DNA of 64,000 nucleotides from Croceibacterium atlanticum. GTDB taxonomy: Bacteria > Pseudomonadota > Alphaproteobacteria > Sphingomonadales > Sphingomonadaceae. Shown in pieces: positions 1 through 64,000 of this stretch (the first letter of the stretch is position 1; the number at the start of each line of letters is the position of its first letter). The stretch covers positions 1,984,001 through 2,048,000 of the forward strand of contig NZ_CP011452.2 of NCBI RefSeq assembly GCF_001008165.2, in the 5' to 3' direction. The translations under genes were made by a program, and so were the position numbers. Under the pieces are notes generated by a model. That model saw nothing but the letters and a program-made list of their open reading frames with translations, did not search any database and was not told the origin of the DNA.

Positions 1-295
<295 letters not shown>

Positions 296-316
296 CACGC
301 GCACGGCTCACTCCGG

Positions 317-1381
317 TCAGACGAACACCACCCCGTCCATCAGCTTGCGCGCGGTGCGCAAAAGGGCGGCGCTGACCACATCGCCTGCATCATCCACCTT
401 GAGGATGCAGCTCATCTCGCCGCTGGGATGTTCGATGCTCAACGTCTTGCTCTCCCCCTCGGGGATGTCCGCCACTTCGGCGGCGGGCGACCCCTCCACC
501 AGGCAGGCCGTCGCCGCCGTCACCGCGCCGAGCACACCGATGGAAGCATGGGCGCGATGCGGGATGAAAACGCGCGTTGTCACGGCGCCGCCATTTTTCG
601 GCGGCGCGACCAGGGTCATCTTGGGGACCGATTTTTCCTTGACGTCGCCAAGATTCATCAACGGCCCGGCCGCCAGGCGAATGGCCTCGATCTTCTCGCG
701 GATCGGGGCGAATGCCTCGCTCTCCAGCTCTTCCCGCGTTTCATAGCCGGTGGCGCCGACATCTTCGGCCTTGAACACGATGCACGGCATCCCGTTATCG
801 ATCAGCGTGCAGCGCACGCCCTCGATCACGTCCGCGGCATTGCCGGTAGGCAGCAGCGCTCCGCAGGATGAGCCAGCCGTGTCGCGGAATTCCAGCGGGA
901 TAGGCGCATGGGTGCCGGGCACCCCGTCGATCCGCGCATCGCCCGCATAATTGACCATGCCGCCCGGGGTCTGGATCGTGGCCACGGCCACCTGCCCGGT
1001 ATTTTCCATATAGATGGAAACGCGCGTTTCATCCCCGGTGGGCTGCACCAGCCCGCGCTCTATCGCGAAGGGGCCGATCCCGGCCAGGATATTGCCGCAA
1101 TTCTGCTGGTCGGTGACAATCGCCTGATCGACGAAGACCTGCAGGAACAGATAATCGACATCGATCCCTTCCCGCTCGCTCTTCTTCACGACGCCGACCT
1201 TGCTGGTCAGCGGATCGGCGCCGCCCATGCCATCGATCTGGCGCGGATCGGGGCTGCCCATGACGCGCAGCAGGAAGTCTGCCCGCTCCTTCTCGTCAGC
1301 GGGCAGATCATCGCTGAGGAAATAGCCGCCCTTGGACGTGCCGCCCCGCATCCACATCACGGGTGCTGAAGTCTGTGTCAT
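317..1381 (-). CDS. ligU: 4-oxalomesaconate tautomerase LigU (PrpF family)
   Basis: A 354-residue PrpF/diaminopimelate-epimerase-fold isomerase. LigU moves the double bond of 4-oxalomesaconate so that LigJ can hydrate it. Visible family features are the N-terminal M-R-G-G-T-S-K-G (11-18) and the N-C-G-N motif (94-97). Lys66 and Cys95 sit where I recall the catalytic lysine and cysteine of this family. The ATG at 1381 follows a GGAGAGGG ribosome site. It lies 49 bp after the ligK stop and belongs to the same leftward operon. PrpF-family proteins act on several substrates; the lig neighbours make this role the clear choice. Confidence 0.9.
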   Translation of the reverse strand: MTQTSAPVMWMRGGTSKGGYFLSDDLPADEKERADFLLRVMGSPDPRQIDGMGGADPLTSKVGVVKKSEREGIDVDYLFLQVFVDQAIVTDQQNCGNILAGIGPFAIERGLVQPTGDETRVSIYMENTGQVAVATIQTPGGMVNYAGDARIDGVPGTHAPIPLEFRDTAGSSCGALLPTGNAADVIEGVRCTLIDNGMPCIVFKAEDVGATGYETREELESEAFAPIREKIEAIRLAAGPLMNLGDVKEKSVPKMTLVAPPKNGGAVTTRVFIPHRAHASIGVLGAVTAATACLVEGSPAAEVADIPEGESKTLSIEHPSGEMSCILKVDDAGDVVSAALLRTARKLMDGVVFV

Positions 1382-1430
1382 CGTTTCATCCCTCTCCCCT
1401 TCCCGCGAACGGAAAGGGGAATTGCCCGGA

Positions 1431-2105
1431 TCAGATCCACTTCAGACCCATATCGGTCAGCTTCTGGCGGAAGCCGTACATGTCGAGGCCAAGCACGCCA
1501 TCGGCCAGCTTCTGGCGCTTCTCTTCCTCGTTCGCTTCGCGGGCCTGCGCCTTCTTCAGCACTTCTTCCGCGTCTTCGCGCTTCACCACGCACACGCCGT
1601 CATCATCGGCAACGATGATATCGCCCGGGCGGATGAAGGCACCGGCGCACACCACGTCCACATTCACGCTGCCGAGCGAGGCCTTGATCGTGCCCTGCGC
1701 GAAGACCCGCTTGGACCAGACCGGGAAATCCATTTCCTGCAAATCGCGCACGTCGCGCACGCCGGCATCGATGATCAGGCCCTTCACACCGCGCGCCTGC
1801 GCGGAAGTGGCGAGCAGATCGCCGAAATAGCCGTCTTCGCAGGGGCTGGTCGGCGCGATCACCAGAACGTCCCCATCCTGGCATTGTTCGATCGCGGCAT
1901 GGACCATGTAATTATCGCCCGGGGGCACGCTGATCGTCACGGCAGAAGCGCCGATGCGCGCACCCGGATAGATCGGGCGCATATAGGAAGCGAGCAGCCC
2001 GATACGGCCCTGCGCCTCGTGCACGGTGGCAACACCGCATTTGCCGAGAGCTGCCACAACTTCCTTATCCGCGCGTTCGATATTCTGGACGACGACACCG
2101 GCCAT
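1431..2105 (-). CDS. ligK: 4-carboxy-4-hydroxy-2-oxoadipate aldolase LigK
   Basis: A 224-residue RraA-like class II aldolase. It splits 4-carboxy-4-hydroxy-2-oxoadipate into pyruvate and oxaloacetate, the last step of the pathway; family members can also decarboxylate oxaloacetate. The metal/substrate signature D-X20-R-D is present (Asp96, then Arg117-Asp118), after the E-D-G-Y-F-G-D-L-L stretch. The ATG at 2105 has GGAGAG 7 bp upstream. A GTG at 2120 would add five residues but overlaps that ribosome site. It is the first gene of the leftward operon and diverges from the DUF1932 gene across a 143-bp promoter region with a palindromic operator. Confidence 0.92.
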
Positions 2106-2192
2106 GTTCCGACTCTCCACTGTCTAAAATTCGTTCGCCGGGTGGACCGGCTTGGCACCATCCGTCAAGTGCGTGACGCGGCTTGGGCCAAC

Positions 2193-2211
2193 TTGTATGC
2201 AACACATACAT
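2193..2211. promoter_or_regulatory. candidate operator in ligK / DUF1932-ligJABC divergent promoter
   Basis: TTGTATG-CAACA-CATACAT, a palindrome with 7-bp arms and a 5-bp spacer (perfect inner arms TGTATG/CATACA), lies midway between two divergent lig operons. The same 19-bp layout occurs at 25718-25736 and 16889-16907. It probably binds one dimeric regulator; the regulator's family cannot be told from the site. Confidence 0.65.
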
Positions 2212-2248
2212 TCTGTAGGGGCGGGGGCGGAAGGATGCCACAAACGAA

Positions 2249-3058
2249 ATGAACGCGCAGACCCCATCCCTGACCCTGATCGGCTTCGGTGAGGCCGGTT
2301 TCACCTTTGCCCTTGCCTCCGGCTGGGAAGACAGGGCGATAGCCTGGGACACGGACGAGGCGAAGCGGGCCGCGATGGAAGAATGCGGGGTCCGTCCGGC
2401 GGCCAGCGCGAAGGAAGCGCTGGACGGCGCCGTGCTGGTGCTGTGCCTGGTCACGGCGGATCAGGCGCTGAAGGCGGCGCAGGAATATGCGCCCTTCCTG
2501 CCCGAAGGCGCGATCTGGTGCGATATGAATTCCGTGGCCCCTGAAACGAAGCGGGCCGCCGCGCAGGCGGTTGAATCAGCCGGCGGTCGCTATGTCGATG
2601 TGGCGGTGATGGCGCCGGTCGATCCCGCGCGCATGAATGTACCACTGTTGTTCGCGGGCCCTGCCGCACAGGATGCGATGATGCTGATGCGCGATGCCGG
2701 CTTCGCCAAGACCCGCATCGTGGGCGAAGATGTGGGCCGGGCAAGCGCGATCAAGATGATCCGTTCCGTCATGGTGAAAGGGCTGGAGGCACTGTCCAGC
2801 GAATGCGCCGCCGCCGCCGATGCGGCAGGCGTGTTCGATGAAGTCATGACCTCGCTCGACGCATCGGAGAAAACCATCCCCTGGGCGGAGCGCGTGGCCT
2901 ATAATCGCGAGCGTATGGAAACCCACGGTTTACGCCGCGCGGCGGAGATGGAAGAATCGGCCAAGACCCTGCTAGGGCTTGGCGTGGAACCTGTGATGAC
3001 TCGCGGCACGGTCGAATTGCAACGACGCGCGGCGAATGCAAACCAAGAGAGGAACTGA
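2249..3058 (+). CDS. NAD(P)-binding dehydrogenase, 6PGDH-like with DUF1932 C-terminal domain
   Basis: A 269-residue protein of the beta-hydroxyacid dehydrogenase class. The N-terminal Rossmann fold shows G12-F-G14-E-A-G17, and the helical C-terminal half with S-A-I-K-M-I-R-S fits DUF1932, including the family's catalytic-lysine region. It is the first gene of the rightward operon, 7 bp before ligJ, and is under the divergent lig operator. Substrate is unknown; a hydroxyacid or semialdehyde near the protocatechuate pathway is a guess from context. The ATG at 2249 has only a distant GGAAGG, so initiation may be weak. Confidence 0.8.
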   Translation: MNAQTPSLTLIGFGEAGFTFALASGWEDRAIAWDTDEAKRAAMEECGVRPAASAKEALDGAVLVLCLVTADQALKAAQEYAPFLPEGAIWCDMNSVAPETKRAAAQAVESAGGRYVDVAVMAPVDPARMNVPLLFAGPAAQDAMMLMRDAGFAKTRIVGEDVGRASAIKMIRSVMVKGLEALSSECAAAADAAGVFDEVMTSLDASEKTIPWAERVAYNRERMETHGLRRAAEMEESAKTLLGLGVEPVMTRGTVELQRRAANANQERN

Positions 3059-3065
3059 GGCGCAC

Positions 3066-4091
3066 ATGACGCTGATCATCGATTGCCATGGCCATTACAC
3101 CACTGCTCCGTCCCAGCATGACGACTGGCGCGAAGAGCAGAAAGCCGCTTTCAAGAGCGGCGGCACGCCTCCGCCCTATCCCGAGATCACCGATGACGAG
3201 ATCCGGGAGACGATCGAGAAGAACCAGCTCAAGCTGATCAAGGAACGCGGCGCGGACCTGACGATCTTTTCCCCGCGTGCCAGCCGCATGGCGCACCATA
3301 TCGGCGATCAGGGCGTGAGCGAGGCGTGGACCCAGCACTGCAACAACCTGATCTACCGCGTCACCCAGCTCTATCCGGAAACCTTTGTCGGCGTGTGCCA
3401 GTTGCCGCAGAGCCCGAAGGCCGACATGGCGGCCAGCGTGAAGGAACTGCGCCGCTGCGTGGAAGAACTGGGCTTCATCGGCTGCAACCTCAATCCCGAT
3501 CCGGGCGGTGGCCACTTCACCCATCCTCCGCTGACCGATGAATACTGGTTCCCCTTCTACGAGGCGATGAGCGAGCTGGACGTACCGGCGATGATCCACG
3601 TCTCCGGGTCCTGCAACCCGGCCATGCATGCCACGGGCGGTTTCTACCTTGCGGCGGACACTGTCGCATTCATGCAGCTGATGGAAGGCGACCTGTTCTC
3701 CCGCTTCCCCAATCTGCGCTTCATCATTCCCCATGGCGGCGGCGCCGTGCCGTTCCACTGGGGCCGCTATCGCGGCCTGGCGGACATGCTGAAGAAGCCG
3801 AGCCTCGACGAATACATCATGACCAATGTGTTCTTCGACACTTGCGTCTATCACCAGCCCGGCATCAACCTGCTGGCCGATGTGATCGACAACAAGAACA
3901 TCCTGTTCGGCAGTGAAATGGTGGGCGCGGTGCGCGGGATCGACCCGACAACCGGCCAGTATTTCGACGATACGAAGCGCTATATCGATGCGCTGGATAT
4001 CTCCGCGGAAGAAAAGCACGCGATCTTCGAAGGCAATGCCCGAAAGGTGTTTCCGCGTCTGGACGCAAAACTGAAAGAACGCGGCCTATGA
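3066..4091 (+). CDS. ligJ: 4-oxalomesaconate hydratase LigJ
   Basis: A 341-residue amidohydrolase-superfamily protein that hydrates the tautomerised 4-oxalomesaconate to 4-carboxy-4-hydroxy-2-oxoadipate. The N terminus carries the metal-binding D-C-H-G-H (His8, His10); further candidate ligands lie in M-I-H-V-S-G, I-P-H-G-G-G and the C-terminal G-S-E-M stretch. The ATG at 3066 follows GAGG; an in-frame start at 3036 would overlap the upstream gene. The stop overlaps the next gene's start as ATGA (4088-4091), implying translational coupling. Length and gene order match sphingomonad LigJ. Confidence 0.92.
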   Translation: MTLIIDCHGHYTTAPSQHDDWREEQKAAFKSGGTPPPYPEITDDEIRETIEKNQLKLIKERGADLTIFSPRASRMAHHIGDQGVSEAWTQHCNNLIYRVTQLYPETFVGVCQLPQSPKADMAASVKELRRCVEELGFIGCNLNPDPGGGHFTHPPLTDEYWFPFYEAMSELDVPAMIHVSGSCNPAMHATGGFYLAADTVAFMQLMEGDLFSRFPNLRFIIPHGGGAVPFHWGRYRGLADMLKKPSLDEYIMTNVFFDTCVYHQPGINLLADVIDNKNILFGSEMVGAVRGIDPTTGQYFDDTKRYIDALDISAEEKHAIFEGNARKVFPRLDAKLKERGL

Positions 4092-4401
4092 GCAATGCCG
4101 AATCCGCCGTCACCGCAACCGGTTTCGCAGCCTGCGAAAAGCCGGAACGCTATATCCAGCAGCTCGCCTCGCATTGGAGCCACAAGATGGCCACCAGCTA
4201 TGACGAAGGCGACGGGATGGGCGTGTTTCCGTTCTCCGAACTGGACAATGCGGTGATGACGGCCCGGCATGGCGGCATCGCCATCACGCTTACCACCGCC
4301 GATGCGGCGCAGAACGAACATCTCCGCGCCGTGATCGAACGCCACCTTGATCGCTTCGCCTTCCGCGAGGCCCCGCTGACCTACAAATGGGAAGAGCAGC
4401 A

Positions 4402-4405
<4 letters not shown>
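4088..4405 (+). CDS. DUF2218 domain protein within the lig operon
   Basis: A 105-residue protein with a DUF2218 pattern: an early H-W-S-H-K stretch, a central G-I-A-I-T-L-T region, and a C-terminal H-L-D-R-F-A-F-R-E-A close to the family's usual ending. Function is unknown. It is held on both sides by 4-bp ATGA overlaps, with ligJ upstream and ligA downstream, so its production is tied to LigJ and LigA. I recall no such gene between ligJ and ligA in the classic Sphingobium operon. A chaperone-like, iron-related or accessory role for LigAB is only speculation. Confidence 0.8.
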
Positions 4406-5686
<1,281 letters not shown>

Positions 5687-5783
5687 CCGGTCCGACATTC
5701 CGGGGGAGCGGGGCCATCCCGCTTCCCCCTTTCCAGCGTATGATCCCGCCATTGGGCGGGTACAGATTATTGAGGAGAGCTCC

Positions 5784-6743
5784 ATGCGTATTGCCCTCGC
5801 CGGCGCCGGCGCCTTTGGCGAAAAGCATCTCGACGGACTTAAGAATATCGACGGCGTGGAAATCACGTCGATCATTTCCCGCCGTGCCGAACAGGCCGCG
5901 GAAGTTGCCGCCAAATACGGCGCAAAACATTCCGGCACCGAACTTTCCGAAGCGCTGGAGCGCGACGATGTCGATGCCGTCATCCTCTGCACGCCGACCC
6001 AGATGCACGCCGAACAGGCGATCCAGTGCATGAATGCGGGCAAGCATGTGCAGGTGGAAATCCCGCTGTCCGACAGCTGGGCCGATGCGCAGGCCGTGCT
6101 GGACAAGCAGAAGGAAACCGGGCTGGTCTGCATGGTCGGCCACACCCGCCGCTTCAACCCCAGCCACCAGTTCGTGAAGAACCGGATCGATGCGGGCGAA
6201 TTCAATATCCAGGCGATGGATATCGAAACCTTCTTCTTCCGCCGCAAGAACATGAACGCGAAGGGGCAGCCGCGCAGCTGGACGGACCATCTGCTGTGGC
6301 ACCATTCCGCCCATTCGATCGACATTTTCCAGTACATGACCGGCAGCAAGGTGGTGACCGCCAATGCCATCCAGGGTCCGCGCCATCCCGAACTGGGCAT
6401 CGCCATGGACATGTCGATCCAGCTGAAGACCGAAGCGGGCCAGATCCTGACCCTTGCCCTGTCCTTCAACAATGACGGGCCGCTGGGCACCTTCTTCCGC
6501 TATATCGGCGATACGGCGACCTATATCGCCCGTTATGACGACCTGGTGACGGGCCGCGAGGAACCGATCGACCTGTCCGGCGTCGCCGTTTCCAGCAATG
6601 GCATCGAACTGCAGGACCGCGAATTCATCGCCGCGATCCGCGAAGGCCGCGAACCCAATTCCTCGGTCGCATCGGTGCTGGATTGCTACCGTGTGATCGG
6701 CGAACTGGCCGCCAGCCTTGAAGAACAGGATGGCTGGTCCTGA
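5784..6743 (+). CDS. ligC: 4-carboxy-2-hydroxymuconate-6-semialdehyde dehydrogenase LigC
   Basis: A 319-residue Gfo/Idh/MocA-family NAD(P) dehydrogenase. It oxidises the cyclic hemiacetal form of the LigAB product to 2-pyrone-4,6-dicarboxylate, the LigI substrate. The Rossmann motif is G7-A-G9-A-F-G12, and the H-T-R-R-F-N-P-S-H stretch is typical of LigC. The ATG at 5784 follows GAGGAGAG; the longer open frame from 5598 overlaps ligB and is not used. It is the last gene of the rightward lig operon before a strong hairpin. Confidence 0.93.
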   Translation: MRIALAGAGAFGEKHLDGLKNIDGVEITSIISRRAEQAAEVAAKYGAKHSGTELSEALERDDVDAVILCTPTQMHAEQAIQCMNAGKHVQVEIPLSDSWADAQAVLDKQKETGLVCMVGHTRRFNPSHQFVKNRIDAGEFNIQAMDIETFFFRRKNMNAKGQPRSWTDHLLWHHSAHSIDIFQYMTGSKVVTANAIQGPRHPELGIAMDMSIQLKTEAGQILTLALSFNNDGPLGTFFRYIGDTATYIARYDDLVTGREEPIDLSGVAVSSNGIELQDREFIAAIREGREPNSSVASVLDCYRVIGELAASLEEQDGWS

Positions 6744-6791
6744 GAACACAGCGCGATTGCGCTTGACCGGCCGAAACTGACCGCAGAATGT

Positions 6792-6823
6792 AATCCCCCA
6801 GAAGATAAAAAATCTGGGGGATT
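6792..6823 (+). promoter_or_regulatory. perfect 11-bp hairpin covering the ribosome site of the next gene
   Basis: AATCCCCCAGA (6792-6802) and TCTGGGGGATT (6813-6823) form a perfect 11-bp stem with a 10-nt loop. The downstream arm contains the only purine-rich ribosome site (GGGGGA) for the ATG at 6826. No T-run follows, so it is a poor intrinsic terminator. It would block translation of the next gene unless opened, or act as an RNA-end stabiliser for the lig transcript. Confidence 0.6.
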
Positions 6824-6825
6824 GC

Positions 6826-7194
6826 ATGGCTGGACTGGACCGCCTCCTGGCGGATGCTGAAGACACGCATCGAAAAATGCTGGATGCGCTTGCGAGCGAT
6901 GGCGAACGGGCGATCAGGGACATCGTCAGATTGCGCACACGCTTCGCCACGCTGGTGGCGGAACTGGTTGGCGCAATCCGCGCCGATCCGCGCCTGCTGG
7001 CTGACCTGAACCTGGCCGAAGAATTCGAGGAACGCTTCTTCGCCGTTCGCAAGCGCCTGGCCGAACATCAATCGCAATGGCGTGCCGCCGCTATCGAAAA
7101 GGACGTGTCCGGCTATCGCCGGTCGGCCAATGAACTTGCGCAGGTCCAGGGCGATTTCTACCAGTGGGCCCGATCGGCACTGTCAGACGCCTGA
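6826..7194 (+). CDS. hypothetical helical protein downstream of ligC
   Basis: A 122-residue, soluble, charged and apparently all-helical protein that I do not recognise. It has no signal peptide, membrane segment, cysteines or nucleotide motif. Conserved-looking features are an N-terminal D-T-H-R-K-M-L helix, several E/R-rich amphipathic helices and a C-terminal F-Y-Q-W-A-R. Base composition resembles its neighbours. The start codon follows directly on a perfect hairpin holding the ribosome site. A small helical-bundle binding protein or regulator is possible. Confidence 0.6.
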   Translation: MAGLDRLLADAEDTHRKMLDALASDGERAIRDIVRLRTRFATLVAELVGAIRADPRLLADLNLAEEFEERFFAVRKRLAEHQSQWRAAAIEKDVSGYRRSANELAQVQGDFYQWARSALSDA

Positions 7195-7270
7195 CGGCTG
7201 AACCGCGCAAAACCGGCAAAGTCCGAAACCACTCACGCCCATATCGGGCAAAGACCAAGTCAGGAGACCC

Positions 7271-8263
7271 ATGACCCGCTCTATCGCCGGAACCGAACTG
7301 CATCCCGTCGGCCTTGGCTGCATGAACCTGTCCTGGGCCTATGCCACGCCGCCTGCCCATGACGATTGCGTTGCCTTCCTCAACCGTTCGCTGGACCTGG
7401 GATATAACCACCTCGATACGGCCCGCATCTATGGCGCGGGCAAGAACGAGGCGCTGATCGGCGAAGCGCTGAAGGGGCGGCGCAAGGAGTTTTTCCTCGC
7501 ATCCAAGACCGGGATCATAGTGGACGGGCCGAAACGCGGCATCGATTGCAGCCCGGCCCATATCGAAGAGGATATCGACAAGAGCCTCGAACTGCTCGGC
7601 ACCGATCACATCGATCTGTACTACATGCACCGTTTCGATCCGAAAGTGCCGATCGCCGATTCTGTCGGCGCATTCCAGAAGGCGATCGAAGCAGGCAAGA
7701 TCAGCGCCTATGGCGTATCCGAATGGTCTTCCGCCCATATCCGCGAAGCACATGCGGTCCATCCGGTCGGCGCGGTGCAGACTGAATATTCGCTGTGGAC
7801 GCGCAATGTCGAACTGGGCGTGCTGGATACTTGCAAGGAACTGGGCATTCCCTTCGTCGCCTTCAGCCCGGTGGCCCGCGGCGCGCTTGGCGGCGTGCTC
7901 AAGGATCCCTCCACGCTGGAGGAAAAGGATTTGCGGACCAAGATGCCGCGCTTCAACGCGGAAAACTGGCCGAAGAACCTGAAGGTGATCGAGGAATTCA
8001 ACGCATTGGCCGAAGGCGCCGGCATCACTCCGGCCCAGCTTTCGCTCGCCTGGGTGCTTTCGCGCGGGGGCAATGTCCATGTCATCCCCGGCACAACCAA
8101 TCTCCGGCACCTTGAAGACAATTACAATGCCGGGAATCTGGACGTTTCCACCGATGTGCTGGAAGAAGCGGACCGGCTGATCAACCACCAGACCATTTCC
8201 GGCCACCGCTATCACGATGCGATCCGGCCGACCATCGATACCGAGGAGTTTGAACCGGCATGA
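7271..8263 (+). CDS. aldo/keto reductase
   Basis: A 330-residue NADPH-dependent (beta/alpha)8-barrel reductase. The catalytic tetrad is visible: Asp49, Tyr54, Lys79 and His120. It is of the kind that reduces aldehydes and ketones or oxidises alcohols; the substrate is not evident. The ATG at 7271 has an AGGAG-type site (C-A-G-G-A-G-A). Its stop overlaps the next gene's start (ATGA, 8260-8263), so it is paired with the CmcJ/NvfI-like protein. Position after the lig operon suggests an aromatic aldehyde or ketone, but this is inference. Confidence 0.88.
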   Translation: MTRSIAGTELHPVGLGCMNLSWAYATPPAHDDCVAFLNRSLDLGYNHLDTARIYGAGKNEALIGEALKGRRKEFFLASKTGIIVDGPKRGIDCSPAHIEEDIDKSLELLGTDHIDLYYMHRFDPKVPIADSVGAFQKAIEAGKISAYGVSEWSSAHIREAHAVHPVGAVQTEYSLWTRNVELGVLDTCKELGIPFVAFSPVARGALGGVLKDPSTLEEKDLRTKMPRFNAENWPKNLKVIEEFNALAEGAGITPAQLSLAWVLSRGGNVHVIPGTTNLRHLEDNYNAGNLDVSTDVLEEADRLINHQTISGHRYHDAIRPTIDTEEFEPA

Positions 8264-9069
8264 CCACGCTGCACGCGCCGATCGCCTATGTGAAGGATAC
8301 CGGCGATCGGCCGCGTTACTATGCCAACGCGCATGAGAAGGACACGATTGTCCTCGACCCGGTCGAAATGGAAATCACCGACATGCGGGGGGAAAGCACT
8401 TCGCTGGATGTCGAAGGTTGCATCCTCACCCGGCATCGCAGCGAAGTGGCCGATTTTTCCGACCCGGAACAGATCGAACTGATCCATGCAGCGGAGATTA
8501 CCGCCCTGCTGAAACAGGTTACCGGCTGCGATGAAGTGGTGGTGACGCCGCGCGGTATCCTCCGCTTTTCCGAAAAGACCGGGCAGACAGGCAGCAGCGA
8601 CAATTCCCATCCGGCGCGTTTCGCCCATGTCGATGTTTCGGCGCCGACCGGGGCAGAATTCCGGGCCCGGTCGGCACCGCAAGGCCGCGCAATCGCCCGC
8701 AGCGCGCAATTCAATGTATGGCGCGCAATCAGCGGCGCGCCGCAGGACGTACCGCTGGCCCTATGCGATACGCGATCGGTGAAAGGGCCGGAACTGATCA
8801 GGGCCGATGCCATCTTCGATCCGCCGGGCGGTGCGCCCGAATTCAGCTTCGAAGGTTATGTGGTGGCCCATGATACCGGCCATCGCTGGCTGTGGTTCAG
8901 CGATATGACGCCGGACGAGGTCATCATCTTCAAGACCAGCGAAAGCGATCCCGAACGGGCGCAATGCATCCCGCATGTGGCCTTCGATAATCCGCTGGCC
9001 CCGCCGGATTCACCGCCCCGCGTCAGCGTGGAAATGCGCGCCACCTGTTACTGGTACGCCTTACCCTGA
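8260..9069 (+). CDS. CmcJ/NvfI-family oxidoreductase-like protein
   Basis: A 269-residue protein showing the layout of the CmcJ/NvfI (AsaB-like) family: H-P-A-R-F-A-H-V-D (near 120-130), N-V-W-R-A-I, P-L-A-L-C-D, W-L-W-F-S-D-M-T-P-D-E and a final I-P-H-V-A-F. These proteins occur in bacterial and fungal secondary and aromatic metabolism, and some are Fe/2-oxoglutarate-type oxygenases; His125 with Asp127 and a late His could be metal ligands. It is translationally coupled to the aldo/keto reductase, so the two probably act on one substrate. A convergent terminator follows. Confidence 0.7.
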   Translation: MTTLHAPIAYVKDTGDRPRYYANAHEKDTIVLDPVEMEITDMRGESTSLDVEGCILTRHRSEVADFSDPEQIELIHAAEITALLKQVTGCDEVVVTPRGILRFSEKTGQTGSSDNSHPARFAHVDVSAPTGAEFRARSAPQGRAIARSAQFNVWRAISGAPQDVPLALCDTRSVKGPELIRADAIFDPPGGAPEFSFEGYVVAHDTGHRWLWFSDMTPDEVIIFKTSESDPERAQCIPHVAFDNPLAPPDSPPRVSVEMRATCYWYALP

Positions 9070-9074
9070 CATGA

Positions 9075-9106
9075 CAGACCCCGCGATCACCGGATCGCGG
9101 GGTCTG
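9075..9106. terminator. bidirectional hairpin terminator
   Basis: CAGACCCCGCGATC (9075-9088) pairs perfectly with GATCGCGGGGTCTG (9093-9106) across a 4-nt loop. It lies between the CmcJ/NvfI-like gene and the leftward DUF4168 gene and suits both transcripts, although no strong T-run follows. Confidence 0.7.
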
Positions 9107-9142
9107 CATGGGGCGATAGCCGCCCGACCACCAGGGGCCTGA

Positions 9143-9493
9143 CTACTGGTTGCTGGTCTGGCCCTGCTGCTGGGCGATGGCCATCTGCACCTTCTGCTGC
9201 AATTCTGTGTCCGATTGCACGGCCTTGCTGATGGCATTGAAGGTCTGCGGATCAAGGCCGGCCTCATCCACGATTGCTGCCATCCTGGATTTCTTGTCAG
9301 CCTGTTCCAGCGTCGTGTCTGCGGCAACATCCTGGATCTGCACGACAGCCTCCGCAAAACCATCGATCTGCTGGTCGGTGAAGTCAGTCGCACCCGGCGC
9401 CGGGGCGGCAGGAGCCGGTGCCGGGGCGTCTTGGGCAAAAGCGGCGCCACCAGCCATAAGGGCACAAGCCACTGTAAATACTGCAATTTTCAT
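9143..9493 (-). CDS. secreted DUF4168-like small protein
   Basis: A 116-residue exported protein. Residues 1-20 form a signal peptide (positive start, hydrophobic core, A-F-A-Q cleavage). A Pro/Ala linker comes next, then a helical domain with F-T-D-Q-Q-I-D-G-F-A-E-A-V that fits DUF4168. The C terminus is Gln-rich. Likely periplasmic, with no known function. The ATG at 9493 follows GGAGAG. It ends in the convergent hairpin at 9075-9106. Confidence 0.75.
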   Translation of the reverse strand: MKIAVFTVACALMAGGAAFAQDAPAPAPAAPAPGATDFTDQQIDGFAEAVVQIQDVAADTTLEQADKKSRMAAIVDEAGLDPQTFNAISKAVQSDTELQQKVQMAIAQQQGQTSNQ

Positions 9494-9637
9494 TTCATCT
9501 CTCCGTTAATATCGCGTGGATCACGGATGAGCTGACACCTTGTTCCTGCGAGACAAGGAATAACCCGTCGAGCCGAAATGATTTGAAGATGGACCGTTCC
9601 CGAGGAGGAAATTTGCCCCCTGCCAGGCCCTCCCGGC

Positions 9638-10102
9638 CTATCCGCTGGCCAATACCTGCTGATAGCGCAGATGAATCAGCGGGAATGGGCGCCCCTGCCC
9701 GTCCAGTTCGGAACGTCCCGTCCGCTGGAAGCCCAGATGTTCGTAGAACGCCAGCGCAGCCGGATTCTGTTCATTTACATCGGTGGTCAGCGCCGGATGG
9801 AGCTGCAGTGCATGGGCCACCAGCGTCCGTCCCACCCCTGATCCGGCATGGGCGGGATCGATGAACAGGGCCTCCAAATGTCCATCATCCAGCAGCATGA
9901 AGGCTATCGGCCGATCCGCATCGTCAACGGCCAGCCACAGCGGCATTTGCGGCAGGAATTCACGCACTTCCGCATCGATTGCCGCCAGATCTTCCGGCGG
10001 CAGGAAATCATGGGTCGCTTCTACCGCAGCCCGCCAGATGGCGACCGCCCGCTCTCCATCCTCAGAACTCGAAGGTCGAATGGCATAGCGGGCAGTTCCC
10101 AT
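9638..10102 (-). CDS. GNAT-family N-acetyltransferase (YjaB-like)
   Basis: A 154-residue GNAT acetyltransferase. The acetyl-CoA loop (G-S-G-V-G-R-T) is preceded by L-E-A-L-F-I-D-P, and N-E-Q-N-P-A-A-L-A-F-Y-E with G-F-Q-R-T-G-R-S follows. The layout, including A-I-W-R-A-A-V-E-A-T-H-D-F-L near the start, strongly resembles E. coli YjaB as remembered. The ATG at 10102 lies one base past the upstream dienelactone-hydrolase stop, so they form one transcript. Longer in-frame starts lie inside that gene and are not used. Substrate unknown. Confidence 0.85.
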   Translation of the reverse strand: MGTARYAIRPSSSEDGERAVAIWRAAVEATHDFLPPEDLAAIDAEVREFLPQMPLWLAVDDADRPIAFMLLDDGHLEALFIDPAHAGSGVGRTLVAHALQLHPALTTDVNEQNPAALAFYEHLGFQRTGRSELDGQGRPFPLIHLRYQQVLASG

Positions 10103-10103
10103 A

Positions 10104-10961
10104 TCAAAGCGCGCTTTCGTAAAGGGCGAGCAGGCGGCTCCACGCCTTTTCCGCCGGTTCTTCTGCGTAAACCGGGGAATCGACCACGGTCCAGCCATGA
10201 TCCCCGGCATAGACTTCGATCTCTGCCGGGCGGCCTGCTGCCTCCGCCGCTGCGCGCAAGGCATCCTTTTCGCCCGGTACGCGGGCATCGTCATTCTGGG
10301 CGATGGCGATCAGGAAGCTCGCCTGCGTGTCATCCAGAAGATTGATCGGGGCGGTATCATCATCGCCGACCAGACCTCCGCCATGGAAGCTGGCCCCCGC
10401 CTTCACGCGCGAAGGAACGGCAGCGGCGGTGCGCACCACGAAGGGGCCGCCCATGCAATATCCCTGCGTGCCGATACCGCGCGACGTATCGACCGCCTCC
10501 TGCCCATCCAGCCAGGCCACGGCAGCCTTCGCCGTTTCGGTCACCGCCTCATGCGTGTTTTCTTCACGCCAGGGGCCGACTTTCGCCATGCCGTCATTAT
10601 TGCGCCAATCCTCGAAATCTTCGAACTGTGGGGCCGGCGCGCTCTGATAATAAGGGTTGAGCACCAGAACCGAATAGCCTTCGCCCGCCAGGCGCCGGGC
10701 CATCATCTTGAAGGCATCGCGCAGCCCGGCAATATCCGGCCAGACTATGACCGCCGGATACGCCCCTTCCGCCGGATGGACGAAGAATGCGTCCATCGTG
10801 CCCAGCGGCGTGCTGAAGCTCACCATTTCTTCCGAAAGCGATCCTTCCGCCTTCGCACCATTCATCGGCGCGCAGGCGGCAAGGCCCGCAATCGCGCCAA
10901 AGGCCGTGAACTGACGACGATTGAGCCGCCCCATTCGAGCCAATTGCTGTTCGTCACACAT
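10104..10961 (-). CDS. exported dienelactone-hydrolase family protein
   Basis: A 285-residue alpha/beta hydrolase of the dienelactone hydrolase family. It has a twin-arginine-type N terminus (L-N-R-R-Q-F-T-A-F-G) and a hydrophobic stretch ending in L-A-A-C-A. A lipoprotein or Tat-exported form is likely. The nucleophile is the Cys of G-Y-C-M-G-G, with Asp in Q-N-D-D and His in A-G-D-H-G-W. The start at 10961 follows GAGGAGG; the longer frame from 11003 lacks such a site. It is coupled to the acetyltransferase gene. Confidence 0.85.
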   Translation of the reverse strand: MCDEQQLARMGRLNRRQFTAFGAIAGLAACAPMNGAKAEGSLSEEMVSFSTPLGTMDAFFVHPAEGAYPAVIVWPDIAGLRDAFKMMARRLAGEGYSVLVLNPYYQSAPAPQFEDFEDWRNNDGMAKVGPWREENTHEAVTETAKAAVAWLDGQEAVDTSRGIGTQGYCMGGPFVVRTAAAVPSRVKAGASFHGGGLVGDDDTAPINLLDDTQASFLIAIAQNDDARVPGEKDALRAAAEAAGRPAEIEVYAGDHGWTVVDSPVYAEEPAEKAWSRLLALYESAL

Positions 10962-11083
10962 GAAAGCCTCCTCGCTTCCCTTCCCGGATGACGAGGATAG
11001 CAAGGCATTTGGCCGCGTCCACTGACTCTTGGCAGCCTCCTGGCGGCGGGCACGGCCATTGCCGCGCGCGCCACCAATTCGCC

Positions 11084-12025
11084 TCAGGTCAGATCGTCAA
11101 GCTGGACCACCAGCCCTTCTTCCGCCGCCTTCATCGCATCGCGCCGCAATTGTTCGATCTTCAAACGGCCGGCGGGCGCTTCTTCATCGGGCAACGCGGC
11201 CATGATCTTTTCGTGCATCTCCTCGAAATCCGGGCCGTGTTCGGGATGGGTCAGGATCAGGCCCTTCTGTTCGGTCATGCCGGCCAGGATCTTTGTACCC
11301 ACCTCATAGGGATCCATGCCTTCTTCAAATGCCGTGCCGAACTGTTCCAGTTCCCCCTCCCGCGTCGGTGCGAAACCGCTATCCTTGAAACTGTCAGGCC
11401 GCTTGGTCGCGCTGGCCCAGGCATTGGTGCGGGTCAGCGCCGGGCAACACAGCGAACAGCCGATGCCATGCGGAGCAAGGTTGTAGCGCAGCGATTCGGT
11501 CAGCCCGCGCACGGCGAACTTGCTGGCCGTGTAGATACCCGCCTGCGGCCCCGGCAGGAAAGCCGCCATGCTGGCCACATTGACGACGTGGCGGCGCCCC
11601 TCGCTCGCCTTGATTTTCGGCAGGAAGGAAACCAGCCCGTTGACCACACCGCCGAAATTGACGCCCATGATCCAGTCGTAATCGTCATAGCTGGCCTCGT
11701 CCGTCGGACCGAAGACGGATACGCCGGCATTGTTCACCAGCACATGCACTTCGCCGAAATGGTCAACCACCTGCTGCGCCACTTCGGCGAAGCGTTCCCG
11801 GTCGGTAACATCCAGCTTCGCGAAGAGCGGCTGTTCATACCCTTTTTCGGCAAACCATTCGGCGGTGCGCGCCTTGTCGTCCTCGTTACGATAGCTGAGC
11901 GCCAGGCGCATTCCGGCATCGGCAAATGCCTGTGCCACGCCCAGTCCGATACCCGTCACCGCGCCCGTGATGAACGCCACGCGGCCTGCCCATTTGCCGT
12001 CCTGCAACCATTGTTTGTCGGCCAT
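11084..12025 (-). CDS. short-chain dehydrogenase resembling LigD/LigL C-alpha dehydrogenases
   Basis: A 313-residue classical SDR, longer than the usual 250. Cofactor motif T20-G-A-V-T-G-I-G27, N-N-A-G at 98-101, and catalytic Ser152, Tyr165, Lys169. The stretch F-G-P-T-D-E-A-S-Y-D-D-Y-D-W-I-M-G-V-N and the extended C-terminal helix resemble Sphingobium C-alpha dehydrogenases (LigD, LigL, LigN), which oxidise the benzylic alcohol of beta-aryl ether lignin dimers. It diverges from the SnoaL-like gene across a 74-bp gap holding two partial operator motifs. The LigD-type role is inference. Confidence 0.85.
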   Translation of the reverse strand: MADKQWLQDGKWAGRVAFITGAVTGIGLGVAQAFADAGMRLALSYRNEDDKARTAEWFAEKGYEQPLFAKLDVTDRERFAEVAQQVVDHFGEVHVLVNNAGVSVFGPTDEASYDDYDWIMGVNFGGVVNGLVSFLPKIKASEGRRHVVNVASMAAFLPGPQAGIYTASKFAVRGLTESLRYNLAPHGIGCSLCCPALTRTNAWASATKRPDSFKDSGFAPTREGELEQFGTAFEEGMDPYEVGTKILAGMTEQKGLILTHPEHGPDFEEMHEKIMAALPDEEAPAGRLKIEQLRRDAMKAAEEGLVVQLDDLT

Positions 12026-12055
12026 TTTTGCCAGTTTCCTCTCGCCAAAACATTC

Positions 12056-12078
12056 ACGATCGTTAGGAACGCATACAA
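12056..12078. promoter_or_regulatory. overlapping partial operator motifs
   Basis: The divergent gap holds ACGATCGTTAG (12056-12066), whose reverse complement CTAACGATCGT differs by one base from the core of the 22-bp palindrome at 19074. It also holds TCGTTAG-N5-CATACAA (12060-12078), with 11 of 14 arm positions matching the lig-type operator. Both are weaker than the sites they resemble. Confidence 0.4.
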
Positions 12079-12099
12079 AGAATTCAGGGAGAGTCGAAG

Positions 12100-12798
12100 A
12101 TGAGTGATGTCGAAAAACGCCTTGCCGCGCTCGAAAACCGGGTTGGAGAGCTGGAGGATATCAATGCTATCCGCCGTTTGCACTGGGCCTATGGCTATTA
12201 CATCGATTTCAACCGGCCGAACGAAGTGGCGGATTTGTTTGCGGAAGATGGCGTGGTCGTCTTCCTTTCCGGCGAATATGTCGGCCATGCTGGCGTAAAA
12301 CGTCTTTACGGAGACTGGATCGCCGGACGGTTCACCGGCGGCAAACCGGGGCCTGTCAACGGATTGCTGCTGGATCACTTCCAGATGCAGGACATCATCA
12401 CCGTCGCACCGGACCGGCAGACGGCAAAGGGCCGTTTCCGTGGCCTGCTGTTCGGCGGCTGGCATGACGATTTCCTGGAAGCCAAACCCGATTTCATGCC
12501 CCAGCAATTCATGGAAGCCGGCGTTTACGAAAATGACTATGTCCGGGAAAACGGCGTCTGGAAAATCCAGCGGCTGGATTACAAGATGCAGTGGCAGGGC
12601 AATTACGAAGAAGGCTGGGCCCACACGACCAGCCATCTCCAGCCTGCCGAAAAGCTCTATCCCGAAGATCCGGTCGGCCCCGACCGGCTGCTGCCGGCAG
12701 AAGAGATTCGCAAGACCTGGCCCTATCGCCATGACGTGCCGATGCATTTCGCCCATCCCAAGTTCGGCGCCATCCTGGCCGGACAGGAACAGGGCTGA
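12100..12798 (+). CDS. SnoaL-like / NTF2-fold protein
   Basis: A 232-residue protein with an N-terminal coiled coil (about 1-22, E-K-R-L-A-A-L-E-N-R-V) followed by an SnoaL-like cone fold: I-R-R-L-H-W-A-Y-G-Y-Y-I-D near 25-37, then L-F-A-E-D-G-V-V. The family includes small dehydratases, hydroxylases and isomerases in aromatic and polyketide metabolism. A C-terminal extension of about 60 residues is unusual. Divergent from the LigD-like SDR, so possibly co-regulated with it. Specific reaction not known. An intrinsic terminator follows. Confidence 0.8.
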   Translation: MSDVEKRLAALENRVGELEDINAIRRLHWAYGYYIDFNRPNEVADLFAEDGVVVFLSGEYVGHAGVKRLYGDWIAGRFTGGKPGPVNGLLLDHFQMQDIITVAPDRQTAKGRFRGLLFGGWHDDFLEAKPDFMPQQFMEAGVYENDYVRENGVWKIQRLDYKMQWQGNYEEGWAHTTSHLQPAEKLYPEDPVGPDRLLPAEEIRKTWPYRHDVPMHFAHPKFGAILAGQEQG

Positions 12799-12842
12799 CC
12801 AAAGGCTGTTTCTTCCGGCCAGCCAGATCAAGGCATGACGTG

Positions 12843-12890
12843 ACCACCTGCCCGCGGGACCCAGGCCCTGCGGACAGGTGGTTTTTTGTT
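12843..12890 (+). terminator. intrinsic terminator after SnoaL-like gene
   Basis: ACCACCTG (12843-12850) pairs with CAGGTGGT (12875-12882), the stem continuing with CCGC/GCGG after a mismatch, followed directly by a run of T. It separates the SnoaL-like gene from the TonB receptor. The rest of the gap to 13112 holds only upstream promoter sequence and a weak CATACA half-site near 12955. Confidence 0.85.
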
Positions 12891-13112
12891 GCGCCGCATT
12901 GACGGGCTGGCCTGCGCCATTCGGGATTGCCCGAAAATTCGTTTACGAGTGGATCATACACTCCCACATCGTTGTTACCCGTTTGCACTAATCGCAGAAT
13001 ACTGCGGCTCCGGACCCCATATTCATCTTTCAGAAATCCGCTGGTCGCGTATGCGGCGCCCGACTTTTCAACGCCCCGCCCGAGGGCGGTGCCAACAAGG
13101 GAGACGGGTCTG

Positions 13113-15536
13113 ATGCTTCAGATTAATACGGCCAGAGTGCGACGTTCACTCGCCGGAAGTATTTCACTTTTTGCCATCTGTGCCGCCAGCCCTGCCATCG
13201 CGCAGGACCAGCCGGTACAGGAACCTCAGGCGCAGCCTGCGAACGGCGTCGAAGAAATCGTCGTGACCGCGCAGTTCCGCGAACAGAACCTGCAGGACAC
13301 GCCTCTGGCCATCACCGCAGTGTCGAGCGACATGCTCGAAGCGCGCAGCCAGACCAATGTGGCCGAAGTTGCCGCACAGGCTCCGTCCGTGTCGCTGAAG
13401 CCGCAGGGCAGCTCCTATGGCCCCTCGATCGCTGCCAGCATCCGCGGTGTCGGCCAGTATGACTTCAACCCCGCTCTCGAACCGGGCGTGGGCCTTTATA
13501 TTGACGATGTCTATTATGCTACGCTGACCGGCTCGCTGTTCGACCTGCTCGATCTCGACCGTGTCGAAATCCTCCGCGGCCCGCAGGGCACGCTGGCTGG
13601 CCGTAACTCCATCGGCGGCGCGGTGAAGCTTTATTCCAAGCGTCCGACCGGTTCCAACACCGGCTATGTTTCCGCCACTTACGGTATCCGTGATCGGCTG
13701 GACCTGCGCGCCAGCGCCGATTTCGGCCTGACCGATACGCTGTCCACCCGCATTTCCGGCGTCTCCAAGTCGCAGGACGGCTATATCAAGCGCATGGATT
13801 TCGGCTGCGTCTATCCGGCGGGCGAAAGCGATGTGAACCCCGAAGGCGGCGTGACCGCCACCCTGCCCTACAATTCGGATTGCGTTTCCGCGCGTGAGGG
13901 CGAAGTCAATTTCGAAGCGGTGCGCGGCCAGCTGCGCTGGGAACCGACCAGCCGCCTCGATATCAATATCGCTGCCGACTACACGCATGACGATCGCAAC
14001 AATGGCGGTTCGGTGCTGGTGGAACGCAGGAACGCCGCAGGCGAAATCGCCAGCCCGTATTACCCCTATCCGGCAAATCCTTCCGCGCGGGTATTCGACA
14101 TCAATCCGTACGAAGCTGACGTTCCTTATGACAGCCGCTTCGTCTGCGGGCCATATTGCAACTTCGCCAATTACGCGATGCTGGCAGATAACGGGCAGCC
14201 GGCGCTTTCCGCCAATGGCCGCACGAAGTTCGAAGGCTGGGGCGTTTCGGGCCAGGTCGATTGGGACGTGACCGATTCCCTGCAGCTGGTTTCGATCAGC
14301 GCCTACCGCGAATATCGTTCGCAGTTCACCAATGACGATGCGGCATCGCCGCTTTCGCACAGCCTGGGCATCAGCGACCTTACCTTCTGGTCGTTCAGCC
14401 AGGAAGTCCGCCTGAACGGTATCGCGCTGGACGATCGGCTGGAATACACGGTCGGCGGGTTCTACATGGACCAGCGTTCGGTCTATGGCGCGCTGCAGTC
14501 GCTGCGTTATTCCGGTCTCGATCCCTTCATCCAGGACGATCCGGTGAATGCGGACACCAAGGCCGCCTTCGCGCATGTTTCCTGGAACCCGATCGATCCG
14601 CTGACGCTGACGGCCGGCATCCGCTATACCGACGAGCACAAGGACTACACCTATGTCCGCCGCACGCTGGATGGCGGTGTGCATCCGCAGCTTGGCGCGC
14701 TGGACGGCGTGACCGGTACGTATGACCACGACCGTGTCGATTACCGCCTGAACGCGATGTATGAGATCACGCCGGAAATCTCGGTCTATGGCCAGTGGTC
14801 GACCGGATTCAAGGGCGGCGGCATCAACCCGCGTCCGTTCTTTGCGCAGCAGGTGCTGTCCTTCGATCCGGAAACGCTCGAATCCTTCGAAGTCGGCTTC
14901 AAGAGCGACCTGTTCGACCGGATGATGCGCCTCAACCTGGCGGCGTTCTACAGCAACTACAACGGCATTCAGCTGGCGCTGAACAACTGCCCGCAGGCAG
15001 GTGCCGGCTTCGCCGTTCCCTGCTCGCTGCCGTCAAATGCCGGCGACGCGCATGTGAAGGGCTTCGAGGTGGAAACGTCGCTGCGTCCGGTGGACGGCTT
15101 CGTGATCGACGGCACGGTTAGCTATGTCGATTTCGATTATGTCGCGGATTCGCTGGAACCGGCGAGCGGCATCCAGCCGGACATGGTTTCGAACTACACG
15201 CCGAAATGGAAGTGGTCGATCGGCGCGCAGTATGAAGCGCTGCTGGGTTCTGCCGGATCCATCACGCCGCGTTTCGATGCCTCTTACCAGAGCGACATCT
15301 ACACCAACGCGATCAACGGCCCGACGAACAAGATCGACGATTATATCGTCGCCAATGCTCGTCTGACCTGGAAGAACGAGGACGAAGACCTGGAGCTCGG
15401 GGTGGAAGTGACCAACCTGTTCGACAAGTACTACTTCCAGTCCCTGTTCGACCTGACGCGTGCAGGCGCCGGTTTCGTGACCGGCCTGCCGGGCCGTCCG
15501 CGCGAATGGGCGGTTACCGCGAAGAAGAAATTCTGA
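13113..15536 (+). CDS. TonB-dependent outer-membrane receptor
   Basis: An 807-residue TonB-dependent receptor. A signal peptide ends at P-A-I-A-Q-D (about 31), then comes a short Gln/Pro-rich segment, a TonB-box-like E-E-I-V-V-T-A, the plug domain (S-I-R-G-V-G, E-I-L-R-G-P-Q-G-T-L-A-G-R-N-S) and a 22-strand barrel ending in a terminal Phe as needed for BAM insertion. The ATG at 13113 follows AAGGGAG; the longer frame from 12927 lacks a site. In sphingomonads such receptors often import aromatic compounds, and the context supports a lignin-type substrate, but the ligand is unknown. Confidence 0.93.
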   Translation: MLQINTARVRRSLAGSISLFAICAASPAIAQDQPVQEPQAQPANGVEEIVVTAQFREQNLQDTPLAITAVSSDMLEARSQTNVAEVAAQAPSVSLKPQGSSYGPSIAASIRGVGQYDFNPALEPGVGLYIDDVYYATLTGSLFDLLDLDRVEILRGPQGTLAGRNSIGGAVKLYSKRPTGSNTGYVSATYGIRDRLDLRASADFGLTDTLSTRISGVSKSQDGYIKRMDFGCVYPAGESDVNPEGGVTATLPYNSDCVSAREGEVNFEAVRGQLRWEPTSRLDINIAADYTHDDRNNGGSVLVERRNAAGEIASPYYPYPANPSARVFDINPYEADVPYDSRFVCGPYCNFANYAMLADNGQPALSANGRTKFEGWGVSGQVDWDVTDSLQLVSISAYREYRSQFTNDDAASPLSHSLGISDLTFWSFSQEVRLNGIALDDRLEYTVGGFYMDQRSVYGALQSLRYSGLDPFIQDDPVNADTKAAFAHVSWNPIDPLTLTAGIRYTDEHKDYTYVRRTLDGGVHPQLGALDGVTGTYDHDRVDYRLNAMYEITPEISVYGQWSTGFKGGGINPRPFFAQQVLSFDPETLESFEVGFKSDLFDRMMRLNLAAFYSNYNGIQLALNNCPQAGAGFAVPCSLPSNAGDAHVKGFEVETSLRPVDGFVIDGTVSYVDFDYVADSLEPASGIQPDMVSNYTPKWKWSIGAQYEALLGSAGSITPRFDASYQSDIYTNAINGPTNKIDDYIVANARLTWKNEDEDLELGVEVTNLFDKYYFQSLFDLTRAGAGFVTGLPGRPREWAVTAKKKF

Positions 15537-15560
15537 TCGCGTCACACGATTGGAAAAATG

Positions 15561-15592
15561 GAAAGGGCGGCCAATTGGCCGCCCTTTCTTTA
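15561..15592. terminator. bidirectional terminator
   Basis: A perfect palindrome, GAAAGGGCGGCCAA followed by TTGGCCGCCCTTTC (15561-15588), ends in a T-rich stretch and is preceded by A-rich sequence, so it works for the TonB receptor (+) and the MetE-like gene (-). Confidence 0.85.
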
Positions 15593-15615
15593 TGCTGTCT
15601 TGGCAAAGGGCAGGT

Positions 15616-16725
15616 TCAGCCCCAGACTTCTTCTGCCACTTCCACGCAGAGGCGTATCTTGTCCGCCTGCTGTTCCGTGGTCAGATCATTTCCGTGGACG
15701 GTGCTGGCAAAGCCGCATTGCGGGCTGAGGGCGAGCTGATCGAGATCGGCAAACTTGCTCGCTTCGTCGATCCGGCGCTTGATATCGTCCTTGCTTTCCA
15801 ACTGCCCCAGCTTGGTGGTGACGAGGCCGAGTACGACCGTCTTGCCCTTGGGCAGGAAACGCAGGGGCGCGAAATCGCCCGAGCGCGGATCGTCATATTC
15901 CAGGAAGAAGGCGTCAATATCCAGTTCGTTGAACATGATCTCCGCCACCGGCTCATAGCCGCCTTCGGCCGCCCATGAACTGCGGAAATTACCTCGGCAC
16001 AGATGGATCGCCTTGATCATGTCGGACGGGGCGGAACCGAAAGCATCATTGATCAGGGCCGCATATTGGCGCGGCGTTTCGTCGGGATCCATGCCCCGTG
16101 CGCGGGCATCGTCCCGGTGGCTCTCGTCGCAGAGATAGGCGAGATTGGTATCGTCCATCTGCAAATAGCGGCAACCGGCCTCCGCCAGACTATCCACTTC
16201 TGCACGGTAGGCCGCGGCGACATCGGCGTAGAATGCATCCATTTCGGGATAGACATCTTCCGGAATGCCCTGCCGGCCGGCGCGGAAATGCAGCATGGTC
16301 GGGCTGGGAATGGCGACCTTGGGTGTTTCGGTGGCGACGGAGGCCAGATATTCGTAATCGGCTTTCTGGATCGGCTTCACATGTTCGATCTTACCGGTGA
16401 CGACCATTTTCGGCGGCGCAAAATGCACATCCTTGCCGGTATCGTTCTTGAATGCCTTTTCAATACCGCCCTGTTCTTCGACACCCGATAGCTGAAGCAG
16501 GAAATCAGTATGGAAGAAGTAACGCCGGAACTCGCCATCGGTGATCGATTTGAGGCCGAGTCCTTCTTGCCATTTCACGAGTTCGGCAATCGCCTCGTCC
16601 TCGATCTGGCGCAGGGCCGCATAGTCGATATTACCTGCGGCGCGGTGTTCGCGCGCCTCCACCACGGAACGCGGTCGCAGGAATGAACCGACATGGTCGG
16701 CGCGCAAAGGCAGCTTGGTAGTCAT
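15616..16725 (-). CDS. MetE C-terminal-domain-like zinc methyltransferase (YxjG/YxjH type)
   Basis: A 369-residue stand-alone homologue of the catalytic half of cobalamin-independent methionine synthase. It has R-A-D-H-V-G-S-F-L-R-P at 8-18, I-T-D-G-E-F-R-R near 60-68, and Zn-ligand regions I-H-L-C-R-G-N and S-P-Q-C-G-F. The folate-binding N-terminal half of full MetE is missing. Family members move a methyl or alkyl group to a thiol such as homocysteine. It diverges from the PQQ dehydrogenase gene and may share its operator, so a link to methyl groups released from methoxyaromatics is plausible but unproven. Confidence 0.85.
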   Translation of the reverse strand: MTTKLPLRADHVGSFLRPRSVVEAREHRAAGNIDYAALRQIEDEAIAELVKWQEGLGLKSITDGEFRRYFFHTDFLLQLSGVEEQGGIEKAFKNDTGKDVHFAPPKMVVTGKIEHVKPIQKADYEYLASVATETPKVAIPSPTMLHFRAGRQGIPEDVYPEMDAFYADVAAAYRAEVDSLAEAGCRYLQMDDTNLAYLCDESHRDDARARGMDPDETPRQYAALINDAFGSAPSDMIKAIHLCRGNFRSSWAAEGGYEPVAEIMFNELDIDAFFLEYDDPRSGDFAPLRFLPKGKTVVLGLVTTKLGQLESKDDIKRRIDEASKFADLDQLALSPQCGFASTVHGNDLTTEQQADKIRLCVEVAEEVWG

Positions 16726-16888
16726 GGGAAATGTCCTGTCTTGGTAAAGAATTATCCAAGCCAGCGGTCATAACGCGGGCTCGCGCTCGACTGACGCCAA
16801 GAAGATACGCTCATCCCCCTGCCTTCCGCAACGGGCAATTGGGAGAGCGAGTGTGCAACAGCGGCGCTTGACCCAAAAGACTCTACAA

Positions 16889-16907
16889 TTGTAAGCATCA
16901 CATACGA
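16889..16907. promoter_or_regulatory. candidate operator upstream of the PQQ dehydrogenase
   Basis: TTGTAAG-CATCA-CATACGA matches the lig operator layout TTGTATG-N5-CATACAA at 12 of 14 arm positions with the same 5-bp spacer. It ends 21 bp before the PQQ dehydrogenase ATG, in the gap shared with the divergent MetE-like gene. Confidence 0.55.
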
Positions 16908-16928
16908 AAAGGTCCTTGGGAGGGGTCA

Positions 16929-19049
16929 ATGAAAAAGGCGGGGTTGATACTGGCCGGCGCACTCGCGCTGGGCCTGGCTGGCTGCAACGGGGACGCGCAA
17001 GGCTCCTCCAAGGACGGGGTGACCGGCGCCCTGATCACTGCAGCGGACGGCAAGGAATGGCTGACCTATGGCCGCGATTATTCCGAACAGAGATATTCCC
17101 CGCTGACCGGGATCGGCACCGGCAATGTCGCGGATCTCGGCCTGGCCTGGTTCGCGGATCTGGACACTGCGCGCGGCCAGGAAGCGACTCCGCTGGTCAT
17201 CGACGGCAAGATCTTCACCAGCACTGCGTGGAGCAAGGTGAAAGCCTATGATGCGCGCAGCGGCGAATTGCTGTGGGATTACGATCCCGAAGTGCCCGGC
17301 GAATGGGGCGCCTATGGCTGCTGCGACGTGGTCAATCGCGGGCTGGCCGCATGGGGGGACAAATTGTTCCTCGGCACGTTCGACGGGCGGCTGGTCGCGC
17401 TTGATCGCGATACGGGCGAAGTTGCCTGGTCCAGGGAAACGACCGACAGGACCAAGCCCTATACGATCACCGGCGCACCGCGCGTCATCGATGGCAAGGT
17501 GCTGATCGGCAATGGCGGCGCCGAATATGGCGTGCGCGGATATATTACCGCCTATGACGCAAACAGCGGGGATCAGCTCTGGCGCTTCTACACCGTGCCG
17601 GGCGATCCGCAGGAAGAAGCGGCTGAGCCGGACTATCTGGCGAAGGCCCGCGAAACCTGGAATGGCGAATTCTGGAAACTGGGCGGCGGCGGCACGGTTT
17701 GGGACGCCATGGCCTATGACCCGGATCTGGACCTGCTCTATATCGGCGTGGGCAACGGATCGCCGTGGAACCAGTCCTATCGCTCTCCGGGCGGGGGCGA
17801 CAATCTCTATCTGTCATCCATCGTCGCGCTGAAGCCGGAAACCGGCGAATATGTCTGGCATTACCAGACGACGCCCGGCGAAACCTGGGACTTCACCGCC
17901 ACGCAGCATATCATGCTGGCCGATCTCGAAATGGATGGGCAGCAGCGCAAGGTGCTGATGCAGGCGCCGAAGAACGGCTATTTCTATGTCATCGACCGCG
18001 AGACGGGCGAACTGATTTCCGCCAATAATTACGTGCCGCAGAACTGGACCACCGGGATCGACATGGCCACCGGCCGCCCGATCGAAAATCCGGAGGCACG
18101 CTATGACAAGACCGGCAAGCCATTCGTTTCCATGCCGGGCGCCGGGGGCGGACATAGCTGGCACCCGATGGCCTTCAATCCGGTAGAAGGGCTGGTCTAT
18201 ATCCCGGCGATAGAGGCCGGCTTCCCCTATGTCCCGGAAAAGGACTGGAAACCGGACACGGCGCGGGGCTTCAACGTGGGCGTGGACATGGGCGCGGGGG
18301 CCATGCCGCCCGATGCCGCCATTCGCCAGGCAACCGCGGATTCCACCAAGGGCGCACTGATCGCCTGGGACCCGGTGAAACAGGAAGAACGCTGGCGCGT
18401 GCAATATCCGGGGCCGTGGAATGGCGGTTTGCTGGCGACGGCTGGCGGATTGCTGTTCCAGGGGACGGCAGCCGGCAATTTCGTCGCCTATGACGCGCAT
18501 GACGGGAAGGAATTATGGTCCTTCCCCGCGCAGACCGGGATCGTTGCCCCGCCCATCACCTATGAACTGGATGGCGAACAATATGTTGCCGTCCTTGCCG
18601 GATGGGGCGGCATCTGGACCCTGGCGCCGGGCGGCATCCTGTCCGAACGATCGGGTCCGGTGCGCAATATTTCCCGCCTGCTGGTGTTCAAGCTGGGCGC
18701 GAATGGCGAATTGCCGCCCGCCCCGCCGCTGGACCGTATGCCGCTCGACCCGCCGCCCTTCCGCGGCACGAAGGAACAGGTGACTTTGGGCGGATATAAT
18801 TACGGCCGCTATTGCGGGCAGTGCCATGGCGACGCGGCGATCGGTTCCACCGTGCTGCCCGATCTGCGGCGCAGCGCGGTGCTCGACAATGCCGACAGCT
18901 GGCAGATGATCGTCCATGACGGCGCGCTGGCGGATAACGGCATGGCCAGTTTCGCCCCCTCGATCGGCAAGGAGAAGATCGAGGCGATCCGCCAATATGT
19001 CATCTTCCGCGCGAACGAGGACAAGAAACTGGGCGGTCTGGGCAGCTAG
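16929..19049 (+). CDS. PQQ-dependent quinohemoprotein alcohol dehydrogenase
   Basis: A 706-residue type II quinohemoprotein dehydrogenase. The N terminus is a signal with a lipobox-like L-A-G-C (Cys19), suggesting membrane anchoring on the periplasmic side. An eight-bladed PQQ propeller follows, with the vicinal Cys131-Cys132 pair and G-D-x-W-type repeats (W-D-P, D-F-T-A). The C terminus is a cytochrome c domain with C-G-Q-C-H (629-633) and a probable axial Met at 672. Such enzymes oxidise primary alcohols to aldehydes and pass electrons to the respiratory chain. GGGAGGGG precedes the ATG. An ALDH follows downstream, fitting an alcohol-aldehyde-acid sequence. Confidence 0.93.
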   Translation: MKKAGLILAGALALGLAGCNGDAQGSSKDGVTGALITAADGKEWLTYGRDYSEQRYSPLTGIGTGNVADLGLAWFADLDTARGQEATPLVIDGKIFTSTAWSKVKAYDARSGELLWDYDPEVPGEWGAYGCCDVVNRGLAAWGDKLFLGTFDGRLVALDRDTGEVAWSRETTDRTKPYTITGAPRVIDGKVLIGNGGAEYGVRGYITAYDANSGDQLWRFYTVPGDPQEEAAEPDYLAKARETWNGEFWKLGGGGTVWDAMAYDPDLDLLYIGVGNGSPWNQSYRSPGGGDNLYLSSIVALKPETGEYVWHYQTTPGETWDFTATQHIMLADLEMDGQQRKVLMQAPKNGYFYVIDRETGELISANNYVPQNWTTGIDMATGRPIENPEARYDKTGKPFVSMPGAGGGHSWHPMAFNPVEGLVYIPAIEAGFPYVPEKDWKPDTARGFNVGVDMGAGAMPPDAAIRQATADSTKGALIAWDPVKQEERWRVQYPGPWNGGLLATAGGLLFQGTAAGNFVAYDAHDGKELWSFPAQTGIVAPPITYELDGEQYVAVLAGWGGIWTLAPGGILSERSGPVRNISRLLVFKLGANGELPPAPPLDRMPLDPPPFRGTKEQVTLGGYNYGRYCGQCHGDAAIGSTVLPDLRRSAVLDNADSWQMIVHDGALADNGMASFAPSIGKEKIEAIRQYVIFRANEDKKLGGLGS

Positions 19050-19073
19050 AACCACTCGACATGCGCGACCAGC

Positions 19074-19095
19074 AATTCTAACGACCGTTAGAATT
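19074..19095. promoter_or_regulatory. perfect 22-bp palindrome, candidate operator of the ALDH operon
   Basis: AATTCTAACG and CGTTAGAATT are perfect inverted arms around a 2-bp centre, 93 bp upstream of the ALDH start. Size and symmetry suit a TetR-type dimer operator; the family is inference. It probably controls the six-gene operon 19189-25163. Confidence 0.7.
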
Positions 19096-19188
19096 TGCGT
19101 CGCATGGGCATGACGGCACGTAGGCAGCTGCCAGACCGTTTGCTAGATTGAGACACAAAGGATTCGTTTCGGGAAAGGACCTGGTCAG

Positions 19189-20703
19189 ATGAACGAAGTC
19201 ACCACCATCGATCGCACACAGCGTGAATATTCCGAGGCCGCCAAGAAGGCGCTCGCCCGCAAGCCGCAGCTCTTCATCAATGGCGAGTGGGTGGATTCCA
19301 GCGGCGACGCCACAATCGACGTGGAAGACCCGTCTTCGGGCAAGGTCATTTCCAAATTCGTCGAAGCGACGGACAAGGATATCGACCGTGCCGTTGCTGC
19401 CGCCCGTGCAGCTTTCGACGATCGCCGCTGGCGCGATATGCCGCCCGTGGCGCGCGAAAAGATCATGCACAAGATCGCCGATCTGATCGAAGCCCATGCG
19501 GATGAGCTGGCCGAACTGGAAGCGATCGACGTGGGCAAGCCCAAGGGCATGGCCGCCGTGGTGGACGTGCCCGGCGCGGCCGCCCATTTCCGTTACATGG
19601 CGGGCTGGGCCGGCAAGGCCGGCGGCGAGACGCTGCCCCCCTATTCCATGCCCGGCGGCATGATGTTCGCCTATACGCTGAAGGAACCGGTGGGCGTCTG
19701 CGCACAGATCGTGCCGTGGAACTTCCCGCTGCTGATGGCCTGCCTGAAGATCGCCCCGGCACTGGCCGCGGGCTGCACCACGATCCTCAAGCCCGCCGAA
19801 CAGACCAGCCTGACCGCCCTGCGCCTGGCCGATCTGATCAACGAGGCGGGCGTTCCCGCCGGTGTGGTCAACATCGTCACCGGCTATGGCCACACGGGCG
19901 GCGACCGGCTGGTCAAGCATCCCGATGTCGACAAGGTGGCCTTCACCGGTTCGACCGAAATCGGCAAGCTGATCAACCGCAACGCCACCGACACGCTGAA
20001 GCATGTCACGCTGGAACTGGGCGGCAAGAGCCCGGTCGTGGTCATGCCCGATGTCGATATCGCGGAAACCGCACCGGGCGTTTCCCAGGCGATCTTCTTC
20101 AATTCGGGCCAGGTCTGCGTGGCCGGTTCGCGCCTTTACGCGCATAAGAGCGTGTTCGACAAAGTGGTTGAAGGCATGGCCGAAACCGCCCCCTTCTGGG
20201 CTCCGCGCGCCTCGCTCGACCCGGAAGGCCATATGGGCCCGCTCGTTTCCAAGGAGCAGCAGGAACGCGTGCTGGGCTATATCGATGCCGGCAAGCGTGA
20301 TGGCGCCAGCGTGCTGATGGGTGGCGACAGCCCGTCCAGCGATGGCGGCTATTACGTCAACCCGACCATCCTCACCGATGTGAACCCGCAGATGAGCGTG
20401 GTTCGCGAAGAAATCTTCGGCCCGGTCGTCGTCGCCCAGCGGTTCGAGGATCTGGACGAAGTGGTGAAGGACGCCAACGACACGCAATATGGCCTGGCCG
20501 CCGGCGTGTGGACCAAGAACGCTTCCGCCGCGCACCAGATCGCCAGCAAGCTGCAGGCGGGCACGGTGTGGATCAATTGCCACGCCATGATCGACCCGGC
20601 CCTGCCCTTCGGCGGCTACAAGGAATCCGGCGTCGGCCACGAACAGGGCCGCCTGGGCCTGGAAGCTTACATGGAGACCAAGTCGGTCATCATGAAGCTG
20701 TAA
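19189..20703 (+). CDS. aldehyde dehydrogenase
   Basis: A 504-residue NAD(P)-dependent aldehyde dehydrogenase. Cys310 in N-S-G-Q-V-C is the nucleophile, Glu276 in L-E-L-G-G-K-S the general base; P-W-N-F-P and F-T-G-S-T are present. It oxidises an aldehyde to the acid and looks like the betaine/phenylacetaldehyde-type group, but the substrate is not evident. First gene of a six-gene operon, downstream of a perfect palindrome and right after the PQQ alcohol dehydrogenase, so it may take that enzyme's aldehyde product. GAAAGGA precedes the ATG. Confidence 0.92.
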   Translation: MNEVTTIDRTQREYSEAAKKALARKPQLFINGEWVDSSGDATIDVEDPSSGKVISKFVEATDKDIDRAVAAARAAFDDRRWRDMPPVAREKIMHKIADLIEAHADELAELEAIDVGKPKGMAAVVDVPGAAAHFRYMAGWAGKAGGETLPPYSMPGGMMFAYTLKEPVGVCAQIVPWNFPLLMACLKIAPALAAGCTTILKPAEQTSLTALRLADLINEAGVPAGVVNIVTGYGHTGGDRLVKHPDVDKVAFTGSTEIGKLINRNATDTLKHVTLELGGKSPVVVMPDVDIAETAPGVSQAIFFNSGQVCVAGSRLYAHKSVFDKVVEGMAETAPFWAPRASLDPEGHMGPLVSKEQQERVLGYIDAGKRDGASVLMGGDSPSSDGGYYVNPTILTDVNPQMSVVREEIFGPVVVAQRFEDLDEVVKDANDTQYGLAAGVWTKNASAAHQIASKLQAGTVWINCHAMIDPALPFGGYKESGVGHEQGRLGLEAYMETKSVIMKL

Positions 20704-20719
20704 TAAGCTGTTGCATTCA

Positions 20720-20753
20720 GGGGCCCGCTACCGGCATGGCCGGGGCGGGCCCC
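20720..20753 (+). terminator. GC-rich hairpin between ALDH and amidohydrolase
   Basis: GGGGCCCGC (20720-20728) pairs with GCGGGCCCC (20745-20753), and inner arms CCGGC/GCCGG extend the stem. Only GTTGTATT follows, so termination would be partial; it may tune expression of the downstream five genes. Confidence 0.5.
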
Positions 20754-20779
20754 GTTGTATTCAGGAGAGGAGATAATTC

Positions 20780-21652
20780 GTGCCCATCGACCTGTCGAAG
20801 ATCCGCGCCATCGACGTACACGTACATGCGGAGATCTCCTGCCACGATCCTGAAGATCCGGTCATGGGCCAGTTCTTCGACGCGGCCAGCGCCTATTTCA
20901 AGGCGCCGCGCGAACGGCCCAAAATGCCCGAGATTATAGAGCTTTACCGCGAAACGCAGATCGCGCTCTGCCTGTTCACCGTGGATGCCGAAAGCGGCAT
21001 GGGCGCCAAACGCGTGAGCAATTACGAAGTGGCCGAAATGGCCGCCAAGAATGACGATATCTGCATGGCCTTCGCCAGCATCGACCCGCACAAGGGCAAG
21101 TTCGGCGCGCGCGAGGCAGAGGATCTGATCAAGAATTACGGGGTGAAAGGCTTCAAGTTCCACCACATCGCCCAGAATTGCGATCCCGGCGACAAGATGG
21201 GTTACCCGATTTACGAGGTGATCAACGAATACAAGCTGCCTGCCATCTTCCACACCGGCCATTCCGGCATGGGCACCGGCATGCGCGGCGGCGGCGGGAT
21301 GCGCCTGAAATATGGCGAACCGATGCTGGTTGATGATGTCGCGGTGGATTTCCCCGACATGAAGATCATCCTCGCCCATCCCAGCTGGCCCTGGGTGGAT
21401 GAAAGCCTTTCCATGGCGCTGCACAAGACGAATGTTTACATCGACCTGTCCGGCTGGAGCCCGAAATACTTCCCCAAGCAGGTGATCCAGTACGCCAACA
21501 CGCAGCTGAAGCATAAGATGCTGTTCGGCAGCGACTTCCCGCTGATCCATCCGGACAAATGGATCAAGACCGCGCAGGATGTCGGCTTCCGCGAGGAAGT
21601 GATGCCCGGCATCATGAAGGACAACGCAGCCAAGCTGCTGGGCCTGACCTGA
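20780..21652 (+). CDS. amidohydrolase-family protein (ACMSD-like)
   Basis: A 290-residue metal-dependent hydrolase or decarboxylase of the amidohydrolase-2 (COG2159-like) group. Visible metal motifs are D-V-H-V-H (near 12-16), I-F-H-T-G-H in the middle, I-L-A-H-P-S-W and the C-terminal F-G-S-D-F-P. The start is GTG at 20780, with GGAGAGGAG about 9 bp upstream. Relatives include ACMS decarboxylase, resorcylate decarboxylases and LigW/LigY-type enzymes acting on lignin aromatics. Here it could hydrolyse a C-C bond or decarboxylate a ring acid; which one cannot be told. Confidence 0.85.
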   Translation: MPIDLSKIRAIDVHVHAEISCHDPEDPVMGQFFDAASAYFKAPRERPKMPEIIELYRETQIALCLFTVDAESGMGAKRVSNYEVAEMAAKNDDICMAFASIDPHKGKFGAREAEDLIKNYGVKGFKFHHIAQNCDPGDKMGYPIYEVINEYKLPAIFHTGHSGMGTGMRGGGGMRLKYGEPMLVDDVAVDFPDMKIILAHPSWPWVDESLSMALHKTNVYIDLSGWSPKYFPKQVIQYANTQLKHKMLFGSDFPLIHPDKWIKTAQDVGFREEVMPGIMKDNAAKLLGLT

Positions 21653-21680
21653 AAGACAGGCGGGGGAGGATAAGAAAAGA

Positions 21681-22427
21681 ATGGACTTCAACGGCAAGCA
21701 TATCGTCGTCACCGGCGCTTCGAGCGGGATCGGGCTGGTTTCCGCACAGATGTTCGCCGCACGCGGTGCCCGCGTTTCCATGCTCGCCCGGCGCAGGAAC
21801 GTGCTGGACGAGGCGGTTTCCGGCATCGGCGCCAATGCGGTGGGTTTTGCCACCGATGTCGGTGACAAGGCGCAGCTGGAACAGGCGCTGGACGATGCGG
21901 CGGCGCATTTCGGCCCGATAGAAGGCCTGTTCGCCAATGCCGGACTGACCGGCGGCTTTACCCCCGCCGTCTCCTTCGATCCGGACGTGTTCGAGGAAAC
22001 GATCAGGGTGAATCTCACTAGCGTTTTCTGGGCTATCCAGAAAGTGCTGCCCGCCATGATCGAAGCGAAGAAGGGGGCAATCCTCGTCACCGGCAGCATG
22101 GGCAGCAAGCGCGGCATGGCGATGAACCCGGCCTATGTCGCCTCCAAGCATGGCGTGCTGGGCCTGGCCCGCGCCATCGCGGTGGAAATGGCGCCGCATA
22201 ACATACGCTGCAATTGCATCATCCCCGGCTTCATCCGGACCGAAGCGCTGGACCGCATCCCGCCCGAACAGCAGGGCAAGATCGAAGCCCGCATCCCGCA
22301 GCGGCGCATGGGCACGAGCGAGGAGCTGGCCGAAGTCGCAGCCTTCCTGCTTTCCGACGCTGCCAGCCATGTGACCGGGCAGGACTGGGCCGTCGATGGC
22401 GGCGTGCTGGAATCGATCGAAGTCTGA
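21681..22427 (+). CDS. short-chain dehydrogenase/reductase
   Basis: A 248-residue classical SDR. T-G-A-S-S-G-I-G lies near 11-18, followed by F-A-N-A-G and the Ser/Tyr-x-x-x-Lys site (G-S-M-G, then A-Y-V-A-S-K). The C-terminal V-T-G-Q-D-W-A-V-D-G-G is typical. An Arg-rich stretch after strand 2 (A-R-R-R) hints at NADP preference. It lies third in the operon and its stop is 4 bp before the GST start, so they are tightly coupled. It may be the alcohol-oxidising partner of the LigF-like enzyme. Confidence 0.9.
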   Translation: MDFNGKHIVVTGASSGIGLVSAQMFAARGARVSMLARRRNVLDEAVSGIGANAVGFATDVGDKAQLEQALDDAAAHFGPIEGLFANAGLTGGFTPAVSFDPDVFEETIRVNLTSVFWAIQKVLPAMIEAKKGAILVTGSMGSKRGMAMNPAYVASKHGVLGLARAIAVEMAPHNIRCNCIIPGFIRTEALDRIPPEQQGKIEARIPQRRMGTSEELAEVAAFLLSDAASHVTGQDWAVDGGVLESIEV

Positions 22428-22431
22428 CCCC

Positions 22432-23211
22432 GTGGCGCTGAAATATTACCATGCGGAGCCGCTGGCGAATTCGCTAAAGTCGATGATTCCCCTGAAGGAA
22501 AAGGCGCTGGAATATGAAAGCGTCTATGTCGACCTGCACAGGTTCGAACAACATTCGGACTGGTTCGTGGCGATCAATCCGGAAGGGCAGGTTCCGGTGC
22601 TGGACCATGACGGCACGATCATCACCCACACCACGGTGATCAACGAATATCTGGAAGACGCCTTCCCCGATGCCAACCCGGCGGATGGCCCGTTGCGGCC
22701 GCGCGATCCGGCAGGCGCGGCGCGGATGCGATACTGGAACAAGTTCGTGGACGAACAGGTGATGAACCATGTCTCCATGCATGGTTGGCACCGGCTCATC
22801 CGCGTCGTCACCAAAAGCATAGAGGATGACAGGTTCGAGGAATTGATGAGCCATGTCCCCCTGCCGGACCAGCGCAAGAAATGGCGCACGGCCCGGTCCG
22901 GATTCAGCGAAGCAGACCTGGCCAATGCGATGGACAAGATCGTCTATGCGCTGGAGAAAGTGGACCGGCAGCTGGCCGAGACAGAATGGCTGACCGGCGA
23001 TGCCTACACTCTGGCGGACATCAATTTCTATTCCCATTGCGGCGTAATGGCGGACCGGATGTTCCCCGATCTGGCCGTTGACGCTACTTATCCGAACCTG
23101 GTCCGCTGGCGGGATACGATCTCCCGGCGGCCAGCCGTTCAGGCGGCGCTGACCAGCGAAGACCGGACCCAGCCCGGCCTGCGGACATGGAGCGGCGACG
23201 GACGCGAATAG
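22432..23211 (+). CDS. glutathione S-transferase resembling beta-etherase LigF
   Basis: A 259-residue GST. The N-terminal thioredoxin fold has L-A-N-S-L-K (candidate catalytic Ser14), N-P-E-G-Q-V-P-V-L with the cis-proline, and a glutathione-binding T-T-V-I-N-E-Y-L-E. The sequence F-E-Q-H-S-D-W-F and the K-W-R-x-A-R-x-G-F segment match Sphingobium LigF as I recall it. LigF cleaves beta-aryl ethers by glutathione attack. The start is GTG at 22432, 4 bp after the SDR stop; the longer frame from 22396 overlaps that gene. A LigF-type reaction is likely in kind, but substrate and stereochemistry are open. Confidence 0.85.
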   Translation: MALKYYHAEPLANSLKSMIPLKEKALEYESVYVDLHRFEQHSDWFVAINPEGQVPVLDHDGTIITHTTVINEYLEDAFPDANPADGPLRPRDPAGAARMRYWNKFVDEQVMNHVSMHGWHRLIRVVTKSIEDDRFEELMSHVPLPDQRKKWRTARSGFSEADLANAMDKIVYALEKVDRQLAETEWLTGDAYTLADINFYSHCGVMADRMFPDLAVDATYPNLVRWRDTISRRPAVQAALTSEDRTQPGLRTWSGDGRE

Positions 23212-23237
23212 AAGATAGAAAAAAGGGAGAGATTATA

Positions 23238-24245
23238 ATGCGCGCATGGATGTTGCCGGCAGGGTCGGACGGGTTCGACAAGCTCTATCAAGAGGATTTG
23301 CCGACTCCTGAGCCTGGCCCGGGCGAAGTTCTGATCCGCCTGCGCGCATGGTCTATCAACTATCGCGATTTCGCGGTCGCCGCGGGCCAGTATTTCGGCG
23401 GCGCGCTGAAAGCTCCCGCCATTCCGCTTTCGGACGGTGCCGGCGAAGTGGCCGCGATCGGTCCGGGTGTGACCGCCGTGAAGGAAGGGGACCGCGTGCA
23501 GGGATCCTTCTTCACTGACTGGGTCGAAGGCCCGCCACGCATGGGGCCCGCGCTGGGCGACGGCATGTCTCCGGGGATGCTGGCCGAATATGTTGTCCTG
23601 CCCGAACGCGCGGTGGTGCCCATGGCACAGACGCTGGATTTCGCACAGGCCGCCTGCCTTCCCTGTGCGGGCGTAACGGCCTGGAACGCTCTCTATGAAG
23701 GACCGCGTGCGCTGGTGCCGGGCATGAAGGTGCTGGTGCTGGGCACGGGCGGCGTGTCCATGCTGGCACTGCAACTGGCCCGCGCCGGCGGCTGCGAAGT
23801 CATCGCCACCTCCTCCTCCGATGAAAAGCTGGAACGGGTGCGGGCGCTCGGCGCCTCGCATACGCTCAATTACAAGACCACCGCCGATTGGGGCGCGCAT
23901 GTTGCCGGGCAATTTGGCGGAGTGGACAAGGTGGTGGAAGTCGGCGGGGCCGGCACTGCGGAACAATCCATGGCATCTTTGCGCACCTTGGGCGAAGTGG
24001 CCTTTATCGGCGTACTTTCTCCGGAAGGCGGGCCCAATCCGCGGTCCCTCATGATGACCGGGGGCTCGCTGCGCGGGATCTTCGTCGGCTCGGTCGCCAT
24101 GGCGAAGAAGCTCAATGCCGCAATCGATACCAACAGGATCGAACCGCTGATCGGTGCGCGTTTCGGCTTCGATCAGGCCAAGGACGCCTATGCCCATGCG
24201 TGGGGGCCGGAAAGTTTCGCAAAAACAGTGATCGAGCTCGACTGA
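23238..24245 (+). CDS. MDR-family alcohol dehydrogenase/quinone-type oxidoreductase
   Basis: A 335-residue medium-chain dehydrogenase/reductase. The N-terminal GroES-like domain has I-N-Y-R-D; the nucleotide-binding G-T-G-G-V-S lies near 170, followed by the usual A-T-S-S-S-D-E-K. It lacks the C-x-G-H zinc motif of classical ADHs, pointing to a zinc-independent NADPH oxidoreductase. The ATG at 23238 follows AAGGGAGAG. Fifth gene of the operon; substrate unknown. Confidence 0.88.
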   Translation: MRAWMLPAGSDGFDKLYQEDLPTPEPGPGEVLIRLRAWSINYRDFAVAAGQYFGGALKAPAIPLSDGAGEVAAIGPGVTAVKEGDRVQGSFFTDWVEGPPRMGPALGDGMSPGMLAEYVVLPERAVVPMAQTLDFAQAACLPCAGVTAWNALYEGPRALVPGMKVLVLGTGGVSMLALQLARAGGCEVIATSSSDEKLERVRALGASHTLNYKTTADWGAHVAGQFGGVDKVVEVGGAGTAEQSMASLRTLGEVAFIGVLSPEGGPNPRSLMMTGGSLRGIFVGSVAMAKKLNAAIDTNRIEPLIGARFGFDQAKDAYAHAWGPESFAKTVIELD

Positions 24246-24263
24246 GCCAGAGGAGGTACAGCC

Positions 24264-25163
24264 ATGTGGGAAGTACGCGTCTCGCCCAGCGGCGAGTTCT
24301 CTAACCATCCGTTCGAAAGCCGGCATTTTACCGCGATCCCGCTGACCAGCGCGATCGGGGCGGAAATCACCGGCATTCGCCTGCCCGACCTGTCGGAAGA
24401 AGCCTTCGAGGATTTCCGGCAGGCGCTTTATCATCACAAGATGCTGTTCCTGCGGGATCAGCATCTGGACCATGCCGAGCATGAGGCATTTGCCGCCCGG
24501 TTTGGCCCCTTCGCGGTCGATGCCTATACGCAGGGCGTGCCCGGCCACCGCGATGTTCACCCGATCGTGAAAGAGGCGGAGACGAGTTCCAAGGCCCTGT
24601 TCGGCGGCGGCTGGCACACGGACAGCCCTTTCCTGGCCGAACCGCCCAGCATCACGACACTGCGTTCAGTGGAAGTGCCGCCCTATGGCGGGGATACGGT
24701 CTGGGCCAATTGCGCGCTTGCCCTGCGCCATCTTTCCCGCGCCTATCGCGATATGCTGCGTCCGCTCCGCGTGCATATGTCGGCAGCGAATAATTACGCG
24801 ACGCAGGAAAAACTGCTGGGCAAGGCGATCAGCTTCGCCGATCCGGAACGCTATGAGGAAGGGATCAGGGGGCATTACCATCCGCTGATCCGCACCCATC
24901 CCGAAACGGGCGAGGAATCGCTTTACGTGGACGAGAATTATGCCGTCGGGATTGAGGGCATGACGAGTTTCGAAGCGAAGCCGATCCTCGATTTCCTCGT
25001 GCACCACATCACCCAGCACGGTTTCACTTGCCGCTTGCGGTGGGAACCGGGCATGGTCGCCATGTGGGACAACCGGCTGACGCTGCATCTGGGGCCCAAT
25101 GATTATGACGGGTTCCGGCGCGAAATGTACCGGACTACCTCGGCGGGGAGCGTTCCGGCCTAG
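24264..25163 (+). CDS. TauD/TfdA-family Fe(II)/2-oxoglutarate dioxygenase
   Basis: A 299-residue dioxygenase with the full facial triad: His118 and Asp120 (G-W-H-T-D-S-P-F) and His275 (T-L-H-L-G), plus the 2-oxoglutarate Arg near 285-290 (R-R-E-M-Y-R). Relatives hydroxylate taurine, 2,4-D ethers and other acids, and hydroxylation next to an ether oxygen causes cleavage. It is last in the operon with a GST of the ether-cleaving type, so the operon may attack an aryl ether in two ways. GAGGAGG precedes the ATG. Confidence 0.9.
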   Translation: MWEVRVSPSGEFSNHPFESRHFTAIPLTSAIGAEITGIRLPDLSEEAFEDFRQALYHHKMLFLRDQHLDHAEHEAFAARFGPFAVDAYTQGVPGHRDVHPIVKEAETSSKALFGGGWHTDSPFLAEPPSITTLRSVEVPPYGGDTVWANCALALRHLSRAYRDMLRPLRVHMSAANNYATQEKLLGKAISFADPERYEEGIRGHYHPLIRTHPETGEESLYVDENYAVGIEGMTSFEAKPILDFLVHHITQHGFTCRLRWEPGMVAMWDNRLTLHLGPNDYDGFRREMYRTTSAGSVPA

Positions 25164-25184
25164 CCGCGCCCCTTCGCCCGTTCC

Positions 25185-25214
25185 GAAAGCCCCCGCCCGG
25201 TGGCGGGGACTTTC
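25185..25214. terminator. bidirectional terminator
   Basis: GAAAGCCCCCGCC (25185-25197) pairs with GGCGGGGACTTTC (25202-25214) with one mismatch across a 4-nt loop, between the TauD gene (+) and the VOC gene (-). Confidence 0.75.
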
Positions 25215-25259
25215 ACCAATCGCTGCCGGATGTCCGGAAAGCGGCCGCCACGCGATCGC

Positions 25260-25661
25260 TCAATCGGCGAAGAAGTTCAGTTCCAGCAACACATTGTTCG
25301 GATCGGCGGTGAAGATCTGGCGCAGGCCGATCGCTTCAACCAGATTGGTCTGGTAATCCGCGCCGCGCGCATCCAGCCGTTGCAGCATGTCTTCATAGCC
25401 GGTGCATTTCAGCGCGACATGATGCAGCGCGCCGGTCAACTGGCCAGGCGTCACCTCGCGATCATAGGCGCGGGGACAATCGATCGAGTTTATATGGATG
25501 ATTGCCCGATCTTCCGCATCGAACATCCAGGTGGCGTTCTGCGGAGTGAGCGGAGGGGGCGCATCGCGACGTTCCAGCTCCAGCAGATCGGCGTAGAAGT
25601 CCGCCGTCTCGTCCAGCCGGTCCGTGATGATGTTGACGTGATCGAGAGCTTCAACCTTCAT
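25260..25661 (-). CDS. VOC (glyoxalase/bleomycin-resistance/extradiol) superfamily protein
   Basis: A 133-residue single VOC unit. It begins with the typical L-D-H-V-N-I-I-T (His8) and F-Y-A-D-L-L-E-L, with later candidate metal residues H-H-V-A-L and L-L-E-L-N-F. Length fits a glyoxalase-type enzyme or a one-domain binding protein rather than a two-domain extradiol dioxygenase. It diverges from ligM across a gap with two palindromes, so it is probably co-regulated with O-demethylation. Substrate unknown. Confidence 0.85.
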   Translation of the reverse strand: MKVEALDHVNIITDRLDETADFYADLLELERRDAPPPLTPQNATWMFDAEDRAIIHINSIDCPRAYDREVTPGQLTGALHHVALKCTGYEDMLQRLDARGADYQTNLVEAIGLRQIFTADPNNVLLELNFFAD

Positions 25662-25717
25662 CGTCTGAGATTCCTTTCCCGCGCAACGTTCTTATCGCTT
25701 GCAGCCTTTGCCAGATA

Positions 25718-25736
25718 TTGTATGTGCCGCATACAA
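25718..25736. promoter_or_regulatory. candidate operator in VOC/ligM divergent promoter
   Basis: TTGTATG-TGCCG-CATACAA is a perfect 7-bp-arm palindrome (8-bp arms counting the flanking A/T, 25717-25737). It is the best copy of the motif also found before ligK/DUF1932 and the PQQ dehydrogenase, and lies 42 bp before the ligM start. Confidence 0.7.
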
Positions 25737-25746
25737 TTTTCGTATA

Positions 25747-25761
25747 TGTGATTCATTCACA
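25747..25761. promoter_or_regulatory. second palindrome upstream of ligM
   Basis: TGTGA-TTCAT-TCACA, perfect 5-bp arms with a 5-bp spacer, sits between the first operator and the ligM ribosome site. It could be a second regulator site or part of the 5' leader. Confidence 0.4.
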
Positions 25762-25778
25762 AGTGAGAGGAAGGTTGA

Positions 25779-27179
<1,401 letters not shown>

Positions 27180-27227
27180 GCGGTAGACACAACTCCAAGC
27201 GGGGGCCCGGCAACGGGCTCCCACATG

Positions 27228-27268
27228 ATGGCCCATGGACCCGCGCGGTTTCATGGGCCATTGCTTTT
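27228..27268 (+). terminator. terminator after ligM
   Basis: ATGGCCCATG (27228-27237) pairs perfectly with CATGGGCCAT (27252-27261), followed by TGCTTTTCC. A second hairpin (GGGGGCCCG with CGGGCTCCC) lies just upstream at 27201-27222. Confidence 0.7.
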
Positions 27269-27292
27269 CCGGCAAGGATAACGGGGCGCAAA

Positions 27293-27976
27293 ATGGCCAA
27301 TTACGTACTCGTCCACGGCGCATGGGGCGGTGGGCACAGCTATGACCGGACGTTGGAAGACCTGACGGCCGCAGGGCACAATGTGCTGGTCTGCGCTCTT
27401 CGCGGACTGGGCATTCGCCAGTCGGAACTTCATCCGGGCATTACCCTGTCCGACCATGCGGACGATGTGTGCGAACAGATCGCGCAGGCGGGTTTCGACC
27501 GTTTCGTGCTGGTCGGCCATTCCTATGGCGGCATGGTCATCACCATGGTCGCCACTCGTCTCGGCGCGCGGATAGACGCGATCTGCTATCTCGATGCCTT
27601 CCTGCCGCTGGACGGGCAATCGGCATGGGACATCACGGGCGAGGCCGAGCATGATTGGTATATCGACAAGCAGCGCTTCACGCCGGGCCTCTTGCCGCCA
27701 ATCCGATCGATCGATTTCACGGTCGTGCCGGGAAGGGTCGGACTGCATCCGCTGCTGACCCTGCTCGAAGCTGTGCAATTCACCGGCGAAGAAGCCAAGA
27801 TTCCGCGGCGTGCCTATGTCTTCGCGTCCGGCTGGCAGCCCACGCCATTCACCCCGTTCCGTGACCGGGTGAAGCACGACCCGGCCTGGGAATATCACGA
27901 AAGCGAATCATCTCATCACGTTATGAGCGACCAACCCCAACAGGTGCTGGACATATTGCTCGGCCTCGCCTCCTGA
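27293..27976 (+). CDS. alpha/beta hydrolase (esterase, MES/hydroxynitrile-lyase-like)
   Basis: A 227-residue alpha/beta hydrolase. The oxyanion-hole H-G-A-W-G lies at 8-12, the nucleophile elbow G-H-S-Y-G-G near 77-82, and a late S-S-H-H supplies the catalytic His. Length and the L-V-H-G-A-W-G-G start resemble plant methylesterase/salicylate-esterase-like bacterial proteins. It may hydrolyse an aromatic ester, judging only from the neighbouring ligM and permease genes. It sits between the ligM terminator and the MFS gene. Confidence 0.85.
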   Translation: MANYVLVHGAWGGGHSYDRTLEDLTAAGHNVLVCALRGLGIRQSELHPGITLSDHADDVCEQIAQAGFDRFVLVGHSYGGMVITMVATRLGARIDAICYLDAFLPLDGQSAWDITGEAEHDWYIDKQRFTPGLLPPIRSIDFTVVPGRVGLHPLLTLLEAVQFTGEEAKIPRRAYVFASGWQPTPFTPFRDRVKHDPAWEYHESESSHHVMSDQPQQVLDILLGLAS

Positions 27977-28006
27977 TAAGAGATCGGGCGAAGGGGGTAT
28001 TCCGCG

Positions 28007-29467
28007 ATGGGGCAAGCGGCGGCAGTTGAAAAAGGCGGAAGGGCCGAACTAGGCTCTGCCGAATTCCTGCCCAGGCTCCTGATCATCCTTCTGGGCGTGT
28101 GGATGAATGCGGCGGATGCGCTGGTCAGCAGCACGATCATGCCCAGCGTCTCGGCGGAACTGGGCGGCTATGGCGCATTCAGCTGGGCGGTCGCCGGGTT
28201 CCTGATCGGATCGGTCGTGGCCGGCGCCAGTGCCGGACGGCTGGCCGAAAGCTTCGGCCTGGGCCGCGCATCCTCCTTCGCGGGCTTCGTCTTCGCGGCG
28301 GGCAATGCCGCCAGCGCACTCGCACCGGACATGGTGACGTTTCTTGGCGGGCGACTGGTGCAGGGCATCGGCAGCGGCTGGTTCAGCGGTTTCGCCATGG
28401 TCGCCATCGCCCAGCTTTTCCCGGAACGGCAACTGGCGCGGGTTTTCGCGATCATATCCGGAGTTTGGGGCGTCGCCACGCTGATCGGCCCGATGTTCGG
28501 CGGCCTGTTCGCCGCAGCGGGCAATTGGCGCGCGGTTTTCTGGGTTTTCGTGGTTCAGGCACTCATCTTCGCCGTGCTGGCCCCGCCCCTGTTCCGCGGC
28601 GCCCGTGCATCCAGCATGCGCAAGATGGTGCCGGTGCGGCAATTGCTGCTGGTCGCGGCGGGCATCGGCATGATCGCCCTGGCGGACATGACGCATGTGC
28701 CAGCCATGGCAATCGCTGCGATTGCCGCCGGTTTCGTGCTGCTGGCCCTCGTCTTCGTGGCGGATGGGCGCGCGAAAACGCGGCTCCTGCCCCATCGCGC
28801 GGGCGATCCCCGCACGCCCGTGGGGGCGGCCTATCTGGCGATCTTCGCCACCTCCGCCTCGATGATGGCTTTCAGCATCTATATCCCGCCCGTGGTCCAG
28901 CAATTGCTCGATTATTCGCCGCTGCAGGCGGGCTATGTCGTGGCCTCGCTGGCGCTGACCTGGACTCCTTCTGCCTTCATCGTCGCCAATGTGGTGAGCG
29001 GGCGGGAACGGTCATGGGTGCGGATCGGCTCGGTCCTGATCTTGCTTGGCACCACTTTCCAGCTGGTCTTCGTCCCCACGCTCTCCCTGGGGCTGATCGT
29101 CCTTGCCGGCGCGACGACCGGGGCCGGTTTCGGCCTTTCTTCCAGCCTCGTGAATCGGCTCGTCCTGCGCCATCTCTCGCAGGAGGACGAAGTCATCGGC
29201 AGCGCGGCTCTCATGACCGTGCGGCAAGTGGGGGGATCGGCCGGGGCAGCCCTGGCCGGTGTGGCCGCCAATATGGCCGGTTTCGGAGCAGGCCTGACCG
29301 ATGCCGTGGCGCAGGCGGCATCCTTTGCCGTATTCATTCCGGCCCTGCCGCTTGCCGCCGTCGGATTGCTCGCGGGTTTTGCACTCACCCGCCGCGGCAT
29401 TGCGGAACCCCCACAGGCTGACAGTGGCGGGCGCCCGGCGCCGCACCATGATGCGATGCAGCTCTGA
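28007..29467 (+). CDS. MFS transporter (DHA2-like, about 14 membrane segments)
   Basis: A 486-residue major facilitator with many hydrophobic helices from about residue 23 onward. The loop 2-3 region reads G-R-L-A-E-S-F-G-L-G-R, and R-L-V-Q-G-I-G-S-G follows. Length and helix count suit the 14-helix drug:H+ antiporter group; export of a drug-like compound or aromatic intermediate is possible. The cytosolic start is ATG at 28007, 30 bp after the hydrolase stop, so they may be co-transcribed. Its 3' end is followed by the Mn riboswitch of the next gene. Confidence 0.88.
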   Translation: MGQAAAVEKGGRAELGSAEFLPRLLIILLGVWMNAADALVSSTIMPSVSAELGGYGAFSWAVAGFLIGSVVAGASAGRLAESFGLGRASSFAGFVFAAGNAASALAPDMVTFLGGRLVQGIGSGWFSGFAMVAIAQLFPERQLARVFAIISGVWGVATLIGPMFGGLFAAAGNWRAVFWVFVVQALIFAVLAPPLFRGARASSMRKMVPVRQLLLVAAGIGMIALADMTHVPAMAIAAIAAGFVLLALVFVADGRAKTRLLPHRAGDPRTPVGAAYLAIFATSASMMAFSIYIPPVVQQLLDYSPLQAGYVVASLALTWTPSAFIVANVVSGRERSWVRIGSVLILLGTTFQLVFVPTLSLGLIVLAGATTGAGFGLSSSLVNRLVLRHLSQEDEVIGSAALMTVRQVGGSAGAALAGVAANMAGFGAGLTDAVAQAASFAVFIPALPLAAVGLLAGFALTRRGIAEPPQADSGGRPAPHHDAMQL

Positions 29468-29499
29468 CGCGGCTTGCGCGGCATGCCACGGCCAGCTAG

Positions 29500-29616
29500 G
29501 GCCACCACGTCATCTGGGGAGTAGCCCGCCGTCCATCCGGACGGTTTCCCGCATCAACATACTTGGCCGAGAGGCCGTGGTGCAGGAAGGACGGATCACC
29601 GTCCCGGCGAGACCAA
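29500..29616 (+). promoter_or_regulatory. yybP-ykoY manganese riboswitch
   Basis: The leader of the GDT1-type gene carries the conserved pieces of the yybP-ykoY family in order: CTGGGGAGTAGC (29514-29525), CATCAACATACTTGG (29552-29566) and GGCGAGACC (29606 onward), with paired stems between them (CCGTCC/GGACGG). These riboswitches sense Mn2+ and switch on Mn exporters such as MntP and UPF0016/GDT1 proteins, which is exactly the gene that follows. Exact ends are approximate. Confidence 0.88.
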
Positions 29617-29694
29617 TGACATTGCGCCTCCGCTTGCCGGGTGGAGTGGCGCGATGTCGTTGTGTTGTTCGTCCGCCCGGCACCGGATTTCCTG

Positions 29695-30258
29695 ATGGAC
29701 GCTTTTCTCACTTCCACATTGCTCGTCGCCATTGCCGAAATCGGCGACAAGACCATGCTGCTGGCGATCCTGCTTGCCACGCGGTTCCGCAAGCCCGTGC
29801 CGATCATTCTTGGCATATTGCTGGCCACACTGGCCAATCACGCGCTTGCGGCCCTGGCCGGACAATTGGTGGCAGAATTGCTGCAGAGCACCTGGTTCCG
29901 GGTGGCCATCGCCCTGTCATTCATCGCCATGGGATTGTGGACGCTGGTGCCGGACAAGCTGGATGAGGATGAGGAACCGAAAAGCGGGCACAGCGCCTTC
30001 CTGACCACGCTGATCGCCTTCTTCCTGGTGGAGATCGGCGACAAGACGCAGATCGCCACCGTCGCTCTGGGCGCGCAATTTGCATCGCTGGCGCTGGTCA
30101 CTGCCGGAACGACACTGGGAATGATGATCGCCAATGTGCCGGCTGTCCTGCTGGGCAATGCCCTGGTGCAGCGAATATCGCTCTCTACAGTGCACGGAAT
30201 CGCCGCTGCGCTGTTCATCGCGGCCGGCGGATGGATGCTGTGGGCAGCCCTTTCTTGA
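29695..30258 (+). CDS. GDT1/TMEM165 (UPF0016) family cation transporter
   Basis: A 187-residue membrane protein with two homologous halves of about three helices, each holding the hallmark E-I-G-D-K-T motif (near 15-20 and 116-121). The halves are joined by an acidic D-E-D-E-E-P loop. Bacterial members export Mn2+ from the cytosol. The upstream yybP-ykoY riboswitch strongly supports a manganese role. The ATG at 29695 gives the proper short N terminus; the longer frame from 29641 runs into the leader. Confidence 0.92.
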   Translation: MDAFLTSTLLVAIAEIGDKTMLLAILLATRFRKPVPIILGILLATLANHALAALAGQLVAELLQSTWFRVAIALSFIAMGLWTLVPDKLDEDEEPKSGHSAFLTTLIAFFLVEIGDKTQIATVALGAQFASLALVTAGTTLGMMIANVPAVLLGNALVQRISLSTVHGIAAALFIAAGGWMLWAALS

Positions 30259-30289
30259 CGCGGCAATCATTCTCCGGGAGGCGGAGGAT

Positions 30290-31453
30290 ATGATGCGCTC
30301 CCCGATCGGTCCGTTGCTGCTGGCCTTCGCCCTCGTTTTGTCCGGTTGCGCCACGGCGGAGCGGACGCCTTTTACCGAGAGCGAGATCCTATCCGCACAA
30401 ATTCCGGACATGGAAAATGTGCGATACTGGATGGATGAGCCGGGGCTTGGCGCCAGACTGGTGCCTCCCACCGCCGAACCCGGCATCCCGATCACCGAAC
30501 TCGTCCTGTCGGGCGGCGGCGATCGGGGGGCCTATGGCGCGGGTTTCCTTTCGGGCTGGAGCGAGACGGGCGAACGGCCGCAATTCACTATCGTGACCGG
30601 GGTCAGCACCGGCGCGCTGATCGCGACATTCGCCTTTCTCGGCCCGCAATATGATCCGCATCTGGCCGCAGCCTATACCGAGATCGAGCCGGAAGACGTC
30701 TATTCCGTGCGTTTCCCGCTTGCCATTCCCTTTTCCAACAGCGCGGCATCAACCGAACCGCTGGCGGAACTGATCGCCAGCTATGCAACCAACCAGGTGA
30801 TCGATCTTGTCGCAGCGGAACAGGCCAAGGGGCGGCGGCTCTATGTCACCACCACCAGTTTCGACGCGGCGCGTGGCGTGGTGTGGGACATGGGAGCCAT
30901 TGCCGCCAGCAACGCACCGGGGCGCTATCGCCTGTTCCGGCAGGTCCTGCTCGCATCCTCTTCCGTGCCCACAGTGTTTCCGCCCGTACCGATCGAAACG
31001 CGGGTGAATGGCCGCATCATTCGTGAATGGCATGTCGATGGCGGATCGAGCGGGGGCCTGTTTGCCATCCCGCTCCGGCCGGAAGCGGGCGCGGAACGGC
31101 AAATCTTCGTGCTGGTGAATGAACGGCTGTCCGGCGATTTCCAGCTGGTTGAAAGCAGCATTTTGCAGATCGCGCGCCGTGCATCCGAACTGGGCGTGCA
31201 GAAGGATCTGCGCACTCAGGCCGAAGTCGCATTCCGCAATGCGCGGGATAACGGCACCCTCTATCGGCTGAGCTTCATCGGCGATGATTTCGTGGAAGAG
31301 AACCACGATTATTTCGCGCAGGATTTCATGCGCGAACTCTTTGCCTATGGAAAAGAACGCGGGCGGCAAGCGGCCTGGGTCAATTCCGTGCCGCGCGGCA
31401 CAGGGGGCCGGATCATGCGGGGCGAACGGCCGGTTTCAACCGGCAGCGAATAG
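30290..31453 (+). CDS. patatin-like phospholipase lipoprotein
   Basis: A protein of about 387 residues with a lipoprotein signal (L-V-L-S-G-C-A) and a patatin domain. It has the oxyanion G-G-G-D-R-G-A-Y-G-A-G-F, the nucleophile G-V-S-T-G (serine) and the catalytic D-G-G (H-V-D-G-G-S-S-G-G). It is expected to be a membrane-anchored Ser/Asp-dyad lipid acyl hydrolase in the periplasm or outer membrane. ATGs at 30290 and 30293 are both served by the double GGGAGGCGGAGG site, so the start differs by at most one codon. It begins 31 bp after the GDT1 gene and may share its riboswitch-controlled transcript. Confidence 0.88.
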   Translation: MMRSPIGPLLLAFALVLSGCATAERTPFTESEILSAQIPDMENVRYWMDEPGLGARLVPPTAEPGIPITELVLSGGGDRGAYGAGFLSGWSETGERPQFTIVTGVSTGALIATFAFLGPQYDPHLAAAYTEIEPEDVYSVRFPLAIPFSNSAASTEPLAELIASYATNQVIDLVAAEQAKGRRLYVTTTSFDAARGVVWDMGAIAASNAPGRYRLFRQVLLASSSVPTVFPPVPIETRVNGRIIREWHVDGGSSGGLFAIPLRPEAGAERQIFVLVNERLSGDFQLVESSILQIARRASELGVQKDLRTQAEVAFRNARDNGTLYRLSFIGDDFVEENHDYFAQDFMRELFAYGKERGRQAAWVNSVPRGTGGRIMRGERPVSTGSE

Positions 31454-31536
31454 CAATGGCATTATGCCCTTCCCGGTCAGCGCCCGCCATCCTGGCGGCG
31501 CCAACCGGGCGTTCATCGGGCAGGGCCCGGCTCTGA

Positions 31537-32937
31537 TCAGATCGGGAAGTGGCCGGGCTCCGTCTCTACGGTGACCCAGCGCAGTTCCGTGAAGGCGTCG
31601 ATCCCGGCCTTGCCGCCGAACCGGCCATAACCGGATGCCTTCATGCCGCCGAAAGGCATCTGCGCTTCGTCATGCACGGTCGGGCCGTTGACGTGGCAAA
31701 TGCCGGACTGGATCTGGCGCGCCACTTTCAGGCCGCGCGCCGTATCGCGGGTGAAGACAGCGGCAGACAGGCCATATTCGGTATCATTGGCCAGTTCCAC
31801 GGCATGATCCTCGTCCCGCGCGCGGGCGATGCCGACCACCGGGCCGAAGCTTTCATCCCGGAACAGCTTCATCTCCGGCGTGACCTTGTCGATGACATGA
31901 GCCGGCATCAGCACATTCTGCGTGGTTTCCCCGCCGGTAAGCTGTTCCGCACCCTTGGCCAGCGCATCTTCCACCAGGCTCATGCAATGGGCGACAGTCT
32001 TTTCATCGACCACCGCACCCAGCGGCGTGGTGCCTTCGCGCGGATCGCCCACGGGCATGGAGCCGACCTTCGCCTTGAACCTTGCGGCAAATTCATCGGC
32101 CACGGCATCGACCACGATGATCCGTTCGGTCGACATGCAGATCTGGCCCTGATTCATGAAGGCGCCGAAGGCAGCTGCCTTCACCGCTTCGTCCAGATCG
32201 GCATCATCCAGAACGATCATCGGCGCCTTGCCGCCCAGTTCCAGCAGGACGGGCTTGAGATGTTCCGCCGCGCGTTTGGCGATGATCTTGCCGACAGTGG
32301 TGGAGCCAGTGAAATTGATCCGCTTGACCTGCGGCGCATCGATCAGCGCGCCCACCACATCGCCCGCATCCGCCGGCGCATTGGTGACGGACTGGATCGT
32401 GCCTTCGGGGAAGCCCGCTTCGGCAAAGGCTTCCACGATCAGCGCGTGGGTGCGCGGGCATTGCTCGCTCGCCTTCAGGATCACTGCATTGCCGCAGGCA
32501 AGCGGCACGGCGATGGCGCGCACGCCCAGAATGATCGGCGCGTTCCACGGGGCGATGCCAAGCATGACGCCCACGGGTTCGCGCAGCGCCATGGCCAGGC
32601 AGCCCGGCTTGTCGGACGGGATCACTTCGCCGGAAATCTGCGTGGTGATGGATGCAGCTTCGCGCACCATGCTGGCAGCCAGGCCCAGATTGAACATGGC
32701 CCATCCGGCCGTGGCGCCGATTTCGCCCATCATCGCATCGACGAACTGGTCCTTTTTGGATTCCAGCGCATCAGCCGCCTTCATCAACACCGCGCGGCGG
32801 GCATTGGGGCCCATCTTCGACCATTGGTCGAAACCGGCCTGCGCCTTTTCGCAGATTGCCGGGATATCGCCCGGCTGCATCGCCTTCGCGCTGGAAGCGA
32901 CTTCTCCCGTAACCGGGTTGATTCGCTGGAATTCCAT
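31537..32937 (-). CDS. ligV: aromatic aldehyde dehydrogenase, vanillin/salicylaldehyde type
   Basis: A 466-residue aldehyde dehydrogenase with Glu233 (L-E-L-G-G-K) and the nucleophile Cys267 (N-Q-G-Q-I-C). The C-terminal H-D-E-A-Q-M-P-F-G-G-M-K-A-S-G-Y-G-R-F is characteristic of vanillin (LigV) and salicylaldehyde dehydrogenases. It would oxidise vanillin to vanillate, the LigM substrate. It lies 19 bp downstream of the flavin oxidoreductase gene in one leftward operon. AGGAG precedes the ATG. The symbol is an assignment by likeness; benzaldehyde-type substrates are also possible. Confidence 0.8.
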   Translation of the reverse strand: MEFQRINPVTGEVASSAKAMQPGDIPAICEKAQAGFDQWSKMGPNARRAVLMKAADALESKKDQFVDAMMGEIGATAGWAMFNLGLAASMVREAASITTQISGEVIPSDKPGCLAMALREPVGVMLGIAPWNAPIILGVRAIAVPLACGNAVILKASEQCPRTHALIVEAFAEAGFPEGTIQSVTNAPADAGDVVGALIDAPQVKRINFTGSTTVGKIIAKRAAEHLKPVLLELGGKAPMIVLDDADLDEAVKAAAFGAFMNQGQICMSTERIIVVDAVADEFAARFKAKVGSMPVGDPREGTTPLGAVVDEKTVAHCMSLVEDALAKGAEQLTGGETTQNVLMPAHVIDKVTPEMKLFRDESFGPVVGIARARDEDHAVELANDTEYGLSAAVFTRDTARGLKVARQIQSGICHVNGPTVHDEAQMPFGGMKASGYGRFGGKAGIDAFTELRWVTVETEPGHFPI

Positions 32938-32956
32938 TTAATCTTCTCCTTGCCGT

Positions 32957-33967
32957 TCAGCGCCGTGCCAGTGCCGCTTCACTTTCTTCCATAAGCTTTG
33001 CAATGATCCGGGCCGCAGGTTCCTCTTCGCGAACCATGCCGACCGACTGGCCAGCCATCAAGCTGCCGTTTTCAACATCGCCATCTATCACCGCCCGGCG
33101 CAGCGCCCCGGCCCAGTAATGTTCGATCTGCAACTGTGCTTCGCCCATTTCCACAGCGCCGCTATCCAGCAACCCCGCCACTTCTCTCTGCTTGGCGGTG
33201 AACTCCTCCGTGCCCTTGTTCTTCAGGGCACGCACGGGGATGACCGGCAGGCGGGAATCGACCTGCACGCTGGCCACTGCATCGCGGGCGCTGGCGCGGA
33301 AAAAGGCTTTCTTGAAATCGGGATGGGCGATGCTTTCGCTGGCACAGGCAAATCGCGTGCCCAGCTGCACACCGGCCGCGCCCATTTCCAGATAGCCGGC
33401 AATCGCTTCCCCCCGGCCGATGCCGCCGGCCACGAATACGATATGATCTTCCGCCAGCGATGGCAGGAATTCCTGCGCCAGCACGCTGGTGGAAACCGGG
33501 CCGATATGGCCGCCGGCCTCCATCCCTTCGATCACCAGAGCATCCGCGCCGGAACGCAGAAGCTTCTTCGCCAAGGCCAATGTCGGCGCGAAAACGATCA
33601 CCTTCGCGCCGAATGCCTTGATCGATTCCACACTGCCCTTTGGCGGAATGCCGCCAGCCAGCACGACATGGCCGACGCCATGTTTCGCGCAGACATCGAT
33701 CAGTTCCGGCAATTGCGGATGCATGGTGATGATGTTCACGCCGAAGGGTTTATCCGTCAGCGCCTTGGTCCCGGCGATTTCGGCATCCAGCAGGTCGGGC
33801 GTCATCGCACCGCAGGCGATGACGCCGAAACCGCCGCCATTGCTGATCGCTGCCACCAGATTGCGTTCGGAAACCCAGCTCATCGCCCCGCACAGAATTG
33901 CGTATTTGCTGCCGAGGAACTCCGCACCGCGCGCCATGCGGGCGGTTGTAAGGGGGTAATCTGTCAT
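32957..33967 (-). CDS. NAD(P)H-dependent flavin oxidoreductase / nitronate monooxygenase family
   Basis: A 336-residue FMN-binding TIM-barrel protein of the 2-nitropropane dioxygenase class. It has G-G-G-F-G-V-I-A near 44-51, E-G-M-E-A-G-G-H-I-G (FMN and active-site His region) and V-A-G-G-I-G-R-G. Members oxidise nitronates or reduce quinones and enoyl compounds. It is first gene of an operon with the vanillin-type aldehyde dehydrogenase. The start codon has a weak ribosome site; an internal Met at codon 11 (33937) is an alternative. Confidence 0.85.
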   Translation of the reverse strand: MTDYPLTTARMARGAEFLGSKYAILCGAMSWVSERNLVAAISNGGGFGVIACGAMTPDLLDAEIAGTKALTDKPFGVNIITMHPQLPELIDVCAKHGVGHVVLAGGIPPKGSVESIKAFGAKVIVFAPTLALAKKLLRSGADALVIEGMEAGGHIGPVSTSVLAQEFLPSLAEDHIVFVAGGIGRGEAIAGYLEMGAAGVQLGTRFACASESIAHPDFKKAFFRASARDAVASVQVDSRLPVIPVRALKNKGTEEFTAKQREVAGLLDSGAVEMGEAQLQIEHYWAGALRRAVIDGDVENGSLMAGQSVGMVREEEPAARIIAKLMEESEAALARR

Positions 33968-34112
33968 GCCCGGCGCTTAGGGCGCGGCGCGGATTGCGGC
34001 AAGTGGTTGATCCGGGCCGCCGCGTTTCCCCCCACGCTCCGGCACGCTCGGGCGGCCAGTGACGCAGGACCTGCGTTGCCGGCCATTTCTGCCATGCAGC
34101 CGATATGCTGAC

Positions 34113-35648
34113 TTAATCGCGCAAATGGTTTCGGGCGGCGGCCAGCACCGCATCCGGCGCGGGCGCGGCATCCACGCGCCGCCAATCGGAAAGATCGCCC
34201 GGATCCCGCGCAATCTGCAGATCGACCACGGCGGCATCGGCATCGGAAGCGTCACCCACACGTCCTGAAACACGCTGTTTCAGCACTTCGGGCGGCGCCT
34301 CCAACCATAATCCGGTGAAGGGCACACCTGCCTGCCGGGCCAGCTCCTCCATCCGGCTGCGTTCGGCATATCTGGCGAATACACCGTCCACCACCACGCT
34401 GCGCCCTGCCGAAAGCATCGCGCGCGCTTCGTCCATCAGCCGCATATAGACCTTGTCGGATCGCTCCTGCGTATAAGCGTCGGGCGAAAGGCTTTCTTCC
34501 GGGGAGACACCGGCCATCCGCTTGCGCAGCACATCCGTTCGCAGCCACCGCGCGCCGGGCGCGCCGCCAATTTCCGGCGCCAGCTTGCCAGCCAGGGAGG
34601 ATTTCCCCGTGCCCGAAAATCCGCCAACCACGACCAGTCGCGGCAATGGCTGGTCGAGGAAAGTCAGGGCCGCGGCCAGATATTCCCCCGCCTGTGTGCG
34701 TTTGCCGCGGGCCTTTTCCGCATCATCCATCTGCGCGGCGGCGCTGGCATTCACATGTGCCCGGATCGCGGCGCGCATGGAAAGGAACGGCGGCAATGTG
34801 GCCACGCCCTCGCTCTCCCCGCTCATATCGCAATAGCGGTTGAACAGCAGCGATGCCTGGCGGCGCAAGCCGCGTTCCCACATGTCCATGACAAGGAAGG
34901 CCGCGTCATAGAGAACATCGGTGGTCGCGAGATCGGAATTGAATTCCAGGCAGTCGAACAGGGTCGGTTCGCCGCGCCAGAGGCAGATATTGGCGAGATG
35001 AAGATCGCCATGGCAATGGCGCACAAATCCGTTTCGCGCACGGCTATCCAGCAAGGGCGCAAGACGATCGACCTGTTCGAGAGAGCGGCGATAGAGAGCA
35101 TCGCATTTTTCGGCTGCCAGCACGTCCGGCTGTGCGGCCATGCTTTCGCGGTTGCCGGTCACGATACTGCGAATCCGCTCCGCGCCATCCTGGACGCGGA
35201 TTATCTCTGCCGATTCGTGAAACTTCGCGATCCCGTCCGCCAAACGGCGCACCAGGCCGGGATCGAGATCGCCCCTTTCCGCCACGGCTTCCAGCAGGGC
35301 GCCATCGTCGAAGCGCCGCATCTCCACCACCCAGTCGATCGGATCGCCCACGTCGAAACCGAGCGAACCGTCCTGCCGGCGGCCAATGCTTCGCACGGCG
35401 ATATAGAGTTCCGGCGCGGTCCTGCGGTTGAGGCGCAATTCCTCTTCGCAGACGGCGCGGCGCTGTGCCGGGGTGGAGAAATCCAGATATGAATATCGGA
35501 CCGCGCGCTTCAGCTTGAAGGCGCGGTCCCCAACCAGGAAGATGACCGCAATATGCGTTTCAACGCGTTCAACCGGACCCGCGCCGCCATGGCTTTCCGG
35601 GCGGGAGAGGAAGTCGATAACTTCCTGCTGGTCCTGTTGCGCGGTCAC
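34113..35648 (-). CDS. two-domain APH-like kinase / P-loop ATPase fusion
   Basis: A 511-residue fusion. The N-terminal two thirds is aminoglycoside-phosphotransferase-like, with H-C-H-G-D-L-H-L-A-N (Brenner motif) and a following D-C-L-E-F-N. The C-terminal part is a small P-loop kinase with Walker A G-G-F-S-G-T-G-K-S near 345-353. This architecture is common in proteobacteria as an uncharacterised protein or gluconate-kinase-like kinase. It is not evidence for antibiotic resistance. Starts at ATG 35648, 57 bp downstream of the lysC stop. Confidence 0.85.
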   Translation of the reverse strand: MTAQQDQQEVIDFLSRPESHGGAGPVERVETHIAVIFLVGDRAFKLKRAVRYSYLDFSTPAQRRAVCEEELRLNRRTAPELYIAVRSIGRRQDGSLGFDVGDPIDWVVEMRRFDDGALLEAVAERGDLDPGLVRRLADGIAKFHESAEIIRVQDGAERIRSIVTGNRESMAAQPDVLAAEKCDALYRRSLEQVDRLAPLLDSRARNGFVRHCHGDLHLANICLWRGEPTLFDCLEFNSDLATTDVLYDAAFLVMDMWERGLRRQASLLFNRYCDMSGESEGVATLPPFLSMRAAIRAHVNASAAAQMDDAEKARGKRTQAGEYLAAALTFLDQPLPRLVVVGGFSGTGKSSLAGKLAPEIGGAPGARWLRTDVLRKRMAGVSPEESLSPDAYTQERSDKVYMRLMDEARAMLSAGRSVVVDGVFARYAERSRMEELARQAGVPFTGLWLEAPPEVLKQRVSGRVGDASDADAAVVDLQIARDPGDLSDWRRVDAAPAPDAVLAAARNHLRD

Positions 35649-35705
35649 GCTTCTCCCTCTTCACTCACCGTGATGCGGTGATGGGGGGCGAAGCGGCCCG
35701 GAATG

Positions 35706-36986
35706 TCAGGCCGCTTCATCCTCCGCATCGAGGCCATAGGCAGTGTGCAGGACGCGAACGGCCAGTTCGGTCTCGTCCTCGTCAATCAGTACCGAAACCT
35801 TGATCTCGCTGGTGGAAATCGCCTGCACGTTGATGCCGCGATCGGCCAGCGCCTTGAACATGGTGGCGGCAACGCCCGCATGGCTCTTCATACCCACGCC
35901 GACGACGGAAATCTTCGCCACGTGGCTGTCGGTGATGATGCGGTTGTAACCGATCGAATCCCGCTTGTCCTCCAGCATGGCCTGGGTGCGGGCGAGGTCC
36001 GCCGCAGGGACGGTGAAGGTAACGTCCGTCTCGCCCTTGTCGCGGCCGACATTCTGGATGATCATGTCGACATTGATCGACGCGTCGGCCAGCGGCCCGA
36101 AAATATGGCTGACCGCACCCGGCTTGTCGGGCACGCGGGTCAGGATCACCTTGGCCTCGTTCTTGTCATGCGCGATGCCGGTGACAAGCTGGCGTTCCAT
36201 ATTCTCATTCTCCGTTATCTGGGCCATTTCCTCGTCGGAAACGATCATCGTGCCGGGCAAATCGTCGGCCGGCGGCGCATCGTCTCCGATAAAGCTGGAA
36301 AGCACCTGCACGCGCACGCCGTTCTTCATGGCGAGCCCGACAGAGCGGGTCTGCAACACTTTCGCACCGACCGAGGCAAGCTCCAGCATTTCCTCGTAAG
36401 TGACGTATTTCTGTTTCCGCGCGCGGGCGACGATGCGCGGATCGGTGGTATAAACGCCGTCCACATCGGTATAGATGTCGCAGCGATCGGCGCCAATCGC
36501 CGCCGCCACGGCCACGGCGGACGTGTCCGACCCGCCCCGACCCAGCGTAGTAATCCGCCCATCGTCCGAAACGCCCTGGAAGCCGGGGATCACGGCGATC
36601 ACGCCCTGCCCCATTTCGGCCAGCAGCGCATCGGAATCGATATCGTGAATACGCGCCTTGGCATGGGCTTCCACCGTATGGATCGGCAATTGCCAGCCCA
36701 GCCAGCTGCGCGCCTTGCAGCCCATAGCCTGCAGCGTCAGCGCCAGCAGGCCGCTGGTGACCTGTTCCCCGCTGGAAACGACCACGTCATATTCGGCCGG
36801 ATCGTAAAGCGGGTTCGCCTCGCGGCAGAAATTGACCAGCCGGTCCGTCTCGCCCGCCATGGCGGAAACCACCACTGCAACTTCGTGCCCTGCCGCCTGC
36901 TGTTTGCGCACGATATTCGCGACACGCCGAATCCGCTCGGTCCCGGCCATTGAGGTGCCGCCGAATTTCATCACGATACGCGCCAA
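35706..36986 (-). CDS. lysC: aspartate kinase
   Basis: A 426-residue aspartokinase, the first step of the lysine/threonine/methionine pathway. The N-terminal M-K-F-G-G-T-S motif and two C-terminal ACT domains (around 270-420) for feedback control are present. The most probable start is TTG at 36986, giving (M)-A-R-I-V-M-K-F-G-G as in related proteins, with AGGAG 8 bp upstream. ATG at 36971 is a shorter option, and the frame up to 37046 has no site. It is divergent from ubiG, an arrangement common in alphaproteobacteria. Confidence 0.95.
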   Translation of the reverse strand: MARIVMKFGGTSMAGTERIRRVANIVRKQQAAGHEVAVVVSAMAGETDRLVNFCREANPLYDPAEYDVVVSSGEQVTSGLLALTLQAMGCKARSWLGWQLPIHTVEAHAKARIHDIDSDALLAEMGQGVIAVIPGFQGVSDDGRITTLGRGGSDTSAVAVAAAIGADRCDIYTDVDGVYTTDPRIVARARKQKYVTYEEMLELASVGAKVLQTRSVGLAMKNGVRVQVLSSFIGDDAPPADDLPGTMIVSDEEMAQITENENMERQLVTGIAHDKNEAKVILTRVPDKPGAVSHIFGPLADASINVDMIIQNVGRDKGETDVTFTVPAADLARTQAMLEDKRDSIGYNRIITDSHVAKISVVGVGMKSHAGVAATMFKALADRGINVQAISTSEIKVSVLIDEDETELAVRVLHTAYGLDAEDEAA

Positions 36987-37048
36987 CTTATATGCTCCTG
37001 CTGGTGGCGGTTCTGGTCTAGAACCCCGCGCGCTGTTAGGAGACACCT

Positions 37049-37786
37049 ATGGGTGATGCAACTGTCGCAAATGCAACCATCCGCCCGGATGAGGCTGCTC
37101 ATTTCGGTGCGCTGGCGAAAGACTGGTGGGATCCAAAGGGTTCCTCCTCCATGTTGCACAGGCTGAATCCGGTCCGGCTGGAATATATTCGCACCGCGAT
37201 TGACCGCCATTGGCCGGATCGCGCCGATTCGCTGAAGCCTCTGGCCGGCCGGGCCGCGCTGGATGTTGGCTGCGGCGCGGGCCTGCTGTGCGAACCGCTG
37301 GCCCGGCTTGGCGCCGATGTGACCGGCGTGGACGCGGCGGCCGAAAATGTGCAGGCCGCCTCGCTCCATGCCGAAGGTGCCGGACTGGATATTCGCTACA
37401 TGGCGGGGGAGATCGGCACGCTGGATATCGGCACGTTCGATCTGGTCACGTCGATGGAAGTCATCGAACATGTGGCGGACAACCAACTGTTCCTGTCCCA
37501 ACTGGCAGACAGGCTGGCCCCGGGCGGGCTGATGATTCTTTCCACGCCCAACCGCACGGTCCGGTCGCGCCTGTTGCTGACCGGCGCGGCAGAAGCGCTG
37601 GGCGCGATCCCGCGCGGAACGCATGAATGGAACGATTTCGTGACCCCGGAAGAACTGGCAGCGATGCTGACCGATCTGGGACTGGAAGCGAGCGAACCGA
37701 CCGGCATGACCTTTTCGCCGATGAAGGGGCTCCACCTGTCCGGTGATCTGACGCTGAATTACATCCTGACCGCACGCCGCGCCTGA
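37049..37786 (+). CDS. ubiG: ubiquinone biosynthesis O-methyltransferase UbiG
   Basis: A 245-residue SAM-dependent methyltransferase that performs both O-methylations of ubiquinone synthesis. Diagnostic features are H-F-G-A-L-A-K-D-W-W-D-P near 18-29, D-V-G-C-G-A-G (SAM motif I) near 72-78, and S-M-E-V-I-E-H-V. TTAGGAGA precedes the ATG. Divergent from lysC; the bestrophin gene begins 6 bp later. Confidence 0.95.
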   Translation: MGDATVANATIRPDEAAHFGALAKDWWDPKGSSSMLHRLNPVRLEYIRTAIDRHWPDRADSLKPLAGRAALDVGCGAGLLCEPLARLGADVTGVDAAAENVQAASLHAEGAGLDIRYMAGEIGTLDIGTFDLVTSMEVIEHVADNQLFLSQLADRLAPGGLMILSTPNRTVRSRLLLTGAAEALGAIPRGTHEWNDFVTPEELAAMLTDLGLEASEPTGMTFSPMKGLHLSGDLTLNYILTARRA

Positions 37787-37792
37787 TCCGGC

Positions 37793-38683
37793 ATGATCCT
37801 GCGCGACAAGCCGACCCTGTTCGAGCTGGCCTTTGCCATTCGCGGGTCGATCGTTCCGATCATCGCCCCGCAGCTGATGGCGCTGATGCTGTTCGCCGCG
37901 GCGATGGTCTGGCTGCATGATGCGATGCCGGGCTTCCCCGATATCGACGCAACGGCCTTCACCGTGTTCGGTGTCGCACTTTCGCTGTTCCTCGGCTTTC
38001 GCAACAACGCCGCCTATGACCGCTGGTGGGAAGCGCGGAAATTATGGGGTGGCCTGCTGGCCGACCTGCGGAATTTCGCGCGCGAAACGCAGCTGTTTCT
38101 GGATGACCGGGAACAACAGCAGCGAATCATCCGCCTTTCGCTGGCTTTCCTGCATCTCCACCGCATCAATCTGCGGAAGGTCGAACTGGATGAGCGCACA
38201 CGCGAAATGGTGGGCGATCTGGCGAAGAGCCCCAATCCCGCCTGCGCCGCGCTGGACGAGATTTCAGCCATTGTCGGCAAGGCACGGGCCGATGGCACGC
38301 TGGACGGATTCGGATCGCGCACATTGGCGGAACGGATCGCCAGCATCGCCGCCCAGCAGGCCGGGTGTGAACGGATTGCGGTGACCCCGCTGCCCTATGT
38401 CTATTCGCTGCTGATCTACCGCACGACCTTTCTCTATTGCCTGCTGCTGCCGCTGGCGCTGGTCGCCGCCACGGGATGGCTGACGCCCTTCTTTGTCGGC
38501 ATTGTCGGCTATGTCTTTCTGGGCCTGGCCGAAGTGACGGAGGATCTGAGCCACCCCTTCGGCAACACGCCCAATGCGCTGCCGCTGGATGCCATCTGCC
38601 GCACGGCGGAAATCAGCCTTGCCCCGCATCTGGGCGAAACCCCGCCCGAACCGCTGCGGGCACAGGATTACTATCTCAGCTGA
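37793..38683 (+). CDS. bestrophin-like (UPF0187) channel protein
   Basis: A 296-residue membrane protein of the bacterial bestrophin family. R-G-S-I-V-P precedes the first helix, G-F-R-N-N-A-A-Y-D-R-W-W-E-A-R near 65-80 is diagnostic, and a helical pair precedes the C-terminal D-L-S-H-P-F-G. Bacterial homologues are cation or anion channels of uncertain role. Starts 6 bp after ubiG and is probably co-transcribed. Confidence 0.9.
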   Translation: MILRDKPTLFELAFAIRGSIVPIIAPQLMALMLFAAAMVWLHDAMPGFPDIDATAFTVFGVALSLFLGFRNNAAYDRWWEARKLWGGLLADLRNFARETQLFLDDREQQQRIIRLSLAFLHLHRINLRKVELDERTREMVGDLAKSPNPACAALDEISAIVGKARADGTLDGFGSRTLAERIASIAAQQAGCERIAVTPLPYVYSLLIYRTTFLYCLLLPLALVAATGWLTPFFVGIVGYVFLGLAEVTEDLSHPFGNTPNALPLDAICRTAEISLAPHLGETPPEPLRAQDYYLS

Positions 38684-38699
38684 CCGGGCGGGCAGGCGA

Positions 38700-39473
38700 T
38701 CAGGCGCCTGCCAGTTCCGCATCCTCGCGCTTCACCAGCTTGTGCGCATCTTCTTCCAGCCCGCATTTCCAGTAGGAGGAAATATAGAGCCGGTCCCGCC
38801 CGAGATCGCGATCTTCCCGCAGATAGCTGCGCAGGGCCTGCATGGTCAGGAATTCGCTGGCGGCCCAGGCATAGATGGAACCGGAAGGCCATGACAGGGA
38901 CCGCGCAGCCCGCGCCAGCACGGCCTGTTCATTGCCGGGATCCGGATTGACCAGCCATTCCACCGCCACGCCTTCGGGATGATCCAGATCCTGCCGGTCC
39001 GCCTCCTCGCGGATTTCGATCACGGCCCTGCCCTTCGCATCGCGCGGAAGGTTTTCCAGATTGACGCTGATCGCGGGGAGAGAGGTCATATCGCCGAAGA
39101 TCAAATAGTGATCCATGCCCGCCGGCAACGGCTTGGCCGGGCCCGGCCCGCCTATCTCGATCCGGTCGCCCAGCTGCGCTTGCGCGGCCCAGCGCGTGGC
39201 CGGGCCCGCATGGCCGCTATCCACGCCATGAAGGGCGAAATCGACATCGATTTCCCCCTCGCGCTGGGCGCGGATCGTATAAGTGCGCACCTGCGGTTTT
39301 TCAGAATCCGGCGCTGGCGGCAGGCGCAGTTTCACATATCCGCCATCCTGCCCTTCGGGAAAACCGGCCATGCCCGCACCGCCCAGCGTCAGGCGCAGCA
39401 TGTTGGGCGTCACCAGCCGCCTGGCGAGAACTTCAACTTCACGAGGGGCGGGGCGTTGCGAGGGCTGGGCCAA
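38700..39473 (-). CDS. siderophore-interacting protein (ferric-siderophore reductase family)
   Basis: A 257-residue FAD-binding SIP/ViuB-family protein. It shows R-T-Y-T-I-R (FAD motif), G-P-A-T-R-W-A near 110, G-D-M-T-S-L-P-A-I and the C-terminal Y-I-S-S-Y-W-K-C-G. It releases iron from imported siderophores by NAD(P)H-driven reduction in the cytosol. The start is uncertain: TTG at 39473 has AGGAG 6 bp upstream, while GTG at 39527 gives 18 more residues without a good site. Convergent with the bestrophin gene. Confidence 0.85.
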   Translation of the reverse strand: MAQPSQRPAPREVEVLARRLVTPNMLRLTLGGAGMAGFPEGQDGGYVKLRLPPAPDSEKPQVRTYTIRAQREGEIDVDFALHGVDSGHAGPATRWAAQAQLGDRIEIGGPGPAKPLPAGMDHYLIFGDMTSLPAISVNLENLPRDAKGRAVIEIREEADRQDLDHPEGVAVEWLVNPDPGNEQAVLARAARSLSWPSGSIYAWAASEFLTMQALRSYLREDRDLGRDRLYISSYWKCGLEEDAHKLVKREDAELAGA

Positions 39474-39628
39474 GGGAATCTCCTGATAGGCTGGCAATTT
39501 GCCGGGCGAAAACGCGCCGCGCGGCACGCGGCAGCCGATCTTCCAGCAACCATGTGGTAACTACCGACGAAGTTGCAAGCGTTTCGCAACAAGCGCATTT
39601 CCCGGCACGGGCATGGCGGCCGCCATTT

Positions 39629-39976
39629 TCAGAAAAGCGCCGCTTCCCATTCCTTCTCCGTAAAGCCGACCAGCAGCCCGCCCGGATGTTCGACCACCGG
39701 GCGTTTGATCGTCGAAACATGGTTTTCCATGACGGCAACAGCCCTGGCAGCGTCCATATCCGCCTTTTCATCTTCCGGCAGCTTGCGGAAAGTGGTGCCG
39801 CGGCGGTTCAGCACGACTTCCCAGCCCTTCGCCTCCACCCAGCGTTCAAGTTTCAGCCTGTCCGCGCCTTCTTTCTTGTAATCGTGGAAGACGTATTCGA
39901 TGCCCTGCGCATCCAGCCATTTGCGCGCTTTCTTCACCGTGTCGCAATTGGGGATGCCATAGACGTGGATGCTCAT
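39629..39976 (-). CDS. ArsC/Spx-family protein (YffB-like)
   Basis: A 115-residue thioredoxin-fold protein that begins with Y-G-I-P-N-C-D-T-V-K-K-A, a single-Cys (C-x-x-T) arsenate-reductase-like motif. K-R-P-V-V-E occurs near residue 90. Close relatives are YffB-type proteins, not proven arsenate reductases. Its ATG overlaps the stop of the upstream monooxygenase-like gene (ATGA), so they are coupled. Longer in-frame starts lie inside that gene. Confidence 0.85.
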   Translation of the reverse strand: MSIHVYGIPNCDTVKKARKWLDAQGIEYVFHDYKKEGADRLKLERWVEAKGWEVVLNRRGTTFRKLPEDEKADMDAARAVAVMENHVSTIKRPVVEHPGGLLVGFTEKEWEAALF

Positions 39977-40287
39977 GTCTTGTCCTTGCAATTGAAGTGA
40001 TGGATGCGCGGATCCGCGCAGGCATAGAGCGTGTAGCTCTCGTAAAATTCCTCTCGCCCGCGGGCCTGAACGGCGCGGTGTTCGGCCATCCGCCCCCAGG
40101 CGCGGGCCGATGCCTCGTCCGCCCATTCGGAAAGGGCGATCACTTCCCCGTCTTCCGCCATATAGCTCTTGAAAGAGAGATAGCCCGGCTGCGCGCTGGC
40201 CATGGCCAGCATATGGTCCGCTTCCGCCTCATAGGCGGCATGGTCGATATCTGCGCGCTTGCGATTGCGGAACACGACCAGGAACAT
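39973..40287 (-). CDS. antibiotic biosynthesis monooxygenase (ABM) fold protein
   Basis: A 104-residue dimeric alpha/beta-barrel protein. V-V-F-R-N-R comes at the start, Q-P-G-Y-L-S-F-K-S-Y in the middle, and I-A-L-S-E-W-A-D-E-A-S-A-R-A-W follows, all typical of ABM/YdhR-like proteins. These oxidise quinol-like compounds or degrade heme; the role here is unknown. GGGGAGAA precedes the ATG. The 178-bp gap to ruvC shows no gene. Confidence 0.85.
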   Translation of the reverse strand: MFLVVFRNRKRADIDHAAYEAEADHMLAMASAQPGYLSFKSYMAEDGEVIALSEWADEASARAWGRMAEHRAVQARGREEFYESYTLYACADPRIHHFNCKDKT

Positions 40288-40465
40288 CGCCTATTCTCCC
40301 CTACATCCAGGCCCTTGAAATTGCTGGCCTGGAACAGTTGGAACACTGTCCTGTGCGCAAAAAGTCAGGGCGGGCGGCGCGGGCCGCGCGGAACAATTGC
40401 CGGGCAGGATCATAGCGCGCAAAACCATCGGGTGACGCTACGCAGTTCCGGCCCTGTAGGACAGC

Positions 40466-40936
40466 CTATCCACGCCCGAGATGCGCATCGGCAATGGCAA
40501 CGGCCAATGCGTCCGCCGCATCGGCGCCTTCCACTTTCACGCCGGGCAGCAGGACCTTCAGCATGGCCTGCACCTGCGCCTTTTCCGCACCGCCCGTTCC
40601 GACCACGGATTTCTTCACCGCGCGCGCGGCATGTTCGGAAACGGAAAGGCTCGCCCGCCCGCAGGCGGCCAGTATCGCACCGCGCGCCTGCGCCAGCTTC
40701 AGCGTGGACTGGGGGTTCTTGTTGACGAAGATCTCCTCCGCCGCCGCGCGATCGGGCGCATATTGGCCGATCACGGCGAAGATCGCATCATGCAGGTGGT
40801 GCAGCCGTTCGGCCACCGGGGCTTTCGCGTCCGTTTTCACCTGACCATTGGCGACGTGGGAAATCCGCGATCCCTCGGCCCGGACGATCCCCCAGCCGGT
40901 GCAGGACAGCGAGGGATCGAGGCCGAGAATCAGCAT
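40466..40936 (-). CDS. ruvC: Holliday junction endonuclease RuvC
   Basis: A 156-residue RuvC. It starts L-G-L-D-P-S-L-S-C-T-G-W-G (first catalytic Asp), then A-A-E-E-I-F-V-N-K-N-P-Q-S-T-L-K-L-A-Q-A-R-G (Glu), and ends with the acidic pair in D-A-A-D-A-L-A-V-A. It resolves Holliday junctions with RuvAB. The ATG at 40936 is 13 bp after the yebC stop; ruvA and ruvB are not next to it in the window. Confidence 0.95.
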   Translation of the reverse strand: MLILGLDPSLSCTGWGIVRAEGSRISHVANGQVKTDAKAPVAERLHHLHDAIFAVIGQYAPDRAAAEEIFVNKNPQSTLKLAQARGAILAACGRASLSVSEHAARAVKKSVVGTGGAEKAQVQAMLKVLLPGVKVEGADAADALAVAIADAHLGRG

Positions 40937-40949
40937 GGCAAGCCGGCCC

Positions 40950-41699
40950 TCAATCCTGGCCGATCTTCTCCATGATCTCGTCCGAGACTTCGTAATTGCC
41001 CCAGACTGTCTGCACGTCGTCATCATCGTCCAGCGCGTCGATCAGCTTGAACAGCGTGCCCGCATCGCCTTCGCTGACATCGACGGTCAGGTTGGGTTTC
41101 CAGGCCAGCTTCACATTTTCCGCTTCGCCCAGGCTTTTTTCCAGCGCACCGGCGATTTCGTGCAAGGCTTCCATCTCGGTCCAGATCGTGTGGCCGTCCT
41201 CGCTGCTTTCCACATCGTCGGCACCGGCTTCGATCGCCGCTTCCAGCACTTTTTCCTCGTCCCCGACGCTGGCGGGATATTCGATCAGGCCCTTGCGTTC
41301 GAACCCGTGGCTGACCGCGCCCGAAGCCGCCAGATTGCCGCCGTTCTTGGAAAAGGCCGTGCGCACATTGGTGGCCGTGCGGTTGCGATTATCGGTCAGC
41401 GCTTCCACGATCAGGGCAACGCCGCCCGGGCCATAGCCTTCATACCGGATTTCTTCGTAATCCTCGCCCTCGCTCGCGCTCGCCTTGTCGATCGCGCGCT
41501 GGATATTGTCCTTGGGCATGGATTGCGCCTTGGCCGCATTCACGGCCAGGCGCAGGCGCGGGTTCATGTCCGGATCGGGCATACCCGTCTTGGCCGCGAC
41601 GGTAATCTCGCGGCTGAGCTTGGAAAACATCGCGGAACGCTTCTTGTCCTGCGCGCCCTTGCGATGCATGATGTTCTTGAATTTGGAATGGCCTGCCAT
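40950..41699 (-). CDS. yebC: YebC/PmpR-family transcriptional regulator
   Basis: A 249-residue YebC protein that begins with the diagnostic [14 protein letters not shown] and contains [10 protein letters not shown] near 87-96. YebC-type proteins act as DNA-binding regulators or aid ribosomes at proline stretches. Directly upstream of ruvC, the usual proteobacterial order. Confidence 0.95.
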
Positions 41700-41747
41700 T
41701 GGGTCCGCTTTTCTTTCCGGAAAATATAGTCGGGCCGCAATAGACGC

Positions 41748-42488
41748 ATGGATATGAACTGCTCAACCCTTCCCGCACATGCCGGTTGGCGCGGAGAGTG
41801 GACGGGCTTCTTCGCCTTTCTGCGCCGCCCTTCCCTGCCCGGCCGCCCGCGCGGCTTCGGCAGGGCCAGCCTGATTTCCACACTGCATCTCTTGCCGCTG
41901 GCCCTGATACTGACCTGTGCCGGCCTGACAGTGGCGAATCTGGCCAGCCTTGCCGCGCCGCAATTGCCGGGCAACCGGCTGCTGGACCTGCCGCTGGGCC
42001 AGCTCGCCCTGTTCGCGATACTCGTCGCCCCGATCACGGAAGAAACCGCCTTTCACGGCTGGCTGTCGGGTCGGCCCGGGCATATCGCCTTCATCGCGAT
42101 CATGCTGGGCGGCGGGGCATTCGCGCTGGTGGCGGTGCAGGACCAGATGTTGCGGGCGGGCCTGCTGATCGGCACCGTGGCGGCGGCCTGCATCAGCCTC
42201 GCCCTGTTGCGCCGGGCCCGGACTCTGCCCTTGTTCCAGCAGCATTTCCCGTGGTTCTACGCCGCCAGTTCAGGCAGCTTTGCCCTGCTCCATATCGTGA
42301 ACCAGTCCGAAACGGTCGGCTGGTTCAGCCTGGTGCTGGTCCTGCCGCAATTGCTGATCGGGCTGGTGCTGGGTTATGCGCGCGTGGCCAATGGGCTGTG
42401 GTCCTCCATGCTGCTTCACGCAGGCTCCAACGGGGTGCTGGTATCGCTCATTGCCGTGCTGACATTGCAGGCTGGCGCAGCAGCCTGA
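41748..42488 (+). CDS. CPBP-family intramembrane glutamic protease-like protein
   Basis: A 246-residue membrane protein with about six to seven helices. The first CPBP motif E-E-T-A-F-H-G-W (near 99-106) supplies the Glu pair; F-A-L-L-H-I and the late M-L-L-H-A-G-S-N provide the other conserved His/Asn positions. Homologues cleave prenylated or membrane proteins or handle bacteriocin immunity. ATGs at 41748 and 41754 are both possible and neither has a strong ribosome site. Confidence 0.82.
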
Positions 42489-42512
42489 CCGGCGGGGCCC
42501 GGCAAGCCACCG

Positions 42513-42836
42513 TCAGTCAGACAGGCGGACGGCGGTTCCCGAAACGCTGACCATCAGCATGGAACCGTTCTGTCCCAGCACTTCATAATCGATATCCACG
42601 CCGATCACCGCATTGCCGCCCAGGCGGCGCGCTTCCTCGGTCATTTCCTCGATCGCCTCCTTCCGGGCGCGGGCCAGCACTTCCTCATATTTACCGGAAC
42701 GGCCACCGACGAGATCGGTGATGGAAGCAAAGATATCGCGGAACAGATTGGCGCCGACGATGACTTCCCCGGTCACAACGCCGAGATATTCCTTAGCCGG
42801 GCGGCCTTCCACCGTCGGCGTGGTCGATACGATCAT
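42513..42836 (-). CDS. YbjQ/UPF0145 family protein
   Basis: A 107-residue protein typical of Ybj[13 protein letters not shown] is at the start, G-E-V-I-V-G-A-N follows, then [17 protein letters not shown]. The ATG at 42836 has GGGGGAG 9 bp upstream; a start at 42866 would overlap the upstream SDR. Sometimes annotated as heavy-metal-binding, but its function is unclear. Confidence 0.9.
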
Positions 42837-42858
42837 GTCGCGCGAACTCCCCCAGGGA

Positions 42859-43737
42859 CTAGCCATTCACCACACTCCCACCATTCGGATGCAATATCTG
42901 CCCCGACATATAGGACGAATCCTCGCAGGCCAGAAAGAGAAAGGCGGGCGCCACTTCGTTCGGCTGGCCGGGGCGGCCCATCGGCGTGCTTTCGCCGAAA
43001 TGTTCCACCTTCTCCTTCGGCGCGCCGCCAAACGGGTTGAGCGGGGTCCATATCGGCCCCGGCGCCACCCCGTTCACGCGGATGCCCTGCCCCACCAGAT
43101 TTTCGCTGAGAGAGCGGGTGAAAGCGGTGATCGCCCCCTTGGTGGAACTGTAATCCAGCAATCCGCCGGAACCCTTGTACATGGTCACGCTGGTGCAGTT
43201 CACGATCGCCGCGCCTCGTTTCAGATGCGGACGGGCGGCCTGGGTGACATAGAACATGGAAAAGATGTTCGTCTGGAACGTCCGCTGCAATTGTTCGGGC
43301 GTGATATCCTCTATGTTCTTGTCAGGATGCTGTTCCCCGGCATTGTTGATCAGCACATCCAGCCGGCCCCAACGGTCGATCACCGCATCGACGAAGCCCT
43401 GCGCATGTTTGGGATCGCCCAGATCACCGGCGGACAGCAGAACCTGTGCCCCTTCGGCCTCGCATAATTCGCGGGTTTTCTTCGCGTCGTCATGCTCTTC
43501 CAGATAGGCGATGGCGACATTGGCGCCTTCCCGGGCGAAAAGCACCGCCACGGCGCGGCCGATGCCGCTGTCTCCGCCGGTGACGATGGCAATCTTGCCC
43601 TTCAACCGGCCGGAGCCGGGAAAACGCGGTTGCCAATCGGGTTTGGGTTCAAGGCCGGATTCATGCCCCGGCATTTTCGGCTCTTCGGCGGTTTCGTCGA
43701 TATGGGCCTTGTCGAGAGTCTTCAGTTCCTCACTCAT
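42859..43737 (-). CDS. SDR-family oxidoreductase, YhdF/YghA general-stress type
   Basis: A 292-residue SDR with a 45-residue N-terminal extension ([17 protein letters not shown]) before T-G-G-D-S-G-I-G, and N-N-A-G-E-Q-H and Y-S-S-T-K active-site motifs. These features mark the YhdF/YghA group, linked to stress responses and aldehyde reduction. 22 bp upstream of ybjQ in one leftward transcript. Confidence 0.92.
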
Positions 43738-43828
43738 CGCGTCGATCCTGTGCAGCCATGCTGGTTACACAGGATCAACGGGATGATGGCGGGGCCTGTT
43801 CCGCACCCCGCCGCATCAAGCCGGCGGC

Positions 43829-44065
43829 TCAGCCGATGCCCAGCGCCGCCTTGTAGGTATCGAGAATCGTTTCCATTTCCCGGCGATCATCAGGCTTCAT
43901 CTTCCGCAGGCGGACGACCTGGCGCATGATCTTCACATCGTAACCGACCGCCTTGGCTTCGGCATAGACATCGCGAATATCGTCGGCGATGCCCTTCTTC
44001 TCTTCCTCGAGCCTTTCGATACGCTCGATCAGCAGGCGCAGGCGGTCGTCGGTATTTTCGGCCAT
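43829..44065 (-). CDS. DUF2312 / GapR-like DNA-binding protein
   Basis: A 78-residue protein made almost wholly of helices. [16 protein letters not shown] forms the first coiled coil, followed by I-R-D-V-Y-A-E-A-K and R-Q-V-V-R-L-R-K-M. This is the DUF2312 pattern of Caulobacter GapR, a nucleoid protein that binds overtwisted AT-rich DNA ahead of forks. ATG at 44065 fits the family length; an upstream frame to 44098 is longer than usual. Confidence 0.9.
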
Positions 44066-44155
44066 TACGGGCTTCTCCAGATTGGCAGGATGAATCACTT
44101 GGCGGCTCGATAGCGTCCGCCCGCCGGGGCGAGAACCCGCCGCCGGAGTTTTCCC

Positions 44156-44467
44156 CTAACCAGCCTTGTTCCGTTCCAGGCTCGCTTCCATCCGGGCGAT
44201 CTGTTCGGGCGTCGCCTCGGTCTGATATTTCGCTTTCCATTCATCCATCGGCATGCCGTGGATCAGGGCCCGCGCATCGCCCTTGTCGCCGACATAACCG
44301 GCATCGCGGATCCAGTCGGCCAGGCAATTGCGGCAGAACCCGGAAAGGCCCATCAGGTCTATATTCTGGGCATCGTGGCGCTTGCGCAGATGGCGGACCA
44401 GCCGGCGGAAGGCCGCCGCGGCCACATCATCGGGCAGATTATCCAGGGGATCGGTTGGTTGGGTCAT
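44156..44467 (-). CDS. DUF1244 domain protein
   Basis: A 103-residue protein with the conserved L-V-R-H-L-R-K-R, G-F-C-R-N-C-L-A-D-W and G-M-P-M-D-E-W-K segments of DUF1244. The C-x-x-C pair could bind metal. Function unknown. It diverges from pyruvate kinase across 46 bp. Confidence 0.9.
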   Translation of the reverse strand: MTQPTDPLDNLPDDVAAAAFRRLVRHLRKRHDAQNIDLMGLSGFCRNCLADWIRDAGYVGDKGDARALIHGMPMDEWKAKYQTEATPEQIARMEASLERNKAG

Positions 44468-44513
44468 TTTATGTCCTTGTCTTGTCGTGCTGCGCTGCCA
44501 TAGCGTCGTTCAC

Positions 44514-45968
44514 ATGGCAAAATTCGATCCGCGCAACCGCAAGGTCAAGATACTCGCCACCATTGGCCCCGCCAGCCGCGATCCGGACATGCTCCGCCGG
44601 CTGTTCCGCGCAGGCGCCGATGCGTTCCGCTTCAATATGAGCCATGGCGACCACGCCTTCCATGCGGAAAATTTCAAGGCGGTGCGGGCGCTGGAAAAAC
44701 AGTTCAACCGCCCGATCGCCATATTGTGCGACCTGCAGGGCCCGAAACTGCGCGTCGGCACTTTTGCGGATCAGCGGGCGGTGATCCCGCATGGCAGCCG
44801 TTTCGTGCTGGACCGGGATGAAACGCCGGGGGATGCCACCCGCGTCTGCCTACCCCATCCCGAACTGTTCGATCTGATGGAACCGGGGCAGCGCCTGCTG
44901 ATCAATGACGGCAAGATCCGCCTGCGCGTGCTGGAAGCGCATCCGGACCGGATCGTGTGCAAGGCAGAAGTCGGCGGTGTGATTTCGGACCGCAAGGGCG
45001 TGAATGTGCCCGATGCGGAGATTCCGATCCCCGCCCTGACGGAAAAGGACAAGCGCGACCTGACCTTCGCCGTGGATCAGGGCGCAGACTGGATCGGCCT
45101 TTCCTTCGTGCAGCGGCCAGAAGACCTGATCGAAGCGCGCCGCCTGATGGGCGATCGCTGCGCCCTGTGCGCCAAGATCGAAAAGCCGCAGGCGGTGCAG
45201 CGGCTGGATGAAATCATCGAACATTCGGACGGCATCATGGTCGCGCGCGGCGATCTGGGCGTGGAACTGAACCCGGAAGATGTGCCGCCGCTGCAGAAGA
45301 AGATCGTCAACGCCACTCGCCTGAAGGGCAAGCCGGTGATCGTGGCAACGCAGATGCTCGAATCCATGATCGAAAGCCCGGCCCCCACCCGCGCCGAAGT
45401 GTCCGACGTGGCCAATGCCGTCTATGATGGCGTGGACGCCGTGATGCTCAGCGCGGAAACGGCGGCGGGCGAATGGCCAGAAGAATCGGTCATCATGATG
45501 AACGCCATCGCCAGCCGGATCGAACAGGATGAAGATTACAAGCTGCGCGTCCGCTTGCTCGACACGCCGCCCGATCCAACCGTGGCGGACGCGCTCAGCC
45601 ATTCCTGCATGACCATTGCCGATACCGTGCAACTGAGCGTGATTGCCGTATTTACCTGGTCCGGCGGTTCCGCCCGGCGCGTGACGCGGGAACGGCCCGC
45701 AGTGCCGGTGATGGTGCTGACCCCGTCCGTCGCCGTGGCCCGCCGCGTATCGCTGCTATGGGGCGCACATGCCGTCGCCACCAAGGATATCGGCAGTTTT
45801 GAAGAAATGATCGGCAAGGGCAAGCGCATGGCCCTGCGCCACGGTTTCGGCGGCAAGGGCTGCCGGCTGGTGGTTATGGCCGGCGTCCCCTTCGGCGTAT
45901 CAGGCGCAACCAACCTCCTCCATGTCGTGACCATGGAAGGCGACGAGCTGCAAAAGCACGAGGGGTGA
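44514..45968 (+). CDS. pyk: pyruvate kinase
   Basis: A 484-residue pyruvate kinase that makes pyruvate and ATP from phosphoenolpyruvate. Features are I-L-A-T-I-G-P-A-S near 15-23, F-R-F-N-M-S-H-G, the active-site C-A-K-I-E-K-P and M-V-A-R-G-D-L-G-V-E, followed by A-T-Q-M-L-E-S-M. The start is ATG 44514; the open frame upstream to 44328 runs over DUF1244. It is the last chromosomal gene before the mobile element. Confidence 0.96.
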   Translation: MAKFDPRNRKVKILATIGPASRDPDMLRRLFRAGADAFRFNMSHGDHAFHAENFKAVRALEKQFNRPIAILCDLQGPKLRVGTFADQRAVIPHGSRFVLDRDETPGDATRVCLPHPELFDLMEPGQRLLINDGKIRLRVLEAHPDRIVCKAEVGGVISDRKGVNVPDAEIPIPALTEKDKRDLTFAVDQGADWIGLSFVQRPEDLIEARRLMGDRCALCAKIEKPQAVQRLDEIIEHSDGIMVARGDLGVELNPEDVPPLQKKIVNATRLKGKPVIVATQMLESMIESPAPTRAEVSDVANAVYDGVDAVMLSAETAAGEWPEESVIMMNAIASRIEQDEDYKLRVRLLDTPPDPTVADALSHSCMTIADTVQLSVIAVFTWSGGSARRVTRERPAVPVMVLTPSVAVARRVSLLWGAHAVATKDIGSFEEMIGKGKRMALRHGFGGKGCRLVVMAGVPFGVSGATNLLHVVTMEGDELQKHEG

Positions 45969-45993
45969 TTTCCGTCCGTCGTTCCACGATTAT

Positions 45994-46052
45994 GAAGCGG
46001 CCGACATTTGCCGGATGCAGGCCTGCAAGCTGATTGCAGAGGCGGCCGCTTC
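45994..46052 (+). terminator. structured region after pyk
   Basis: GAAGCGGCCG (45994-46003) and CGGCCGCTTC (46043-46052) are perfect inverted arms, with an inner CTGCAA/TTGCAG hairpin (46023-46039). It probably ends the pyk transcript. The stretch 46053-46267 shows no gene; its open frame is an artefact of the tRNA fragment region. Confidence 0.4.
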
Positions 46053-46267
46053 GTTAGCTTTCTGGCATGTCCGATCGCTCTGAAACGCGCCCTACTGCGT
46101 TCGGAACAGCAGCTATCGCGCGGGTGCGGGAAGCAGGGAGTCTGCCCGGCGCCATCTGGCACACTGGCAAGCCCCTGAAAGCGGCCATTCGGCCGGACAA
46201 TGCGGGCGATACGGGGTCAGCAATAACCCGCCGCCCGAAGGCGAAAATCTCAATAATGTCGGAAGAA

Positions 46268-46312
46268 TGGAGCGGGCGAAGAGATTCGAACTCTCGACCC
46301 CAACCTTGGCAA
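46268..46312 (-). other. attachment site: 3' fragment of tRNA-Gly(GCC)
   Basis: Read on the minus strand, 45 bp equal the 3' half of a tRNA-Gly: the anticodon loop T-T-G-C-C-A-A, the variable loop, a T arm with GAGAGTTCGAATCTC, and an acceptor end CGCCCGCTCCA. The sequence 5' of the anticodon does not pair as a tRNA, so this is not a complete gene. It is the direct-repeat end (att) of an element that integrates into tRNA-Gly. The intact tRNA should be at the other, unseen end. Confidence 0.88.
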
Positions 46313-46430
46313 TCCGATTCTGACCTTACGCCACAGTTTCCTGTTATACGATTTTCTACGCTATTTCAAATAGATATTGATTTTCTTCTTCGCTGCCATA
46401 TCCTGCAATTCGCTACGAAACGGCGAATTC

Positions 46431-46477
46431 TGGAGACAATATGGAGACAAAAGGCGCTCTCCGGAGCTTTGTCTCCA
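46431..46477. repeat. TGGAGACAA repeats and palindrome upstream of the integrase
   Basis: TGGAGACAA occurs at 46431 and 46442 as direct repeats 11 bp apart and once inverted (TTGTCTCCA, 46469-46477). The last two form an IR of 10-bp arms with CTCCGGAG in the centre. Placed between the att site and int, these could be arm-type integrase/excisionase sites, an operator, or both. Confidence 0.65.
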
Positions 46478-46490
46478 AATGGAGGCGGCA

Positions 46491-47759
46491 ATGCCTACAG
46501 CCAAGCTGAACAAGCGCGCGATCGATGCGCTCAAGCCCCCTGCTGAAAAGCAGTTCGTCCTGTGGGATAATGAGATCCGCGGGTTCGGTATTCGGGTGCT
46601 GCCGTCTGGGCTCAAGACGTTCATCATTCAGTATCGAAACGCCGAAGGCGTCAAGCGCCGCGTCAATCTCGGCCGCTTCGGCGTGCTCACAGTGGACCAG
46701 GCTCGCGATCTGGCGAAAATCAAGCTCGGCGCCGTGGCATCCGGTGAAGACCCGGCCGAAGACGCGCGCCGTGCCCGCAACGAGATGAATGTCGCCGAAT
46801 TGTGCGAATGGTATCTGACCGAAGCGCGCGCAGGCAGGATTCTCGGTCGCCGGAACCGGCCAATCAAGGAATCATCGCTTGCGATGGATGAGAGCCGGAT
46901 TCGGACCCATATCAACCCGCTGATCGGCAAGCGCATCGCCCGCCATCTGACGATTGCCGATGTCGAAGCGATGCAGGACGATGTGGCTAAGGGCAAAACC
47001 GGAAAGCCTCGTACCGGCGGGCGCGGCGGGAAGGCGACCGGCGGCCGTGGTGTCGCTGCGCGCTGCCTGACCACGATCCAGGCGATCCTGGGACATGCAA
47101 AGCATAAAGGCCTGCTCGCAGAGCATCCGACCAAGGGCGCCAAGAAACTCGCCGGAAACAAGCGAACAAGACGCCTCAGCGTCGCTGAGATCGAGACGCT
47201 GGGCAAGGCGATGGTCTATGCGGAACAGCAAGGCGTTAGCCCGACCGGGATCGCTGTTATCCGCCTGCTGCTTCTGACCGGCTATCGCCGCGAAGAAGGG
47301 CAAGCCATGCAGCGGGAATGGGTCAATCCGATGGGCGGCTTCGTCGCCTTTCCCGACACCAAGACCGGCGAGCAGGTCCGGGCGATCGGGCCGGAAGCAA
47401 TCAAGGTGATCGTGGCGCAACCCCGGATCGCCGGCAATCCCTATGTGTTTGCGGCAACGACGGGCGATGGCCCCTTCACGTCTGTAAGCGCCTGCCTGCA
47501 GCGCGTTTGCGGTTTTGCTGGCATCACGGGCGTCACACCCCACGTGCTTCGGCACACCTTTGCCAGCATTGCCGCCGAACTCGGTTTCTCGGAACTGACG
47601 ATCCGCGCGATGCTGGGACACGCCTCGCAGAACGTGACGCAGGATTACATCCACGTCGATGAAGCGCTGAAACTGGCCGTGCGACGCACGTCCGACGAGA
47701 TCGCCAAGTTGCTCGCCCAGGGCGCCGCCAAGCTCGACCGACTGCGGCTCGTGGCCTGA
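46491..47759 (+). CDS. tyrosine-type site-specific integrase
   Basis: A 422-residue phage/ICE integrase with an N-terminal DUF4102-like arm-binding domain (K-L-N-K-R-A-I-D-A-L-K, G-F-G-I-R-V-L-P-S-G). A SAM-like core-binding domain follows, then the catalytic domain with Arg near 265 (T-G-Y-R-R-E-E), H-V-L-R-H (His near 351) and L-G-H-A-S with Tyr near 386 (Q-D-Y-I-H). The ATG at 46491 follows GGAGG; the longer frame from 46377 crosses the repeat region. It would integrate the element into tRNA-Gly at the adjacent att site. Confidence 0.93.
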   Translation: MPTAKLNKRAIDALKPPAEKQFVLWDNEIRGFGIRVLPSGLKTFIIQYRNAEGVKRRVNLGRFGVLTVDQARDLAKIKLGAVASGEDPAEDARRARNEMNVAELCEWYLTEARAGRILGRRNRPIKESSLAMDESRIRTHINPLIGKRIARHLTIADVEAMQDDVAKGKTGKPRTGGRGGKATGGRGVAARCLTTIQAILGHAKHKGLLAEHPTKGAKKLAGNKRTRRLSVAEIETLGKAMVYAEQQGVSPTGIAVIRLLLLTGYRREEGQAMQREWVNPMGGFVAFPDTKTGEQVRAIGPEAIKVIVAQPRIAGNPYVFAATTGDGPFTSVSACLQRVCGFAGITGVTPHVLRHTFASIAAELGFSELTIRAMLGHASQNVTQDYIHVDEALKLAVRRTSDEIAKLLAQGAAKLDRLRLVA

Positions 47760-47814
47760 GCGACAATGGGATCTGGACAAATGGTAACATATACGTTACT
47801 CTTAAGGCTGTGAG

Positions 47815-48153
47815 TTGATTGTACAGGAGTATATCCGCGAGGACGGCTCCTGCCCGTTCCGATCCTGGTTCGATGATCTCGATTCTCAGGCCGGGGCTAA
47901 GGTTGCGACGGCGATTGTCCGGCTGGAATTGGGCAATCTGTCGAACGTCAAATGGATCGGCGGCGGGCTCGGAGAATATCGGATCAATTGGGGACCGGGT
48001 TATCGGCTCTATCTGGCGCAGGACGGGAATGAGCTGATCATCCTGTTCGTCGGCGGAACGAAGAAGCGACAGCAGGCCGATATCAACGAGGCCACTGCAT
48101 TGTTGAGGGAATATAAGGGCCGCAAGGCCCCTGCGAAGAAGGCCAGGAAATAG
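47815..48153 (+). CDS. RelE/ParE-superfamily toxin (HigB/Gp49-like)
   Basis: A 112-residue small toxin-type protein. F-R-S-W-F-D-D-L near 16-23, G-G-L-G-E-Y-R-I-N-W-G-P-G-Y-R-L-Y near 49-65 and L-F-V-G-G-T-K-K-R-Q are typical of phage-derived Gp49-like/HigB addiction toxins, which cut mRNA on the ribosome. The C terminus is Lys-rich. The start seems to be TTG at 47815, and no ATG fits. The antitoxin follows 4 bp after the stop. The pair probably stabilises the element. Confidence 0.88.
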   Translation: MIVQEYIREDGSCPFRSWFDDLDSQAGAKVATAIVRLELGNLSNVKWIGGGLGEYRINWGPGYRLYLAQDGNELIILFVGGTKKRQQADINEATALLREYKGRKAPAKKARK

Positions 48154-48157
48154 CGAC

Positions 48158-48481
48158 ATGGTGCTGACACGGGATTTCAAGGAAACGGTAAAGGAGCGCA
48201 CCGCGCGCGATCCCGCTTTTGCCAAGGCCATGCTTGACGAGGCCGCGACGGCCTTCCTCAATGGCGAGCCGCATGTCGCACGGCTGATCCTGCGTGACCT
48301 AGTGAACGCATCGGTCGGCTTTGAAGCTTTGGCGGCCGAGACCAACCGGCCAAGCAAGAGCCTGCATCGGATGCTGTCCGAAAAGGGCAACCCGAGTATG
48401 GACAATCTCGCGGCCATTTTCGGAGCAGTGCGCAAGCGTCTCGGCGTCGTGATCGAAGCCCATGTCGTAGAAGCCGTCTGA
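48158..48481 (+). CDS. HTH antitoxin (HigA-like addiction antidote)
   Basis: A 107-residue protein with a C-terminal Xre-like helix-turn-helix (A-A-E-T-N-R-P-S-K-S-L-H-R-M-L-S, near 67-82) followed by G-N-P-S-M-D-N-L-A-A-I-F. This is the standard layout of antidotes paired with HigB/Gp49-like toxins. It would neutralise the toxin and repress its own promoter. The toxin-first order agrees with this type of module. Confidence 0.88.
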   Translation: MVLTRDFKETVKERTARDPAFAKAMLDEAATAFLNGEPHVARLILRDLVNASVGFEALAAETNRPSKSLHRMLSEKGNPSMDNLAAIFGAVRKRLGVVIEAHVVEAV

Positions 48482-48760
48482 CTTATCAATATCCAGCCGC
48501 CGCTTATTGTTTGTTTGCATCCAATTAAACAGAACACCCATATTGTTATGGCGCTTTAAAACTCAAATTTCATACAATTTTTCACCAAAAGTGCGTAAAA
48601 TAAAATGTTTTTTAAAACAAAACATTTCCTTAAAGTTAATTCATCCTACTAAATCATCTATAATTATTTAAACTATTTTATAGATATCCGTCATTTTTGA
48701 TATAACATAACGCTGAATTTATATCTTTACTGTCACGCCTTGGCTCTATATGAGGCAGCC
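48482..48760. other. AT-rich intergenic island
   Basis: No gene is seen here. From about 48530 to 48735 the sequence is very AT-rich in an otherwise GC-rich window and contains the perfect inverted repeat AAATGTTTT (48603-48611)/AAAACATTT (48619-48627) and CTATAA...TTATAG arms near 48657-48684. It must hold the promoter of the metal-efflux operon. It might also bind a nucleoid protein of the xenogeneic-silencer or GapR type. Confidence 0.7.
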
Positions 48761-49111
48761 ATGGTCCGGCTGAGTCGAGCTTTTCCCTTCAGGTCATTCC
48801 TGATGCTGCTTGCGGCGATCGGCGTGCTATTTGCCCCGGTCGCGGAAGCTCTGGAATGCTCGGCGGAAGACGTTCCAACGGTCGTCGAAATGATGGCTTC
48901 CCATTCGAATGGGGACGGGGAAACCGACAAGCAGCCAGCTGAGAAAAGCGCCACATGCGCACATGGCCATTGTCATCACACATCAACGGCGCTGGAACGC
49001 GGTCAAGCGTTTGATGCCCAGAGGTTCATGGCTTCCACGCGCCTTCCCTTGCGTGTGGCACGGCTCGCATCCGTAGAGCGCGACCTACCGAAGCGCCCTC
49101 CTCGCGCCTGA
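48761..49111 (+). CDS. small exported His/Cys-rich protein ahead of czcCBA
   Basis: A 116-residue protein. A signal peptide (about 1-30, F-L-M-L-L-A-A-I-G-V-L-F-A, cleavage near A-E-A-L) precedes a mature part with E-C-S-A-E-D and the cluster C-A-H-G-H-C-H-H near 65-72, which could bind metal. I do not recognise a family. It lies 60 bp before czcC and is probably the first gene of the efflux operon. A periplasmic metal sensor or chaperone is possible. The ATG at 48761 has a GAGG site. Confidence 0.7.
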   Translation: MVRLSRAFPFRSFLMLLAAIGVLFAPVAEALECSAEDVPTVVEMMASHSNGDGETDKQPAEKSATCAHGHCHHTSTALERGQAFDAQRFMASTRLPLRVARLASVERDLPKRPPRA

Positions 49112-49171
49112 ATTTCCGCCACTGCGCCGTTCACGGCGCTTTGCGTAAATTCTTAGAGGAAATCATGATCC

Positions 49172-50425
49172 ATGAACGCCAGTTTCTGGCGGGGCTCCCT
49201 TGTATGGGGCTTAAGTCTCGCATTGTTTACCGGGCCGGCCGCAGCGCAGGACACACCCGTCCTGTCGCTCGACGACGCGCTCGAACGGAGCGGAGTCGTT
49301 GAGACCGGCTCCGAAAACCCTATCAACCCGCGGCTCATCGGGCCGGTTGAAGACGCGGCGGCAGCCCGCGCGCTCATCGACCAGGCCCGGTTAAGGCCCA
49401 ACCCCGAGCTCTCCTTCGAAGCTGAAAACTTCGCGGGCACCGGAGCTTTTTCGGGGTTGTCCGCCACCGATTACACGCTTTCGGTGGGCCAACGTCTCGA
49501 ACTGGGCGGCAAGCGCGGCGCCCGCGTCCGTTCGGCCGAAGCCGAAGCCTTGGTGGCTTCGCTGGAGGGCAAGCTGGCCACGGCCCGGCTCGGCCGCGAG
49601 GTTCGCGCTCGCTATGTCGAGGCGGTCGCCGCTGCCTCGCGGCTCGAACTCGCGCGCGATATCGTCGAACGCAACCGCGAACTTGCGCGTATCGCAGGCT
49701 TGCTGGTCGAAGTCGGCCGAGAGCCGCCCTTGCGCGCGCTGCGGGCTGAAGCGGCAGTCGCGGAAGCCGAAGCAGAGTTGCAGGCGGCAGAGGCTGCCTC
49801 ACTCGCTTCACGCACTGCCTTGGCAGCACTGTGGAGCGATACCGCTTCCGCGCCCCTCGTGCCCGCAGATTTCCCGGCAATCGTGCCGCCTGCCAACCTG
49901 CTTGTTTCCGAAGGATCCCTGCGTCTCCAGGTCGCCCGTGCCGAGCGCGAGGCGGCCGATGCCGCGATTGATCGCGAACGCTCACTGGCGGTGCCCGACC
50001 CGGTCATCTCCGCAGGTGTCCGTCGGTTCGAGCAAAGCAATGAGCAGGCGTTTCTCGTTGGCGTCTCGATCCCGCTACCCTTTGCCAATCGCAACCAGGG
50101 AAACATCGCCGCCGCGCAGGCACGCCTGCGTGCCGCGAACGCACGCGAGGCTGTAGCGCTGGCTGATTATCGGCTGGAGATCGAGCAGGCGCGCTCGCGC
50201 TACCTTGCCGCCGAAACCCGGGTCGAAACTCTCGCTCAGACCTCGCTACCGCAAGCCGAGGAAGCCCTTCGGCTCGTCAATGTCGGTTATCGCAATGGCC
50301 GCTTCCCGCTCATCGAGGTGTTGGCGGCCGCCGAGGCACGCGACACCATCCGTGAAGCCCTGATCCAGGCCCGGGAAGACCGTGGCCGTCTCGCGGCCGA
50401 GCTCATCTGGCTCGCTGCGCAATGA
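49172..50425 (+). CDS. czcC: outer-membrane efflux protein CzcC (TolC family)
   Basis: A 417-residue outer-membrane factor: signal peptide ending P-A-A-A-Q (about 26), then the two-repeat TolC fold with long Ala/Glu-rich coiled coils (around 115-215 and 310-410) and L-R-P-N-P-E-L-S-F-E. It forms the outer duct of the CzcCBA cation efflux system. Its stop overlaps czcB as ATGA (50422-50425). Ni-type CnrC/NccC relatives cannot be excluded. Confidence 0.88.
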   Translation: MNASFWRGSLVWGLSLALFTGPAAAQDTPVLSLDDALERSGVVETGSENPINPRLIGPVEDAAAARALIDQARLRPNPELSFEAENFAGTGAFSGLSATDYTLSVGQRLELGGKRGARVRSAEAEALVASLEGKLATARLGREVRARYVEAVAAASRLELARDIVERNRELARIAGLLVEVGREPPLRALRAEAAVAEAEAELQAAEAASLASRTALAALWSDTASAPLVPADFPAIVPPANLLVSEGSLRLQVARAEREAADAAIDRERSLAVPDPVISAGVRRFEQSNEQAFLVGVSIPLPFANRNQGNIAAAQARLRAANAREAVALADYRLEIEQARSRYLAAETRVETLAQTSLPQAEEALRLVNVGYRNGRFPLIEVLAAAEARDTIREALIQAREDRGRLAAELIWLAAQ

Positions 50426-51624
50426 GGACCTCTATCATGAATCGCAAACGTCTGGCCGTTGCCATCGGCCTCGTCATCCTGATCCTTGCTGCCTTTGTAT
50501 TCTGGCCCGACAGCGGCGGGGCCCCGCGTGATGCAGGAGAGGAAGAACACGCCGAAGGCGAAGAGAATGGCGGCGGTGATGATCACGCCGATGACGGGGT
50601 GCCCGAAGGGTTGGTCGAGATCACCGCTGAGCAGATCCGTGCCTCGGAAATCGTGATCGAAACGGTCGGCAGAGGATCCGTCGTCGAACTCGTCTTTCCG
50701 GCAACGGTCACGGCCAGTCCGACCGCCAGCGCGCGGATCGATGCCCGGGCACCGGGGGTCGTACGCAGCGTCGAGAAGACGTTGGGCGATTACGTGCGGG
50801 CGGGCGAAACCATCGCCCGGCTCGAAAGTGCCGATGCCGCCGGGCTCGCCGCGCAAGTAAGCGCAGCACAGGCCCGGGTCGGCGAGCTGTCGGCAATTTA
50901 TGAACGCGAACAGCGTCTATTCGAAGCGAATGTCACGGCACGCCAGGATCTCGAAGCGGCACGCGCCAATCTGCAGGTCGCGCAGTCGGAGCTGTCGCGT
51001 GCCCGTGCGGCCTCGACAGCGGCCGGCGTCAGCGGAGACGGGCGATCGCTAGCGGTGACCAGCCCGCTCTCGGGCCGGGTCACGGCGGCACCAATTGTGC
51101 TCGGCTCCTTCGTCAACGCCGGCGAGGAACTCTATCGCGTGGTCAATCCCAGCGGGATTCAGGTCGACGTGGCCCTGCCATCGGCCGACGCTGTCCGTAT
51201 CCAGCCCGGTGACGAGGCCGCTCTGGAAATGGGGGATGGCCAAGAAGTCGGCGCGCGGGTCCGTTCGGTGACGCCCTCGCTCGATCCCGAAAGTCGCAGC
51301 GCGACGGCCGTGCTGTCGCTCGCCAGGCCCATTCCCGGCTTGCAGCCCGGCGCATTTCTCCAGGCCACCATTCGTCCCTCGGGTGAGGTCGACGAGACAC
51401 GCGTGGCTGTGCCGGAAGACGCGGTCCAGACCATCGATGGGAAAGAAGTGGTGTTCGTGCAGACCCGGCGCGGCTTCCAGGCTCGCGACGTCGTCACGGG
51501 CTCGCGGTCGGGAGGCATGGTGACCATCGTGTCCGGCCTGCAGCCGAACTGGCGCATCGCGACCAAGAACGCCTTCCTGCTCAAGGCAGAACTCGAAAAG
51601 GACAGTGCTTCCCATGGCCACTGA
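50422..51624 (+). CDS. czcB: membrane-fusion (adaptor) protein CzcB
   Basis: A 400-residue periplasmic adaptor: one N-terminal membrane helix (about 12-30), then an acidic, His-containing segment (H-A-E-G-E-E, D-D-H-A-D-D-G), barrel-sandwich lipoyl halves around a coiled-coil hairpin (about 145-205), and a C-terminal beta-barrel domain. It connects CzcA and CzcC and may bind metal. Start at 50422 is coupled to czcC; ATG at 50437 is an alternative. The 3' end overlaps czcA by 11 bp. Confidence 0.88.
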   Translation: MRTSIMNRKRLAVAIGLVILILAAFVFWPDSGGAPRDAGEEEHAEGEENGGGDDHADDGVPEGLVEITAEQIRASEIVIETVGRGSVVELVFPATVTASPTASARIDARAPGVVRSVEKTLGDYVRAGETIARLESADAAGLAAQVSAAQARVGELSAIYEREQRLFEANVTARQDLEAARANLQVAQSELSRARAASTAAGVSGDGRSLAVTSPLSGRVTAAPIVLGSFVNAGEELYRVVNPSGIQVDVALPSADAVRIQPGDEAALEMGDGQEVGARVRSVTPSLDPESRSATAVLSLARPIPGLQPGAFLQATIRPSGEVDETRVAVPEDAVQTIDGKEVVFVQTRRGFQARDVVTGSRSGGMVTIVSGLQPNWRIATKNAFLLKAELEKDSASHGH

Positions 51625-54600
51625 TAACGCAATCGAAAGCCCCCATCGCGAGGGGCGCCAATCTCATGGCCTGATCGGGATGATCCTCGATGTCGCGGTT
51701 CGCTTCCGCTGGGCTATGATCGTCCTGACAGTCGGCGCCGCGATCTGGGGGACGATGAACCTCCTCAAACTCCCTATCGATGCTGTGCCGGATATCACCA
51801 ACGTTCAGGTACAGATCAACACCGAGGCGCCGGCGCTATCGCCTGCGCAGGTCGAAACCCAGGTGACCTATCCGATCGAGACCGGCCTGGCCGGGATCGA
51901 GGGGCTCGATTTCACCCGCTCGATCTCGCGCAACGGGTTCAGTCAGGTCACCGCCATCTTCGAAGAGGGGACCGATCTCTACTTCGCACGCCAACAGGTG
52001 AACGAGCGTCTGGCTCCCCTGACCGCGGCGCTGCCGGAAGGCGCGGAACCGATCATGGGCCCGATATCGACCGGTCTCGGCGAAGTACTCATGTACACGA
52101 TCGAATATGAGCACCCCGGCGGGAACGGCGCCCCTGTAGGCGGCACAACCGGATGGCAGGCGGACGGCAGCTTCGTCACCGAACGCGGCGACAGGCTGGA
52201 CAGCGATGTCGCAAAGGCGGCGTATCTGCGTACGGTACAGGACTGGATCGTGGCGCCGCTGATGCGCTCGACACCGGGCGTCGCCGGGGTGGATTCCATC
52301 GGCGGGTTCGAGAAGAAATATCTCGTCCAGCCCGATCCGTCGCGCCTGACCGGCTACGGCCTGTCATTCGACGACCTGATCAATGCGCTGGAGGCTGCCA
52401 ACCTTGCCGAGGGTGCGAACTTCGTCGACCGCGCGGGTGAGGCCTTGCTCGCGCGGGTCGATGCCCGGCTCGGCAGCATCGAAGATATCGAGCAGGCCGT
52501 TGTCGCGACGCGCGAAGGCGTTCCGATCCGCATCGTCGATGTCGCGACCGTCAGCATCGGCGGCGAGCTCAGAACCGGCGCGGCTTCGCTCAACGGCGAC
52601 GAGGCGGTGGTGGGCACGGTGCTCATGCGTGCAGGCGAAAACAGCCGCACCGTTTCGGCGCAGGCCGCCGAACGGCTTGAGGAGGTACGCGCTTCGCTGC
52701 CGGACGGGGTCGAAGCGGAGATTGTCTACAATCGCTCCTCGCTGGTCGATGCTACCATTGCCACTGTCGAGAAGAACCTCGTCGAAGGGGCGCTGCTCGT
52801 TATCGTGGTGCTGTTCCTGCTGCTTGGCAATATCCGCGCCGCGATCATCGCCGCGCTGGTCATTCCGATATCGATGCTGATGGCCGCGATCGGCATGAAC
52901 CGCCTTGGCGTATCGGGTAATCTGATGAGCCTTGGCGCGCTCGACTTCGGCCTGATCGTCGACGGAGCGGTCATCATCGTCGAAAACAGCGTCGCGCGGC
53001 TTGCCGCCCGCCAGCACAGCGAAAGGCGGCTGCTCACGTTAGGCGAGAGGCTGACCGAAACGAGGCTGGCGGCCCAGGAAATGATCAAGCCGACCGTCTA
53101 TGGGCAGGCGATCATCCTGCTGGTCTATGCGCCTCTGCTCACCTTCACCGGGGTGGAAGGCAAGACGTTCTCGCCGATGGCCATTACGGTGATGCTTGCG
53201 CTGGCTTCGGCGTTCGTCCTGTCGCTGACTTTCGTGCCAGCGATGATCGCGGTGCTGCTCAACAAGAAGCTCACCGAAAAGGAAGTGAAGCCGGTTCGGC
53301 TGGCAAAGGAACGCTATGGGCCCGCGCTGCGCCGCGCCATAGCGCGTCCGTGGCCGGTGATCGGCGTAGGGGCGGGACTGTTCGCGGTCGCGGCCTTCAT
53401 GTTCAGCTTCCTTGGCAGCGAATTCACGCCGCAGCTCGACGAGCGCGACCTCGCCGTGCAGGCCCTGCGCATCCCGTCGACCCCGCTCGAGCGGTCGCTC
53501 GAAATGCAGCGCAAGGTCGAAAACCGGCTTGAGCAGTTTCCGCAGGTCGCACTGGTCTTTTCCCGCACCGGCACGGCCGAGGTGGCAACCGACCCGATGC
53601 CGCCCAACGCGTCCGATGCCTATGTCATTTTGAAGCCGCGCGACGAATGGCCGGATCCTGGTCTGTCCAAGGACGATCTGGTCGCCGAGATGGAGAGCGC
53701 GCTCGGTACCCTTGTCGGCAATGCCTATGAGTTCAGCCAGCCGATCGAGCTTCGCTTCAACGAGCTGATCGCGGGCGTGCGCGGCGATCTCGCCGTAAAA
53801 CTTTATGGCGACGATCTGACCGCCATGACCGGTGCTGCCAACGAGGTTGCCGGGGTTCTGCAGGGCATCGAGGGCGCGGCCGACGTCAAGGTCCAGCAGG
53901 TGACCGGCTTCCCAACGCTCGACATCGCGTTCGACCGGCCCACCATCGCGCGCTATGGCCTTACGGTCGAAGATGTGGCCCAATCGGTCGCCATTGCTCT
54001 TGGAGGCAGGCCCGCCGGGCTGGTCTTCGAAGGCGATCGCCGGTTCGATGTCGTCGTTCGCCTGTCGAATGCGGCGCGGGACGATTTCGACCAGCTCGGT
54101 GCGCTCCCGATCCTGCTGCCGGGCGGTTCGACGATACCCTTGCGCTCGGTTGCCGAGTTCCGGGTGGTCGACGGGCTGGCAGAAGTTCGCCGCGAGCAGG
54201 GCCGCAGGCTCGTGATCGTATCCGCTAATGTCCGCGAGCGCGATCTCGGCTCATTCGTGGAAGACGCGCAGGCACAGGTGGGCGACAGGGTCGAACTGCC
54301 GCCCGCATCCTTCATCGAATGGGGCGGACAGTACCAGAACCTGCAGGCCGCGAAGGAACGGCTCTCGATCGTGGTGCCGATCTGCTTCACGGTCGTCCTC
54401 TTGCTGCTGTTCATGGCGCTGGGCGGATGGATTCCGGCCTTGTCGGTGTTCAGCGCGATCCCGATGGCGCTTGCAGGCGGTGTTTTCGCATTGGCTCTCA
54501 GGGGTATGCCGTTCTCGGTCTCCGCTGCGGTCGGCTTCATCGCATTGTCGGGCGTTGCCGTCCTCAATGGCCTCGTGATGATGACCGCGATCCGCCAGCG

Positions 54601-54934
54601 GCTCGATGCGGGACTGGCTCTCGACGATGCCATTTGCGAAGGCGCACTGGCTCGCTTGCGGCCGGTCCTAATGACGGCTCTGGTGGCATCGCTTGGCTTC
54701 GTGCCCATGGCGATAGCCACCGGCACCGGGTCCGAAGTGCAGCGACCTCTCGCGACGGTGGTCATCGGCGGTCTGATCACCGCCACGGCACTCACCTTGT
54801 TCGTGCTTCCGGCCATAGCCCGGCTTGTCCTGCACACGGATGAGGACAAACGAAGTTGGCGGGAAAAGTGGTGGGATCGCATTCGGCGCAATCTCACTCG
54901 GACAGAGCGCCGCGAGTGGTCTGAAATCACCTGA
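51614..54934 (+). CDS. czcA: heavy-metal efflux RND pump CzcA
   Basis: A 1106-residue HME-type RND pump with 12 membrane helices and two large periplasmic loops. The helix-4 signature D-F-G-L-I-V-D-G-A-V-I-I-V-E-N near residue 443 carries the proton-relay acids of CzcA-like pumps. It exports divalent cations (Co/Zn/Cd, or Ni) with protons as driving force. The metal range cannot be fixed from sequence alone. ATG 51614 lies inside the czcB end. A strong hairpin follows. Confidence 0.92.
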   Translation: MATDNAIESPHREGRQSHGLIGMILDVAVRFRWAMIVLTVGAAIWGTMNLLKLPIDAVPDITNVQVQINTEAPALSPAQVETQVTYPIETGLAGIEGLDFTRSISRNGFSQVTAIFEEGTDLYFARQQVNERLAPLTAALPEGAEPIMGPISTGLGEVLMYTIEYEHPGGNGAPVGGTTGWQADGSFVTERGDRLDSDVAKAAYLRTVQDWIVAPLMRSTPGVAGVDSIGGFEKKYLVQPDPSRLTGYGLSFDDLINALEAANLAEGANFVDRAGEALLARVDARLGSIEDIEQAVVATREGVPIRIVDVATVSIGGELRTGAASLNGDEAVVGTVLMRAGENSRTVSAQAAERLEEVRASLPDGVEAEIVYNRSSLVDATIATVEKNLVEGALLVIVVLFLLLGNIRAAIIAALVIPISMLMAAIGMNRLGVSGNLMSLGALDFGLIVDGAVIIVENSVARLAARQHSERRLLTLGERLTETRLAAQEMIKPTVYGQAIILLVYAPLLTFTGVEGKTFSPMAITVMLALASAFVLSLTFVPAMIAVLLNKKLTEKEVKPVRLAKERYGPALRRAIARPWPVIGVGAGLFAVAAFMFSFLGSEFTPQLDERDLAVQALRIPSTPLERSLEMQRKVENRLEQFPQVALVFSRTGTAEVATDPMPPNASDAYVILKPRDEWPDPGLSKDDLVAEMESALGTLVGNAYEFSQPIELRFNELIAGVRGDLAVKLYGDDLTAMTGAANEVAGVLQGIEGAADVKVQQVTGFPTLDIAFDRPTIARYGLTVEDVAQSVAIALGGRPAGLVFEGDRRFDVVVRLSNAARDDFDQLGALPILLPGGSTIPLRSVAEFRVVDGLAEVRREQGRRLVIVSANVRERDLGSFVEDAQAQVGDRVELPPASFIEWGGQYQNLQAAKERLSIVVPICFTVVLLLLFMALGGWIPALSVFSAIPMALAGGVFALALRGMPFSVSAAVGFIALSGVAVLNGLVMMTAIRQRLDAGLALDDAICEGALARLRPVLMTALVASLGFVPMAIATGTGSEVQRPLATVVIGGLITATALTLFVLPAIARLVLHTDEDKRSWREKWWDRIRRNLTRTERREWSEIT

Positions 54935-54945
54935 CGATCATCCGC

Positions 54946-54983
54946 GCCCTCCGGAGGAAGCCCTTTGGTTTCCTCCGGAGGGC
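54946..54983 (+). terminator. perfect 14-bp hairpin after czcA
   Basis: GCCCTCCGGAGGAA (54946-54959) pairs perfectly with TTCCTCCGGAGGGC (54970-54983) around a 10-nt loop. There is no strong T-run, so it may end czcCBA transcription only partly before the P-type ATPase gene. Confidence 0.6.
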
Positions 54984-55053
54984 CTGATCGTACCAACGGC
55001 AGAATCACGGTCGAGGCCAAAACGCTCAAGCAAAGCAAAAGTGGATCTTTTTG

Positions 55054-57531
55054 ATGACAGAGAAGCTGCAACTCGAAATCCCGCTCGTCCTTCCTGATAT
55101 TCCCGATGAGAACGACGATTGCGTGCAGCGCCTGACCGCGAATCTTGTCGCACGGCAAGGAATCGACCGCGCCCATGTTCTGGCCGCAGAGGACGACAAG
55201 CCGGCGCTGCTGTGCATTCACTACGATCCCGAAATCGTCTCCCTGTCGCGCATTCGCGATATTGCCCGGGCCGCCGGCACTGCGATCGCGGAACGCTATG
55301 GCCACCTCCTGTGGTCGGTCGAAGGGATCGGTCATCAACGCAAGGCGCGTTCGGTCGGTGAACAATTGCGCAAGTTGCCCGGCGTTCTGGAAGCGGGCGC
55401 CAATGTCGCAGGCACGCTTCGCATAGAATACGATATGCAACAGATCTCCGAGCGGGATCTGGAGGAGGCCCTGGCCCGAATGGACGTCCGGCGAGACCAG
55501 CCTTCCGGCGCAGGGTCGGCGGGCGATGCGGATGCCGGGCATAGCCACGGCGACGCAGACCATGAGCATAACCACAATCACGGAAATTTCCTGGGGCCCA
55601 ACACCGAACTGATCTTTGCCCTCGCCAGCGGCGCAATGCTCGGTATCGGTTTTGCGATCGAGAAGCTGGTTTCCGGCGCGCCGGACTGGTTGCCGACCGC
55701 GCTATATGTCGCAGCCTACTTCTTCGGCGGCTTCTTCACCCTGCGGGAAGCTTTCGACAATCTGCGGCAGCGCAAATTCGAAATCGATACCCTGATGCTG
55801 GTCGCAGCTGCGGGAGCGGCTGCGCTGGGTGCCTTTGCCGAAGGGGCGCTGCTGCTCTTCCTGTTCAGCCTTGGCCATGCGCTGGAGCATTACGCGATGG
55901 GGCGGGCCAAGCGCGCGATCGAGGCTCTGGCCGAACTGGCTCCGCAAACCGCGCTGCTCCGGCTCGAAAACGGCAATACCGAAGAGATCGCCGTCGAAGA
56001 GCTGGTGCCGGGCGATGTCATCGTCGTCAAGCCCGATGCCCGCATCCCGGCCGACGGCTTCATCGTCAAGGGCACGACCAGCATCAACCAGGCACCCGTG
56101 ACCGGCGAAAGCATGCCGGTGGACAAACATGCCGTGCCGGATGAGACGCTTGCTCGCTCCAATCCGCAGCAGGTCGACGCGGCCAGCAGGACATTCGCCG
56201 GGACCATCAACGGCAGCGGCCTGATTGAGGTCGAAGTCACGCGCCTTTCGAGCGAAAGCACGCTCGCAAAGGTCGTGAAGATGGTGAGCGAGGCCGAGAC
56301 GCAGAAGTCGCCGACCCAACGCTTTACCGACCGCTTCGAGCGAATCTTCGTGCCGATCGTCCTGCTGCTCGCGTTTGTGCTGCTCTTCGCATGGGTGGTG
56401 GTGGACGAGCCCTTCAGCGACAGTTTCTACCGAGCCATGGCAGTTCTGGTCGCCGCAAGCCCGTGCGCGCTGGCTATCGCCACGCCGAGCGCGGTCCTGT
56501 CCGGCGTGGCACGAGCCGCACGAGGCGGGGTTCTCGTGAAGGGGGGGGCTCCGCTGGAGCTGCTGGGCTCGCTGAAGGCGGTAGCCTTTGACAAGACCGG
56601 CACACTCACTCGCGGCGAGCCCCAGATTCAGCGCATAGTCTCGGCGGCAGGTGTGACTGATGCTGAATTGATCGCCGTGGCCGTCTCAGTGGAGAGCCTG
56701 TCGGACCATCCGCTCGCGAAAGCCATCGCTCGTGATGGTCGATACTATGTCGGCGAGCACCCAATTCCCGAGGCTTACGATCTCAAGAGCATGACCGGTA
56801 TGGGTGTTAGCGCAACCGTGGCCGGGCAGACCGTCCTAATTGGCAAGCCCGAAATGTTCGATGCCGACGGCGTCCCAGGGCTTTCGGACGAGATAGCGGC
56901 AGCCATCGAACAGCTGCGCGAAGGCGGCTACACCTCAATGGTCGTGCGACGCGATAATCTTGACCTGGGGGCGATCGGACTGATGGACACCCCACGCGAA
57001 TCCGCGCGGAGCGCGCTCGAACAGTTGCGGGCAATCGGCATCGAACGGATGATCATGATTTCCGGAGACCATCAGCGCGCGGCGGAAGGAATCGCCGCGC
57101 AGGTGGGCATCGATGAGGCATGGGGCGACCTCATGCCCGAAGACAAGGTCGAGGCGATCAAGAAGATTCGCACTGAGGCCAAGGTTGCGATGGTCGGTGA
57201 CGGCGTCAACGACGCCCCTGCCATGGCGACCGCGACCGTGGGCATCGCGATGGGCGCGGCAGGATCCGATGTCGCGCTGGAAACGGCAGACGTCGCGCTG
57301 ATGGCGGACGACCTGTCGCATCTGCCATTTGCAGTAGGGCTGAGCCGGACGACACGATTGATCATCTTGCAGAATGTCTTTGTCAGCCTCGGCGTCGTCG
57401 TCTTCCTGGTGCCAGCGACCATTCTGGGGCTGGGCATCGGACCGGCCGTGGCGGTGCATGAAGGATCGACGCTTCTCGTCGTCTTTAATGCTCTGCGCCT
57501 GCTCGCCTATCGCGACAAGAGCCACGCATGA
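55054..57531 (+). CDS. heavy-metal P-type ATPase, P1B-4-like (SPC / HEGST)
   Basis: An 825-residue cation-exporting ATPase. The N-terminal 150 residues look like metal-binding-domain folds without C-x-x-C. A His-rich linker (G-H-S-H, D-H-E-H-N-H-N-H-G, near 164-180) follows. The transmembrane metal motif is S-P-C (near 469) rather than C-P-C, D-K-T-G-T-L-T lies near 513, S-D-H-P follows, and H-E-G-S-T lies near 802 in the last helices. SPC plus HEGST marks the P1B-4 group (Co2+, also Zn2+/Fe2+ export). It complements czcCBA by moving cytosolic metal to the periplasm. The start is ATG 55054, preceded by TTG. Confidence 0.9.
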   Translation: MTEKLQLEIPLVLPDIPDENDDCVQRLTANLVARQGIDRAHVLAAEDDKPALLCIHYDPEIVSLSRIRDIARAAGTAIAERYGHLLWSVEGIGHQRKARSVGEQLRKLPGVLEAGANVAGTLRIEYDMQQISERDLEEALARMDVRRDQPSGAGSAGDADAGHSHGDADHEHNHNHGNFLGPNTELIFALASGAMLGIGFAIEKLVSGAPDWLPTALYVAAYFFGGFFTLREAFDNLRQRKFEIDTLMLVAAAGAAALGAFAEGALLLFLFSLGHALEHYAMGRAKRAIEALAELAPQTALLRLENGNTEEIAVEELVPGDVIVVKPDARIPADGFIVKGTTSINQAPVTGESMPVDKHAVPDETLARSNPQQVDAASRTFAGTINGSGLIEVEVTRLSSESTLAKVVKMVSEAETQKSPTQRFTDRFERIFVPIVLLLAFVLLFAWVVVDEPFSDSFYRAMAVLVAASPCALAIATPSAVLSGVARAARGGVLVKGGAPLELLGSLKAVAFDKTGTLTRGEPQIQRIVSAAGVTDAELIAVAVSVESLSDHPLAKAIARDGRYYVGEHPIPEAYDLKSMTGMGVSATVAGQTVLIGKPEMFDADGVPGLSDEIAAAIEQLREGGYTSMVVRRDNLDLGAIGLMDTPRESARSALEQLRAIGIERMIMISGDHQRAAEGIAAQVGIDEAWGDLMPEDKVEAIKKIRTEAKVAMVGDGVNDAPAMATATVGIAMGAAGSDVALETADVALMADDLSHLPFAVGLSRTTRLIILQNVFVSLGVVVFLVPATILGLGIGPAVAVHEGSTLLVVFNALRLLAYRDKSHA

Positions 57532-57630
57532 AATTGCACCTTGGTTAAGCATGAGCGGAGCATTTCCGCTGGCTTCTGGCAGCTTCGATGATTTCAGAGG
57601 TTTGGTTAGTATTGTCATTTGAGAGAGTTA

Positions 57631-58578
57631 GTGATCGAATTACGCCAGCTTCGCTATCTGATCGCGGCCGCGGAGGCAGGAAGTTTCAGCCGCGCGGCGC
57701 GTCTTCTCAACATCAAGCAGGCCACGCTCAGTCGGCATGTACTGGAAGTCGAAAGGCGGCTCGGAATAGTTCTCTTCGACCGAAAGACACGTGGCGCGAC
57801 CCTGACGCCGAACGGCAGAACCTATCTGGAGACGGCCCAGCGGATCGTGAACGAATTCGAGGAATTGAACGACTGGGTTGGTGCAACGAAGACCGGCCAC
57901 GCCGGCCGGCTCGCAATTGGCTTTTACACCTCATTTTCAGCCGGAAATCTTCGTGCGACAGTCATCGAGTTCGGCGAGCGGTTTCCCGATGTGAAGGTAC
58001 GTGGCTTCGAGCGGGGCCGCGATATGCTGCTCGCGGGAATCGAGAACAGGTTGCTCGACATCGCGATCATGATCGGCGAGGCTTCCTATCGGGGACTGAT
58101 GAGCCGCCCCTTCTGGAGCGAGCGTATCCTCGTGGCGATGCCGAAAGGTCATCCGCTTGCCGAGCGTGACCGGCTTCACTGGACCGACCTGACCGGCGAA
58201 CGCTTCCTGCTGACGGCGCGCGATCCCGGTCCTGAAACGCGCAACCTGCTCTTGGGCAAGCTAGGAATGCCAGGCTACGCGCCCGAGATAGACATGGAGG
58301 ATGTGAGCCGCGACACAGTACTCAGCGTCATCGCACTTGGCGGACGGATCTCGGTCGTCGCGGAATCCGCACTCGGCATTCAGGTGCCGAATGTGGTGTT
58401 CCGCGAAGTCCATGAAACCAACGGCCATATACGGATCGGCTATTCGGGCTATTGGCGCGAGGATAATGAAAATCCCGTTCTACGCCGGTTCCTCGATTTC
58501 GTGGCCGTCCGCTATTCGCTGCCGCCCATCCCGGCGCGGACGCCATCGGCTCAACAATCGGGAGAGGAACAGTCATGA
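57631..58578 (+). CDS. LysR-family transcriptional regulator
   Basis: A 315-residue LysR protein. The N-terminal winged HTH has L-R-Q-L-R-Y-L-I-A-A-A-E-A-G-S-F-S-R-A-A-R, then I-K-Q-A-T-L-S-R-H-V; the effector domain spans about 90-300. GTG at 57631 follows GAGAG; TTG at 57619 is an alternative. It reads toward the trb operon and its stop overlaps the next small gene (ATGA). LysR genes next to DUF2274-trbI are a common layout in alphaproteobacterial elements, so it may control transfer rather than metal efflux. Confidence 0.88.
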   Translation: MIELRQLRYLIAAAEAGSFSRAARLLNIKQATLSRHVLEVERRLGIVLFDRKTRGATLTPNGRTYLETAQRIVNEFEELNDWVGATKTGHAGRLAIGFYTSFSAGNLRATVIEFGERFPDVKVRGFERGRDMLLAGIENRLLDIAIMIGEASYRGLMSRPFWSERILVAMPKGHPLAERDRLHWTDLTGERFLLTARDPGPETRNLLLGKLGMPGYAPEIDMEDVSRDTVLSVIALGGRISVVAESALGIQVPNVVFREVHETNGHIRIGYSGYWREDNENPVLRRFLDFVAVRYSLPPIPARTPSAQQSGEEQS

Positions 58579-58883
58579 CTCAAGGCAAGACACTCATCAT
58601 CGCGCTTATCGCCGTGGTCGTCGGATTTGGCGCCGGATTTGTATTGCGGCCTGTCATCGCACCCGCTCCGCAGACGGCAAGCATTGCAGCTTCGGCATCC
58701 AGAGCTTCGGCTGCAGCCGGACCACGCGGCAAGCAGTATTTCGCCGCCCATCTCGACGAAGCGCGGCATGTCCAGGCGCAATGCGCGGAAGGAACGGTTC
58801 GCGGCGACGAATGCTTCAATGCCGAAATGGCGGCCGTGGAAGCAGACGGCAGGGCGCGGTCAAAGCGGTTCTTTGGCAATTGA
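58575..58883 (+). CDS. TrbK/EexN-like small membrane protein
   Basis: A 102-residue protein with an N-terminal membrane anchor (about 6-28), an Ala/Ser linker, and a C-terminal helical part with two cysteines (A-Q-C-A-E-G, G-D-E-C-F-N-A-E). It ends in K-R-F-F-G-N. This resembles small entry-exclusion proteins and echoes the TrbK at 63334 (two Cys, then R-R-F-F-G). Coupled to the LysR gene by ATGA. Entry exclusion is inference from likeness and context. Confidence 0.6.
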   Translation: MTQGKTLIIALIAVVVGFGAGFVLRPVIAPAPQTASIAASASRASAAAGPRGKQYFAAHLDEARHVQAQCAEGTVRGDECFNAEMAAVEADGRARSKRFFGN

Positions 58884-58902
58884 GGCGGGATATAAGTCGC
58901 CG

Positions 58903-59124
58903 TCAGTTCGCTTGGGAACGATGCCGGCGAAAAGCCCGATCGGTCGCCATGAACCGGGCCAGCATCGGCGAGACCAGTTTTTCCGGCGGGACGGCATCGC
59001 CACCGGTCTCGGCCGCCAGCGCGGCAGCATAGGCGACAAGGTCGCGATGGACGGTAGCCGGTAGTTCGACCGTGACCTTTACCGGCTTGTCGTCAACCAG
59101 CGGCCCAAGTTTCAGTTTCGTCAT
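58903..59124 (-). CDS. DUF2274 family protein
   Basis: A 73-residue protein (K-L-K-L-G-P-L-V-D-D-K-P-V-K-V-T-V-E-L-P near the start), a standard DUF2274 found after trbI in alphaproteobacterial elements; it may have a ribbon-helix-helix-like fold. Its start overlaps the trbI stop (ATGA, 59121-59124). Function unknown. Confidence 0.85.
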   Translation of the reverse strand: MTKLKLGPLVDDKPVKVTVELPATVHRDLVAYAAALAAETGGDAVPPEKLVSPMLARFMATDRAFRRHRSQAN

Positions 59125-60353
59125 CGCGAGGCTCCCACCGGCTCCAATATGAGGTCGCGGGCCAGGATCACGCGCAAGGGATGCCCCGGCCGGACGGTCA
59201 GCGTGGGCTGCACGTTCAACTGCCGGTCGACGATCCGCTGACCTGTCTGATTGATAGTGTCTTGTGATCCCCGGCGCAGCGCGCGAATCAGATCGTCATC
59301 GCTATCCGCGCCCAGCTCGGCGCCGATGCCAAGCAGCGTCGAAATAGCCGCGGCCCGGAGCAGATTGCCCCAATGCTGGTTCACGCCATCCTGCAATCCG
59401 GCAAACCCGGCCGGATCGGCACCAGGCTGGCGCTCAAGGACAATCGAGTGGCCATCCGGCATGATGAGGCGATCCCAGGCAAGCAGTACGCGGGTCTGCC
59501 CGGCGACAATATCGCTGTCGTATTCGCCGATCAGCCGCGCGCCCTGCGGAATGAGCAGGATGCGCCCCGTAGGGCTGTCATAGACATTCGCGGTCACCTG
59601 CGCGGTGATCTGGCCGGGGAGGTCGGACCGGATGCCGGTAATGAGCGCGGCCGGAATGATGCTGCCGGCCTGAAGGACGTTGGGCGATGGAAGCCCGCTC
59701 AGCCGCTCAGCGCTTACCGTTCGCCGGTCGGATGCCTGCTCCAGAAAAGCACGCTTGCCTGCCTGGTCGCCCTGCAACGCGGTTTCCCCTGAAGCAGCGG
59801 ATGCTTGTGCCGTAAGCTCAGGTAAGACCGGAACGGACGGCGTAGCGCCAACTCCTCCCGCAGACCCACTACCAAGAAATACCGTGCTGGTCCGCGCCGC
59901 ATCGCGTTCCTGTGCGATGCGCTGGCGTGCGGCTTCCTCGGCCTGCGCGCGTGGATCTGCCTGTGTGCCGACCTGCGGCACCGGCACATTCTCGCCGCGT
60001 TCGCGTGCCGCCACGATCGGGCCGCCGAGATCGCCGGGCAGCGGTTCGCCGAGCCTGGGCACGTCGCCATAGTCTTTCGGTCCCGACGTGATGGCCTCGC
60101 TCGTGGCGCGGCTATCGGTGCTGAAGAGCTCCTGGCCCGTTCGCTCGCCCGGCGGCTGCAGCGCATAGATAAGCGCGCCGCCGATACCGAGACCAGCCAC
60201 TATGCCAAGCACCGCCAGCGCCTTTCGCGACAGGCGCATCACGCTCGGCGTCGGCCCGCGAAGCTGGAAAGGCCAGGGATCGGTAGCCGGATATTGCGTG
60301 GTTCGCTCCGGCGCGGCAGGTTCGGCAAGGGTAGTTCCGTCGGGGTCAGCCAT
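59121..60353 (-). CDS. trbI: conjugal transfer protein TrbI
   Basis: A 410-residue VirB10-like inner-membrane/outer-membrane bridging protein of the mating channel. It has a cytosolic N terminus, one membrane helix (about 43-62), a Pro/Gln-rich periplasmic linker, and a C-terminal VirB10 domain with G-S-I-I-P-A-A-L-I-T-G-I and S-P-T-G-R-I-L-L-I-P-Q-G-A-R-L-I-G. The ATG at 60353 shares bases with the trbG stop; GTG at 60356 is an alternative. Confidence 0.93.
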   Translation of the reverse strand: MADPDGTTLAEPAAPERTTQYPATDPWPFQLRGPTPSVMRLSRKALAVLGIVAGLGIGGALIYALQPPGERTGQELFSTDSRATSEAITSGPKDYGDVPRLGEPLPGDLGGPIVAARERGENVPVPQVGTQADPRAQAEEAARQRIAQERDAARTSTVFLGSGSAGGVGATPSVPVLPELTAQASAASGETALQGDQAGKRAFLEQASDRRTVSAERLSGLPSPNVLQAGSIIPAALITGIRSDLPGQITAQVTANVYDSPTGRILLIPQGARLIGEYDSDIVAGQTRVLLAWDRLIMPDGHSIVLERQPGADPAGFAGLQDGVNQHWGNLLRAAAISTLLGIGAELGADSDDDLIRALRRGSQDTINQTGQRIVDRQLNVQPTLTVRPGHPLRVILARDLILEPVGASR

Positions 60354-61363
60354 CACCGCCTCCGGCGCTTGTCATCGATGCGCACGATCCGAACACGTCG
60401 CTCAGTGCGCTTGTCGCCGAGCCGCAGCTCGGCTCCGGCGAACAGCCGGTCCACCACCATGAAGCGGCCTCGCACGCGGTAATTGACCAGCTCGGCATCG
60501 CCGGCGGCCCCCGTCACGAACAGCGGAGGCATTTTGCCTTGCGCGATCCCGGCAGGAAATTCGATGAACACCTGCCGTCCGTCGTCGAATGCGCGAAGGG
60601 GCTTCCACGGCACACGATCGCCTTCGATGCGATAACGGAAATTGAGTGCGGACACGTCCACACCCGTTGCCGCTGGCGCGGCGGATGCCGCCACTGCGTT
60701 CCGATTGCGCAAGGCGATCAGTTCATCCTGCGGATAAATCCAGGAGACCGATGCCATATATGTCGCGGGCGTTGCGCGCAGTTCGAGATGATAGCTGCGC
60801 CGATCGGTATTGATGACGAGATTGGTGGCAATGTCGGGCCGGGTCGGCTTGACCAGGATATGCACGCGAGCGGACGCGCCATTGCCGCTGAGCGTATCGC
60901 CGATGATCCAGCGCACGGTATCGCCTGCCGCGACCGGTCCGGGGCCGACAAGCCGCTCGCCTTCCTGTAAGGCAATGTCCGTGACCTGTCCGGGCGCAGT
61001 GTAGACCTGATAGAGCGCGCCATCCGACCAGGGATATTGCTGGATGGCATTGAGAAAGCCGTCGCGCACAGGTTGCACACGCGCGGCGTCATTGGCCGCA
61101 CCGATACGTTTCCTGGGATCGGCGGGCTCGGGCTTCGCCCTGGATTCCGCGACCGGCTTCAACTGACCCGGCAAGGGTAACGGCTCGGGAATGGCAACCA
61201 CCTCGACCGGCCGGGGAGTCGCCGGTGCAGGCATGGCCGCGATCTCGCGCGGCGGATCGTCGTACGCGATTTCCGGCAGCCTTGTCGATGTGGTGGCACA
61301 GGCGGACAGAGCCGAGGCAACGAGCGCGAGAGCAAGAGATTTGCGAGCGGGTAATCGGATCAT
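60353..61363 (-). CDS. trbG: conjugal transfer protein TrbG
   Basis: A 336-residue VirB9-like outer-membrane-complex protein with a lipoprotein-type signal (A-L-S-A-C-A). It has a Pro-rich segment, then V-Y-T-A-P-G-Q-V-T-D-I-A-L-Q-E-G-E and the C-terminal N-Y-R-V-R-G-R-F-M-V-V-D-R-L. The ATG at 61363 overlaps the trbF stop as ATGA; the open frame up to 61525 lies over trbF and is not used. Confidence 0.93.
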   Translation of the reverse strand: MIRLPARKSLALALVASALSACATTSTRLPEIAYDDPPREIAAMPAPATPRPVEVVAIPEPLPLPGQLKPVAESRAKPEPADPRKRIGAANDAARVQPVRDGFLNAIQQYPWSDGALYQVYTAPGQVTDIALQEGERLVGPGPVAAGDTVRWIIGDTLSGNGASARVHILVKPTRPDIATNLVINTDRRSYHLELRATPATYMASVSWIYPQDELIALRNRNAVAASAAPAATGVDVSALNFRYRIEGDRVPWKPLRAFDDGRQVFIEFPAGIAQGKMPPLFVTGAAGDAELVNYRVRGRFMVVDRLFAGAELRLGDKRTERRVRIVRIDDKRRRR

Positions 61364-62043
61364 TGGTCCAGTTCCTTCGACCAGTTGATGGCGTTGACGA
61401 AGAGGCCGAGCGGATTCTTGCGCAAGGCATCGGGCGTGCGCGGGGTCTGTATGACGATGGATAGAATGGCCGACCAACGGCTGGTGTTTACAAGGCTGCC
61501 GTCCTGATAGCGGCGCTCGGTCCATGCGACGCGGAAGCTGTTGTCCGAGGCGCGAATGACGCTCGATATATCGACTGCGACCTGCACCTTGCCGACCTCG
61601 GCCAATGGATCATTGGCGCGGGCATAGTCATTGAGGGTCATCGCGCCTTTGTCGGTGGTGAAATCATAGGCGCGCAGCCAGTTCTGCCGAACGATCACCG
61701 GATCGGCCGGAATGCTGCGGACCTGTTCGATAAAGCGGGCAAGCTGGAATGCGATCTGCGGATCGTTCGGCCGGTAGTCCGCAGTAGCGGGTGCTACTGC
61801 CTGGGCCTGGCCCATCTTGTCGATCTCGACCACCCAGGGAACGATGTGACCGCGCGCGGTCTGCCAGACGAGACCGCCCGCAAGGCCCCCGGAAAGGACG
61901 AGACAACCGAAAAAGGCAAGGCGCCAGTTCCGCGCCTGGACGCGCGCGGAGCCGATACGGTCGTCCCATACCTGCGCAGCGCGCTGATAGGGTGTGACGG
62001 GCTCGGGCATCTGTCCGTAACGGATGGATGGGCGTCGGAACAT
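61360..62043 (-). CDS. trbF: conjugal transfer protein TrbF
   Basis: A 227-residue VirB8-like assembly factor: a short cytosolic N terminus (N-P-Y-Q-R-A-A-Q-V-W-D-D-R-type region near 15-30), one membrane helix (about 40-60) and a periplasmic NTF2-like domain. The start is ATG 62043, 4 bp after the trbL stop, with GAAGGAA upstream. It is needed to nucleate the mating channel. Confidence 0.92.
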   Translation of the reverse strand: MFRRPSIRYGQMPEPVTPYQRAAQVWDDRIGSARVQARNWRLAFFGCLVLSGGLAGGLVWQTARGHIVPWVVEIDKMGQAQAVAPATADYRPNDPQIAFQLARFIEQVRSIPADPVIVRQNWLRAYDFTTDKGAMTLNDYARANDPLAEVGKVQVAVDISSVIRASDNSFRVAWTERRYQDGSLVNTSRWSAILSIVIQTPRTPDALRKNPLGLFVNAINWSKELDQ

Positions 62044-62047
62044 CGTA

Positions 62048-63337
62048 TCATTCCTTCTCGCGAATATCGGGACCGGAACCCCCGCCATGACTGTCTCCGG
62101 CTTTCAGCGTATGGGCCGCAACGGTCGCGCCATGAGCCGCGGACTGACGGCGTTTCATCGCGGCGGCCCATGCAGGCTGTGATGAAGAGGAGGCAGCGCC
62201 TCCCGCCGTATCGGCGGCTGCGCCAAGACCCGTGCGAGCGCCCGCGCGGTGACTTTCCTTGAGCGAACCGGCAGCCTTTCTGAGTGGTGAAATAACCGCG
62301 CCTGCGGCGACCTTACCGGCACCGGCTGCGCCGCCAGCGACGGCCGCGCTGCCGTTCTTTCCGAATGAGCCGACGGCATAGGCCCCGCGTGCCGCGCCGG
62401 ACGTGTAGGCAGCGCCTCTCGCCGTACCGCCGATCGCGCCTGCCGCCGCGCCCGCGCCAAGCCGGGCGGCGGCCGCACCGCCGACCAGCGCACCACCGGC
62501 GGCCAGCGCGGTTCCGGCCGCGGCTCCTGCGCCAAGCTGGGGACCGCCTGTGACGATGCCGTTGGCAATGCCCGGGCCGAAGATGGAAAGGCCGAGCAGC
62601 GAGAGCGCGGCCAGCGCAATCGCCATGACCTGCTCTGCATCGGGCTCCGGACCCATGGTCACGGTAAACTGGCTGAATAAGGTGGTGCCGATTCCAGTGA
62701 TGACCGCAAGCACCAGCACCTTGATGCCGGTCGAGACGATATGGCCCAGCACGCGCTCGGCCATGAAGGCCGTGCGGCCGAAAAAGGCGAAGGGCAGGAG
62801 AACAAAGCCGGCGAGTGTCACCAGCTTGAACTCGATAAGGGTGATGAAGACCTGCACCGCGATGATGAAGAAGGCGAGCACCACGATCAGCCAGGCAATC
62901 AGCAGTACGAGAATGATGGCGAGATTGGCGAATACCGACCAGATGCTGCTGAACGCCTCGGTGGCGTCGATCAGGGGCTGGGCCGCGTCGAGCCCGGTCT
63001 CGGCGATGGAACCGGGTTGCATGAACTCCGCGAGGCTGAGCGCATCACCACTCGCCTTGAGCCCCAGCCCCGCGAAGCTTTCGAACAGGATTGTCGCCAG
63101 CGTCGAGAAGTTGCCGATGATGAAGGCGAAGATGCCGATATAGAGGGTCTTCCTGACGAGCCGCTGCAACACGTCCTCGTCCGCGCCCCAAGCCCAGAAT
63201 AGACCGGCAAGCGTGACGTCGATGGCAATCAGCGTAGTCGAGAGGAATGCGACCTCGCCGCCCAGCAAGCCGAAGCCGGAATCGATATAACCGGTAAAGA
63301 CGCCCAGGAAATTGTCGATGACGCCGGTATCGTTCAT
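62048..63337 (-). CDS. trbL: conjugal transfer protein TrbL
   Basis: A 429-residue VirB6-like polytopic membrane protein with about six to seven helices in residues 20-255. A long Ala/Gly-rich, low-complexity cytosolic or periplasmic tail (260-400) follows, with a charged end. The N-terminal N-F-L-G-V-F-T-G-Y-I-D-S-G-F is typical of TrbL. The start overlaps the trbK stop (ATGA, 63334-63337). Confidence 0.93.
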   Translation of the reverse strand: MNDTGVIDNFLGVFTGYIDSGFGLLGGEVAFLSTTLIAIDVTLAGLFWAWGADEDVLQRLVRKTLYIGIFAFIIGNFSTLATILFESFAGLGLKASGDALSLAEFMQPGSIAETGLDAAQPLIDATEAFSSIWSVFANLAIILVLLIAWLIVVLAFFIIAVQVFITLIEFKLVTLAGFVLLPFAFFGRTAFMAERVLGHIVSTGIKVLVLAVITGIGTTLFSQFTVTMGPEPDAEQVMAIALAALSLLGLSIFGPGIANGIVTGGPQLGAGAAAGTALAAGGALVGGAAAARLGAGAAAGAIGGTARGAAYTSGAARGAYAVGSFGKNGSAAVAGGAAGAGKVAAGAVISPLRKAAGSLKESHRAGARTGLGAAADTAGGAASSSSQPAWAAAMKRRQSAAHGATVAAHTLKAGDSHGGGSGPDIREKE

Positions 63338-63594
63338 CGCCGGTCACCTTTATCGCTGCCGAAGAAGCGTCGGCGCTTTTCCGTCCAGGCCTTTTCGCAA
63401 GCCGTATCGGGCATGGTGAGCGTGGCGCAGCGTTCGAGTTCGCGCGCCAGCATCTCCTGTTGCTCGCTTTCTTCGGTGACAGGCAGAACCGCTTCGCGCG
63501 GCGGGTCGCCCGGTTCGCGCAAGGCGACGATCGCCACGGCCAGCATGATCCCGGCGATCGCCGCGACGCCCGCGATCCTGGAATTGCGCGACAT
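63334..63594 (-). CDS. trbK: entry-exclusion protein TrbK (TrbK-alt type)
   Basis: An 86-residue protein with an N-terminal membrane anchor (about 8-26) and a short periplasmic helical domain with two cysteines (E-R-C-A-T-L, T-A-C-E-K-A-W) and R-R-R-F-F-G. The place between trbJ and trbL and the size match TrbK-alt, thought to block redundant transfer between cells carrying the element. Coupled to trbL. Confidence 0.88.
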   Translation of the reverse strand: MSRNSRIAGVAAIAGIMLAVAIVALREPGDPPREAVLPVTEESEQQEMLARELERCATLTMPDTACEKAWTEKRRRFFGSDKGDRR

Positions 63595-63607
63595 CGGCCG
63601 GCCCCTC

Positions 63608-64000
63608 TCAGTTGCGCCCGAAGAAGCGGCGGAAACGTTCGCGCCCTTCGGCTTCCTCGGCGGCCTGCCGTGCGGAATCGAGTGCTTGCGCCCGGCCCTG
63701 TGCCGCGACCAGCGCGGTCAGATCGGCAAGCTGCTGCGATCGCAGGGCGAGAAGCTGATTGCCCGCCTGGCTGGCCTGCAGCGCGCCTGTCGCCGACTGG
63801 CTTGCCGAGACCAGATCGTCCATGGTGGTGCGGGCGCCGTCGATATTACCGACGACACCGGCCTGCACCTTGAGCGAATCCTGAAAGGCGCCGACGCTGT
63901 CTTCCCAGCGCGCATTGGCATTGGCGATCATCTGCGCGTTGCTGCCGGTAAGCGCCGATCCCTTGTAACGATCGGTGAACGCCTGGTCGATCTGCTGCAC
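63608..64000 (-). CDS. trbJ: conjugal transfer protein TrbJ (partial, C-terminal part)
   Basis: The C-terminal 130 residues of a VirB5-like pilus-associated protein; the 5' end lies beyond the right edge. The visible part is a helical, Gln/Ala-rich coiled coil (Q-A-G-N-Q-L-L-A-L-R-S-Q-Q-L-A-D-L) and ends in R-R-F-F-G-R-N. Position before trbK and trbL confirms the identity. Confidence 0.88.
   Translation of the reverse strand: MQQIDQAFTDRYKGSALTGSNAQMIANANARWEDSVGAFQDSLKVQAGVVGNIDGARTTMDDLVSASQSATGALQASQAGNQLLALRSQQLADLTALVAAQGRAQALDSARQAAEEAEGRERFRRFFGRN

Follow-up and report, generated by a model that had tools for sequence, protein, structure and literature searches.

A six-gene run with a LigF2/DesD-type glutathione S-transferase as a local version of the sphingomonad lignin-aromatics cluster

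The stretch of Croceibacterium atlanticum DNA that was analysed (the window, 64,000 nucleotides) carries, at 19189-25163, six genes that are a local version of a widely conserved sphingomonad cluster for lignin aromatics. The new part is an MDR-family oxidoreductase and a TauD-type dioxygenase in the slot where relatives carry desC. The six genes are best explained, with a probability of about 0.72, as the middle of a cluster devoted to lignin aromatics of the guaiacyl and syringyl types, which would make the operon a new version of a studied pathway and not a new ether pathway. The genome used for comparison (G009) was taken for that of N. aromaticivorans on the basis of one published primer and of protein identities. 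For another published primer, that of desA, G009 contained no exact match. The run and the palindrome ahead of it comprise the following features.

19074..19095, no strand: perfect palindrome AATTCTAACG-AC-CGTTAGAATT with 10-bp arms, putative operator of the ALDH-led genes
19189..20703, forward strand: aldehyde dehydrogenase (ALDH; Pfam), 76% identical to the G009 protein at the Saro_2869 place
20780..21652, forward strand: Amidohydro_2 protein (Pfam), GTG start, 84% identical to its G009 counterpart
21681..22427, forward strand: SDR (Pfam), 55% identical to the SDR preceding desD in G009
22432..23211, forward strand: LigF2/DesD-type glutathione S-transferase (GST; Pfam, tree, Asn-Ser pair), GTG start
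23238..24245, forward strand: MDR-family oxidoreductase (Pfam), occupying the desC slot of many Novosphingobium loci
24264..25163, forward strand: TauD/TfdA-family 2-oxoglutarate dioxygenase (Pfam), with RdpA-type enzymes as nearest solved structures

An earlier note had described six tightly spaced genes on one strand; all were present, with gaps from ALDH to TauD of 76, 28, 4, 26, and 18 bases, and its six family labels (ALDH, amidohydrolase, SDR, GST, MDR, TauD) agreed with Pfam. This spacing suggests that the six genes form one operon. A longer GST frame from the ATG at 22396 would overlap the SDR gene. A stem-loop was located at 20741-20754, in the gap between ALDH and amidohydrolase, and the region contained 5 terminator-like sites against a shuffle mean of 7.5, so that there was no excess. 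The ALDH scored 624 bits against the StyD phenylacetaldehyde dehydrogenases, below the NCBIfam equivalog cut-off of 850. The flanking genes of relevance are listed below.

11084..12025, reverse strand: SDR resembling C-alpha dehydrogenases and LdpB, transcribed divergently from the LdpA-like gene
12100..12798, forward strand: LdpA-like protein with a SnoaL fold, 70% identical to a G009 protein
15616..16725, reverse strand: MetE-like methyltransferase, co-occurring with the MDR and TauD version of the cluster
16929..19049, forward strand: PQQ-dependent alcohol dehydrogenase with a cytochrome c domain (TIGR03075, 647 bits, cut-off 480)
25260..25661, reverse strand: VOC/glyoxalase-like protein, a neighbour in many loci
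25779..27179, forward strand: LigM-type vanillate/3-O-methylgallate O-demethylase (NF047885, 864.2 bits, above the cut-off of 580), 77% identical to G009 LigM
27293..27976, forward strand: alpha/beta hydrolase (ABH), candidate stand-in for DesC, 39% identical to DesC over 112 residues

The best solved relative of the GST was LigF 4xt0 (1.8e-55; next match 2.2e-17). It shared 75% identity with the G009 protein encoded at C1:3087753, 43-44% with LigF1, 34-35% with BaeA, and 29% with BaeB. In a GST tree it fell within a beta-etherase group, the LigF2 subclade: a branch with 98/95 support separated it, 80 orthologues (80 of 104 relatives listed), and the Saro_2865 counterpart from LigF1, from BaeA, and from the third LigF-like GST of the genome; BaeB, on a very long branch, lay on the LigF2 side of this split, and its placement is unsure. 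The active-site Asn-Ser pair was found in 82 of 82 members of the LigF2 subclade, including the window GST, and the label 'LigF-like' given to it before was thus correct. LigF1-type beta-etherases (SYK-6 LigF, Saro_2091) are alike in LigF kinship, in the Asn-Ser pair, and at 44% identity, whereas the window GST belongs to a separate subclade and a LigF1 is encoded elsewhere in the same genome. The G009 counterpart was taken for Saro_2865 by its place and by published identities. Saro_2865 carries two names, NaLigF2 as a beta-etherase in vitro and DesD in syringate catabolism; its DesD role is described in PMC8612281 and PMC6888825. Plasmid carriage of the GST was rejected, as all plasmid matches (263 records) were below 60% identity.

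The Saro_2860-2873 region of N. aromaticivorans DSM 12444, which contains metF, ligM, desC, desD/NaLigF2, ALDH, the PQQ enzyme, and baeBA, was compared with the window using G009. Both share the order PQQ-ALDH-amidohydrolase-SDR-GST ... LigM ... ABH at 55-84% identity, but the window is without desC, metF, baeAB, and the CoA-ligase-like gene at the matching places and has MDR, TauD, and the MetE-like gene instead. The ldpC gene of N. rhizosphaerae LY (PMC12997858, Table 1) occupies the same place as the window SDR at 21681; PMC12607616 contains no occurrence of desD, LdpC, or TauD.

The exchange of genes was counted in 67 loci, 13 of the 80 loci obtained from the relatives listed (80 of 104) having been dropped for less than 4.5 kb of sequence after the GST. 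Among these, LigM followed the GST on the same strand within 9.8 kb in 61 of 67. The desC gene, which is absent as a partner at the window GST locus, was present in 31 of 67 and is typical but not defining, and MDR plus TauD without desC, the window type, followed the GST in 18 of 67. A downstream metF occurred in none of 16 MDR and TauD loci versus 30 of 31 desC loci. The Fisher values of 9.9e-7 and 1.1e-11 assume independent loci, which these are not. That TauD or MDR is a plain substitute for DesC was rejected as a general rule, since desC was found together with TauD in 7 and with MDR in 5 of the 67 loci.

Gene content, kinship, gene order, and exchange pattern are as observed; the activities of Saro_2865, Saro_2869, and Saro_2861 are taken from published work, and the window counterparts probably share them. 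For Saro_2869, an extract converted DC-L to DC-C in vitro, as given in the available part of PMC11323797. In the proposed pathway, the PQQ dehydrogenase and ALDH would oxidise side-chain alcohols and aldehydes, LigM would strip methyl groups from vanillate and 3-O-methylgallate, and the GST with glutathione would act on CHMOD, the methyl-ester ring-cleavage product of 3-O-methylgallate, on the way to oxalomesaconate, with beta(S)-aryl ether cleavage as a second activity. MDR and TauD occupy the desC position in the present lineage, and the MetE-like gene may serve as the methyl-group outlet instead of metF. DesA is encoded in the same genome (819 bits, cut-off 800). A search of the genome for a DesC counterpart yielded only two matches (38 and 39% over 111-112 residues), and the 39% match is the hydrolase encoded at 27293 in the window. 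The DesCD reaction therefore cannot run exactly as published; the hydrolase at 27293 may perform the DesC ester cleavage. If MDR-TauD or the neighbouring hydrolase does carry out the DesC step, it would be another solution for syringate catabolism.

The suggestion that the operon represents a new aryl-ether (lignin dimer) pathway was not supported, as the characterised member of the GST group also has the DesD role and the neighbouring genes match the known N. aromaticivorans cluster. A related but unlikely alternative is that the main task of the operon is the cleavage of beta-O-4 dimers, with the GST acting in vivo as a beta(S)-etherase and fed by the SDR at 11084. The presence of baeA-baeB within the same cluster in G009 and many other loci is in its favour, as is the resemblance of this SDR to C-alpha dehydrogenases, which followed 3ioy among its matches. 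It is opposed by the separate LigF1 of the genome (C1:519040, 69% identical to SYK-6 LigF), by the DesD role of the GST counterpart, and by the window itself, where BaeA and BaeB have no place of their own and the GST is the only one of the genome's 12 GST_N_3 matches.

The earlier note had also drawn in the SDR at 11084 as LigD-like; its C-alpha dehydrogenase kinship stood, but it adjoins the LdpA-like beta-1 lyase gene, and an LdpB-type role fits equally well. We take LdpA to be of the SnoaL kind and the structures 8abt-8abw to be LdpA. The G009 protein to which the window's LdpA-like protein is 70% identical lies at the expected ldpA place, and a second G009 paralogue (43%) fits PcfL, so that the window gene may be regarded as a putative lyase of the LdpA kind. 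In comparison with the LdpA/LdpB beta-1 dimer pathway, the window has the LdpA-like gene with a divergent SDR, whereas no such SDR occurs in 3.7 kb of sequence around the G009 counterpart. This pair is linked to the six genes by neighbourhood only. About 65 kb before the window (C1:1918-1921 kb), an SDR resembling C-alpha dehydrogenases, a LigF-like GST, and a dioxygenase similar to TfdA are encoded side by side, and this locus is a better candidate than the six-gene operon for the ether cleavage proposed earlier.

A distinctly improbable extension of the preferred reading is a rebuilt cluster in Erythrobacteraceae-type sphingomonads, in which MDR-TauD and the MetE-like outlet stand for desC and metF, the TauD route is oxidative (cleaving an aryl ether in a beta-O-4 dimer oxidised at the gamma position, or releasing the methyl of CHMOD or a methoxy acid as formaldehyde), and the second GST/TfdA-like pair performs the same chemistry.

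Still more doubtful is an oxidative route in which the gamma alcohol of a beta-O-4 dimer would first be converted to an acid, a 2-aryloxypropanoate, by the PQQ dehydrogenase and ALDH; hydroxylation of this acid by the RdpA-like TauD would then break the ether, and the GST would take the other stereoisomers. Genes for alcohol and aldehyde oxidation do adjoin TauD, whose best solved relatives, at 184.9 to 180.1 bits, were (R)-phenoxypropionate dioxygenases and engineered variants of these, and its probable metal, 2-oxoglutarate, and anion-binding residues did not vary across the 28 sequences aligned (the window protein and 27 of 30 orthologues found). The lead of RdpA over the taurine-dioxygenase-labelled 5hsx and 5keu (177.0 and 175.4 bits) was small, however, with 3pvj and 1gqw at 154.6 and 146.2 bits, and the site residues are common to the superfamily. 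In addition, TauD was missing from 42 of 67 LigF2 clusters (80 of 104 relatives listed), only 33% relatives were found in G009, and the structure model was weak, with a mean pLDDT of 68 and values below 50 at 88-120 and 276-299. The tie of TauD to ether cleavage is a family resemblance and nothing more, and an oxidative ether-cleaving step is possible; if TauD does cleave aryl ethers, an oxygen-dependent bacterial lignin ether route would exist beside the glutathione route. Plasmid carriage of TauD was rejected, all 436 plasmid matches being below 60% identity.

The amidohydrolase matched only the uncharacterised 3irs in a sequence search of solved structures, and its fold, common to aromatic decarboxylases, gave a Z of about 21 to decarboxylases and 26.1 to 3irs at 12-22% identity. 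With regard to a LigI or LigJ identity, a LigJ structure ranked 49 among the 50 Foldseek matches listed, and probable or putative PDC hydrolases held ranks 26-27 of the VIA list, behind several decarboxylases. The amidohydrolase alignment comprised the window protein and 24 of 74 places. The single solved sequence relative of the amidohydrolase, together with relatives of the GST (33%) carried by a plasmid of Aminobacter sp. MSH1, a strain from soil treated with dichlobenil, could suit an operon for a different aromatic, in which the TauD/MDR pair and the amidohydrolase would share a substrate so far without a link to lignin. LigM, the conservation of the cluster, and the LdpA-like gene favour lignin aromatics and leave this the least probable alternative.

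The perfect palindrome reported ahead of the operon was present, 93 bases before the ALDH start. Inverted repeats with 10-bp arms and a centre of 0-4 bases were found at three separate places (5 nested hits) in the 64 kb window, the other two GC-rich, and the same search of 10 Markov resamplings gave 4 hits altogether; a palindrome this good is uncommon and, taken alone, still within the reach of chance. Upstream of ALDH in 15 orthologous loci, there was one similar palindrome (L006), one GC hairpin (L013), and none at the set limits in 13, and the palindrome core CTAACGNNCGTTAG was present in 1 of 84 loci; the palindrome is therefore no conserved feature of the cluster. It was rejected as a DesR operator because it is unlike the inverted repeats GTTTGTGTCACATAC and GTTTGTGTAACATAC published for DesR (available part of PMC6888825), and it is a candidate site for a regulator. 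One further palindrome-like site in the genome, with 3 mismatches and the same 16-bp core including the AC centre, lies 87 bases away from where a TonB receptor is assumed to start.

The earlier note had described six genes on one strand, tightly spaced behind a perfect palindrome, and this description was confirmed by their ORFs (504, 290, 248, 259, 335, and 299 codons, in the order listed below), by their Pfam domains (Aldedh, Amidohydro_2, short-chain dehydrogenase, GST, MDR-type, and TauD), and by the palindrome arms. Intergenic distances, 5' to 3', are 76, 28, 4, 26, and 18 bases, and from this spacing the six genes are inferred to form one operon. The observation is sound and is largely accounted for by known biology; the parts meriting a test are the desC/metF exchange and the RdpA-like TauD described below. 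The features of the region are as follows.

11084-12025, SDR, divergent from the LdpA-like gene
12100-12798, LdpA-like gene, preceding the TonB receptor frame
12927-15536, TonB receptor frame, preceding the MetE-like gene
15616-16725, minus strand, MetE-like gene (NF005085, 447 bits, cut-off 313)
16929-19049, plus strand, PQQ alcohol dehydrogenase with a cytochrome domain (TIGR03075, above cut-off), upstream of the ALDH
19074-19095, palindrome with perfect 10-bp arms and an AC centre
19189-25163, plus strand, ALDH, amidohydrolase, SDR, GST, MDR oxidoreductase, and TauD-type dioxygenase
downstream of the six genes, VOC protein, LigM (864 bits, cut-off 580), alpha/beta hydrolase, and MFS transporter

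The likeness of the GST to LigF was upheld: its PDB match to LigF has an E-value of 1.8e-55, and all other matches are no better than 2e-17. For comparison, the genome G009 was taken for Novosphingobium aromaticivorans DSM 12444. A published Saro_2861 (ligM) primer has an exact copy in G009 alone among 195 genomes of the genus; a published desA primer has no exact match there, which counts against the identification; the primer itself may carry a changed start codon. In G009 there are seven matches to the window GST, and the places of the best four (75, 43, 35, and 29% identical) fit Saro_2865, 2091, 2873, and 2872, respectively. A tree built from 89 GSTs groups the window GST with 80 orthologues and the Saro_2865 counterpart and separates this set, with 98/95 support, from LigF1, from BaeA, and from the third LigF-like GST of the genome. 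BaeB falls on the LigF2 side, a position that is unsure because its branch is very long; the tree program itself flags rows of this kind. Saro_2865 has been named the beta-etherase NaLigF2, with about 40% identity to other LigFs, and BaeA is given there as below 36% identical to LigF homologues and BaeB as below 30% (PMC6369299). Here the NaLigF2 counterpart was 39% identical to LigF1 and 42% to SYK-6 LigF; BaeA reached 34-38% against these three proteins, slightly over the published bound by another method, and a BaeB from Novosphingobium subterraneum 27-29%.

The NaLigF2 gene product is also a proposed component of the DesCD isomerase: inactivation of desD abolished growth on syringic acid with accumulation of CHMOD, the methyl-ester ring-cleavage product of 3-O-methylgallate, and purified DesCD formed oxalomesaconate (PMC8612281). 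PMC6888825 makes DesC responsible for demethylation and DesD for cis-trans isomerisation; PMC12314914 terms these reactions predicted and desD not essential. Plasmid NZ_CP028966.1 of Aminobacter sp. MSH1, a strain from dichlobenil-treated soil, has five places that match the window GST, with identity of 33% at best; not every relative of this GST has to be an etherase.

Among the loci of the best 80 of 104 GST relatives, the order BaeA-BaeB-(CoA ligase)-PQQ-ALDH-amidohydrolase-SDR-GST-...-VOC-LigM-(MetF)-alpha/beta hydrolase recurs with gains and losses. LigM lies 3' of the GST on the same strand, within 9.8 kb, in 61 of 67 loci, and amidohydrolase matches longer than 240 residues were found at 74 places in 81 stretches. 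Identities between the window and the G009 stretch are 76% for ALDH, 84% for amidohydrolase, 55% for SDR, 75% for GST, 76% for VOC, 77% for LigM, 65% for the alpha/beta hydrolase, and 56% for PQQ. An extract containing Saro_2869 converted DC-L to DC-C, and Saro_2870, tested as a PQQ enzyme, is absent from the enzymes named there as active on DC-A (PMC11323797). In Altererythrobacter, des/lig genes were expressed on lignin, and GST beta-etherases are named among the routes (PMC8027834).

Gene exchange was counted with fixed thresholds in those loci, 67 of 80, whose sequence extends 4.5 kb or more beyond the GST. These carry desC alone (19), MDR and TauD without desC (18, the type of the window locus), none of the three (16), desC and TauD (7), desC and MDR (5), MDR alone (2), or all three (0). 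Where at least 9 kb was available, MetF lay downstream in none of 16 MDR+TauD loci versus 30 of 31 desC loci. Under set thresholds, a MetE-like gene was present in 15 of 18 MDR+TauD loci versus 1 of 62 others, some of which are short of upstream sequence; counting MetE-like fragments truncated at a contig end brings in stretch L016 for the MDR+TauD loci and L083 for the others. MetF had no match within the 64-kb window, and the genome holds DesA, no DesC counterpart, and four RPE65-family genes, which are candidate lignostilbene dioxygenases. That the MetE-like gene tracks the MDR+TauD type and that metF is absent downstream suggest a different methyl-group outlet; at a guess from gene content, LigM-derived methyl groups in this genome would go to methionine and not back via MetF. 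In a literature search of partial coverage for a TauD in this cluster, the word occurs in none of 10 papers of one set and in 3 of 17 of another (PMC6167471, PMC5443232, and PMC3877037).

The TauD protein scores highest against entries of the RdpA type, at 184.9 to 180.1 bits, but a pair annotated as taurine dioxygenases comes close at 177.0 and 175.4 bits, and others reach 154.6 and 146.2. H118, D120, H275, R286, and R290 are invariant in an alignment of 28 sequences, and from TauD numbering we take them to be the Fe, 2-oxoglutarate, and anion-binding residues. The predicted model of the amidohydrolase (pLDDT 82.7) is nearest to the uncharacterised structure 3irs (Z 26.1), followed by other uncharacterised amidohydrolases and aromatic decarboxylases (Z about 21); on this showing, decarboxylase function is a reasonable guess at best.

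For ether cleavage by a GST and a dioxygenase together, a better candidate is a locus elsewhere in the genome (G000:C1:1909501-1929000, positions 9205-11829 of that stretch), where a LigF-like GST (4xt0, 2.9e-51) and a C-alpha dehydrogenase-like SDR (4yae, 1.2e-60) adjoin a divergent TfdA-family dioxygenase (5j92, 3e-45; 5bke, 3.9e-39). Frames like TonB, VOC, and FAD monooxygenase follow, the last two labelled by eye. LigF1 of this genome, 69% identical to SYK-6 LigF, lies near 519 kb of contig 1 (9486-10286 of stretch L086), and the surrounding 19.5 kb holds no further match to the query set.

The gene at 12100 shares 70% identity with a G009 protein located at 3.03 Mb, where ldpA (SARO_RS14230) is expected, and 43% with another at 0.85 Mb, where PcfL is expected (locus tags from PMC12997858, Table 1); PcfL is reported to be 44% identical to LdpA (PMC11323797). 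The SDR at 11084 matches 3ioy best and then C-alpha dehydrogenases, and it is divergent from the LdpA-like gene in the window and in stretches L029 and L082, with SDR pieces 74-91% identical. A CmcJ/NvfI family oxidoreductase at 8260-9069 (251 bits, cut-off 80) adjoins an aldo/keto reductase. In stretch L088 of this genome, the frame at 18820-19704, ending just inside the window start, resembles by eye the PDC hydrolase LigI; its sole NCBIfam match, below cut-off, is 4-sulfomuconolactone hydrolase.

The palindrome is not kept in the relatives examined. One further place in the genome matches it with 3 mismatches and an identical 16-bp core (1265.5 kb of contig 1; 7538-7553 of stretch L119). 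That site is upstream of a TonB receptor gene, 87 bases from its presumed start, and the receptor shares 42% identity with the one in the window. The palindrome may be an operator through which a regulator acts on two targets. A frame that looks by eye like a sulfatase lies near this second site.
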